The translations under genes were made by a program, and so were the position numbers. DNA of 64,000 nt from positions 15,917,803 to 15,981,802 of the forward strand of contig NC_040027.1 of assembly GCF_000972845.2 (NCBI RefSeq), in the 5' to 3' direction. Positions 1-64,000 of this stretch are shown here, piece by piece (position 1 is the stretch's first letter; the number at the start of each line of letters is the position of its first letter). Origin of the DNA: Larimichthys crocea (lineage: Eukaryota > Chordata > Actinopteri > Sciaenidae). The notes under the pieces were generated by a model. The model made no database searches. It was not told the origin of the DNA and saw only the letters and a list, made by a program, of their open reading frames with translations.

Positions 1-1008
1 GCAAAGTCCAACACTGTTTTCTTCCCTCCACCCTCAACAAAAACATCCCCTGCTGCGAGATAACCAACTCAAGACAGTGCACGACTGAGCCGTCCTCGAA
101 CCCACCACCGCTATCAGTTCATAGCCCCGAGGTTCTGCTGTGCGACGGCAAAGTTTCCTCCAACAGAAATAATTGAGAGACCCATTTGGCGGGGTGCAAG
201 TGCCATCCAAGATAATGTCTCGGGTTTCCCCCTCTTAGGTTTGCTGACAGCACTGACAGCTCTGGCTGTGCTGCCTATCGACTTTCACCCGAGCCAGCAG
301 CTCCCTCTGTCTCCTATCTGCCTCACCTGGAGGCTTACACAGGTTCTCTACAACAAGAGGTGGAATGATGGTTATACAGATCCAAACCCTACGCTGACCT
401 TGTTAGGCTGAATGTCTTTTTTGTTTTAGTTGCTCAACATAAGTTGCTCCCAAACGGGAGAATCTTAGCACCTTAGCCTGCCACATTTATTACGTGTTAA
501 CACATGCAGCATACTGTAATTGGGCAGTCATGACATCATGCAAACAGGCAGGAAAGACGACAAAAGGGGTACACTGTGGTGAGATAATGGTAGATTTTGT
601 TTCTAATAGAAGTCAGAGGTGAGGTGATGGGATGGATTTGGTTACAAGAAAAGGATTTAATGAAAAACAGAGAGAACAAGTGAAAACAAAAGGTCTCTTA
701 TGAAATTAAAATGCATTTCCAAAATGGTAAAACAGTTCATTCTTTTCTGGAAAAACAGCTCAATGCAAGCATTAAAAAGAAGAATATAAAGTGATTATAG
801 GAGGGAATGAAGCATACTCCTACACTTATAGTGCACCTGTGAATCTGATCACAGAGCTTTGTCTTACAGCAGTATTGATAAGCTCATGTCCAATTCATCA
901 GAAACTGTAAAACACCCTTTTTACTTGTGGATGTGGCAGAACAGCAACATGAAAAAGACTTTTTTTTTTATTTAGTCAAAAAGCGGCCAAAAAACAACTC
1001 GCCTTTAC
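1..1008. other. No gene recognised; probable intron of a gene to the left
   Basis: No open reading frame of useful length is present on either strand. If the exon proposed at 1009-1400 is real, this stretch is the start of its first intron on the minus strand. Bases 1-420 are less AT-rich than the rest and could be conserved, but I recognise no protein in any frame. Confidence 0.4.
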
Positions 1009-1400
1009 CTTTTGGATGAAGTGAGATCCAGTCCACAGGAATGTAGAGCGATGCTGTAGCCTCACAAGAGCGTCGGTCTGACACGGTGCAGGTGGGTAGC
1101 GCCACAGACCGGGGGGAGCTGAAGCATCCAACAAGCCCCTGCGAGTGCGGGTGTTAAAAAAAAAAAAGATTAAAAAAATCAGGGTGTCCGGAGAGGTGAG
1201 AGCAAGAGTGCACGGGAGGGAGAGCGGCGCGGTGTCGTCTCTGCATGCAGCAGTGGAGTGACTGTCTTGTCCGAGCTGTAGTGTGTGGTGTGGTGTGTGT
1301 CCGCGCTTCTCTGTCTCTGTGTCACCGAAGCCGAGGCAGCAGCAGCCGCGATGAGTGGATGAGCGCCAGAGTGGTGCTCACCTCTCCAGCAGCTGAGCGC
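1009..1400 (-). other. Probable non-coding first exon and promoter region of an unidentified minus-strand gene
   Basis: Read on the minus strand this stretch is GC- and CpG-rich compared with its AT-rich surroundings. It ends in a good splice donor (AAAAG then GTAAAGG, exon end at 1009). It holds only a short upstream-type reading frame of about 21 codons starting in GATGCTTCAG, so it looks like 5' untranslated sequence. The purine-rich GGA tract at 1461-1500 lies just upstream. The coding part would lie left of the window. Human synteny next to NR2C2AP suggests NCAN or HAPLN4, but nothing in this sequence proves either. The left (5') edge of the exon is a guess. Confidence 0.35.
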
Positions 1401-1460
1401 TACTGAACAAAAGAGTGCTCCGCAGGCTCTCTATTCAAATAGCGAGAGAGGGATGCAGGG

Positions 1461-1500
1461 GAGGAGGAGGAGGAGGAGGAAGAGAGGGAGGAGGAGGAGA
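1461..1500. repeat. (GGA)n purine tract
   Basis: Mostly GAG/GGA triplets on the plus strand, interrupted near the middle. It sits just upstream of the proposed minus-strand first exon. Confidence 0.8.
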
Positions 1501-1649
1501 AGGTGGGGGGTGCATTTGGTCTTGAGGTATACCAAATACAAATACCAACAAAAAAAAAAAGTTCATCCAAAAGCGCGTCATATAACTACATTTGCAGCTG
1601 ATGATCCGCTTATGTGTTATTGTCCGGTGTGATAAATTATCTCATGTGG

Positions 1650-1692
1650 GACACACACACACACACACACACACAGAGAGAGAGGGAGAGAG
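1650..1692. repeat. (AC)n(AG)n compound microsatellite
   Basis: A dozen AC units pass directly into AG units. It has no coding meaning, although it lies inside a spurious minus-strand reading frame. Confidence 0.9.
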
Positions 1693-2604
1693 CTATTAGT
1701 CCTGATCCCCTGATGTAATCTTTGAGACAAGAAGGGAGGGAGAGGGTTGGAAAGACGTGATTTGGCACCTCTGCCCAGCTGTAGGTCCCATAATTCAGTT
1801 TTGCCTTTTGTCTGAGAGCTGTAATTAATAACCTCGGGGACAGAATTACCTTGTTTGGCAGTGCAGCAATGACCTCGACCTGCAATGGCTTAGTTTACAC
1901 TTGCAAATTAGATTAGTCTAAGGCCCAAATTGCTCAAATTCAGTTGGCAGTAAACACTGAATCAATTTTTTTATTTATTTTTTTTCACTTGACTGAGGGA
2001 TCTGACCTGGAACATGCAGCGGGAGCAGCTTATTGTAATCATGCGAGTTAACATACAGATGATTATTATGGCGCTGGTAAGAAGCGCAGTTGGTGAGTAA
2101 TGCCTGTGGCCATTTAAAAAAGAGCTTGTTGGTGTACATTCAGCGCAGAAGAGACCCATCTCTTTCGTTGCATATGAAGAATAATGATCCCCCGCGAGAC
2201 GCCACGCCGCGTGCAGGGAGATTAACGCACAGCTCGTGCTGCTTGCATTATTTTTCTGTTGGTTTAACAAAAAAACTTCTTTTTTTTCTATAGGCAGAGT
2301 ATGTTTTCTACATAGGCCAGCAGTATACTTTTTTTATAACTTGTGTGGTGATGTTGTTATGAAGGTCACTGAAGGGGAAAAACACTGTAGTGCATCAATG
2401 CAGCTTTTCCCAGACAGAAAGGAGCTGACCGTGGTGCTGAATAGGGTTAGTTTAGCAACATAATAAAGCATTCACATGAACATGGAAAACATGTAAGTCA
2501 AGGTTATGCCTCGAGTAGATCATCAGTTGTCAGATCAAAGAGGAAAGTGTTATTAAAATGTAGACAAGTTTTTAATATTAGGTGTCAAAATCAGGTAAAA
2601 GCTA

Positions 2605-2825
2605 CGCCCACTTGTGGGAGCAGATGAGTTCAGAAAATGACATGACTAAGCGAGATGAATTAATCTCTATCTTTCTGCTAGGGGTGCAGGGGTATGCTCA
2701 GGGTGGCCTCTGTGTGTCATCGAGCCACCCTTTAGATCCGCCCACAAAATCCTAGACTGAAAACCTTTTAAACCAGCAACTATTTTCCAACATATTTAAC
2801 TTGAAAGAAATCTCAGAAGTGAATA
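2605..2825 (+). repeat. Dispersed repeat, short copy
   Basis: The core GCTAGGGGTGCAGGGGTATG and flanks recur in reverse complement around 20025-20360. Matching blocks include the segments around CGCCCACAAAATCC, ATGAGTTCAGAAAATGACAT and CAACTATTTTCCAACATATT. This copy is shorter, with internal deletions. It encodes no protein, so it is probably a non-autonomous transposon or SINE-like family. I cannot name the family. Confidence 0.75.
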
Positions 2826-5800
2826 AAATGTACATGGTGAAAGGTTACCCAGCATCTTATAGTTTCAGGAGATCAACCATAAAAGTGACTACATTCAGGT
2901 CCTAAGTTTTGATATTTGTAATTTGTAAGATATTATAATATTTGTGGTTTTAAAAATTATATCTTTCACAGCCACTTTCTCAGGCTTCTCCCTGGAGCTC
3001 TAGCACTAACAGTTTTGTGTTGTCTTGTCTCATTAATATTAATGAGCCTCTCGTCTGATTGGCTGGCTATAATCTGTTTGCTGTTGCTCAGAGCGTGGCT
3101 GAGAGCGATGACTGTTGTGACATCACAACTGTACAAAATTCCTGATAGCTCGTTTTGATTGCAGTATTTATCCAACGCCGAGACCTGCTTTATAATTAAA
3201 AGAATGCAAATTCCACCTCCTACATTAAGGTGTCAGTTGGAAAACAATCAGTTTGTTATTTAAAGATACAAACTTTGCATATGTTGTGTCTGTGGTACAG
3301 CATGTTCCAGCCACCACAACACCTGCATAGCATTATTGATTGTTTCATCCTCACACAGTATAAGTGCCCAGCCCACATGGATTTACAAGACACAACTGCA
3401 CTGGTAGAACATTTGTCGGCAGAACATAACTTTTCACACATAACATTATCAAAGAACTTTATCATCTTACCCGGAGTCTATAAATGAAATCTCTCTCTGA
3501 AACCAAACACAATAATGAAAGCGACTGCATCTCCAATCTCACATAGATCACAATATAAACAAAGCCTTTTCTTTCCTCCGAGAGGATTAAAACCTGCCTG
3601 CTTCTATAGCTCATGTTAATGTGCCTAAGAACATGACAGGAAATCATGGATTTGGCTTCTATTACTGATATATAACAATTAAAGAGAACGTCAGCTTCTA
3701 ATAGTAGAAGCAAGGAGGTCCCCAGATGTTTCCTAATGATTTTGGTGACCTCCTGACCTTTTGTCAAGCATCACCATCTGGTCCGAAATTTCTCTTGACC
3801 TGATCTATGGTGCTGTAAGGTATCTCAAAATAAAGTAAAGGCAAGATTTCAATGAGTACCTGGAAAGCATACTTATTTGTAAAAGAATAACTAGGATAAG
3901 AATAACTTAACGCTGACCTCATCTGATGTGTGTCACTATGTAAATGCCATGCTGACGAAGTCTACCTTGAACTTGCGTTTGAAGATGTCAGCAGGTTCTC
4001 TTCTCTTCTAGAGGTGAAAACCATGACACTAAAACCTGCTTTGACACATACTTGAAACAGGAAAAAAAACCTAAAAGGCCAAGTAAAGGAGAGCTTACAT
4101 ATCCTATGAGCATAAATGTTATGCATTCAGATGCTGGTTCCTCTGCGGGATTTAAAAATGAACAGTATCTTAAATATATTATAAAAATAGCAAATAAAGG
4201 GACTTTAAAACAGGTGTAATGTATTCTGTTCTTCTACCCATAGTCAGCACTTGTAACACTGCATTTTGTACGGTCTGCAGTTTATTCAAAGCTTTTTTAG
4301 AGCAAAAAAGAGATGATTATTCGTGGCTGGTAGATTTAAAAGCATGTCAGGTAGTATTCACTACCTGACCGTGAGAGAAATGCATATTTGTAAGACCACA
4401 AAAGACAGTTGACGGGATAGAAATTCAGATCAAGATCAAAAATTATACCGTTTCATTAAGTACAGCATTGTGCAAAGCAGAGTACGCTGCTCTTGAGCAT
4501 CAAAGTGAACTAATCCCGATGTTATAAGCCATTTCAGCAACACTCACAGTCAACTCACACGCAAACACATACATACTCAGAATACTGTAACCTACCACAT
4601 GACATGGCACAACAGATGCAGTAAGGTGGTGTTGAGAATATTATCTAATTTAAGATGCGATGAAAAAACATGAGATGCAACTTTAATGACCACTGCCTGG
4701 GAGAAGACTTTTAAAGACACAACTCATCCCTTAGTACAAACCATGTGATGTCTTCAGACAGTTTCTTGATGGTAATTGCTGTGCTGTGTGGACAGCTGAA
4801 GCCATCCTGTTGAAAGCAACACATGAGAGCTACACTCAAACTTTTGTTGTGTGCTGGAGATTGTCATCGGCATTAAAGAACAGTTGAAGCCAGACAGACT
4901 CTCCAGTGGGTTTGACACCAAAAGAACTCCAGTGCCACATACCCTAAGACCGAGCTTATCAGATCTCGTCACATACAGACTCTTCAAAAAGGGTAAGACC
5001 TTTTGATAAAGAAGATGATGACGATGGTTGAGATGATGAAGACTATAGAGACAATGCTTCCTTTCTCTCTGCTCGCTCTTTCTTACTCTTTACATCTCTG
5101 CTCTTTCTGTTTTTTTTCCACTTCCCGGAATGACCAGAAGGCAATCAAACTACAAACAAGCGAGTAAACAAAGAAACAGCTTATATCGATCCCTCGGCTT
5201 TATAGCTCTGGGTAAATGTGTTTATCTTGTGTAGCCACTACATTATACTTAGATTAAATACATATTTGATGTGGTGACTGGAGCTATAAGCTATGCACTG
5301 CTTGGAAGCGTCCTCTGGCAAGAGTTTATTACGTTTTGTTAATACCTTAATTAGGCAAAGCATGAGAGAAATTAATCCCTGCAGAATTGGCTTCTTAAAA
5401 TACTGTCCAGCCACCCCTAAAAACCCAATGGAATAATTAGGCACAGCGCAGAAATGTTTGTCCCTGAGAGGATTTTGGAATAAAGTTTACTCCTACCTCC
5501 TCGTCTGAGACAGGGGCTGTGCTTTTGTTTGCACGAAAATTCAATTGTGAGGCCATTAACAATAATAAAACCCAAATTAGCTTTAATGACAACAATATCC
5601 CCAGCAAACTCACTGAAAATATCTCCAGATACAATATGTATCATTTTGAAATGCATACAAACAAAGTGATTGGGATAATGACATTCATTTATAATGAACA
5701 TAAAATGTAGATATTGTTAGGTAAGTAAACAAATTGACTGCCGCTTGTTTTATTTCTGTGAGGGAGAGGAAATGAATGAAAAGGTCAGCAGACATACAGA

Positions 5801-6032
5801 CGCCCGGGCAGATTTCAAGCTTTATATTCACTCTTGTTTTCTAATCTTAAATGCTCTGTCTCCTCTGTAGTCTCAATCAAAAACAATAAATATGTTTAAC
5901 CTCTCATCCAGAGAGCAGAGTAACACAGTGAGTGAGCTTTATCTTTCAAACAATTACTCGAAAGCACCGATGTCTCCATTTGGCTGTGAATCAGAGTTTA
6001 TACACTGCATACTTTTGTTTTTTTGCATTTAT

Positions 6033-6060
6033 ATCAGAATCAGAATCAGAAATACTTTAA
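6033..6060 (+). repeat. Short fish interspersed-repeat end
   Basis: Three AGAATC-type units followed by AGAAATACTTTAAT match a motif I recall as a common 3' end of fish non-LTR elements. Only about 30 bases are recognisable. Confidence 0.35.
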
Positions 6061-8777
6061 TAATAACAACACTAAGGTTTTGTTCAGACTACAAGCAAAT
6101 GTACGCTGGCGGTGACGCTACTTTCCAACACGCGAGCAGCTTTGTTTATATAGAAACCTCCCCCCAAAGTGTCAGGAGACAATTTATTGCAGCGTCTGTC
6201 CACTGACTGCTGGTCTCCATGTTGTCCTCCATACCGCTCTGTGAGGAGCAGCATGATTCTGCTCAGCTGCTCTGATGCACTTCCATCACTCTGAATTTGA
6301 CATTGTTGTTGGATCCTGCAGTTCAACTGATTCAAAAGAAACTGATATGACCATCAAGACCGAGATGTATCTGTAGAAATACGATAAAAAAATCGCATTG
6401 CGAGCCACCTGTAATTCAATCCAATTTGCAAAAATTTCTTCACTGGCTGTGTTGAGGCACTTCAGTAAGAACTAGAAATGTCAGCTTCATGCTGGCGCTA
6501 GATGAACAGTCAGGGAATCACTAAAGTAGAATCCATCCACTGCGGACCACGAACGTCTGTACAAACTGACCATCATTTAATCACATCACACACGTCATAA
6601 GTGGCTGCAAAACTCAGTTACATTTATCCCAAAAAGATTTGTTTAAATTATTTCGACCGAATGTACAGACATCTGGTGAAGCCAACCTAGGCACTCTGCT
6701 GCTCCTAATTCATCTGAGAATTTCTTGTTATTTTGCTGTCATGGAGATGGAAATATGTTTAATATATTACATAACCATCCCGAAGAATGGATGTTAATTC
6801 TTTTGAAAGGATAGCACACACACTGGCTGCCTTCGTTTAAACGGAGGCTGAAATTGATGCGCATCTATTGAGTATAAACAAACAAATAAATGGTGAGAGG
6901 TGGATTTGTATTGTATTTGAATGTGTGCGTGTGCATGTTGGAAACATTTTAATCCATTTTCCGGCAAAATAAACTACACACACACACACAGGTAAACTTG
7001 TACAGTTGCTTTTGACAGTGACAATGACCATACATTTAATTTTATGCTTGTCCTAGAAGTCTGTGAGTTCTCAGTTGTCCAGGTCATCTTTTTTTTGAGA
7101 CAAGTTCAATCTGGGGCAACTGGATTTAGTTTAGGCCCATCATCACCCACTGTGTTAGTGTCCTTCCTGGACCTTGTTTGGCCACTTTCCCAAAAGGTAT
7201 CCACAAACTTTAAGTGCACCCTTCAAATGTTGGTGCTCTTTTCTTTTCTTTTCTTTTTTTTTTGGGCCATTTGTTGGCACTTTATCAGCCCTGTGTTGCA
7301 GGATTCTGATAACATAGCTTGTGTTCTAGTGTGTGGTAATAGTCCAAGAGTAAATACTGGTCTGTGTGTGTGGGTTTCCTGCACACTCCAAGGAGGCTCC
7401 TGTCTTTCTAAACTTCTGCTTGTACTTGCAATTTTTTTTTTGACGTTTTTTTTCTGCTGAGTACCAAACAAGCTATAAAGCTATAAATAAAAAGTACAGA
7501 AACAGATGGAGAGCATATGAATCAATATGAATAAATTCAGTATGGCGAGCTCAAATCAATTATGCTTAGTTATAAGTCAATTAGTTTGTTACTCCTTTTG
7601 CAATATTACACCCCCAAGTGCATGAATAAGCCCATTGAGTATTTACAGCAAAGCAGAGGGATTCTGGGCTCTCAAGCCAATAATTGTGGGCATGTTCTTT
7701 TTTTTTTTATTAAATTATTGGCTTCGTCAATTCCTTAGAGAGCTTTGTGGTTAGTGGTACTGGTGAACAATTGAACAAAGGAAGTGCTGGGTTGATGTTA
7801 CAAACAGCGTATATGTGTGTGTATGTGGGAGGCTTATTTGTGTCGTTTGTGGGGGTCACTCATGGTGCCGATCTAGACTCCACAGCTCACTGACCCAGAA
7901 ACGACTGACATAAGCACTAAAAGGCCATCAACAAACTGCATGCAGTCATTTGCCATCACTTTCAATAGCCTCCTGCATGAAGGGTTAAATTACCCAATGG
8001 TGAAAATGAGGAGGAAGGATGGTGGGGGGCAGACAGTGAAGGATAGAGGGAGGAAAGAGAAGCAGACAAAGAGTGTGTGCGGGGGGGCTGGTGGGGATTT
8101 AAAACAACTGCACTTCTGTGGAAAAAAAATAAGAGTCAGCAGACCAGAGAAGCTGTAAATGAGGGAGTAATGAAGCCGTGCAGGTGGGGGCAGGTGATCT
8201 ATTATGAATGAAGCTGAGAGGGGAGGAGACAAAAGGCTGTTTGCTTGACTTTGTTGGGTCTATAATAAACAGATGACCAATCAGAGAGTCTCTGACTGAC
8301 CTAGTGGAGAGGTAAGGAGCCGAGAATGTATGGCTTGATGTATGAGTGTAATACAGAGCAGGGATGTGTTGAAAGGGCCAATATTTTCCTCCCAAAAACC
8401 AGCCTAAAACAATATGACACCAATATGTCTTGGTAGGGGGTCTTTGTACAAGGGTGGACATAATCTAGCACTGTATTGTTCGAAAAAACGTTAAATCAAA
8501 ACCTCTCTGACTCAGTCTAAGCAAGTTTCAACTTGACCTCATGCAGCTTGTGCCTTTTTGTCTTTGTTACACTTCTACTTTTGTCTCATAACATCTATTG
8601 CCACTTATAGTAAACCACGGTAAGCACAAGTAGGAATTCTCAGGCGCGATTGGCATGCACATTTATGAGGTGGTTGCATGGTCTGATACTGCCAAATCCA
8701 CGGCAGATATCAGATTAAGTGGACAATCTTTCAAAGTATACCTCCAGTATTATCTTTAACTAGCTTGTCCAGTGTCA

Positions 8778-8845
8778 GCTGGGATCGGCTCCAGCACCCC
8801 ACGACCCTGATAAGGATCCGGTTACGGAAAATGGATAGATGGATG
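8778..8845 (+). repeat. L2/CR1-like retroposon 3' tail
   Basis: The string GCTGGGATCGGCTCCAGC, then ACGACCCTGATAAGGATCC, then GGTTACGGAAAATGGATAGA followed by GGATG is the 3' end shared by many fish L2-type LINEs and their SINEs. Only the tail is here, so it is a 5'-truncated insertion. Confidence 0.65.
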
Positions 8846-11800
8846 TTAACAGCGCTGATGCTTAACTTATCAGTGCAGTGATATAAATGATAAACCATAA
8901 GCATTATTTGCAATCTTCACAAACCATCAGTGAACTAGCAGCAAGATAGTTTGGAAGTTGTTTTATCAGCATGACATTTTGCCCAACCATATAATATATA
9001 TCACATATGTCATAACAAAATGACAGAACTATAAGTAATTGAATTCAAAATTGGACTGATCTTATTTATTTCTAATTCACAAACTGCCTAAAGACTTTTA
9101 ATGACAATAAAATCTTGTCTTCATTCCCTGAAATGCGTGGCAAACATTTGGTTAAACTATATTGAATTATATGGCTAATAATGGTCAATGTTTGTAAGCT
9201 GTGGAAGGTCTCGTTTTCTACCACTTGTGGCAGTCCTGAACGCTTTCATGTTATGCAGCCACATGGTAGTCACAAGCAGCAGACGCCAAACTTATATTGG
9301 CAATTTGAGATTGTAGAAGAATGAACCTTTATAAGGATTTTGCTGACAAATAATCAAAGGCCAACAATGTTGCACATGATGGAAATTCCATGTTTTGGCG
9401 TATTTAGTCAGAAAGTCGACTTGCCAGATCTCTTCTCATGGCAGTCAAACAGTAACAGACATCATTTCCGAGGGCATTACTCTGGAAGCACCTCTTGGCT
9501 GTCTTTCTACCGGCAGCTCTTATCCAAAACCAACAATAGTTCTCCCCCTCCTGTCTTGTCGGCTGACAGATGGAAAGTGTGATCAGAGAAAATCGCACCC
9601 TGTGCATAAATAACTGCAAAATATTCAGTTGTGATTCCCTGGAAACAGACTCTATGTGTCATCAGAAAAAGAAACTTGGGGATGAATGCAAACCTGTTTT
9701 ATATTTTGTCTTACTGTGGGCCAAGCCGATATTATCTTAACAAAGCAATTACATGTTAATTAATAGCATCAGTCATACCGCAATAATGGTCGCCCCATTG
9801 GAACAAAAAGATTCATAAAAAACATGTAACGGTTCAATCTATTGAAGTCCTCTGGTCAACACTCAGAGACTGACACAAACTAATCATCATAGCATGCAAA
9901 ACTCAATTTCCAACAATAGCAGAGAGCAGAGAGAGACAATGTCATGATCAAAGACTGCATCCTGAGGCCTGGTTGTATTACAAACTAAAGCAGGAGATGC
10001 TTAGCTTTGACAGCAGTCAGTACTGACACCAGAAACCCCTTCCTCCCCCGAGAACTGAATATCCTCGCTCTGTTATTATTCTCCTCATCTCAACAGGCTA
10101 TGCTATCATCTTACTGTTTAAAAGATGCCTTGTGACCCAAACAACGTCCTCTATAGAAGGAGTGGGACCTCCTCATCCTCCAGAGCACTGCACAGCCTTT
10201 AAATGCACAGGTAGTTACTGTTACAATAAACCATGAAGAGGAGTTCAGTGAAAAAGCAGCTGTAAATCTGTCTTGATGTTAGCCAGTCTTTTGAGCTATG
10301 AATCCAGGAAGCTTGGGGAAGAGACAGTGGCAAGATCAGACACCGTCTTCACAGTTTTCTTACATCAGCATACTAAAGGAGTTTTATTTGCCTAAATATA
10401 GCCTGTGCCCAAAATAAAATCTTAACTATTTTAAGTTTAATATGCATGATCAGTTGGATTTCCTGGCATTTGATTATGCAATTATTTCTCTACAAAGCAG
10501 CAGCTGTTGTTACTGAAGTAAAGTCATCTCAATAGTTTGCATATTTTAGCCCATTTAAAAACAAGTTGCACATGTTTTACATGACTGCTAACCATTCTCC
10601 TCAGTATTTTTAGACCAATTTCCAACATTTCATACAATTCAGTTTCAATATGCAGGTTTTCCTGAAGGGATATTTTGATGGAAGCCACCATTTCACATCC
10701 ATAATAGGATGATAAATGTACTGTGACATGCAATTTAACCATGCAATATACTAGCTATGTTGCTAAATATCTCTCCACTGTGTTTAATGTGAAAGGCATC
10801 ACTCTTAGTTACAAACCCACATAGAATTATCACGCAACTCTAAGGCTCAGCTCTTTTAGCGTCTTTCAGCTCTTTCTTTTGATTTTATGGCCCACAACCT
10901 GACCTGTCTAAGTCCAGTTACATCACTCCTATCATCCCCTTCCAAGCTGGACAGAGCAAATAATGAACTTACATTTGTCAGGTGACATATACATCTCAAG
11001 ATGAACGCTAAAGTTTCTAGTATCTGGTATAAATAGGCAACTGTTTGCCAACATGACCGCCATATCAACTTTAAACTCTTAAAAACTTTTCTGCACCAAG
11101 TGGAAGTAACAAAAAGAGGCACCAAATATATAGCAAATGATTTATCTTTTAGTAGCTGACTATCAACTAAAAGTCAGAGTATCCCTAAAAGCACTGCCAA
11201 GAAAAGTTTTTAATATGGTCCACACTCCCAAATGAATTACTACGCAAAATAATCAGTGTGTGACCAAAAAAAATGTGGCTTAACTACATGTGATGTATTA
11301 CCGATCTCAAGCAAGTTTCAAGTCTAATTTGCATAGTGTATGAAGGGAGACCAGTGGCTGACTGGAAGGTAGGAAATCAAAGTTATGGTTTAGAAAATGG
11401 TCAGCAGTAATATTAAGTATACATGATTTGCAGTTAATGGGCTAGAATGTGCAAAACTGCCGCTATGGTACTTGAGTGGTTCGGTTTTAAACTTTTATGG
11501 TATAGTTTTATCATCATAATCCTCCCCAAAAAAATGTAAAAGTAGAATTCTTTTAAGAGCTTCATCCTGAAAACAGAGAGGGAGACTATTGCTAACATCA
11601 TGTCTTTGAATGTAGCCAACTCTGTTTTTTTTTTTCCTACAGTCAGTCAACAGCACTCCTGTAGCCCTGTTATAAATCAACATAATGAGGCATAAATCAG
11701 CATTAATTAGCATATGGGTTACAGGCACACAGTAAGATACATAATGGCACATGACATATATTCTCCATTATCGACTCTCACAGAGCTGCAGCAATCACCA

Positions 11801-14800
11801 CCTCATCTCTCCCTCTTGCCTCTCTCCACCAGCTCATCATTATTGGCAATCAGTGTATTGTGTGACTTCTACAAATCGCAAGCGGCGGTGCAGAGAGCCA
11901 AACGGACGATGCCTGCCACGATTTTATAGTGCAGAAGACTCGTCCAAAAACACGCCAATGACTCTGATGAGGTAGACGGGAGATAAGCGATGCTAGAAAA
12001 AAAAAAAAATCTGATAAATGGAAGTCGACACCTGGCAGAATTTACCCTTGTTCACTGCAGCGAAAATGCTGAAAGTTGTAGAGTTCGACACCAGGGAGAG
12101 ACAGAAAAAGCGATGAAATGAAAACAAGTGAAGCAGAACCTGCTTTTGGTGTTAGAACGCGTGCGTTTCACACAAAAAAAAGTCCTCTCTCCACCCCTTC
12201 CTAATATCTGTACTTTTCTCTTTCTTCTTCTACTCTTTGTTTCTCCTCAATCTTCACCCATTTTCCTCCTTATCTTCGCCTGCTCCCCACAGAGTTCATT
12301 CAATCCAAGATTGGGCGTTTTGAGTGTCGCCAGTCAACAAGGAAGCAGTTCAGTCGGTGACGCTCGGCTGCTGGATGGCAAACACACAACCCGTAGGGGC
12401 CCAGCAGTGATCTGTCTGTTGAAGCGTCTCCAAATGCCTCTCTCTCAGTCTGCCACTCGGCATAATCAAGCCCCCAAATGCAGTACACCGTCCCGGCCCC
12501 CCTGGCTTGGCTTTATCTGAAAAGACAGCATGTGTAGGTAGAGCAGCGCGGGGAACAATTTGTACAATCGGTGGCCAGAAAAAGAGTGGATATATATTTC
12601 AGCCCAAAAGCCCAGTATCCAGCTGTAGGGCCCCTCATTCATCTGGGATTGGGAGGCGTTTGACTCTATTCATCTATTCACTTCAGACTCCATAATTACC
12701 TCGTGCATGTCATTTCACTGCTGCCCTCTTTTTCCACTCTTGCATCAGACTTTACTGTTCTCTGACCTCCAGCAATTCCTGCCACAACATTCAAGATCTC
12801 TGCTGTCATTAAATTCAACTAAAAGACACAGCAACATTAAATATACATATACATATAACTGTATGTTTTATGAGATAGGAATACACTTATCTCTTAACCT
12901 TCCCTCTTATTTTCTTCTAGTCAGTCATAGAAATACACTGCATCTTAAGCTGCACTTTATGCAAAACCAAATAATCTTGCTCCATTGGTTTCCATAGAGA
13001 GATGCAGCCATAATAATCACAGCTCCCTATGCATATTTTAGCATTGCAAAGCATGCCTGGGGCCTTATGAATTTGCTTCTTTTTCATGTTGATCTTTCTC
13101 TTGTCTTCTGGAGTCAAACGAAACAAAAGAGGAGCCAAGTTGCCGTTTTACTGACTCCCCATTATGGTGATGCCACAGTTAAAAGAAACGGCGATCACGC
13201 TGCTACAGTAATGCATAATGTCACATACATGTTATGTACTACTGTGCGAATGTTGGTATTTGAATGTTAAAACATCTGCTCAAATGAGCAGTTTATGCAC
13301 AATTAAAACCCTCTGATCTCTGAACATATTTACAGGCCGATGACTCAAACAGGGAAAAAAAAAAAAAAAAGGATATTGTGAACACAGCGATTTCGTGTCA
13401 CACGGCAGTTTCAGGGTGAATTTGCAACCTTTTTTGCTTTCTTTCAGACAGTTATGTCTGTCTATTCATGCCTCTTCTAATAAAGGTGACTGCTCTCGCT
13501 TGCACCAGTATTGCATGTCATTGTTATTCAGCTCTTGTATCTTCCTCTGTGGCGTAATCTTTTTAACTGGAAAAATATTCAAGTCAATGTGACCCCCATT
13601 GGTGGGGAGAATTCCCCACATTTCTTTTGTCTTCGATATTAAACTAAAATCCTCCCAGAAATAAATTATTCAGCCATGGCCATACTAACTGTCACTTTGT
13701 TATACATGGCCATCAAGTTACTGTCATGCATCCCACACATGTGCTCATGCCAACACATGGAGGAAGCCTACTGGTGGTCTCTGCCAGGATCTTTATTTAA
13801 ATAATGGACTGAGCTGAGCCGCAGTCGTGTCCATATGGTCGCCTCCAGCTCTTCCTCCTCTAATGATCTCATTGGAGAATAAATATCGGGACTCAGGCAC
13901 TCGCAGGGGGAGAGGCTCACAGATAGAGCTGTGTACCCTTTACTTTCTCTAAGCCACTGTGGAGCTATACCGGTTCGATAGACACCTTCAGGAAAGGTGT
14001 AAACCAATTTACCAAAGTACGAGGGGACAGTTGAAGAGAAGCCACTCGCTTCTTAATACATATCTGGGCAAATATACTCATCAATTGTAGAATCCAGAGA
14101 TTGCTGTAAACACACATGAATCAAAATGTGGCAATCCAGATGACTTTAGATACTCTATTATTAAAGGACTATTTTTTTTGAATGGTCAGGACTGACCTCT
14201 ACATAGATATGGATGGTGTAATTAAAATGATTATGGGTGCCTGGAGCCAGGCTAAACCTTTGGTTGTCCCAGCCTTAGGTGAAATCAGGGGAGCTCAGCG
14301 CTGTAGAGAGAATTAATCTGGAATCTTATTTATTTATTTATTCACAACACTTTAGATCCAAAGCAGACAGTTAACCATCCAACAAAGGCAAACTGCAGTA
14401 TACTTCTGGTCAAACTAAAGCCCATCTGGGTGTAAAGGCAACCATAATATATATTATGGTTGGTTATGGTTGGATGGAATATGCCATTCCAAACAACGGC
14501 TCTGTGATATACAGAGGGAACATTGAGGAAGATAAAAAAGACAGATACTTGGCAAAGATTTTGCTTGTAAAAAAAAAAATCTATAACAAGAAAATGGCTG
14601 TGTGCAATGGCTTGATAATGTTCAGGGAATTCATTCAATGGAAAAGTTTACCTGTGTTTTGCAAGTTAAACAAAATATTTTTAGCAGGAAATAGATCATT
14701 CTCATAAAACAGTACGCCATGACAACTTTTGAACAAATATGTTATGCTTATGGCTTTGTAGTATTTGTGCTGCTAACAAGTGAATTTTGTTGTTTGCAGA

Positions 14801-17800
14801 TTTAAAAACAAAATAAATCTGGGCTGCATGGCACACATACAGAGGTGCACACTATAAATATGATTTGATGTCATTAGTCAGCTAGTAGGTGATACAAGCC
14901 CAACTTTCTGTATTCATCTAAATATAGATCATTTTATTTGAAGGGTATGAAAGCTGAGCGAATCATAAGTCAAGATGGACAGAGAGGGATAAGTGAGACG
15001 AGGCTCGAGAAGAGAAAGGGGGGTAAAAAGGAGAAAAACAAACACGTCTCTGACGTTGGCTCAGACTAAAAGGCAGAAAGAAAAGAAAAATTGTGAAGAG
15101 AGAAGATAAGTAAGGGGGTAGATGGCAGGGGACCTGGTTTGGGGAAGCAGAAGAAGAGGCGGAGGTAAAAGGCAACCAGTTAGTGAGACAGAAGTAGCAG
15201 AAGGGAATCTACAATTTGGGTCCACTGGGACCAGCATTATTCTTTGTAGTCTTGTCCTGAAACATCGACACTGTGTGTCTCTCTCTGACTTGTTACACTC
15301 TAGACAAGCTCCGCTTTCTGTCACATTAACGCAGCTTTAATCTTGCATGCAGAGGCTTCTCCTCACACTGTGTTTCACCTCATTTTAGCATTGTGTAATA
15401 ATCAGGAGAGCAGTGTGGCATGAGGTGTTTGTCGGGGTGAATTCAATTGAGGGAAACAATATGTTGTGTTTACATTTCAGTTTAAGTCCTGATGCTTTTA
15501 TCTGCCCGGGTCAATGTAATTACTTTAATACAATATTAATGCCTTCACTGTAAGCTTGACTACCATGATTGACTGCCACTTTTTTATTATTCATTAAAAT
15601 TATCTAAACCCCTGTAGGTAGCCTATACTTCATACCCACAATTCATTTTAGAGTCGCTCTATTATAAGTAAAGGAGGTGGCTACAACATCCAAACGCATT
15701 GGTGCAAATATCATATTGTGATATTATCAAATTGTGCAATGTAGAGATAGTTAGTCAGAGTATTTATTACTTATTTCATTCCAACATAATTTGATGAGAA
15801 TGGTCTTGACTAGCACACACTGGTATATTTTTATATACAAGGCAAGTCTTGGGTTGCTCCCATCCTGTCTATATACTTATATTCCTCAGAATTGTGATGG
15901 ACAGTGTTTGTCACAGTCAAGGGACTTTGAAACGTTGTCTTTAACAAATATTCAAGATTGAGAAAAGTAGGTTTGGATACTCAGACTGGAATGTCTTACA
16001 GAAAGTTATACAAACTCCATGATCTTTGATGCTTTTAAGATTCTTTCTAAAGACATGGAGACGAAATTGATTCCAAACTTGCCTAGTTGTGACAATAACC
16101 TTCTGAGGGAAGGGTTAGCTAACAGACGTTACCCTACATCAGCTGTGCTCCTCAGAACACTCTGTAGGCGTAAAGCTGCAAAGCTGTAGGTGCCTTTTTT
16201 TGCTGTAAGAAACTCTGCTGGCTGTACAGTAGGTACAGTCCAGTGAGCAAATATTTTTTTTAAAGAGCATGCTGTAGTTGCGTGGAGGCACAAATGGCAA
16301 AAGTACATATCAAACTGTCCCTTTAGGGCTAGAGGGAATTTACTTAAACAAAATATGTTGCTACTAATAGTCAAATTAGCTGTTACTGTTGCTACATTAA
16401 GCAATCCAGTTGATAAAAGGTGGTACACAAGGCAAAGGAAGCTCATTAGAATAATTCTGCATACATTAAAATGCATATGTACACACACACACTGGCAGCA
16501 ACTCTGCAGAGAAGCTGCCAGAAGTCCATTAGTCTTGCACAATTAGAGTAACATTTTTCATTTATTGGCAAGGAAAACTTGTGTGTAGCCGTCGCCATAT
16601 ACTGCTGTAGAATAACTTTATGTCTCCTTTATTATTGAAAGAGAAAAAATCAGCTGCTTGAAATTGAGAAGACAGTTGCAATGCGATGTAGTTCTTGGCA
16701 AACTGAATAAAGGATCAGCCTGATGTTGCAGCTACACCGAGTGGAATCAGATGCTGTAAGTTCACAGGGGAACTGAAACAATCACTTGGAAGTTAGTGTG
16801 AGACGCACACACACTCACAGGGCTCACAAATGCAAAAATAGATATACAAGCGGCATATATATATGTAAGTCAATTCAAGGCGGTGCTGTCACAAATACTG
16901 TCATTATTGAAAGTACAATCTGACTCGACAGACGATCTAAAAATATGCTGAAGCTGAAACAATAATGATTGGTCTCCTCTGACTGCATTTTATTTGCGGT
17001 GGAAAAAGCCACGGCGTGATTAAACATGTAAGCAGTCCTTTGTAGGACTCGCCACATGGGCTCCTGTCTGGGCTTCGACTTCAAGTGAGAAAGTCAGTTT
17101 CAATTCTAAATATCAAACTGCATATATACATTCATTATCAAACTTCTGTAACTCGAGTTCTCATTTCTAACACACATCTAAAGCAGAACTATAGCCATAA
17201 AGAATTTTAAAATAGCCCAGCTAGGGGTGGAAATTCCCTCAACTTTTATGACACTAGGAGTCTTTTACAAAAACGTTTCTAGACCCATTTTGATGGACGT
17301 CATTTTTCATTCCTTTAATTACTGTGTGATCACATTCACAATAGCATAATCGTAAATATTAATCAGGTAAAAAAGTCAAATGATTGTACTTCTATTATCA
17401 TTTACAGACTCTAAAGAAGCTCATCAACTGGCAGATTCAGGTTAAACATGCAACAATGCCCTCCCGATAACTTGAGGATCTTAGCTGGAAGTTTAAGTTT
17501 TATGGTGGTTGTAGCATCTTTCAAAATATTCCGATGGATATAGAAACATGAGGTAATCCTGGTGCAGTCTATGTGCTGCTATTATACAATTTGCCTCAAT
17601 GACCAGAGTGTTGTTTCTGGTACCATCACTGGGCAGCGTCAAAGTGAGTAATTTTCCTATAGCCTATATGGCTTTAACAATTATCAATGTTAAAGCATCC
17701 TCATTTGTTCTCTGTACCTGTAGCTTTTGTACTATCCATACTTGAATACATGAATTGCTCCTTCTGATTTTGTGCCAGTAATATCTGTTGATCAACAGAG

Positions 17801-20024
17801 AGTTAACTTATCGAGCGACAAAAACATTCTCTGGTTCCAGTTTCTCAAATGTGAACATTTTATTTCATTGCAAGCTATGTCTCTTTGGGTTTTGGTGATT
17901 TTAAGACATTACCCTGGGGTAAGATAGATATTTTTCACTATTTTTTTTTTTTACATTTTTAAGTCTAAACAGATAAACTGAAAATGCCATTAAATCAATA
18001 AAATAATCATCAGTTACAGCCCAATTTTGGAAACAAAACAAAAGAATAGAAAACTTCACGGGTTCCCCTCGGGGAAGGACTCACTTGGACTAAACAGAAA
18101 TGCAAAGGGTTGAGCTGAATGAATATTTAAAAAAGGAGTATACCGATCAGGCATTAAATAATGTTCCCTGCATTTCTTGTCAGCTCTGGTGTCGTTATCT
18201 AACAAAGACTCTTAAAAGTAGGTGTGATAATAAGATCCCACTGACCTGCATGTCAGCGCTTTTGCAGAAAAATTAAATTACCTTTCTGCCTTTAAATGAT
18301 GCCATTGTTATTGTTAACGCCTCAGTCTGTTACAAAGAATAAAAATCTCTTCTTGAAAATAATTCACCTTCAAGGTGTTTTTCAGCGTTATGAAAAAAAA
18401 AAAAAAAGGTGTTATGACAGGTTTTAAAATGAACCGACACATGAGGACGGAGAGGGGAGTACACACTGGAATGGATTGCTCTTAAGTGTGATTCGCACTG
18501 TTTCAGTTAAGTGAGCTCCATTCAGGTTTTCAGGTTACTGGCCCTCGTAAGATTTTTACAGGTTGTATCTGAGCGAAGGGAAATGGCCTGTGGATGAGGT
18601 GATGTGGAGAAGATATAAGGGACATGAGCCAAAAAGTAATAATGAAATGAAAAAAAAGTCCAATTATTTAACAACGTTCATTAAACATCAACATAATAAA
18701 ATGTCGGCAGTTAGGTAGTTACTGTTTTATGGTATTTTGGTGCTCTCTGATAGACACAGTAAAGAGACGAGATGGAGAGAGAATGGCAGGAAGCTGGCAT
18801 CATGCTCTGTTCAACAGATGTACTTTATGCTCTTTTTCTGCACAACAGTAGTTTCACAAAATGTTATTACTACTGCTATCATCATTGCAGTTTGAAACCT
18901 TTTTCTGTGTTGCGGCAAGACCATTCAAGTGTTAGCGAGCCGGTTTTAATATTAAAACACAAACTTGCTTCTCCCTGGACTATATAGCATGAAGCTCAGT
19001 CACTAGAGAGATGAAACTGCAAATCCAATTTCTCGTCATAATCATATTCACTAGTAAAGAACATGGAGTCCTAGAGTTCCAGATCCATCTGTAATGTCTT
19101 TCCCTTACTGTGGACCAAGCATATTCTTCATCGCTTCCTGTAGATGTGAGGTACATCAAGTTATTTTTTTTATCAATTTACCCACTATCCACATCTACCA
19201 TCTGGTAAATGAGCCATGGCTGGCAAATATAGCATAGTTTATTTTCATTTTTCTGAGTTGGGAACTTATTTTTACAGATAGAGAGAAAATCATATTTCAC
19301 CAGCAGATCTCTGTCCTGCTTGACATTGATGTATTACTTTGGTCTAGAGCATTCCCATTCACTTCTCCAGTAATTGCATTTAGATTCCAGCACCTGCATA
19401 CTGGAAGAAAAATCTGAAATGTAAACAAACCAGAAAAATACAATTATCCGGTTTTGAAAATGTGCCTGAGGAGACTCATATGAGATAATACTGTCTGAGC
19501 GAATAACATGTTTGATTGCAGGAGACACTGATAGAGCGTGTGTTGACGCAGATCTTTCATCGTGAGCTTGGCTGAGAGAGAACATTCACATAAAAGAACA
19601 CACTGGAGATGTGTTCCTTCAAACTACGGCAAGCTATCGAACAGTAAACAATCATTTTTTGGTGATAAGAAGAGGACGGAGAAGAAGATATAATTGCCTC
19701 TAGGGATAAAACTAATAATTATTTTCATGATTCACTTTCTTTCATTTTATTTAATTGCTAATTGAATTTTTTTTTGATAGCAAACAGCATAGAGGCAGAC
19801 GTGCAACATGCAACAGAAGGTCACCAGCTGTAATACAAGAACTAAAAAGAAATCTCCATCACAGTTTGTAAAAATAAAAAGGTAATGTCTTCACAGTGTT
19901 TATGTGAGAAATAATCTGCAGTCCTAAACAGGTCAAAAGGCAGTGAATACTCACTCTGGAAAGATAATTATGTTCAATGGTGACTGACATAGTCGCATTA
20001 ATATAAAGTCTGTGTAAAGGCAAT

Positions 20025-20360
20025 TCTGAGATTTCTTTGTAAATACATTAAATATGTTGGAAAATAGTTGCAAAAAACATGTGAAAGACTTTGAACGAAA
20101 TATTACTGAAATGTGGAGTTAGAGGTTAAAACAGTTTTTCACCAGTTTTCAGTCCGGGATTTTGTGGGCGGTCCTTAAAGGGCGGCTCGATGACACGCTT
20201 AGGCCACCCTGAGCATACCCCTGCACCCCTAGCAGAGAGATAGAGATTAATTAATCTCAGAGTGTTACAAAGTTCGTCATGTCATTTTCTGAACTCATCT
20301 GACACGTTTCAGTCGCTTCAAAATTGCTGCTTGACTGCTCCCATGAGTGGGTGTGGCTTC
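20025..20360 (-). repeat. Dispersed repeat, longer copy
   Basis: Reverse-complement relative of the repeat at 2605-2825, about 100 bases longer. It shares the core CATACCCCTGCACCCCTAGC and the GGATTTTGTGGGCGGTCC block. It is a better starting point for building the family consensus. No coding capacity is seen. Confidence 0.75.
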
Positions 20361-22337
20361 AGCACAGTCCTGGAGCTGAGAATACTGCTCATTTTCACCC
20401 GATTTTGAAACCAAATTTCATAAACTTGGCAAAATTTTTAACTATTCAAATTTGGCTAGGTGGTTAATAACACTGTCTCCTTTGGTCTGACAAACTCAGA
20501 ACAGAGAAGTGTTTCTAATATTTTGGCCATAAAATGTGGCCCATACTATAAATAATTGGAATACTCTGATGCCAGAACAGCAGAATTAACACTTTAAGAT
20601 ACACTGCTCAGTTATGTAAGGAGGAGGACACACAGATTCAGTATGAAGGAGATCCAAACAAACACAACAACAATAGTTTGGCTGCAAATTTGGAAACGAG
20701 CGGCCAGCTGGATACAACACAAGGCAAAGAGACTCTTTCTCACACACACACACACATACACAATGTTGAAAGTAGAGGACAAGTAATGCCCCACTCTCTC
20801 ATTCCCACTCACATTCTAGATGATAGTTTTCCAGTCCATAGCCTTTGGATGTCAGTACTTATAAATCCACCATTTAGACAAAAAAACAAACCCTCTCAAA
20901 AAACAAACAAAAAAAACACAGGTTACCTCTCAGCATGAGAACATTCACATTAAATAAAACAAAAGCAGTGAATGTTGGAGAGTTGCAGTTTTATGCTGTG
21001 TAATTAGTAGAATATGTAATTATGTGTGTACATGTGTGCTTTCGGATGACCGACTAGAAACTTGATTAGAGCAGAGTTTAACTGTGAATGCACACAGAAG
21101 AAGAAATATTGTATTTTCAAATGGCATCTGTCTTGAAGATCTGTCATCTACATACATTTTTTATCTCTCGTGGCAGTCGTAAACAAATAAATAAAGAATA
21201 AAGATGGAGCATGGGTCACTTGGCTGTGGACAGTAAGTGAGTTAATCGTCTAAACTAGAAAATTCATTATTTTTCCGTCAAGAAAATCCTTCTGAGTATT
21301 ATTACAAAAGACATTTGTGTCTTAATATTCTGTAAATGAGGTGTGCATTCATTTGATCAAAGATTAAACCACTGAATGAACTCTTTCCTGCCTTGTGATG
21401 AGTGACAGCAGCAAAATACAGTTAAACAACCTGATCTGTCTTCATAAATAGAGATTTAAAGCCTTTAATGTGACGTCTAATAGCCATATTAATTTAATGC
21501 TGTATGCTTTCCTGTCACTGTTTGGTTATCAGACACACAGCAAATGTTTTACAAGAAACAATATCTGGTGTAAACGCCCCGAGTGGTTGCAAATAAGTTC
21601 TCCTTGACGAAGCAATTAACTGAATGGAGCTGCTGCTGCACTACTGTAAGCCTCATTGCATCGGTAACTAGGTTAGTTGTGCTACCTGTGCAATATAATA
21701 AATCTCTGACCACGCACTCTGCTCTGCAGGATGCCCTGAGATGGATGGATCTCTCAGCTACTTGTCCTGATGGATATCTCATTTCCTTTCTGATGCAGTA
21801 GTTAATTAGGCTTGACCAAGCACCGTCTGTGTTGTCCAACTAGCAGATTTGTGCATCCATCCAGCTTGACCTGACCATGAATAATGTCTCAAGAGTTGTT
21901 GCTAGTCAGCTATGATGGAGATATATGCACTAGGTGGTTGCTTTTATGGGACACCCTATTAGTAACAGGACAGTGCTTAGGCCTAAAGCCTGTGAAAATG
22001 TGGCTTCAAATAGTAAAAATGAATATATGGTATAAAAGTTGAGTGTTTCTCTAAGCACTGACACAAATCTGAATGAAATGTTCATAACTATTAGAAAACT
22101 TCAAAAACAGCTAATTTTGCTGTCCAGATCATTTCTCCAGACTGTGTAGGCATGGCGGATTGCATTTTGATTGACATCTTCCTCAGGAGCACTGGCACAG
22201 AAACTAAGCCACCTAAGAAAATCAATATCAGCTTAAGTGTACGCTATATTAAGAATATTTTCACAGGTGTTTACTTTGCCGCCAGACAGTCTTTTTTTCT
22301 GATGGGGGACTGAAGCTGTTATCTATGCCCTCTTCAA

Positions 22338-22372
22338 TAGATAGATAGAAAGATAGATGGATAGATAGATAA
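22338..22372 (+). repeat. (GATA)n-type microsatellite
   Basis: ATAG units with a few substitutions (AAAG, ATGG). The AAAGTACTGT that follows is like the end of a fish non-LTR element, so it may be a retroposon tail. Confidence 0.7.
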
Positions 22373-23184
22373 AGTACTGTGTTGAGCTCTGAAGGGAAAT
22401 TCAAGGGTTACTGTTGCAGTCACATGTATTACAACACAAAAAACAGGCATAAGGTATATACAAAGGCACGAGGTAGATGAGTTTAAAGTGGCTGCAGGAT
22501 GAAAAGAATTAAAAAAGTCTAAGAGAAAGAACATATAACTCTATTTATGTTATATAAAAAATATATACCAAAGAAGATACACATTTAACTTTGTGCAGTA
22601 AAGGTGCATTGTGTATATGTATTTGTTTGAATGAAGTGTGTTTAACGAATACTAGTTAATACGGCAGAGATTTTTTTTTTTTAAACCAACAGCTTCTTCA
22701 GTTTTTTTATGATTGGTTCGGTTAATTGATTGCGTAATAAATGTTAAACCCAGTATCAGGAAAGTTTACAAAAACTTAAATGACAATATTTTGAATCTTG
22801 ATTTAAACAGATGTTATTGTTATGTACCTAAGACTCTAAATTACATAGTTAGAAGGCTATTGTAGATTTGGGTTTTGGTCATGGTGTCATTTCCTCTTTT
22901 ATTACAAAAGGATGGACAGCTTGGACCCTTACCTGCCTGTGTGGTTTTAATATAAAAAATAATACAATCACACTGCACTGATAGCATTTGTGCGCATGAA
23001 AATGAATTCTGCTGCCTGCTCACTTGCATATGGTCCAGTTTCTTTTTCTTTTTTTTATTATTACAGCCTTTATGACAGACATCTCCCTAACAGTAGCATA
23101 ATATGTAATTTAAAATATGCTTCTTTTGTGAACACGTTCAAGAGGAAGCACTCTCCTCCCGCCAGCTTTAACATTAAAGGAGTT

Positions 23185-23187
<3 letters not shown>

Positions 23188-23241
<54 letters not shown>
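23188..23241 (+). repeat. (AG)n microsatellite
   Basis: About 27 perfect AG units. It creates a spurious reading frame of alternating Arg and Glu. Confidence 0.95.
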
Positions 23242-23244
<3 letters not shown>

Positions 23245-24843
23245 TGGGAGGAGGGGACAGGAGGGAGTTGTTGAGTGTCTGCTGATGGGCTAACTCAATT
23301 TCAGGGAACACAATGGAGCCAGAGGCTGATTTCCAAAAGGCAAATTGTCATTCTGAGCTGTACGGCATCTGTCTGGTGAGTTCATCTTCTGTGCGGCGGG
23401 TGTACTCGGGGGAGAAGGCCGCGACCAGAGGAGACGACCACATTACGGTGGGCACCACGATGGGAGGGAATTGAAAGTGAAATTGTTTGAAATGCGTCTG
23501 AAATGCACTGAAATGAGAATCGGGCAGCCTCTTACGGCTGCCATTGGAATCCGTTCAGAAATGCACTCAATTGGTTTGGAGCAGATTGAGTGGGTGAACA
23601 GACGTGGATCGAGTGAATCGACCCAGACAATGATTCTGTTGCCTCGGTGACGGACTGAGGACCCCGATCCCCAGGACTTCTGCCGCCAGTCCTTGTGTTC
23701 TCAACCCCAACCACCCCCCACCACATCACAGCAAAAACACACACACACACACCCCCAACACATACACCCATCCTCCACCTCTATTATTTCTCCATCTTTC
23801 AGACTGTGGGTTTACCATCAGCTGCTAGGTCCCCCCTTTTCATCCAGTGCTCCAATTACAAAAGCTGTCTGCACAGATTAAAGAGGCAGCCTGTCTGACA
23901 GCAGCTAAACACTTCAACATACACACTCACACACACACACACACACAGAACAAACACACAAACTGTGCTGTGCCAGCAAAACATCACCCTGTCTATGTAC
24001 TATTAGAGACAGCTGCACATGTACATCCCCTGACTGCTCTCCTCTCCTAACAACTCACCTGACACTCATGTACATGTGCGCACGTCCGTCAGCCCACACA
24101 CTTGACCCCATCGACTGCATACACACACGCACACACCTACACCTGCCTGTCGCCGCTGTCTGTCACATCCGGGAAGAAACAACAAGCTGTAATGAGAATG
24201 AGAGCTCCTAATTGAAAGTGCCATCTTATTTAATTGTTGTAGAAACACTTAACTAAATAGTCCTTGCGTGTTCAGGTTGTCTACGCCATCGCAGCTGTGT
24301 GAAAGGCTTTCCAGCTCAGGTCCCTGAGCTCGCTCTGTGCCAGGTACTCTAATGGTAAGACACAACATCAAGAAAGTGGACTAGTGTTTTCTATTATAGT
24401 CTTTTTATATGCCTGTCTTTCACTCACCTGTCTCTTACATCATTACCTACTTTAGGTGTGAATGACGGCCGTGTGCTTGAAAAAACTATTTATCTCACGT
24501 GCCCCTTGAATCTTTCTACTACTTTCTACTTTTATGTTAAAAAGTCATAGTGAAATAATAAAAAAAATGTAAATGTAAGAAAACCTTAACACGTCTGCCA
24601 TCTGTTTAAAACACTATGAGATTAAAACTTTCATTCTTTTTGAATTTTCAATATGCGGTATGATTATTGCAAAATGCATCTACAACATACATATTATATC
24701 CCAGGGGTCTCAGAACTTTAAACCCCATCCTAATAAGAGTCCAGTGTTACTTCTGCTTTTACTTTTTAATATAATTTAAATAAATTAAATATCTGACATA
24801 TGTGTCACAGGCCAGTGTAGCTCAAAAATGACTTGTTCACCCG

Positions 24844-24927
24844 AATGGCTATATGTGTGTAATTTTTCCAAGACATCATTTACATAATGGCTATATGTGT
24901 GTAATTTTTCCAAGACATCATTTACAT
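24844..24927 (+). repeat. Perfect tandem duplication of a 42-base unit
   Basis: Two identical 42-base units lie head to tail (24844-24885 and 24886-24927), each beginning AATGGCTATATG. The inverted copy near 54260-54320 carries only one unit. The duplication may therefore be polymorphic or an assembly slip. Confidence 0.9.
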
Positions 24928-24929
24928 AC

Positions 24930-25096
24930 AACCGATTTAGAGTCACCTAATCAGTGCATGTCTTTGGACTGTGGTCGAAGTACCTGGAGAGAAGGTGTAG
25001 GGAGAAAACTCCAGACAGAAAGACCCCAGCCGAGGTTCGAACCAGCAACCTTTTTGCTGTGAAGCGACAGTGCTAACCACAGCACCACCATGCTGC
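24930..25096 (-). repeat. tRNA-like SINE or retroposon fragment
   Basis: On the minus strand it starts with a stretch like TGGTTAGCACTGTCGCTTCA. This is followed by GGTTCGAACC, a good RNA polymerase III box B, and then the AGACATGCA and GACTCTAAAT segments found in an abundant fish repeat. The head resembles tRNA but not closely enough to be a tRNA gene. The same element appears on the plus strand near 54085-54265 inside the inverted copy. Confidence 0.6.
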
Positions 25097-25170
25097 ACAC
25101 CATTTACTTGCCAACCTAATTCTGTGGTTCTCTGATTGGGAAATTTACTTTTACATGTATGTATTTATGA

Positions 25171-25202
25171 GTACACTACTGCTCAAAAGTTTAGGGTCAT
25201 CT
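25171..25202 (+). repeat. Possible Tc1/mariner-type terminal repeat
   Basis: The string ACTACTGCTCAAAAGTTTAG followed by GGTCAT resembles a terminal motif common in fish Tc1-related short elements. No second end was identified. Confidence 0.35.
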
Positions 25203-26973
25203 CATATGTTGATATTTTTCTTCTTTCCTTCAATAACAGCGATTTTAACCGACACTTTAACATTCACATATTCATTTAATTAAATGATTAAAACTTACAT
25301 TTAGTCGATGTCTCCACACTGTTGCGTAACAGGAGTGAATTATGTTGTAATCATTTTTTCCCCTAAATATCCAGACAAGTGTAAGTGACTCTAGATCATT
25401 ACTGAACCACAGCGGTGCTTGTAATTGGGCTCTGAATATTTCGGGAACCTGTCTACTCAGTGCATGGGATGAGCAGCTGTGCTTTGTCAGTTCACAGTAT
25501 GATCATCTTATCCATTTCCAATAGTGCTAACCCTAGAGAAACTTCTGTTTCTATCGCTAACGCAGCACACCTGTTGCAGCTTGTTAGAGGTGTTATTATG
25601 CCCTTGACACTGAAACAGAACCTGTTCCTATTTTAATCTGCACACACTTTGATGCCAGGCTTCAAGTTTCTTTTACCAATGACTGATAATTCCTGTTCTT
25701 ATTGCTCAGAGTTGGTTGAACTATTGTACAGAGTTTTTCTCTGTATAAAATGTATTTTTTGGCAAATGAGTCATGCAAAATAAAAATTTGTAAAGAGATA
25801 TTGAATAGTCCTCTCAGCCACCTGACTGTATTGAATCAAGCTTTTGTATGTAGAAATGTGGGGACGCCTGTTCATTGATATTGATATCAAATCATGAAAC
25901 CTGTACTTAGTGATTTTTAAGCCACTTGAAAGCAACACGTAAACACAACACTGACAGTAATAAATATCAGTAATTTGTTGTGTAACATGTTAGTTTGTTA
26001 CTGGAGTAAAATTACCATTCGTTCATCATGTTTTATTTAGTTTGTTATGCACATTCTTTAGCTTTGTTTTAGTCTGCACTTACTCCTGAGTTAAATATCT
26101 TGTTCTTTAGCTTCTGTATGTTTCACCGTCGAGTTGCTAATATTGTCTGTCTGATGTTTGATGTCGGGCAGGTAGTGTATCACTGGCTTATGCCTCTGGA
26201 AACAAGGGTGACGATTGAAAGATTGAATCAGCAGTGAGCCGTAAAATCAAAACAAAGAGCTGAAAGGCACTAAAACACTTTGTAGTGCTGAAACAGGTTC
26301 TAACAGGTGAGTCCACAATTATAAGCATGTGAGTCTTTTTAATAATTCCTCTGCTTTATGGAGCTTTATGTGGGTGGATGGATTTGTTTTGCACTGTGAC
26401 AACCCCAACAAACCAGCATTATTTCTCCATGTTATGGAGTAGGCGAGTGAGTTACTGCTTTATATACTGCAGCCTTCACTTTTTTATTCTGTTGTGTTGA
26501 GTTTGAGTCTGTTTCTCTGTGTGTGTTTTTACTCACTCACTCTCGCTCACTCACACAGTTTTCATTTTTCATCCTTTCGCCTTTCTCTTCTGTTCCATCC
26601 ACGGTGTAACAAAACAGAAAATGTAGACAGAAATGGGGTGAATAATCAGAAAAATGTGCATCAGGTTGTTGCTGAGACAGTGCGTTACTGTGCATCCGCA
26701 CTAGTAGAGACTGTTAGGAGCCTGATTCAGCTTCTCATAGGGGTAAACGTGGATTATAATAATCTCCTCTGAGATGCAGCAGGTGCATAAAGTTAAAAGA
26801 ATCTGTACGTACAGGTTGTCTGCTTCATCTGACACCAAGTATTTAGGAGATCCAATACATTTGCCCCACAGCAGCCTTCAATGAACCAGTCTGACATGGA
26901 AAACAACAACAGATAAATTGTGTTGAGTGATCTCCGACGATGTACTGCATCACCTCCTTACCTTGAGAGAACA

Positions 26974-27012
26974 GGGAGGAGGAGGAGGAGGAGAAGGAGG
27001 AGGAGGAGGTGG
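26974..27012. repeat. (GGA)n tract
   Basis: Interrupted GGA triplets on the plus strand. The inverted copy near 52115-52170 carries the complementary CCT tract with a different length. Confidence 0.8.
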
Positions 27013-29957
27013 AGGGTCTGTGAAGTGTTGCTCTGATGCCTGGCTGCTTGTGTTCACAAGGTGTGTTGCTGTGAATAAAGTGAGACAAAGAGATTAAGAG
27101 GATGGGAGGTGGGGTCATGTATGCGGCTGGGCTAACCTGCTGGAATACAGAGCGTGAGGATTACTTCTCCTCCTCGTCTAGACAGCTAGAGCTGAAGAGG
27201 GGTGAAATGAACGATGTGCACCACTACAAAGAACAAAGAATGTGTCTATCTGTATCTGGAAGCACTTACGTAGTCTTAAATGCCACTGCTGTGTAATTAC
27301 TTCTAAGAACAACAGAATGTTACATCTCTGCTAATCCATCGAATTTATCTTCCATTGTTCTAGTCTCAAGCTATAACCTGAACATTCATTCAAGCCAAAT
27401 CTCCTCAACCATGAGATCCCCTGCCGTTTCTCATGACAAATCCCCATGACCTCCCTATAAAATGATACGCTCTAGCTTCTCTTTACACTGCGGTCTCCAC
27501 CGGGCGTCCACTAGTGCTCCGGTCATTACTACAGGCCCATTTCTTTGCTCGGATATCAGAGGCCCGGTGCATGCCGTTGTGGTAGTGAGCCTGCAAGCTG
27601 AGAGGGGTGAGCGAGCCATGTCCTGTGGGCTTCCAGCCACATCATGAGCAAGCAGGGATTTTGACTGCTGGAGCATGAAGTGGAAGCAGCCACACTTCAT
27701 AAATCCCGTGCATCGCTGTGCTGCATGTAGGTGGAGATACAAAGCCTGGGGAAACAAAGAAATTGCAGTTCTTACATGCTGTGTTCAGCTATTTAATATA
27801 CTGTAGTGGTGGCCTTACATCTGCAGTGTAGCCTACTGTCTTCAGGCAGTATTATGTTGACATATGTTGCTCTGAATAATTAAAACCAATATTGTTTTTA
27901 TTGTTATAAAAACTTGTGGTCTACATTTGCTTGTCACCTTGGATTGCCTATATAAAGAAATTTACAGTGTATTCTCTTGATACTTCTGCCAGCAAAGAGT
28001 GTCCAAACGCTTGGACACAATGCAAAGTAATCGCAGAGGTCCATTATCCTCCAGTCATCCATCAGTCTTTCAGTAATTTAAGGCTGTGAAAGTCTGCGTG
28101 TCCACCTTTACGCTGCCAGGAAGACACACAAACACAAAAACACAAAACCAACTCTCCCTGTGTCCACACAAACAGAGCTGCAGGCAACGAGTCAAATATG
28201 ATGCTCCCTCGTTGCGAGTGAATAAATTACAAGTGATCGTGTTTTGTAATGAAGGCAGCGGCGCATATTGCGCAAATGCTCTGCTTTTTTAATGATTTAA
28301 TTAGAGAACCTCGCTGAAAAACTGGAGCAGAAAATTTCGACACAGGGATGAGCGAGGAGTTCTGCCAGGAAACGGCACCATGACTCAAGATCCTGTGTTA
28401 ATTGCTGCAGCAGTGGACAGATGTGCCTCACGTTTCTGCCCATTTCCTGCTTTATTAAAATTAGTTGAACCCCAAAGAACGCCAACTGTTGTCTTCCTAA
28501 ACTAAATGATTTACGACCGCTAAGCGGCATTGTGTCATCCTAATTTCCGACATACTCTACCCAATTTGCCAAAGGATTCAGGCAGCTGAGCTTGTTAAAT
28601 CATTAACTACAGCTATCATGAACTACCATTTGTCCCAAAATAACAAATGGATAAAACTACTAAAAAACAAACTTCAGAAGTTTCAGCCTTCTTTTCTTCT
28701 TCTTTTTTTCTTCAGCCTTGACGTACACCACCAGTGACTAGACCTACTATTTTACCACCAGCTGACTATCCCATTGCCCCAGAAAGTTTTAGGTTTTCAG
28801 GCAGACTTCTCCTTAATCAAACTAAACTACAAAAAGTTCAATAAAGTCACAGAGTCAGTGCAGTTAGTTTGTCATGTGGACCAAAAGGGGACAGCTCGAT
28901 GTGCTGTAGTGCTGCCCCAGCCCAAATGCTGTGTCCCTACACTGACAGCAGCATGAGCATTAATCACCCAACTCATTAAGACAATGTGCACAAGTGCCCA
29001 GAGCTCATAAACTCTGGAATAGACCATAGTGACTGTTTTACCTCCTGAAGCATCTGCTTATTTACCTCCTGGTACAGTCAACCCGAACATACAGCCATTT
29101 CATATGACACAGGCTATGTCTGTTTGTCCATAATCTGTCTTCATAATCTAAATTAAAGTTTCTCATCCAGAAATCTTTCAAAATTGGGTCCATTCCCCTA
29201 AAATAACCTTCTACGCTAATTAGTAGGCCACTTAATGGTCTGTAAATCGGAATAATTTACATCAACATTATTTATGAATAAAAAAAATAAAATCTTACTT
29301 TTCAGTAACACTGGTGATTGTACTGAAATTGCAAACAAGGGAGATACAGGAAGGAAATTGATTTTAAACATTGATTTACTTCTGTCGAAAAGCACAAACT
29401 ATTATGATGAATAAAAAATGTGCAAATATATCTGTCAAGAGTAACCTCTAGTCTGTTGCTAAGACTAGAGAGGAGGTAAACTGTAGATAGTGCTCCAAGG
29501 TCCTAACTTGAATGGCCAGACTTTTCTAAAGCTGCATCATCCAGGCACAGTGGACGTACTTTTTATTGAAACAATATAGTCACACTGAAGCCATGAAAAA
29601 GCATTTCTGCTCACACGGACAGTTTCATGTTCTCCCAAGGCTGCATTAAAAGGGAACATTATGTGCAAAGCATTGCCTTGATCACTCGTGGGAAGAATGT
29701 AAAGAAGATGGGACAACAAAGTTTTGCTGATAATTAACAAATACCTTCTGTCATTTGGTAGATGTTCTTTGTAGAGTGAGCAAAGGCACTGGGGAAACTG
29801 CTACAAAGGCTTATAGTATCAACCCAGCTCCATGCAAGACAATCTGTGTTTTCAAGTTGACAAAAACCACTAAAAGAAGCAATACCATTCTATGAAAGCG
29901 TTGATTTGTAAAGATACTTACACGAGATAACCTGCAAAGGTTAAGTGTGCAACCTAA

Positions 29958-29971
29958 GTTGCCATGGCAAT
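29958..29971 (+). promoter_or_regulatory. RFX X-box-like motif
   Basis: GTTGCCATGGCAAT differs from the canonical palindromic X-box (GTTGCC, two bases, GGCAAC) only at the last base. It lies 2.9 kb upstream of the nr2c2ap start codon. Motif matching alone; no evidence of use. Confidence 0.35.
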
Positions 29972-31049
29972 ATAAAAAACAGGTGAAAAGAGACTTAAAA
30001 GGCCAGCTGGGGTTAAGCCCAAAGTTAGTTTGCTAACCTCTAATCCTGCCTCATAGGACATAACCCAGAAACAGAGGTGACAAAAACTCAAAGAGCAACA
30101 GCAGCCGTATAGTGGTGAAAAGAGTGACACAGATGGCCGAGGGAACATGAAGATTTAAGCCGTATGAGTGACAGAGGTGAAGATAATCCTGTAACAAGCT
30201 CAGTCAGCAAGAAAGGCCAGAAATGTTTCAGTGTGACAAAGTCCATCCATGAGACGTTAGAGCTGGAGATTCAGACAAAAGCTGCTTTTCCACAATACAG
30301 CAAAACTATTTTAAAAGACCGCTCATCGAAACAGTAGTGACAGCAATAATGATCCATCTTTTAATCCACCTTAATACATCTCAAAAATGGTTTGACATTT
30401 TGTGAAATACACTTTCTTTCCAAGAGTTAGATGAGAAGATCAATACCACTCTCATGTCGGTCCATTAAATATAAAGCTACAGCCAGGAGTCAGCTTACCA
30501 CTAAAGTTTACTCAACTCTTCTCATTTCATTTGTTTAATCTGTATAAAAACCGGAGCGTATAAACATAAAGTTGTGGTTTTACTCAACGTTATGCATCAG
30601 ACTATTTCTTCCTGGAGTCAAACGGTGAGGACACAAAGAGAGCCCATGTGAGGTCGTATGGACCCTGCTTGCAGCCCACCTTGGCATTATTAGCAGCTCA
30701 CATTGGTAAAGCAAACATGGGACCTTTTACTGAGCCAGCAGACATTTTATGGCTCCCCATGCCAGCTCATCATTCACCCATGTGAGGCCCACATGGCTAT
30801 GTTGGCCAGGTGGGTGTCCAAAATGACTACAGGCCAAAATCTGAGCACCTGGCAAATTAATTGTTGAGCCAGCGTTTTCTGATTAACAACTCTACAAAGA
30901 CTCCCAATGATATACATCACGGTTATTCACAGATATGGGACAGTACAAATATTACTGCAGCTTTAAATCACAATTCATGCTCAGTCTTAAACTCTTGACA
31001 GCCCGGCTATAAAAACCTGATGCTGTACGAACCAACATTGTAATGCAAG

Positions 31050-31076
31050 TGTGTGTGTGTGAGAGAGAGAGAGAGT
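31050..31076. repeat. (GT)n(GA)n microsatellite
   Basis: About six GT units run into GA units. The inverted copy near 47793-47812 has a shortened CT/CA version. Confidence 0.85.
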
Positions 31077-31285
31077 GTGGCTCTGATTGTAGAAGAGGTA
31101 AGAGGGTGTGTGTCCAAACCCTACAATCCAGTCACTCTCCCCCAGCCCCCTACGCAATTTTCACGGAGGCTGGGTTTCATCAGGTTTTGTATTTCAGACC
31201 TATTGATTATCTGCAGTGAAGGGGCACTGTGACAAAACCTCAGCAGGAGTTCTCCATCTGCAATAAGCCATGTGCCAAATACAAG

Positions 31286-31320
<35 letters not shown>
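31286..31320. repeat. (TC)n(AC)n microsatellite
   Basis: TC units pass into about 13 AC units. In the inverted copy near 47555 the tract is much shorter. Confidence 0.9.
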
Positions 31321-31325
<5 letters not shown>

Positions 31326-31711
31326 CTGCTTCTTTGCTGCAGAAAAGTATACTCGCAACTAAAAACAGTAAAACTCGTCCTTGTGTTGGATATTTTAGGG
31401 GACAACAACAAAAAACATTCAGTTTTATTTTAACACACGTGTAACATTTTAAAGCTGTCTCTCCTCTTTGTTTTTGTTATTCTCCTTCATTTGAAGGTTA
31501 CAATCGGTTAGCTGATCGATTCGCCTTTAGTGAGGCCCAGTGTCTGTAGTCCTCTCCTAATCGATTCTTATCTCCCTGACCTTTCTGTAACTTAGACAAA
31601 AGGGAGACACGCAGGTAAAAACACAACAGAGAGGACAGCACGCAAGCACGCCGACGGCCAGACTGCTGGGCACACAAAGATCAGAGAAGAGTTTAATGTT
31701 TAATGCTCTAA

Positions 31712-32440
31712 ATCAGGGGTCTTCAACCAGGCGTCCGTGACCCCTAGGAGGGTCCTGTTATGCCCCAGTCTAGGGGCCTAGAGCATAACAAGAAGTAGGT
31801 GTCTCAATCTTCCCCGAGTCCCAAGTAGCCACTTACACAAGTTTAGGTACAAACGAAAAAAAAAGGTTTATTTACAAAAGTCAAAATCTCAAAAAACTAT
31901 AACTAAGGAATCATCTTCAGGGTGGACCCAGGCCAAAACAACAACCAAAACAAATTATCTTGAAAATAAATCACTTCTCTCAGAAAATCAAAATCACAAT
32001 AAACTTACCTTCCTAAACTAACAAAAACAGGAGAAAACACAATCAAACAAAATGGCAATCCACCCCTACTCTTTAAACAAAAAGCTACTTCTAAGGTCAT
32101 ACGAAGAGTTTTACAAAAGGACATGTGGCGATAGTTGGGAGAGGAGGAGGATGAAGAAGTGGTGTCCACCTGGCAGCTGCCATCTTGGCTCCTTAAATCT
32201 TAGGGGCTTTCAGGTACAGCCAATCACAGGTCAGGACCGGAAAATTACTCCACCAATCGCCTCCTGGGGATGGCACATCCTATTTGCATACGAAAATAGA
32301 CAGCACAAACACAGGGCACACAAAGAAACACACACAGACTACAAACAAATATGACCACAGTCATAACAGTCCGGGGAGGCACTGCAAGGGGTCCGCCAAC
32401 TTTTGTCATAATAACTGACAATTTTCACCAACATAATTTG
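31712..32440 (+). repeat. Older interspersed repeat split by a solo LTR
   Basis: The left part (AGGGGTCTTCAACCAGGCG, then GACCCCTAGGAGGGTCC) and the right part (GTCCGGGGAGGCACTGCAAG, then GGGTCCGCC) join into a repeat head typical of fish hAT-like elements once the LTR at 31756-32368 and one copy of its 4-base duplication are removed. The right boundary is uncertain. Confidence 0.55.
31756..32368 (-). mobile_element. Solo LTR of a retrotransposon, about 613 bases
   Basis: The element starts TGTTATG and ends CATAACA, an inverted repeat with the TG...CA ends of LTRs. It is flanked by a GTCC duplication (31752-31755 and 32369-32372), the 4-5 base target duplication expected of Gypsy-type or retrovirus-like integrases. 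On the minus strand it has a TATA-like AGATTTAAGG about mid-element and a GTAAATAAACC polyadenylation signal in the last third, in the order promoter then poly(A). No internal genes remain, so it arose by recombination between two LTRs. Superfamily is not determined. A degraded copy lies at 46489-47102. Confidence 0.7.
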
Positions 32441-32747
32441 TGAGAATTAAAAAAATATAACAAAAACGAAAATGAGTAAACTGCAAGCATTAATGTGCAA
32501 TAACAAGCTTTTTATAGATTATTCCATTATGCATGAAGGTTTTATCAATCATAAACACATACAGGATAATAACCCAGTATATAAATAGATTAATAAGGTG
32601 AAATAAAAAGGTGAATAAAGTAAATATAAAAGTTATTATAGAACATGTGAAAAAGGCTGATTTAATTGATTAATTTGGAGCCTCTGAGGCCCTTTTAAAG
32701 ATGAAGGTTTTTTGGAGAGACGCTCAAGTATTTTGACGCAACTCGAC

Positions 32748-32763
32748 GCCCATCTAGTGGCGG
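32748..32763 (-). promoter_or_regulatory. CTCF-core-like motif
   Basis: On the minus strand CCACTAGATGGGC matches the CTCF core (CCASYAGRKGGC) except at its last base. It sits about 115 bases upstream of the nr2c2ap start codon. The raw copy near 46105 reads CCACTAGATGGCG, which fits the core fully. Motif evidence only. Confidence 0.3.
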
Positions 32764-32821
32764 AAAGACTAAACAGCTACGCATGGACCTCACTGTCGTA
32801 AAAAAACAAAAAAAACAAAGC

Positions 32822-32835
32822 GTTGCCAGGGCAAC
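32822..32835 (+). promoter_or_regulatory. Palindromic RFX X-box in the nr2c2ap promoter
   Basis: GTTGCCAGGGCAAC has both perfect half-sites (GTTGCC and GGCAAC) with the usual two-base spacer. It lies 41 bases before the nr2c2ap ATG, in a CpG-containing promoter-like stretch. RFX-family proteins, including the RFX complex that contains RFXANK, bind such sites. Occupation is inferred, not shown. Confidence 0.5.
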
Positions 32836-32875
32836 GTTTGCCGTATCGCTTGACGGCAGCTTGGTCTTTTCGGAC

Positions 32876-33262
32876 ATGGCGTCCTCCTCATTGATCTGCA
32901 GCGAGACTCAGAGCAGGTAACGTGAGGACACACCTGTAACGTGAGGACACACCTGTAACGTGAGGACACACCTGTGAGCGAATGAAGCTTATTCAATGAA
33001 GACAGAACAGACTGTCACGTTTGAAAGACTGTCTCTTATTGGTTCAACATGAAACGATCTGTGAATGCCACATGTGCTGCTCTCTGCTGTCATCCAGTGT
33101 GATGTAGTGATGTAGTAACCTCTTTATACTGTCACTGTTAGTAATGGTAAAAACTGATGCTCCGATTTCAGGGTGAGTTCAGTCCTCAACAGAGATGTGA
33201 AGCAGTATGGAAAGAAGTTCATGTTTGACTGCAACGAAGAGACATGCTGGAACTCAGACCAG
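32876..33262 (+). CDS. nr2c2ap: NR2C2AP exons 1-2 (5' half of the gene)
   Basis: Nuclear receptor 2C2-associated protein (TRA16) is known in mammals to bind the orphan receptor TR4/NR2C2 and repress its activity. Exon 1 is 32876-32916 (MASSSLICSETQS plus a split Arg) and exon 2 is 33172-33262 (VSSVLNRDVKQYGKK ... ETCWNSDQ). These match the human N-terminus, including VSSVLNR and EETCWNSDQ. Donors are AGCAG-GTAACG and ACCAG-GTAAAA; the exon 2 acceptor is GATTTCAG. The ATG is the first in a CpG-containing promoter stretch with an X-box 41 bases upstream. Exons 3-5 are at 55913-56967; all five exons give 142 residues against 139 in human. Between the halves lies the 21 kb wrongly oriented self-copy, so the long intron 2 is probably not real. 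Confidence 0.93.
32917..32973 (+). repeat. Three tandem 19-base units starting at the exon 1 splice donor
   Basis: The unit GTAACGTGAGGACACACCT is repeated exactly three times. The first GT is the actual nr2c2ap exon 1 donor. Each unit recreates GTAACGTGAG, but only the first is preceded by exon-like CAG. The inverted copy shows about two units. Confidence 0.9.
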
Positions 33263-33274
33263 GTAAAACACTAT

Positions 33275-33308
33275 GATATATATAGTATATGTGTATATAT
33301 ATATATAC
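33275..33308 (+). repeat. (TA)n microsatellite at the left breakpoint
   Basis: TA-rich tract in nr2c2ap intron 2, directly before sequence that no longer matches a normal intron. Its counterpart in the inverted copy is the longer TA tract at 45511-45590. Probably the site where the assembly originally broke. Confidence 0.85.
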
Positions 33309-35734
33309 TGGGGCTAGCAGATTGAAAGGGAAGCCGGCGCTCGTGATAGTATCGGGTATAAGAACACGATGATTATGTATCTTGACTTATATCTCTGCGG
33401 ACACGGAGAACAACAAGTGACGCAACACATGTGGGTCATCTGTCAGACGACAGATGTAAACTGGGTCAATTTTGTACCGTTTTTACACTCGGCATGTTTT
33501 TATCCCCTACTGATTACAGACAGCATAGATTGAAAAAGATAACATACTCAGTAAGGACGGTTCAACTATTTCTCTGTTCACATTTAAAAGCAATTTATTT
33601 AAATTAATTGACATATGAGGACAAACCTTTGTAGAATTATGTAGTGTTTTGCTGAATTGAGAAAAAAACAACGCCCGCTTGATTCGAACTCTCATCTGAC
33701 ACCCAAGGCAATGTTGCCCAGGATCAACTGGGCAAATTTCTAAAAAGGCTTGTTCATTGTTATAATGTGAGGAAATACTTTAACATTCCATGTATGGTGG
33801 TGGCTGTTTCTTTTCCTGCCAAGATTTTGTGCACAAATGTGCAAGATAAATGCGTTATGTGTATGATATTGTATCAAAATGATGTTCGTAATCAACTTGT
33901 AAAAAGTTAATGGTAAATTTGGAGAAAGACTAAATTCGAGAATTAAATGTAGATGCATTTTTTTTTTTGACACGCTAAATGAGGAATTGGAAAATAGATG
34001 TTTACAAAACCCTGTTCGGGGACCTGTAATCGTTAAATGGCACATTCATGACGATATGAAAACACAGGCCTGAATGTGATATATAGTCATGCCGCCGGAA
34101 GGGATTACTACCTTGGGGACACCAAAGATCTGTACGAGGTGCATAAGACGGAAGTGGATGGGGGGCATGGAATGGGAGCAGAGTGACAGAAGAAGGGGGA
34201 CGTGGTCAGAGAGGAAGGGGTCACAAAATCGAAGACATTAAGAGCTTCATGACAGGTATGTCAGTGGGAAAACAAAAAAAAAATAAATGAATTAAATAAA
34301 TAGGGAAACAAAGAAAACAGAAAACCAACGAAGCTCCTCCCATTAACTACAAAAGAGTTCACAGAACAGGCCTGATCAATTTTTGGCAAGTTAATGGGGG
34401 AATCGAATTGTAGAAACTTAAAAAAAGGAAAAGTTGGATTTAGGCTGATGTAAAAATATTAAGGATGAGTAACAAATTATAGGTATGGATTAAATCAAAC
34501 AAAATGAAACAAAGGTTTGTATCTGAAAAAAAGGATAATGAGGAGTGTGAGCCAAGAAGAATACAGAGACAAGTAAATAGGAAACAAACTCAGGACAGAA
34601 ACCGTGATTAGTCCTCAGGCACTGAGTTTAACTCAATTGGGTCCGTGGAAAGAATGTAAAAAAAATAAAGCAATTTGGTCAGTTAATAGTGAGGGAGATT
34701 CGGGAGAAAATATTACATTGTAATGTAGGTGGAAAAAAGGGGGGGGCAGTAAAAGTCAAATTACACTAAAGGTGTGTGACAGTGAAACAGTTTCCAAATA
34801 TAGGGGGTGAAATAAGTGTGACGAAGGAAGTCACGAAAATAAATAGGATTCAGTGAAGAGAGCTGTCGAAATAATTTGAGGGTAGTGACGCACATAGCAA
34901 CCCCGGAAAATAACCATGGGGCCCGTAGGAATGGGGAGGGGAGCAAGATTCCTCCAAGTTCGAAACAGGGCGCGGCCTAAAATTTTCATAGTGGGGCGTT
35001 GGTGGGGGCTATAGACAGTTCTGAAATCGCCCAATTAGTCCCAACAAACGAAAAGGCGTGCAAGGCAACAAAGGCAGCACACAAGAAAACAACAACGCAA
35101 AAGAAGCCGGTAGGTGCAAGTTCTCAGACTAGAGGGTCGTGATAAAAAAGTGCCAAAGTCAAAGTAACGAAGGCAGGGTAAAAAGGCACCAAGACAGATT
35201 AAATCAAAAGTGAAGATACGCGGAAAGAGAAATGGGGAAAAAGACCTGAAAGTACATGAAGAGAGAGGGAGGGAAGAGGGGGGAGAGGGAGGGGGGTGAA
35301 AGAGGAAATGACAAGGAAAACACGTGTGCGGTGGAAGTCGAATAAGCAGGCAGGGGGAGGATGCTAAAGTGGATGCATGAAACAGACCAGGCGGACGTGC
35401 AGGGAGAATGGGCACCGGGGAAGGGGATCGACGGTTGCAATGATGTGGTGACTGTGGCGGTGAAAATAATACCGACATCTGATGCATGTGCCCAGGGCGA
35501 CGACGGAGGACAAATACAGTCCGGCTGCCTCAGGGATGTGCACCAATAGATCACTGTGAATACAGGCACCTGGAAAAAGACAAGGGCAGAGGGACTCTCG
35601 TGTCACTGGGGGGCGCACGCACAAGGGTTACCGCTTGCCACGTGATAGAATGGGCTTCTGACCCTCTAGCGGGGGTCGGGCGGGAGAGCCAGTGTATTGT
35701 GTACATGGGGTTGGGAGGCAGTGGGATTTTGATT
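33309..35734 (-). other. Degraded copy of 61.05-62.47 kb
   Basis: The left end (CCGGCGCTCGTG near 33332) matches the reverse complement of the tmem221 stop-codon region at 62455. Clear further matches are 33745-34080 with 62140-61865, the segment around GAAGTGGATGGGG near 34151 with 61795, and 34320-34400 with 61680-61600. From about 34.4 to 35.7 kb the text is mostly unalignable by eye. Reading frames of 100-150 codons here are not genes. Confidence 0.8.
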
Positions 35735-36672
35735 GTTTGGTACCCACCACCCCCACCCCCACCAACAAACCCCACACCCCAAACACACCACCCCCCACCC
35801 CCAACCCACACCCAACCCACATCAACCAACGACCCAAAACCAACAAACACCAACCCAGCCCCACCAACAACCCACAAAACACACCCCCCCCCCACCCACG
35901 GCACCCAAACCAAAGCAAACCCCCAAACCACCACACACATCCCCCCCGGGACCCCAACCCCACTCCACAAGGCGCCCACCCCACCAAACCCACACCCACC
36001 ACCCAAAAACCAACAACCCCACAAAACACACAACCAACCCCCAAACCCCACACCCACCCCAAACCACCAACCACCCCCCCAAACCCCCCACCCACCTACA
36101 ACAACACCCCCCCACCAATACACAAAAACCCAAACCCAACCACCAACACCACACACCCCACAAAAAAACCCCAACCCAACCCTACCCGCACAATCACGAC
36201 CACCCACAACCCACAAAACCCCACACACCCACAACCACAACCACACCCACCCCAACAAACACACCCACCACACCCCCCCCCAACCACCCCCACCCGCACC
36301 AACCACGCAGCCCAACCCCCAACCCCAACAAACCCCCCAACTGCCCATAATAGCCCCCACCCCAACCCTAAACCACACACCCACTCCTCATCCACCCACC
36401 AAAACAACCCCCACCGTACCCCAGCACCCATCCAGCACTCAGCACAATCAAGACCACCCACCACCACCACCCAACCCCCACCCCCACCAACCACCAACCC
36501 AAAACCCCCACCCCCCACACCCCACCCCAACCCACCCCAACCACAACCCACAAAAACCCAAACACCAAAACCCACCCTGTTTTGGTTTTTGGTCTTTTGT
36601 TTTTATTTTTGTGGTTGGGTGTTTGTATTTGGGTTGTTGTTGGGTTTTTTTGGTTGGTGAGTGTAAGTTTTT
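35735..36672 (+). repeat. Almost pure C/A stretch followed by a short G/T-rich stretch
   Basis: From about 35742 to 36575 the plus strand is nearly all C and A in irregular order (CCACCCCCACCAACAAACCC style) with only a few G or T. From 36576 to 36672 it becomes T/G-rich. It has no period, so it is not a satellite, and it has no counterpart in the genuine locus around 61.05-61.5 kb. It produces reading frames of 407, 322 and 277 codons that are pure low complexity. Probably a base-calling or sequencing artefact. Confidence 0.75.
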
Positions 36673-38600
36673 TTTTTCCTTGAAAGTGCTTATCGGTTCC
36701 TTCTGCTGATGGATTGAACGGAGGAGTCCGGCGATGGTGTTTGAGAATACTGCTGCTGTTTCGGCATGCGGCGTCACTGCACGTGCAAAAACAAACAGAT
36801 CAATGGAACGGTTAACAATTACATACAGAGGCAGGCTTGTCTGGAAATAATTGTACAAGCATGTATTCGGCTTGTCTTCGCACTGCTGCATACTCTAACA
36901 GTGTAGAATGGCTCCTTGAATCGGCTCCCCCAGCTCTGGCATGTCTGGCGTGTGGGCGAGGAAGAAAAAACGGACCGAAGGGGGACCACCAAAAAAAAAC
37001 ACATTAAATGAAAAAACAGGCGAAAGTCAGGTCAAAAAAAACCAAATAGAGCATTAACCAAAAAAAAGAATCGCGAAAAGGTGATTGGGGAATTCAAGAG
37101 GAAACTATAGAGTCCAAAATAACTGAAAATGAAGGCTGTCCCAAAAGGACCGATCTTGTAGAGGCAAAAGCACATATTACAATCAAAAAAAATTATAACG
37201 ATACCAACACATGAAAAGACAATGAATCTCCGATAGGCAATGAGGTGGTTAATCCTTCTGATTTTCAAGTGGATACATTCAACAAGTACAAAATGCTAAG
37301 AACAGAAGAATGGAAAAAAAAAGTCGGCGGGCGAAGGGTAGGGTAAGGGGAGTAAATAAAAAAAAATCCCTTTGATAGAACTATAAGGTTTCCTGAACAA
37401 AAGGGGGAATTGAAGACACGTTGGTCTAACCAAATGGACACAAAAAGTCCCGTCAGAGAAGGTACGAAAGAAGTGTAAATAAGAACCATTGAATCGGAAT
37501 TAAAAAAATGGGATCAAAGGAGAGTGTTTACAGATGGGCGTAATAAGGTTTGCGGGCGTCACGCGCTTAGCATGGACTGCAGGCATGATTACCATACAAA
37601 TATCTTAAGATACGGAACAAAGAACAGCGAAAGGATGAATGGAAAAGGAAATATAAGGGATAGCAACGTGACTATTAGGTTTTATGTGTTTTCTTGCAGA
37701 GGATACGAACTCGAAAATAATGAAAATTAATCGTATTATTTTGGCAGGTACAGTTCCAACGACTGGGAAAGAAGCGGAAGTTGGAAAAAAATGGGTGATG
37801 GTAGAGAAAAGGGAGGAGGGGAAAAAAGAAGAAGTAAGAGCCTTAATTAGGGCTTCACGGATGAGGGAAATTTTATCTGGTAAAGAGAAAAGTTTTTGGT
37901 TCGCTAACAAATAAAGGGCAGAATAAATAATTGTGATTTGTAAGTCATATGTGTTGTCTGTAACTCAATTTGATTGAAATAAACTACAATCAATCGGGGT
38001 GAGGAAAAATCGTATCGTGAAAAAAGGAAAAACGTAAGAATCGAGTCGTGAAAGTCGAGGGGTGTAAATCGTTACAAAAACAGAAATCCACAGGGGGAAC
38101 AGGGGGTGAAGAGTAATAAATATGAGGGCAAAACAACCCCAAGACGTGTCAATGAAAGGTCTTAATTGTTAGAAGGTTTTGGAGAGGTGTCAAAACAATA
38201 GATGGAAATGGGGGTCCACATTGTGTGTGAGGATATAGTAAGGTAAATAGGGGTCAAGAATCAGGGGTAATAAAAAAACACTAAACAACAGACAAACAAG
38301 AACAAAAGGCACAGGACAGCAGCAGCAGCAGCAGCAGCAGTGGGTGGAGAAAGTGAGGGGGATAACCTTGGTGGTTGCAGGGGAGGGAGACGACAGTCAT
38401 GGGGGGGCGGAGGTATACGCGGGGGTGGGGCCTGAGCTGGGTTCTTCGCTGCGGGACCGTGGATAACAGAGAAGGGGGCCAAAAGGGGGGACCTACGGCT
38501 CGTTGAGCGCAGCACGGGTGGACATGCGCTCCTTTGAAAATTATTTCAGTCACATGCGGAAAAAGAAAGGTTTTTCATGGAGAAGGATGAAGGCACACGG
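36673..38600 (-). pseudogene. Degraded inverted copy of borcs8
   Basis: Exon 4 and exon 3 of borcs8 are recognisable in reverse complement at about 36680-36780 and 36890-36950, separated by a copy of their intron. The CTG/TTG tract of intron 2 appears as a CAG run at 38318-38340. The first part of exon 2 appears at about 38490-38560 (CGGCTCGTTGAGCGCAGCAC). Every exon has multiple indels. It is part of the self-copy and not an independent pseudogene. Confidence 0.8.
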
Positions 38601-38999
38601 TGAGAGATTAAAACAGGAACAGGCAAGAGGAAAGAAAGACACAAGAATATGAAAAGGGAAACGGTTAAACGGGACAAAAAAACAGACAATTAGCATACGC
38701 GGGGCTTAACTAGCTGCGAAAACGTAAGACCCTAGCTAAACAGGCGGAAGTTGTGCCAAGGAGGCAACAAGGAGGGAGTAGATACGAATGGGTGCTGGGA
38801 GTGTAAACATGGAAGGGGGCGAAATGTTTAGGGGGTAACCAGAGAGGGGGAAAAGAAGGTCGTGCTGTGACTATTCAAGCTGCAGGTCTCCTGGTCCCTC
38901 GCAAAGGAGGTAATAAGCAAAGAGCTGGGTTAAAGTCACGACAAAGGGAAACAACAGAGCAGGGGATCAGGCTGCAGAAAGGAAACTGTGTAGGTGGGG

Positions 39000-41900
39000 A
39001 AAGCGGGCTAAACGTGGAATCAGCTGAATGTCTCTGCGGTCGGTCAGGGTAACCTGCTATTCCGTAAGGTTAAAAGTTGTTTGTATTGTTAGTGTGGGTG
39101 GGCAGTGTGCCGACAAGACGGGGGGGGTGAGGTAATAATATCACAGTGGGACAAAAGAGAGCACGATTAGGAATTGAAGGGGGTTGAGAGGGCGGGGAAG
39201 AAGGAAGAAAGGAAAGGCAACAAAGGAAGAAAAAAGCACCACTTTTCCTCAAAGGAAAGGTTAAAGTAAACGGAGCCGTGGGTCAGGTCACTGATATCTG
39301 TTTACCAAAGAGTTGAAAAAAAATTTGCTGTGACGTGCTGCGTCATAAGCTGCAGCGGAATGTGAATATCATGAATGGTGTTATACGTCGTTGCACTTTG
39401 GAATATGAAAATGGACACCGGTTCACAGAATACCGGGTCGTAGTGGTTTATTTCAACAAAAATCAATAAATTGACGTAGAAATTCGAATTTGCGGCCCAC
39501 AGGGAAAGGATGAAGGGTGGGTTATGACGGGGCGGGAGTATGTAAGGTGAACAGAAATAAAAAAAGTACGAATGCTTGGGAATGGGGTTGTGAGAGTGCA
39601 CCATGAAAACTCGATAATTCAATTGAATTAGTCTGAAACAATAATTTTTGTTTCTTGAAAGGTGAGTAGTCCGAGGGGATAAGGTCACGGGGGGGTTGGG
39701 AGTAATTACGTAGAGAATATTGGATGATCTGTAAAAATGGGGGAAATGATGATTTTAATATAGTATGTGTTTTTAAATTTAAAGATAATATTGTGCGGAT
39801 CCATGGCATTGAAGCAGGGATGTGATTAAGAGTGTAATGCAAAAAGATGATGCCCAAAACAATATTCAGAAAAAAGAGAGAAAAATACAGGAAAAAATCA
39901 GCTAAAACGCTTGATGTGATTTTGTAAACCCGATCCGAAACCCAAAGAGATAAGGAAGAGTAAATCCCACAGGGTGTACAAAAACATTTGGATTCTTATG
40001 TTTAGTTGACATCATGCATGGGAAACAAATTGGAATATTTTTAAAAAATAGTTGAGTTTGTAAAAGTATGTTCCTTTTTAGATGTAAAGGAAGAGAGAGC
40101 CGAGTACAACGGTACGTTGTAAAGATATTGACCACACAAAACGGTGAATTGATGGACCTGTGCTGCACCATAGAGAGCATGGAGTGTAAAGTCGTGAAGG
40201 TGATTTATGTAGTACGGGAGGCACGGCGGGGGCACCGACGTCTGGGAAGAAAAAGGGGAAAAGAAAGAGAAAAAGAAAGGCTGAACACCACACAAAGCAA
40301 AAAGCGTAGGGGCAAAAAATAAGACAGGTTACAAGTACGCCCAAGGGGGCAAACATTAGACGTATAAGGTACAGTAGTGTAATCAGCAGGGCAGAGATGT
40401 GTGGAAAATATGTGGTTAGGGTTGTTTCCTAAAGTTAAAACCGATGAAGGGGTAATTGGTAACAAAACGTTTTAAAAGTTTCCACAGCTCTGTCCATAAC
40501 AGCTGGGCAACGCACAAAAAGGCGGGGAGGTGTATGCAACAAAAGCACAGTGGGATCTTCTCAAAGAAACTGTGGTGGGAATTTGAGGGAATCAATGAGA
40601 AAAAATAATAGACAAGGAAGCCAGAGACACAAACCATAACAACGGCGAATGTACACAACATCAAAAAAAAAAAAAGGCCAAAAATCGCATGTATGATCTG
40701 TAAAAACCTGGGTGTATTATATGATATTGTAGAAATTTTGCAGAAAAAAAAAAAAACAGGCCAACTCTGGTTGAATCTGCAAGGACGGACAGGGATGAAA
40801 CGGGGTCGTAAATACAGGCACCGAATCAATCATAAAATTTGTGGCAGAGGCGGACATAAATTGTGGGTAAAAAGAGACAGCAAAGAAAATGTTGGCGGGG
40901 ATTATCGGCGGAAAAAAAGAAAGGGGTAAACTATTTAGAAGGGAAATAGAATAAAAAAAGAAAGCTGAGGGCGGCGGTGAGGAATCGGCAGGAAATAAAA
41001 TACTGTATGGGGTATATAAAAGACAAAAACACAAAGGTTATACAACAAAAGTCTCACAGGATGTTGTGTGAGATGGTATGAATTATGTGGTAAGATTTTG
41101 TTTTTGTGATGTTTAGGTAATGAAAGACAAAACAAAAAAAAGGGGCCAATGGGGGGGCAATCGCGAGGGGAGGCGAGAAAGTGCCTGGGGACGCTGCCAG
41201 CTCGGGAGGTTATGTTGGACATTGGTTTGAGTCTCTTCGTCATACACGGGTAGGACATTAAACGACTTTAGAAACTATGGTATGAGGAAGGATGGGGACG
41301 ATCATCAGACCAAAAAAAGAGTTAGAAACAATAGTTGGGGGGGGTAAAGTTACAGGTTACGGGAAATGAGGGGGGTCGGTAGGGTGCAATATAACGAATA
41401 ACACATGATGGCAGTAGGGGGTTTGGTGGAATATAATAATTAAGGTAGTGTAATGATTGAAAAAAAAGAAATACTCGGATAACTGTAGGGGAACTCACTC
41501 TTGACTAAAATTAATGTGGCGGGAAAAAGGTGCGACGAAACCACATCAAAAGTGGTTTAAGGGAGGGCAAGCTAAAAGGGCTGAGAAGTGACCGATGTTG
41601 TAAAATTCCGTATAAAGAATCAGAAGTTATCATAAAGGGGGGTGGGGGGTGCGTGAGTATAAAGTGGCCTGTGTTTAATTGGACAAAGGATTAAATGATC
41701 CATTGAAAAATCGGTATAACAACAAATCTCTGCAGCGAACGATGAAGGGGGGCAGACATGACCATTGAGTCTCTGACGCTGGTAACATCCCATGGCTTAG
41801 CTGTGCCCTCGGACACAAAAAGAGTAGTAATTTGTCAGTGTGTTTCTCGGTACGCGTGATAATTTGTTCGGCTGTTTTAAAGCGATATGTAAAAAAAGTG

Positions 41901-42040
41901 TTTTATTTTATTTTTCTGAAGAATAGGAACAAATTTTTAAGTGGTTCCTTTGTATTTGTGGCTAGTTTCAGCAGTGGTAATGGGAGGGCCAGAGGTTGCT
42001 GACACTTCTACAAGCCGCCGAACGGGAAAAAGTGGACGAG
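39000..42040 (+). pseudogene. Degraded inverted copy of rfxank
   Basis: Plus-strand matches to rfxank exons: exon 5 at 41146-41262 (GGCAATCGCGAGG ... GGAGGTTATGTTGGACATT), exon 7 at about 41750-41850 (CAGACATGACCATTGAGTCT and CCCTCGGACACAAAAAGAGT), and parts of exon 8 at about 41980-42030 (ACAAGCCGCC). Exons 1-4 are weaker, between about 39 and 40.9 kb. Inserted bases are everywhere. The left limit is approximate. Confidence 0.78.
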
Positions 42041-45000
42041 CGAATAAGGTGAATAGAAAGCGAAATAGGGGAATGAGACAAGTCGGGGAAAAACAACTGG
42101 TGGGTGAATACTCAGAGTCTACAAAAAAGGACCAGCCATCGCAAAACCAAAAAGAAAACCGCGAAACAAAAACGGAAGCACCAAAGAGCAGTAATGTAGA
42201 CAATGAACCAGGATAACAAGAATCAAATGTAACACGGGACCAGTACAGGGAGAGCGGCAATTAGGGGACAGCCGATGCAACGGGAGGGGGAGCATGGGTC
42301 GGGGGATATATTTGACAAACTTTTATTGAAAAGAAAGAAGGATTCCATTTGATGGCATTTCTAATATGTGGGCATTACAGAGACTGTAAACGGTTTTAAT
42401 AGAAAGAGTGTTATTTTTAATACGGGGGGGTGTTCACTGAATGGCGCTTTAAAACAGACTGGCAAGAAAAGCACAAAATGGAAAGGGAGGGGAAGAAAAG
42501 GAAAAAAGGGGAGAGGGGGGGGGGGAAAAAGGGGATACCGAGAAGAAACATGGGATAATAAAGGTCCATTAACATCTAAGGCAAGTGGGTAATAAAAACT
42601 TGAGGGGGGTCGCCTGAAGCTATAGAATTGGGTTCAACCGTCTGTTAATGTAGAGTGGGAAGGGGTAAGACTGGCCGGAATGAACAAGATCCTTTGAAAC
42701 ACAGTCCCCTGACGCAAGAAAGATAGCGCCCATTTAGATCGTTGTCGATACCGAGGGTGTGGCGACAAAGCACAATAAATGACGAGAGATGATAGGTGGC
42801 GGCAGGCAAGTGGTAGCAGCCGAAGGGGGAAGGGGACAGCGGGGCAGACAAAATAGCCTGCAGCATGGCCGATACTTGACAAATCGGAAGGGGGGAAAAG
42901 GAAAGGGGGGAAGTAGATATCTTGCCTCTCGTCATGAAGGGAGTATTAACAAGCCGGGAAAGTCATGAGGGCTTTTTTGCGGCCAACAGCAAGAGACGTC
43001 CAGCAAGAAGGAAAACGAACAAGATGAGGAATGAGAGTCGCTGTGGGGGGGGCGCAAAAAAGTGTGTCAGAACCCTATTGTGCAGCAAAACATTAGTGAT
43101 AGTTGACTAGTGACATAAGTGACACACGGAGAGAGAAAAGTCGCAGTGCACAACGCAGGCTCAAATGGAAGAAACAAGGATAACCAAAAGCGAAAAGTGA
43201 GGGAAAAAGGTGTCCGTTGTAGAGGACACAATAGGTGGCGTGTGTTGTATAGTCAAAGTTAAGAAACTGCGGATGATCTAAAGCGATAAGTAGGCTATCA
43301 TGAAAAGCATGCCGGCAGGCAGGAAAATATTGTCTGATACTTATTATGAACCATCTAGAACACCAACAGGAAACACACTGTGTCCTGGAGTGACAGGTAC
43401 AGCTGAGCCGCTGGAAGAATCTGTAGATTTATAACTCATGAATAAAGCAGAATTCCTTATTATAATTTAACTATCTGTTAGAAAAAATCAGCAATGAAAT
43501 ACCAATATTATGTCTGGTTCAGCTTAATATAATTTATTTCACACATCGTTAGTTGTAATAGAGTTGTCAAGCAATCAAATAAAAATCAAATAGTTTACAG
43601 CTTAAATTGATTGCAATTCACTATTTGTCACTGGTAGACTAACTCAGTTTGCATCTGAATAAGTCTACTTTTTTTAAATGTACATTTTCCATTCACTGGG
43701 CCTAATCTAATTAATTCATTTAATGAATCTAGACATTTAGTGGTAAAAATATAAGATATTTATTTAATTCTTTCTTCCACATTTTGCGTTGAAATAAATA
43801 AATACTTCACAGGGATGGTCTCATCATGAGCACTACTGACCCTGTTATCAATCATTTGCTGCAGTAACACTGAAGGATATCTGAAGAGAGTTGTCGTCTC
43901 TGGATATAAATGGCTGATCACCGTAAAGTCCCCACCTTTGGGCAACCTGCGGAAGGACAAACATAAAACACACTAATATCTTGTTGGCAATGGGAAGCAC
44001 CAAAATGTTAAGCTGGTGGATGATCACATGAGGATGAGGGTTACAGTTGGAAATGGCCTCTGGGTTTTACCTTCTAATCTGCATGTTTTTTGCAGAGAAG
44101 CCTCCCTGGAACTGGACCTTTAACTCTGACACCTTGACAGACTGGGGGGAACTCCAGAAACACCCACTGATATTCACCCTGTCAAAGACATTTATAATCA
44201 TCCACTGTGACATTAACAGTATCACACCCGAGTGTCAGTGGGAATTTTACTTCTCAGAGAGATCATGCATGCTCTCTAACTATCAAATCAAAAAATCGAT
44301 AACACAGTGCTGACTAAGACCAAAAGGAAACACACATATTGCCTATTTTAAATCTTTACTTTATATCACTGGTTATCTCTTTTGTATGATTAAAAAAATA
44401 TTTTATTAGTTATAAAAGTACTACATGACCTTGCACCAGACTACTTCTCACGAATACTTTTGGTTTATGAACGAGGAAGGCCCGCGCGTTCTCCTTTTTG
44501 CTGTCTCCAAAGCAGAACAGAAACATTTGGTGATGCTGCCTCCTCCCAACTAAAAACACGTCTATTCTGACTGGCTTTTAGGTAGTATTATACTTATTAT
44601 CATTGTTTTTTTATTATTTGATTTTTAAATCAAATTTTACTCTTTAGTATAATAATTGATTTGTACAGGGTGAATTTTACTACTATTAGTTACTATCTTT
44701 TATATTTTAACTGACTACTATAATCTTCTTTGGTATTATTCAGTTAACTTTTGGTTGTCGTTGTGTTGAGTCTATTTCTATGTCAAAGCACTTTGCATTT
44801 ACTGTTGAAAGATGTTATGTAAATAAATATTGTTAATAAGTTAACGATTGATTGATTTGAGTCATATTTGTTGTTTGTTGTTTTTTTTTATCTCCTCCTG
44901 CCACATATAAATGCAGTAGCTCAGTCCCCGAGCTTGGCTTGGAACTGGAGGTGGGGCCGATTCAAAAGGGCGCGCTGCTGGGTGGCTGTCCATCACTCCT

Positions 45001-45081
45001 CCATCTCTCTCCACATTTGCATGTGAAACCATGTGTACATGATCATGTGTGTGTGTATTTCGGGTTAAATACATGTAAAAC

Positions 45082-45521
45082 TGAGTGAAAAAAGAATCCC
45101 CCCTCGGGATATAAAAGTCTCTCTTTTTTTTATATTATATTATATATTATAATAGGTTGTGGGCATCTATAATGTTTTTCCCTGGAAAACTGATAACTGA
45201 GTTAATATGCATACTATAAAAATGCTTTTACAATGCTGTTCACATGTGCAAAAAATATTTTTTTTAAAAGTAGCTGGTAGTGAAATTGATTTAGGAACAT
45301 CTCAGAAGATTACACCGCACTTTGTACTTTTTCTGGTGTTCAAATATATTATTCTTTTCTTTCTTTTCTTTTCTTCTTTCTTTTTTTTATTGTTTTACAT
45401 GTTCAAAATACATTTTTCAATCAATCAAAAAAAAGTGTTTATAATTGCTAGTATAAAAGTTTAAAAATTTGATTCATTGTATATTAATGCAAACAGCAAC
45501 ATAGATGACCATATATATATG

Positions 45522-45564
<43 letters not shown>

Positions 45565-45604
45565 TATATTATATATATATATATATATATCAGAGTGTTT
45601 TTAC
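45082..45604 (-). other. nr2c2ap intron 2 sequence missing from the main strand
   Basis: This lies between the copied exon 2 donor (45605) and the copied segment that matches 54950 onward. It has no counterpart near 33.3 or 54.9 kb, so it probably shows what belongs in the gap: a long TA tract (45511-45590), a CT-rich run near 45355-45390 and AT-rich single-copy sequence. Confidence 0.65.
45511..45590. repeat. (TA)n microsatellite in the copied intron
   Basis: About 80 bases of nearly pure TA with a few interruptions, longer than the 34-base tract at 33275-33308 that it corresponds to. Long TA tracts commonly stop short-read assembly. Confidence 0.9.
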
Positions 45605-46488
45605 CTGGTCCGGAGTGTCCAGGCAATGTCTCCTCGTTGCAGTCAAAACAGGAACTTCTTTCCATACTGCTTCACATCTCTGTTGAGGAATGAACTCACC
45701 CTGAAATCGGAGCCTCCAGTTTACCATACTGAAACTGACAGTATAAAGGGTTACTACATCTCACTCACATCGGATGCGCAGTAGAAGCAGCACATTGGTG
45801 GCATTCACAGGATCGTTTCAGTGTTTGAACCAATAAGAGACAGTCTTCGTCAAACGTGACGTCTGTGTCTGTCCGGACATCAATAAGCTTTTTCATTCTA
45901 GTGTGGTCTCACGTTACAGGTGTGCTCCTTCCTCGTTTACCTGCTCTGATCTCGCTGCAAGTCAATTGAGGAGGACGCCATGTCCGAAAAGACCAAAGCT
46001 GCCGGCAAGCGATCGGCAAACATTGCCCTGGCACGCTTGTTTTTTTTTTGTTTTTTTACGACATTGAAGGTCAATGCGTAGCTGTTTTTAGTCTTTCCGC
46101 CACTAGATGGCGTCCGAGTTGCGTCCAAAATACTGGAGCGTCTCGGCCAAAAAACTTCATCTAAAAGGGCCGCAGAGGCTCCAAATTAATCAATTAAAGA
46201 ACCCTTTTCAAATGTCCCTTATAACTTTATATTTAACTTTATTCACCTTTTTATTTCCTTAGTAATCTATGTATATACTGGGGTTATTATCCTGTAGTGT
46301 TTATGATTGAGAAAACCGTTCATGCATAATGGAATAATCCTATAAAAAGCTTGTTATTGGCCTTAATGCTTGCAGTTTACTCTTATCATGTTTGTTATAA
46401 TTTTTTAATTCTCAAAAATTATGTTGGTGAAAATTGTCAGTTTATTATGACAAAAGGTGGCGGACCCCTTGCAAGTGCATCTGCGGAC

Positions 46489-47102
46489 TGTATGACGGGG
46501 TCATATTTGTTTGTATATGTGTGTGGTTTCTTTGTGTCCCTGTGCTTGTGCTGTCTATTTGCGTATGCAAATAGGAGGTTGCCATCCCCAGGAGGCGATT
46601 GTGGAGTAATTTCCCGGTCCTGGCTGTTGATGGCTGTACCTGAAGGCCCCTAAGATTTAAGGAGCCAAGATGGGGCTGCCAGGTGGACACGCACTTCTTC
46701 ATCCTCCTCCTCTCCCAACTATCGCCACATGGCCTTTTGTAAAACTGTTTCCGTATGACCTTAGAAGTAGCTTTTGTTGAAGAGTACAGGGGGACTGCCA
46801 TTTTGTTTGATCGGGTTTTCTCCTGTTTTTGTTAGTGTTAGGAAGGTACGTTATTGTGGTTTTGATTTTTTCTGAGAGAAGTGATTAATTTACAGATAAT
46901 GTGTTTGGGTTGTTGTTTTGGCCTGGGTCCCACCTGAAGATGGGATTCCTTAGTTTATAGTTTTTTGAGATTTTGACTTTTGTAATAAACCTTTTTTTTT
47001 TTGTTTGTACCTAAACTTGTGTAAGTGGCCTACTTGGGACTCGGGGGAAGATTTGAGACACCTACTTCTTGTTATGCTCTAGGCCCCGAGACTGGGCTAA
47101 CA
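46489..47102 (+). mobile_element. Copy of the solo LTR inside the inverted copy
   Basis: Reverse complement of the LTR at 31756-32368, with scattered indels. The ends are eroded (TGTATG and CTAACA). It is flanked by the same older repeat, showing it was carried along with the locus and is not a new insertion. Confidence 0.8.
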
Positions 47103-50100
47103 GGACCCTCCTAGGGTCACGGACGCCTGGGTGAAAGACCCCCTGAATTAGAGGCAGTTAACATTAAACTCTTCTCTGATCTTGTGGTGCCCAGCAGTCT
47201 GGCCGGGGGTCGGGCTTGTGTGCTGTCTCTCTTTGTGTTTTTTTTACCTGCATGTCTCCCTTTTGTCTAAGTGAAAGAAAAGGTCAGGGGATAAGATCGA
47301 TTAGGAGAGTACGACAAGACACTGGGCCTCACTAAAGGCGAAATCGATCACTAACCGATTGTAACCTTCAAATGAAGGAAGAATAACAAAAAAAAGAAGA
47401 GAGACAGCTTTAAAATGTACAACGTTGTTAAAAATAAACTGAATGTGTTTTTTGTTGTGTCCCCTAAAATATCCAACACAAGGACGAGTTTTAACTGTTT
47501 TTAGTGCAAGTATACTTTTCTGCGCAGAAAGAAGCAGTGCAGTGGGTTGTGGTGTTGTGTGTGTGTGAGAGCTTGTATTGGCACATGGCTTATTGCAGAT
47601 GGAGAACTCCTGCTGAGGGTTTGTCACAGTGCCCCTTCACTGCAGATAATCAATAGGTCTGAAATACAAAACCTGATGAAAAAACCCCCCAGCTCCGTGA
47701 AAATTGCGTAGGGGTCTGGGGGAGAGTGACTGGATTGGTAGGGTTTTTGGACACACACCCTCTTACCTCTTCTACAACAGACCACACTCTCCTCTCTCCT
47801 CACACACACACACCCTGGCATTACGAATGTTGGTTCGTAAACAGCATCAGGTTTTTAATACCGGGCTGTCAAAAGGTTTAAGACTGAGCATGAATTGTTG
47901 ATTTAAAAGCTGCAGTAATATTGTACTGTCCCCATATCTGTGAATAACCGTGAAAGGTATATCATTGGAAGTCCTTTGTGTAGAGGTGTTAATCAGAAAA
48001 ACGCTGGCTCAACAATTAGTTTGCCAGGTCTCAATTTTGGCCTGTAAGCATTTTGGGACACCCACCTGGCCAACAGAGCCATGTGGCGCTCACATGGGTG
48101 AATGATGAGCTGGCATGGGGAGCCATAAAATGTCGCTGCTCAGTAAAAGGTCCTCATGTTTGCATTTACCAATGTGAGCTGCGTAATAATGCCAAGGTGG
48201 GCTGCAGAGCAGGGTACTATACAACCTCACATGGGCCCTCTCTTTGTGTCCTTACCGTTTTGCACTCCAGGAAGAAATAGTCCGATGCGAATAACGTTTG
48301 AGTAAAACACAACTTTATGTTTTAAATACGCTCTGTTTTTATACAAGTAAAAATGAAATGAAGAGTTGCGAAACTTTAGTGGTAAGCTGACTCCTGGCGG
48401 TGTTAGCTTTATATTTTAATGGACCGGACATAGAGTGGTATTGATCTTCCTCATCTAACTCTTGGAAAGAAAGTGTATTTCACAAAATGTCCAAACCATT
48501 TTTGAGATGGATTGAGGAGAGATAAAGGGAGGTAGAGGGGGAGTAAAAGATGGAGGGTCAAAATGGAGGAAGGAACTTGAAACCAATTATGAGTCAGGCA
48601 ATAGTACAGGCGGGCGTATGATGGAGCAGACTGCAGGGTTGATTGAGCGCGTCCCTTGTAAAAAGTAAGGTTTTTTAGGCTGGGAAAGGTATGTATGGCA
48701 GGGGAAGGGAGGCGACAGACAGCTTTTGTCGGAATCTCCGCTCTAACGTCTCATGGATGGACTTGGGGAGTGCACTACTGAAAAATTCTGGCCTTTCGAA
48801 GTTGGCGATGTAGACTGACTTGGTACAGGATTATCTCACCTCTGTCCTCATAACGGCGTAACTTCATGTTCCCTCGGCCATCGGTGTCACCTTCTATCAC
48901 CACTATTACGGCCTTGCGTGATTTGCTCATTTGAGTTTGTGTCATACACTCATGTTTCGTGATCTGGGTTATGTCCGAAGAGGCAGATTAGAGGTTAGCA
49001 AACTAACTTTGGGCTTAACCCCAGCTGGCCTTTTAAGTCTCTTTTCACCTGTTGTTTATTATTTGCCGATGAGCAGGAACTGTAATGAATTGCACACTAT
49101 AACCTTGGCAGGTTGTACCTCGTGTAAGTATCTTTACAATCAACGCTTTGGAGTCTAGAATGAGGGATATTAATGCTTCTTTAATAGTGGTTTTTGTTCT
49201 GTCAACTAAAACACAGATTGTCCTGCATTGGAGGCTGGGTTGATACTAGAAGCCTTTGTAGCAGTGGTCCCCCAGTGGCATTTGCTCACTCTACAAAGAA
49301 CTCTACGCAAATGAGCAGAAGGATATTATTGTTAATATAATCAGGGCAAAAACGTTGTTGTCCCATCTCCTTACATTCCGTCCCACGGAGTGATCAAGGC
49401 GATTGCGTTGCACATAATGTCCCCTTTAAAATGCAGCTTGGAGAACATAAACTGTCCGGTGATGAGCAGAAATGCTTTTGCAATGGCTTCATGTGACTAT
49501 ATGTTTTCAATAAAAGGTACGTCCACTGTGCCTGGATGATTGCTCTTAGAAAGTTCCTGGCCATGCAAGTGGACCCTTGGAGCATCTCAGTTGACTCCTC
49601 TACTAGTCTTAGCAACGACTAGAGGTTACTCTGACAATATATTTTTGCACATTATTTTATCAGCATAACAAGTGTTGTGCTTTTCGACAAGAAGTGAATC
49701 AATTTTAAAATCAATTTCCTTCCTGTATCGCGCCTTGTTTGCAATTTCAGTACAATCACAGTGTTACTGAAAAGTAAGATTTTCTTTTTTTTTAGTTCTA
49801 ATAATGTTGAAGGTAAATTATTCGATTTACATACCATTAAGTGGCCCTTCTAATAGCGTAGAAGGTTTAGTTTAGGGGAATGGACCCAATTTTTGAAAGA
49901 TTTCTGGATGAGAAACTTTAATTTAGATTATGAAGACAGAATTATGGACAAACAGACGAAAGCCTGTGTCATATAGAAATGGGCTGTATGTTCGGGCGGA
50001 ATGTACCAGTAGGCAATAACAGATGCTTCAGGAGGTAAAACAGTCCGCACTATGGGTCTATTCCAGAGTTTATGAGCTCTGGCCAAACATTGTGCACAAT

Positions 50101-53100
50101 TGTCTTAATGAGTTGGGTGATTAATGCTCATGCGGCTGTCAGTGTAGGGACACAGCATTTGGGTGGGCAGCACTACAGGCACATCGAGCTGGTCACCCTT
50201 TTGGTCCCACAGGACAAACTAACTGCACTGACCTGTACTTTATTGAACTTTTTGTAGTTTAGTTTGATTAAGAGAAGTCTGCCTGAAAACCTAAAACTTT
50301 CCTGGGGCAATGGATAGTCAGCTGGGGGTAAATTAGTAGGCTAGTCCCCTGGTGGTGTACGTCAAGGCTGAAGAGAAAAAGAAGAAAAGAAGGCTGAAAC
50401 TTCTGAAGGATAATTTGTTGTTTTTAGAGTTTTTTATCGCATTTGTTTTATTGGGACTAGGGTGGTTCATTTAGCTTGTATTAATGATTTAACAAGCTCA
50501 GCTGCCTGAAATCCTTCGGCAAATTGGGTAGAGTATGTCGTAGAAATTAGGATGACACAATGACCGCTTAGTCGTCGTAAATCATTTAGCGTTAGGGAAG
50601 ACAACAGTTGGCCGTTCTTTGGGGTTTCAACTAATTAACAATAATAAAGCAGACAGATGGGCAGAAACGGTGAGGCCACATCGGTCCACTGCTGGCAATA
50701 ACACAGGATCTTGAGTCATGGTGCCGTTTTCCGGGCAGAACTCCTCGCTCAGCCCTGTGTCGGAAATTTTCGCTCCAGGTTTTCAGGGCGAGGTTTCTCT
50801 AATTAAATTCAATTAAAAAAAGCAGAGCATGTTGCGCAATATGCGCCGCTGCCTTCTTACAAAACACGATCACTTGTATTTATTCACTCGCAACGAAGGG
50901 GAGCAGCATATTTGACTCGTTGCCTGCAGCTCTGTTTTGTGTGGACACAGGGGAGTTGGTTGGGTGTTTTTGTTTGTGTGTACTTCCTGGCAGCGTAAAG
51001 GTGGACACGCAGACTTTTCACAGCCTTAAATTACTGAAAGACGAGGGATGACGGAGGATAATGGACCTCTGCGATTACGTTGGCATTGTGTCCAAGTGTT
51101 TGGACACTCTTGGCTGGCAGAAGTATCAAGAGAATACACTGGTAAATTCTTTTAATATAGCAATCAAGGTGAACAAGCAAAGGTAACCACAGTTTTTTAA
51201 AACATAAAAACAATATTGGTTTTAATTATTCAAGCAACATATGTCCAACATAATACGGCCCTGAAACCCAGTAGGCTACACTGCAGATGTAGGGCCACCA
51301 CTACAGTATAATTAAATAGCTGAACACAGCAGGTAAGGAACTGCAATTCCTTGTTTCCCCAGCTTTGTATCTCCACCTACTGCAGCATAGCAATGCCGGG
51401 ATTTTAATGAAGTGGTGGCTGCTTTCCACGGTCATGCTCCAGCATCAAAATCCTGCTTGCTCTGATGTGGCTGGAAGCCCACAGGACATGGCTCGCTCAA
51501 CCCCTCCTCAGTTTGCAGGCTCACTACCCAACGGCATGCCCCGGGCCATCTGAATAGCCGAGCAAATAAAGGGCCGGTAGTAATGACCGGAGCAGCTAGT
51601 GGACGACCAGCGGATGACCGCAGATGGTAAGAGAAGCTAGAGCGTATCATTTTATAGGAGGTCATGGGGATTTGGTCTGAAGAAACGGGCAGGGGATCTC
51701 ATGGTTGAGGAGATTTGGCTGAAATGAATGTTTCAGGTTTATAGCTTGAGACTAGAAAACAATGGAAGATAAATTCGATGGATTAGCAGAGATGTAACAT
51801 TCTGTGTTTTCTTAGAATAATTACACGCAGTGGCATTTAAGACTATGTAAGTGCTTCCCAGATACAGATAGACACATTCTTTGTTCTTTTAGTGGTGCAC
51901 ATCGTTTCATTTCACCCCTCTTCAGCTCGAGCGTGTCTAGACGAGGAGGAGAAGTAATCCTCCGCTCTGTATTCCAGGGGTTAGCCCAGCCGCATACATG
52001 ACCCCACTCCCATTCCTCTAATCTCTTTGGTCTCACTTTATTCACAGCAACACACCTTGTGAACACAAGCAGCCAGGCATCAGAGCACACTTCACAGGAC
52101 CCTCCCACCTCCGTTTTTTCCTCCTCCTCCTCCTCCCCTCTCCGCAGAAGCTCCTCCTCCTCCCCTCCTCCTCCCTGTTCTCTCAATAAGGAGAGGTGTG
52201 CAGAACCATCGTCGGAGATCACTCAACACAATTTACTGTTGTTGTGTGTTTCATGTCACCGGTTCTTGAAAGCTGCTGTGGGGCAAATGTATTGGATCTC
52301 CTAAATACTTGGTGTCAGATGAAGCAGAAAACCTGTACGTAACAGATTCTTTAACTTTTATCACATGCTGCTCTCAGAGGAATTATGATAATCACGTGTA
52401 CCACTATGAGAAGCTGAATCAGGCTCCTAACAGTCCTCTATAGTGGCGGATGCACAGTAACAACACTGTCTCAGGCAACCGAACCTGATGCACTTTTTCT
52501 GATTACCACCCATTTTCTGTCTACATTTTCGTTTTTGTTACACCGTGGATGGAACAGAAGAGAAAAGGCGAAAGGATGAAAATGAAAACCTGTGTGGAGT
52601 TGAGCGAGAAAGTGAGTGAGTAAAAACCACACAGAGAAACAGACTCAAGCGCAACACAACAGAATAAAAAAGTGAAGGCTGCATATATAAAAGCAGTAAC
52701 TCACTCGCCTACTCCATAACTGGAGAAATAATGCTGGTTTGGTTGGGGTGTCCACAGTGCAAAACAAAGCCATCCACCCACATAAAGCTCCATAAAGAGA
52801 GGAATTATAAAAAGAATCACATTCGTATAATTATGGACTCACCTGTTTAGAACCTGTTTGTTCAGCAACTACAAAGTGGTTTTAGTTCTTTCACGCTTTG
52901 TTTTGATTTTACGGCTCACTACTGATTCAATCTTTCAATCGTCACCCTTGGTTTCCAGAGGCATAAGCCAGTGATACATAATACTACCGTATAACATCAG
53001 ACGACATATAGCAAGCAACGGTGAAACATACAGAAGCTAAAGAACAAGATATTGAACTAAGAGTAAGGTGCAGACTAAAACAAAGCTAAAGAATGTGCAT

Positions 53101-54673
53101 AAAAAATTAAATAAAACATGATGAATGGAATGTAATTGGACTCCAGTGTTTGCTGAATCTGAAATAAGAACATTTAACAAACTAAACATGGTACACAACA
53201 AAATTACTCGATAGTTTACTGGCACTGTGGTGTTTACGTTGTTGCGTTCAAGTGCTTAAAAATCACTAAGTACAGGTTTCATGATTGGATATCAATATCA
53301 ATGAAAGGCGTCCCCACATTTCTACATACAAAAGCTTGATTAAACAGGGCAGTGCTGAGAGGACTATTCAATATCTTCTTTACAATTTTTATTTTGCATG
53401 ACTCATTTGCCAAAATACATTGTTACAGAGAAAAACTCTGTAAAAATAGTTCAACCAACTCTGAGCAATAAGAACAGGAATTATCAGTCCATTGGTAAAA
53501 GAAATCGTTTTGAAGCCCGGCATCAAGTGTGTGCAGATTAAAATAGGAACGGTTCTGTTTTCAGTGTCAGGGCATAATAACACCTCTAACAAGCTGCAAA
53601 CAGGTGTGCTGGCGTTAGCGATAGAAACAGAAGTTTTTCCTAGGGTTAGCCAACTATTGGAAATGGAATAAGATGATCATACTGTGGAAACTGCAAAGCA
53701 CAGCGCTCAGTCCCATGCCCTGAAGTAAAAGACATGTTCCCGAAATATTCAGAGCCCAATTACAAGCACCGCTGTGGTTCAATAATGATCGAGAGTCACT
53801 TACACTGTGTCTGGATATTTAGGGGAAAAAATGATTTACAAAAGAATTCACGATCCTGTTAACGCAACAGGGGGTGGAGACATCCGACTAAATGTAGTTT
53901 TAAGTCATTAAATACATTAAAATGTGAATGTTAAAGGTGTTCCTGTTAAAATCGCTGTTAGTGAAGGAAAGAAGAAAAATATCAACATATGAGAACCCTA
54001 AAATTTTTAGCAGTATGTACTCATAAATACATACATGTAAAAGTAAATTTTCCCAATCAGAGAACCACAGAATTAGGTTGGCAAGTAAATGGTGGTGCAG
54101 CAAATGGTGGTGCTGTGGGTTAGCACTGTCCGCTTCACAGCAAAAAGGTTGCGGTTCGAACCGCGGCTGGGTCTTTCTGTGTGGATTTTCCCTACACCTT
54201 CTCTCCAGGTACTTCGACCACAGTCAAAAGACATGCAATTTTGGGGGGGATTAGGTGACTCTAAATTGGTTGTATGGAAAATGATGTCTTGGAAAAATCA
54301 CACACATATAGGCCATTCGGGTGGGGTTGAACGAGTCGTTTTTTTTGAGCTACACCGGCCTGTGGACACATATGTCAGAATTTGATTTATTTTAAATTAT
54401 ATTAAAAAGTAAAAGCGAAGTAACACTGGGACGCTTATTAGGGTTGGGGTTTAAAATTCTGAGACTCCTGGATATAATATGTAGATTGTAGATGCTGTTG
54501 CAATAATCATACCGCATATGAAAATTAAAAAAGAATGAAAGTTTTAATCTCATAGTTTTTTTAAACAGATGGCAGAAAGTGTTAAGGTTTTCTTACATTG
54601 ACATTGTTTTGGTTATTTCACGATGGACTTTTTAACATAAAAGTAAAAAAAAAAGTAAGTAGAAAGATTCAGG

Positions 54674-54740
54674 GGCACGTGCAGCGCCCTGGGCGGCCGC
54701 CCACAATTGCCCATAGCTAGGACGCGGCCCTGGGACACAT
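54674..54740 (+). mobile_element. Small hAT-like fold-back insertion seen only in the inverted copy
   Basis: A GC-rich 51-base segment (54682-54732) begins CAGCGCCCTGGGCGG and ends GCGGCCCTG, giving short inverted ends. It is flanked by GGCACGTG on the left and the similar GGACACATG on the right, as an 8-base hAT duplication would be. The genuine arm at 24490-24505 reads CTCACGTGCCCC with no insertion. After it, the match to the left arm continues to about 54768. Confidence 0.45.
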
Positions 54741-54768
54741 GAGATAAAGTAGTGTTTTTCAAGCACTG

Positions 54769-55912
54769 CCAGCAAGCACAAATCAGAAACAGTGTCTTTG
54801 AAGTCTTTGAATTCCAAGTGAAACAACATTTCAAATTCCTATTTAACATTTTTCTAAAAATCTCTAAATGCTGCCTCGAAATGATCATGCCTTGTAAGGA
54901 CATCACCTCATCATGACTTTATCATAAAGAAGAAGAAGAGATACTTGTATTATTCCCTTGAAGGTAAATTCTTTTTTCACTCAGTTTTACATATATTTTA
55001 ACCCGAAATACACACACACATGATCATGTACACATGGTTCACATGCAAATGTGGAGAGAGATGGAGGAGTGATGGACAGCCACCCAGAGCAGCGCCCTTT
55101 TGAATCAGCCACCCTCCAGTTTCCAAGCCAAGTCTCTATGGACTGAGCTACTGCAATTCATATGTGGCATGGAGGAGATTAAAAACAACAACAACAACAA
55201 ATATACTCAAATCAATCAATCGTTAAACTTATTAAACATATTTATTTATATAACATCTTTCAAACAGATAAGATGCAAAGTGCTTTGACATAGAAAAAGA
55301 GACTAATACACAGCAAGACAACCAAAAGTTAACTGAATAATACAAAAAGAAAAGATAATAGTAGTCAAGTTAAAATCATAAAAGATAGTACAAGTAATAG
55401 TAGTAAAATTATCACACCCTGTACAAATCAATTTATTATACTAAAGTAGTAAAATATTGATTTTAAAAAGATCAAATAAAAAAACTGATAATAAGTATAA
55501 TACTACCTAAAAGCCAGTCAGAATAGACGTGTTTTTAGTTGGAGAGCAGCATCACCAAATGTTTCTGTTCTGCTTTGGAGAACAGCAAAAAGGAGAACCT
55601 GAGCGGCCTTCCTCGTTCATAAACCAAAAGTATTCGTGAGAAGTAGTCTGGTGCAAGGTCATGTAGTACTTTTATAAACTAATAAAATATTTTCTTAATC
55701 AATACAATAGAGATAACCAGTGTAAAGAGTTTAAAATAGGCAATATGTGTGTGTTCCTTTTGGTCTTAGTCAGCACTTGTGTATCAGATTTTTTGATTTG
55801 ATTATAGTTATAGAAGCATGCATGAGTCTCTCTGAGAAAGTAAAACTTCCCACTGACACTCGGGTGTGATACTGTTAATGTCACAGTGGATGATTATAAA
55901 TGTCTTTGACAG
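54769..55912. other. nr2c2ap intron 2, right part
   Basis: Bases 54769 to about 54940 match neither arm. From about 54950 the sequence matches the copy at 43300-45080 in reverse complement. It contains a probable non-LTR element (55180-55740) and no exon before 55913. Confidence 0.6.
55180..55740 (-). repeat. Probable non-LTR retroelement remnant
   Basis: Segments such as CTTTCAAACAGATAAGATGC, AAAACACGTCTATTCTGACT (minus strand) and CACCAAATGTTTCTGTTCTG resemble a widespread fish LINE-type tail. No reverse transcriptase is encoded. Boundaries are rough. Confidence 0.35.
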
Positions 55913-56967
55913 GGTGAATATCAGTGGGTGTTTCTGGAGTTCCCCCAGTCTGTCAAGGTGTCAGAGTTAAAGGTCCAGTTCCAGGGAGGCTTCTCTGCAA
56001 AAACATGCAGATTAGAAGGTAAAACCCAGAGGCTGCATTTTCCAACTGTAACCATCATCCTCATGTGATCATCCACCAGCTTCAACATTTTGGTGCTTCC
56101 CATTGCAAACAAGATATTAAGTGTGTTTTATGTTTGTCCGTTCCGCAGGTTGCCCAAAAGGTGGGGACTTTACGGTGATCAGCCATTTATATCCAGAAGA
56201 CGACAACTCTCTTCAGATATCCTTCAGTGTTACTGCAGCAAATGATTGATAACAGGGTCAATAGTGCTCCATAGACCATCCCTGTGAAGTATTTATTTAT
56301 TTCAACGCAAAATGTGGAAGAAAGAATTAAATAAATATCTTATATTATTTACCACTGTCTAAATTCATTAAATGAATTAATTAGATTAGGCCCAGTGAAT
56401 GGAAAATGTACATTTAAAAAAGATAAGAGTAGACTTATTCAGATGCAAACTGAGTTAGTCTACCAGTGACAAATAGTGATATATGCAATCAATTTAAGCT
56501 GTAAACTATTTTGATTTTTATTTGATTGCTTGACAACTCTAATTACAACTAACGATGTGTGAAATAAATTATATTTAAGCCGAACCACTGAGATAAATAT
56601 TGGTTTTATCTCAGCTGATTTTTTCTAACAGATAGTTAAATAATAATAAAGGAATTCTGCTTTAATTTATAAAGTTAAAATCTACAGAAGAATTTGGCTG
56701 AAGCGGCTCAGCTGTACCTGTCACTCCAGGAACACAGTGTGTTTCCTGTTGGTGATCTAGATGGTTCATAATAAGTATCAGACAATATTTTCCTGGCCAT
56801 GCTTTTCATTAGCTCGCTTATCTTGTTCTTAACTCCACACCCACAGCTTTCCCATACAGGAGGCCCCTGCAGTGGACAAAGTAAAAATAATGTTTGAGAA
56901 TAGTGCTGACTTTTTTGGAAGAATTATTGTTTATTCCTTGGACGTCCTGGGGGAAAAAGCCTCCTGA
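55913..56967 (+). CDS. nr2c2ap: NR2C2AP exons 3-5 (3' half of the gene)
   Basis: Exon 3 is 55913-56018 (GEYQWVFLEFPQ ... FQGGFSAKTCRLE), exon 4 is 56149-56216 (CPKGGDFTVISHLYPEDDN ... LQ) and exon 5 is 56845-56967 (SFPIQEAPAVDKVK ... DFFGRIIVYSLDVLGEKAS, stop TGA at 56965-56967). Human NR2C2AP has FPQ, FQGGFSS, YPEDNNSLQ, DFFGR and LGEK at the same places. The protein is a single small beta-sandwich-like domain with no signal peptide or membrane segment. Exon 2 ends and exon 3 begins in phase 0, so the halves at 32876-33262 and here join in frame to 142 residues. Intron 4 is AT-AC type. A poly(A) signal is at 57352-57357. The neighbour rfxank converges from the right. Confidence 0.93.
56217..56844 (+). 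other. nr2c2ap: AT-AC (U12-type) intron 4 of nr2c2ap
   Basis: The intron starts directly after CTTCAG with ATATCCTTC, the textbook minor-spliceosome donor. Near its end TTCTTAAC (56827-56833) matches the U12 branch site, with the branch A about 12 bases before the terminal CCCAC at 56844. Using AT and AC gives LQ joined to SFPIQ in phase 0, matching human LQTFPIP. Using the nearby AG at 56845-56846 would shift the frame and give an early stop. The same donor is kept in the inverted copy. Confidence 0.88.
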
Positions 56968-57296
56968 CCGGTTTTTAAAATCCTCTCATGAGAGAGGAAA
57001 TGACCCCCCGAGTCAAGTATAGGATGCAGGATGGTGTGGTGGCACTTGGGAAACATGTCATCTGTGCTGCCACCTCATGAACCGATCTAAATGTGGCCTT
57101 TTTTGGTATGGACGGTTTCAAGGATCTGTCAGGCCATCTTACCCCTTCTCACTCAAACCCAGAAGGCTTGACATGAAGTCCGGATCTAAGTTATAATTGC
57201 AGATTTAATGGATTTATTATCATGCTCTCTGTACTTATTTTGTGCCTTTTGAGTTAAAGCGCCATTCCAGCTGAACACACAGTATAAAAATACATT

Positions 57297-57302
57297 TTTA
57301 TT
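57297..57302 (-). other. rfxank: Candidate rfxank polyadenylation signal
   Basis: AATAAA on the minus strand, 219 bases after the rfxank stop codon. It lies beyond the nr2c2ap signal at 57352, so the two 3' ends would overlap. Confidence 0.55.
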
Positions 57303-57351
57303 AAAACTTGTTTACAGTCTCTAATGCACACAAAGCTATGTATCCAAATGG

Positions 57352-57357
57352 AATAAA
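57352..57357 (+). other. nr2c2ap: Candidate nr2c2ap polyadenylation signal
   Basis: AATAAA on the plus strand, 385 bases after the nr2c2ap stop codon and 164 bases before the rfxank stop. Confidence 0.6.
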
Positions 57358-57520
57358 CAGTTTGTAAAATAACGAATGCTGTTTGATCGGTGTAAGTGTC
57401 TCTGTACTGGTCTGTTACATTGACTTGTTATTGTGTCATCTCAACGCCAGTGATGGCTGGTTGTAGATCTGAGATCCACAGTGTCCGACTGTCTCATCCA
57501 TTTGTTCATTTCAACTAGTG

Positions 57521-58925
57521 TCATGTTGGCGGCTTGTAGAGTTTCAGAATATGGCCCTCCAACACTTTCTGAACTAGAAAACAAAAGAAATTAAAATGTT
57601 AATTCAGAAAAAACACTTTTTACAATCGCCTGTTTATAAAAAGAAAACATTTATCAGGTAGAAAAAGACAATACATACTCTTTTTGTGTCCGAGGGCAAC
57701 AGCTAAGGCCATTGGACTGTAGCCAGAGTCAGACTCAATGGTCATGTCTGCCCCGTTCGCTGCAAGAGAGTGCAGAAATGACAATTAATAAAACAGAATT
57801 CACTAGAATTTATAATAACTTTACATTATAGAAATACAATGTACCTAAGAGTGCCTCTACACATTTGATGTGGTTCCCTCGCACAGCATAAAGAAGAGGA
57901 GTCCCACCGTTCTGGTAAAATACCAAAAATGTTCAAAAATGTCATGTTAGTTATATTGCAACGCCTTTCCGTAACTAATAAATATTCTAAATTGGTGATG
58001 ATAGTCATTATATACCCAGTCATAAGTGTTAATGTCTACTCCGTGTCTGAGAAGAGACTCAACAATGTCCACATAACCTCCAGAGCTGGCCAGCGTCAAG
58101 GCACTTTCTCGCTCCCTCGCGATTGCATTGGGGTCTGCACCCTAAAAACAAACAAAAAAAAAAATCCCACAAACATCTGTGAGACGGTACACTTTGTCTT
58201 AATAGCAGAGTCTTTCCGGATAGCAGCCAGCTTATTTCTAACCTTCTCCAAGAGATAATCCACCACTGCTTTCTCTCCAAACGCCGCTGCCCACATGAGA
58301 GGTGTGAAGCCCCGTTCATCCTGTCTGCTGAGCAAAGAGCTGTCTGCAAAATAAAAAAATAAAAAAAACAGGTCACAGCTCGTCAGGAGGAGTTGTGTAC
58401 AATTCGCGTTGTATTGTTTTGTGTCCGGCTCTGACATCCAGATTCCTCACCTTTACACAGGTGAGCAGCCACTTGTGTGACATCGCCTTGAGCTGCCAGC
58501 TGGTGTATGGACAGAGCTGATGGAAACAAAAAAAAAAGTTTTAATAACCTCATATGTTTAAAGACAATAAAAGAAATATCACAATAGTGTCTGACACACC
58601 ATGTACTTACAGTCTAATGTTGCCGGGCGTACTGTAACCTCATTCCCACGCTGCTTGTTGGTCAGAGTGGTGGAGTGTTTAAACAAACCCTCTTCATCCA
58701 CATCCATGTTCTCTGGAGACACAGGCCAAAATCAGATGAACCACAACGAGATAGCCACACACAGAAAAACAAAAACAAAAAAAAAAAGATGCATGATGTC
58801 AAGAAAACATAAGAAGCACAGGTACCATTGGACCTCTCATCTCTGGGCTCGGAGGGACAAACATCAGCGTTAGATGACTGAATATTTTGGCCATCTGCAA
58901 ACTCTTCATCACCTCCTGCTTCCAT
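57521..58925 (-). CDS. rfxank: RFXANK, ankyrin-repeat subunit of the RFX complex
   Basis: RFXANK joins RFX5 and RFXAP on the X-box of MHC class II promoters; human loss causes bare lymphocyte syndrome. Coding exons, 5' to 3': 58826-58925, 58611-58712, 58451-58516, 58243-58343, 58016-58141, 57845-57911, 57679-57759, 57521-57573. All junctions are GT-AG and the frame closes at 231 residues (human 260). Residues 1-67 are acidic, then [14 protein letters not shown] (46-59) and [12 protein letters not shown] (68-79) match human. Ankyrin repeats follow at about 70-214, with [16 protein letters not shown] (98-113), [28 protein letters not shown] and [14 protein letters not shown]. The C-terminus [11 protein letters not shown] matches human ENHILKLFQ. 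The chosen ATG has a strong context (A at -3, G at +4). Shared promoter region with borcs8. Confidence 0.95.
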
Positions 58926-59210
58926 GATGACTGCAATATAAAAAAAAACAACAAAAACAAACAAACAAGACATCAAACTAGTAAATAACGTGATACTGAC
59001 ACCAAGAAAAAAAAAAGTAGCTAAAATAAATTAGTTTTACATTGTGCACTCACCACATCCAGCCTCACTGTCTAAATCGCGTCTAAACTTCCTTTTGGGG
59101 AAACTGAAAGTAAAATTATTTAAAAAAAAAAATCACACGACGGGTCTTTGAACTGTGCCATCATCCAAGTGCACCGAGACACATTACTCACCGCTCAGCT
59201 GACGAGCCAT
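58926..59210 (-). other. rfxank: rfxank 5' leader exons, possibly with an upstream reading frame
   Basis: Splice-bounded pieces precede the start codon: 58926-58931 (rest of the start-codon exon after TATATTGCAG), 59054-59103 (acceptor TACTTTCAG, donor GATGTG-GTGAGT), and an exon ending at 59192 (AGCG-GTGAGT) with an ATG at 59208-59210. Joined, that ATG opens a 17-codon frame ending in TAG, out of frame with RFXANK. In the RFXANK frame the middle exon is open (FPKRKFRRDLDSEAGC) but has no ATG. So I read this as 5' untranslated sequence with an upstream ORF. Confidence 0.6.
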
Positions 59211-59485
59211 TCAATCAATCAACTCTTTTTAAACGAAAGTAGCTGAAGGCACGTTTTGATTTAACCTTTTTGAGGGAAAGCTGGTGCTTTTTTCTTTTTT
59301 TCTTCTTCTTCTTCTTCCTCCTCTCACCAATAATCGTGTTTTCTGTCCGGAATATTATCGTGTGGCACATGACAACAACAAAAAAAATACGGAAGAGGCG
59401 AGAATCAGCTGACACGAGCCGCCCTCCAGCTGCTGCAGCTGCTTTGTTGTTGTTGTTGTTACTTTAACCAGCTCTTGTTATTATT
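59211..59485. promoter_or_regulatory. Probable bidirectional promoter of rfxank and borcs8
   Basis: Only 275 bases separate the first ATG on the rfxank side (minus) from the borcs8 ATG (plus), with the genes head to head. The stretch holds a CTT run, ACGGAAG (59389-59395, an ETS-type core) and two CAGCTG-type E-boxes. No TATA box is clear. Transcription starts cannot be placed. Confidence 0.6.
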
Positions 59486-59860
59486 ATGGAGGACCAGGAG
59501 ATGCAGCTGAAAGTCAGACGAGGTAATAAACATCCGTTCATGTTAATCAGCACATGACTTACCTCATTGTTGCCCCGGCAACGCCTGCAGCTAGGCTAGT
59601 TAGCAGCTAGTTAGCCGCGTATGCTACTTGTGTTTTCGTTAACCGTTTCCTCCATTTTGTGTCTTTTTCCTCTGTGTCCTGTTCATCTACGTGTGCCTCT
59701 CTGACACCGCAGTGACTGACAAATTCACGGAGAGCATGTACGTGCTGGCTAACGAGCCGTCGGTGGCTCTGTACAGGCTGCAGGAGCACGTCAGGAGGTC
59801 TCTGCCTGAACTGGTGCAACACAAGGTAACTCACCCTGCTGCTGCTGCTGCTGCTGCTGC

Positions 59861-59906
<46 letters not shown>

Positions 59907-61195
59907 AGGTTACCCTGAGATAAATATACACAACAATGAGGACATTATAGGGAATTCAAACTTCAAAAACGACTTCATACAGTAGTGTTGCACTAACTTC
60001 ACCTGTAGGGATATAACGATACACTCGATTCGAGTCACGATTTTTTTGTTCACGATACGATTTTTTCACGATTATTGATTTTTTTTAAATCAAAATGAGC
60101 TACAGACAAATTATGACCAAATAAAATTATCTTTTTATTTGTAGGAAAAAAATCTCTCTTTACAGAAACTCCCATATGGAAGCCCTAAAAGGCCATACAT
60201 ACATAAATTTTATTCCACCCATTTTCCCGTGATACTCGTTATCACGGGAAAATGGGTGGAATAAAATCCGTTTTCCCGTGATAACGAGATAATTAATTTG
60301 AGATCTTGAGAAAACAAAACAATAGTCTAGTGTATTAAATCAAGTGCGCCCGTATTACAGAATGTATGGCAAATGCATGCAGTCCATGATACGGAGCGAG
60401 CAAACCTATTACGCCACTGTAAAATCCCTTTGATCCATAATTTCTGACAAAGGTTGATACACTTGATCTCAGGACTGGAGTGAGGATTAGCCAAGGTGTA
60501 TCAACTTTTGTCAGAAATTATAGATCAAAGGGATTTTATTACTACTCTCTGACATCTGTTCAGCATTTGTACTTGTTGAAGTTATCCACTTTAAAATCAG
60601 AAGGCATAACATCAGCTGTAGAGATCATGTCTTTCTGTGTTTGATGATAATATAATATGTGCTTTGCTCTCAGATGTTCTGGACAGCCATTCAGTTATGG
60701 ACTCTAATTAAACACTGCTACTGTAATGTATTTATACTTTCTCCTGAATACTTCCCGTTCTGTCTTCTCTCACACAGACAGACATGCAGAGCTGGGAGGA
60801 GCAGAGTCAAGGAGCCATCTACACTGTAGAGTATGCATGCAGGTGAGAAGAAGCAGAATACCTACTGTACATATTTCCAGAATCCTGCTGTCATAACTGT
60901 TAACCCCTTTATTGATCTGTTTGTTTTTGCAGTGCAGTGAAGAGCATGACGAACAGCAGCATGTATTTCAAAAACATTGACGGCCTCCTCCGTCAAGCCA
61001 TCAGCATGAAGGAACAGATAAGCACCTCTCAAGGAAGAAGGTAGGAGGCAGCAGTGAGATTATAATCATACACTAACATATCAATATAAGGCCATCGGAC
61101 ACTGATTAATCTGTTTGTTGTTGCTTTTATTATTCATCAGACAGGAGCATCACTGTTCTGGTGTTTGCCTCTTTACTGTGCTTTGTTGGGACTAA
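59486..61195 (+). CDS. borcs8: BORCS8 (MEF2BNB), BORC complex subunit 8
   Basis: BORC sits on the lysosome surface and recruits the small GTPase ARL8 and kinesin so that lysosomes move outward. Exons: 59486-59522, 59713-59825, 60778-60842, 60933-61040, 61141-61195; all introns GT-AG. Residues 1-107 are nearly identical to human: MEDQEMQLKVRR, then VTDKFTESMYVLANEPSVAL, LQEHVRRSLPELVQHK, SWEEQSQGAIYTVEYACSAV and GLLRQAISMKEQI. The protein is mainly helical, with no membrane segment. Total 125 residues against 119 in human. The last 17 residues (from exon 5) do not resemble the Pro-rich human tail; the exon is chosen for its strong acceptor (TTATTCATCAG), correct phase and the AATAAA that follows. 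Reading through the exon 4 donor instead would stop at once after GRR. Confidence 0.92.
59569..59582 (+). promoter_or_regulatory. Palindromic RFX X-box in borcs8 intron 1
   Basis: GTTGCCCCGGCAAC has both perfect RFX half-sites and a two-base spacer. It lies 47 bases after the borcs8 exon 1 donor, close to the shared rfxank/borcs8 promoter. Motif evidence only. Confidence 0.45.
59836..59906 (+). repeat. (CTG)n(TTG)n trinucleotide repeat in borcs8 intron 2
   Basis: About nine CTG units pass into about fourteen TTG units, starting 10 bases after the exon 2 donor. The tract is intronic, not coding. A shortened reverse copy lies at 38318-38340. Confidence 0.95.
60003..60300. mobile_element. Non-autonomous DNA element region with a perfect 28-base hairpin
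   Basis: Bases 60003-60090 (GATATAACGATACACTCGAT, repeated ACGAT motifs) resemble the end of a fish DNA transposon. At 60207-60234 and 60240-60267 lie perfect 28-base inverted repeats around a 5-base loop (CTCGT). A third, partial copy of the arm (TTTTCCCGTGATAACGAGAT) follows at 60271-60290. The arms could form a strong hairpin in DNA or in the borcs8 pre-mRNA. Confidence 0.6.
60420..60538. mobile_element. MITE-like fold-back element in borcs8 intron 2
   Basis: Inverted repeats of about 46-48 bases (60420-60465 and 60491-60538) flank a 25-base centre. The outer ends are TAAAATCCCTTTGATC and its complement. The arms match except for a few bases and a small indel. No transposase is encoded. 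The ends begin with TA, as expected of a Tc1/mariner-type target duplication, but the family is not identified. Confidence 0.75.
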
Positions 61196-61207
61196 TGTCT
61201 AGAAAGC

Positions 61208-61213
61208 AATAAA
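61208..61213 (+). other. borcs8: borcs8 polyadenylation signal
   Basis: AATAAA 13 bases after the proposed stop codon at 61193-61195, supporting 61141 onward as the terminal exon. Confidence 0.65.
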
Positions 61214-62463
61214 AGGCAACAAAAGATGTAAATTTAGACGCATGCCATTCGTTTTCAGTCAACTCAAAATATAATCCTTCTAGCATTATAGTGACTGTCA
61301 CACAAATTTGGAAACTGTTATGTCAACATATAATATCGCCCACCTATAAAAATTTCATATTTTCTTGAATCTCTTTGAATAATTGATTTATTTTAAAGGA
61401 CAATGAGGTAAATCAGTGACACAGCGTCTGGAGTTTTATACTGTTTGTATTCATTCTTAGCTCCACACCATACCTTTGTTCATGTATAACCTTTGTTTCC
61501 ATTTGTTTGATTTAATCCATACCTATAATTTGTATCAGTTAATATTTTTGACATCAGCTAATCCAACTTTTTCCTTTTTTAAGTTTCTACTAATTGATTC
61601 CCCCATTAACTGCAAAATATTGATCAGGCCTGTTCTGAACTCTTTGTAGTTAATGGGAGCTTCGTGTTTTCTGTTTTATTTGTTTATTATTTATTTATTC
61701 ATTTATTTTTTTGTTTCCCACTGACAACTGCATGAAGCTTAAGTGATGTGACCCCCTCTCCCAGTCCCCTTGTCCCTGCTCCACATGCCCCATCCACTTC
61801 CTCATGACCTCTGTACAGAGGTGTCCAAGGTTAGTAATCCCTCCGGGCATGACTAATCACATTCAGGCCTGTGTTTTCATATCATATGAAATGTGCATTT
61901 AAATGATATAAGGGTGACAGGTTTTGTAAACATTATTTTAATTCCTTATTTAGGTGTCAAAAAGCATCCTACATGTAATCTGAATGTGTCTTTCTCAAAT
62001 TAATTAACTTAAAGTTGATACGAAATCATTTTGAACAATATCTAACAAAACGCATCTGCACATTGTGCACAAATATTTGGCAGAAAGCCACCACATACAT
62101 CGGAATGAAGTATTTACATTATAACAATGAAAGCTAGAAATTTGCCAGATTGATCCTTGGGCAACATTGGTGTGTAAAATGAGATTTGAATCAAGTTCAT
62201 TCATGCAAAACACTACAAATTCTACAAAGGTTGTCCTCAATATGTTCAAATTAATTTAAAAATGCTTTAAAATGTGAACAAGAGAGATCAGTTGATGAAG
62301 GTAAAGTATGTTTTTTTCAATCCTATGCTGACTGTAATCAGTCAGGATAAACATGCCGAGTGTAAAAAGGTACAAATTGACAGTTCTACATCTGTTTGAG
62401 ATGACACATGTGTTAGCAGTCCGCAAATCAGCGTCTTTAACCACGAGCGCCGCTTCCTTCATG
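61214..62463. other. Convergent intergenic region between borcs8 and tmem221
   Basis: AT-rich, no reading frame of note. It probably includes the tmem221 3' untranslated region. A TTTATTTATTCATTTATT run near 61680-61705 gives minus-strand AATAAA signals. A degraded reverse copy of most of it is at 33.3-35.7 kb. Confidence 0.6.
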
Positions 62464-63969
<1,506 letters not shown>

Positions 63970-64000
63970 TTACACATTAACACTGCTATTGTAGTTTTCT

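Follow-up and report, generated by a model that had tools for sequence, protein, structure and literature searches.

Is the second, reversed set of genes that lies within a single intron of this locus the result of a gene duplication, or was it created during assembly? The question arises from the window analysed here, a stretch of 64,000 nucleotides of Larimichthys crocea DNA, in which a block at positions 33309-54768 (minus strand) corresponds to the reverse complement of the sequence on both its sides. The left flank, designated A (24473-33307, plus strand), harbours one coding exon of the gene named nr2c2ap in a preliminary description of the locus and ends in a (TA)n tract. The right flank, designated C (54924-62461, plus strand), harbours an nr2c2ap exon, ankyrin exons of rfxank on the minus strand and a BORCS8 exon on the plus strand. 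Both flanks appear to be the genuine source, and the order along the window is A, reversed C (C'), 420 bp, reversed A (A'), and C. Judged from the sequence, the block is very probably a misplaced raw long read, placed in reverse and left untrimmed, and would be an assembly artefact, not a real gene duplication.

Layout of the block and its flanks

Self-alignment of the window (matches of at least 100 columns, E up to 1e-10) revealed seven inverted pairs, six of which are associated with the block; the remaining pair (2621-2764 with 20145-20301) is a short dispersed repeat outside it. The block coordinates and the mirror order proposed in the preliminary description are confirmed. In a finer self-search, 24496-33307 of A was found to pair with 54681-45559 on the opposite strand (87.0% over 9417 columns), 45559-54681 (minus strand) being a copy of 33307-24496. 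The start of C (segment C1, 54924-56822) pairs with 45138-43285 on the opposite strand at 90.8%, and 43285-45138 (minus strand) is the cleanest part of the block. The remainder of C, up to 62421, is recovered in 42741-33419 as five pieces of 61-86% with uncovered stretches between them. One row of 40 bp (58938-58977 with 44891-44856, E 5e-4) departs from the diagonal. In the noisy half (33309-43284, minus strand), which copies C between 56823 and about 62461, the length is increased by insertions of which 76-87% are A or G. The window contains no N bases.

It had also been proposed that the block equals the reverse complement of 24470-62470 with the block itself left out. Both flanks are indeed mirrored, but the mirror is incomplete, because three stretches fall outside it. 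The 155 bp with which the right-hand sequence begins (54769-54923, plus strand) have no counterpart that was found in the block; compared with the block centre and with the sequence preceding A, they scored within the range of shuffled sequence. The centre itself (45139-45558, minus strand, 420 bp) contains a (TA)n tract and has no full match in either flank; it would correspond to the piece lacking between A and C, in the form given by the read. Finally, most of 34576-36672 is noise, 2097 bp standing against 399 bp of source (61040-61438).

The ends of the block coincide with the outer ends of the flanks. At the left edge block position 33323 corresponds to 62461, with a score of 30 against 28 for the best of 1000 shuffles, a thin margin; at the right edge 54766 corresponds to 24473, with a score of 42 against 26. 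A looser edge test, in which the right-hand region was mis-set, remained below the shuffles on both sides (39 versus 49 and 18 versus 42). Seven segments were scored against 20 shuffles, 10-11 unrelated stretches of the window and the direct strand. Segments A, C1, C2, C3, C4 and C5 scored far above all of these, the control for A being restricted to the initial 2000 bases of the reversed flank. The fraction of flank bases kept in order was 0.93, 0.93, 0.91, 0.91 and 0.94 for C1 to C5, compared to maxima of 0.65, 0.78, 0.79, 0.74 and 0.71 among 10 shuffled and 5 unrelated references per segment. The seventh segment, 61040-61438 against 34576-36672, barely exceeded its controls in score (-2821 versus -2831 for the best control) and in kept fraction (0.967 versus 0.962), and was rejected as a convincing source of that stretch.

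The order of the block is, on this alignment, that of an other-strand reading of one molecule spanning A, a missing piece and C. The junctions also bear on a missed hairpin adapter, by which a PacBio read runs out and back on the other strand and is taken as one sequence. Such fold-back reads are a known source of inverted copies, and the copy of the locus that they yield has, as in the present case, the quality of a raw read; missed adapters are reported in about 1% of PacBio reads (PMC3504050). A fold-back, however, would give a sequence directly followed by its own reverse complement, joining C to C' at one point, and this is not seen. Instead, the end of A abuts the distal end of C', and the start of C is preceded by the distal end of A'. 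This junction order does not fit a fold-back read, which is the most improbable of the origins considered here.

Error spectrum of the cleaner half

Over the 10711 flank bases of A and C1 together, the block differs from its source by 2.5% mismatched, 6.7% inserted and 4.2% deleted bases. These comprise 410 insertion and 340 deletion events, i.e. 750 indel events versus 273 substitutions. When scoring was set to favour substitutions, 566 indel events versus 498 substitutions were counted; the indel excess depends on scoring, yet it is present under both scorings. In C1 alone deleted bases (100) outnumber inserted bases (55). Transitions and transversions stand at 69:171 in A and 13:20 in C1, and at 125:309 and 24:40, respectively, under the scoring that favours substitutions. 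Random error leads to a ratio of 1:2. A short ordinary repeat pair in the window, treated alike and small enough to allow only a rough comparison, displayed 12 substitutions (7 of them transitions) and 3 indel events.

PacBio sequencing has been described as having about 15% error skewed to insertions, and simulated PacBio RS reads as carrying 2% mismatches, 4% deletions and 9% insertions (PMC3504050). The profile of raw PacBio CLR reads, with insertions exceeding deletions and few mismatches, is found in A and C1 taken together. The error rates calculated for the block resemble those of PacBio CLR reads, and PacBio is probably the platform from which the read originated.

The noisy half and its two-letter stretches

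Between 33.4 and 43.3 kb the block exceeds the length of its source through inserted bases. The share of A and G among these is 85% in C2, 87% in C3, 85% in C4 and 76% in C5, compared to 65% in A and 35% in C1. Of the flank bases of C2 to C5, 91-94% are present in order, versus 70-77% by chance and at most 71-79% in shuffled or unrelated sequence. Homopolymers of at least 6 bases occur at 7.5 per kb in 33309-43284 versus 2.0-3.6 per kb in the four other parts of the window.

Within this half, 35741-36672 consists of two-letter noise without a clearly alignable source, as indicated by its composition and by the segment score barely above controls. In 35741-36580 A or C is found at 795 of 840 bases (95%), and in the 92 bases that follow G or T at 86 (93%); the maxima outside the block in scanned windows of 500 bp are 67% A+C and 60% G+T. 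If PacBio chemistry pairs its dyes as A/C and G/T, for which no confirmation was found in the literature searched, the two stretches would be single-colour noise, which is taken as a lead only.

Genes in the flanks and their broken copies

A Pfam scan was carried out with seven open pieces of C. Four of these reached a family cut-off, namely BORCS8, Jiraiya and two ankyrin exons, and no family was obtained for the other three. The BORCS8 exon on the plus strand (PF10167, E 1.1e-17) has a further match, at 5.3e-8, to a BORC subunit 8 homologue of known structure. The Jiraiya piece on the minus strand (PF15038, E 2.9e-13), which we take to be TMEM221, has its coding end just past the end of C. 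One of the ankyrin exons (minus strand) matches structures of RFXANK (4.8e-9), but ANKRA2 matches slightly better and many further ankyrin proteins match as well; the match is not specific to RFXANK, so the name rfxank also rests on the neighbouring genes.

No Pfam family was found for the exon of the interrupted gene, presumably nr2c2ap. Its exon in A has an open frame up to a splice donor after 33262, and the splice phase fits from there to the exon at 55913, with GT as donor and AG as acceptor. This continuity across the block indicates that A and C are neighbours. Without the block, the intron between these two exons would comprise about 45 + 420 + 989 = 1454 bp, in good agreement with the about 1.4 kb predicted earlier for the rebuilt intron between 33.26 and 55.9 kb, and it would be up to 155 bp longer if the initial stretch of the right-hand sequence belongs to it. 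Six exon pieces, with limits set by hand from the open frames, were compared with their copies in the block; one of them, 58013-58141 of rfxank, was truncated at the segment boundary 58126. All six copies carry indels, from 2 to 32 events each, and in five the net change in length is not divisible by three. The versions in the flanks are open frames.

These broken copies have to be weighed against a real inverted duplication, in which template switching would have copied A to C from a sister or homologous chromosome and inserted the copy, reversed, at the (TA)n tract of its own source. Duplications of the DUP-TRP/INV-DUP type are an example of inverted duplications arising from template switching and, like the block, they place an inverted copy within its source. 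The copy crosses the insertion site without containing the insertion, as if taken from another chromatid, breakage at the (TA)n tract is plausible, and one junction has an orphan stretch of 155 bp. On this account the block would be of raw-read quality because a single read covers the insert. However, open exons in the flanks stand against single-read error in the block, while a real locus would share the depth and consensus quality of its neighbours, and the block contains nothing past the span of one read. Stretches of A+C and G+T noise would not survive consensus. Furthermore, a surplus of indels over substitutions under either scoring, together with an excess of transversions, is unlike vertebrate divergence. 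A real duplication would be expected to display mainly substitutions, an excess of transitions and consensus-quality sequence, and none of this is seen in the block, whose error spectrum and noise appear instrumental, not evolutionary. A real duplication is therefore considered highly improbable. The same low likelihood is given to its narrower form, in which one chromosome of the sequenced individual carries the inverted A-C copy at the (TA)n tract and a single poor read captured it.

A probable misplaced read at a (TA)n gap

The preliminary description had attributed the block to a mis-oriented raw long read left at a (TA)n gap. This attribution is supported by the error spectrum, the two-letter noise, the broken exon copies, the edges that meet the flank ends, and the continuity of the genes. 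In the proposed course of events the assembly would have broken at the intronic (TA)n tract between A and C. A ends in a TA run, and the block centre contains a (TA)n tract. At this tract, which is difficult to assemble, the insert adjoins the flanks, and with the block removed the locus is continuous. One error-rich read of ~21.4 kb would have run through the break, with ~8.8 kb lying in A and 7.5 kb in C, and the block as a whole would derive from this single read. Most likely, the entire read was then inserted by a gap-closing step where only the roughly 420 bp bridging A and C should have been placed, in reverse and with its overlaps untrimmed on both sides. The true locus, as reconstructed from the flanks and the block centre, is A, about 420 bp, and C.

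Against this account, gap closers normally trim and flip reads. The most closely related failure encountered is that of the 'overfilled' gaps of PBJelly, in which raw PacBio sequence likewise lies in a scaffold gap and exceeds the content due to that gap (PMC3504050). In those cases two-sided extensions lack an identifiable overlap, whereas here a whole read, with both of its overlaps kept, has been reversed. A whole reversed and untrimmed read in a gap is not described in the sections of the gap-closing literature that were searched.

Gap closing is most likely the step at fault. A variant of the same reading differs in the misplacing step alone, and a minor share of the high confidence in a misplaced raw read belongs to it: a stray contig made of one read, and possibly derived from the other haplotype, may have been inserted in reverse between A and C during scaffolding or assembly merging. 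The sequence evidence for this variant is the same; overlaps untrimmed on both sides would be natural for a whole contig, and two inserts in the block, described below, would be allelic. Scaffolders normally leave runs of N at joins, however, and since the window has none, gap closing is favoured and the stray contig is regarded as unlikely.

The first of these inserts, of ~58 bp, is GC-rich and absent from A (54682-54739); by eye it has near-repeats of ~8 bp on either side. Its motif suggests a possible small element of hAT type belonging to the haplotype of the read, i.e. the other allele. The second, of 28 bp (53147-53174), likewise has no source in A and is not purine noise; a full-length second copy was not found in the window. 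Neither insert resembles noise, which counts against a misplaced read; a second haplotype would fit both, and they may derive from one. The thin margin at the left edge and the 155 bp unmatched in the block also speak against the preferred reading. At 54769-54923 the read and the contig end disagree, as the read runs through that point and yet leaves these bases unmatched; the mismatch would reflect either variation between alleles or an error at the end of the contig. As a separate observation, A contains an identical 42-bp unit twice (24844-24928), and the block alignment lists no matching deletion of at least 6 bp at that place.

Consequences for annotation

Biologically, the block is nothing new, and annotated copies inside it would be false. 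In an annotation of this assembly, nr2c2ap, rfxank, borcs8 and the end of tmem221 could each appear a second time in broken form, and the nr2c2ap intron could be given as 22.65 kb where about 1.45 kb is likely. The block could also feed false calls of duplications, inversions or pseudogenes. Errors of this type could be screened for by the combination of reversed flank copies, indel-rich differences and two-letter noise.
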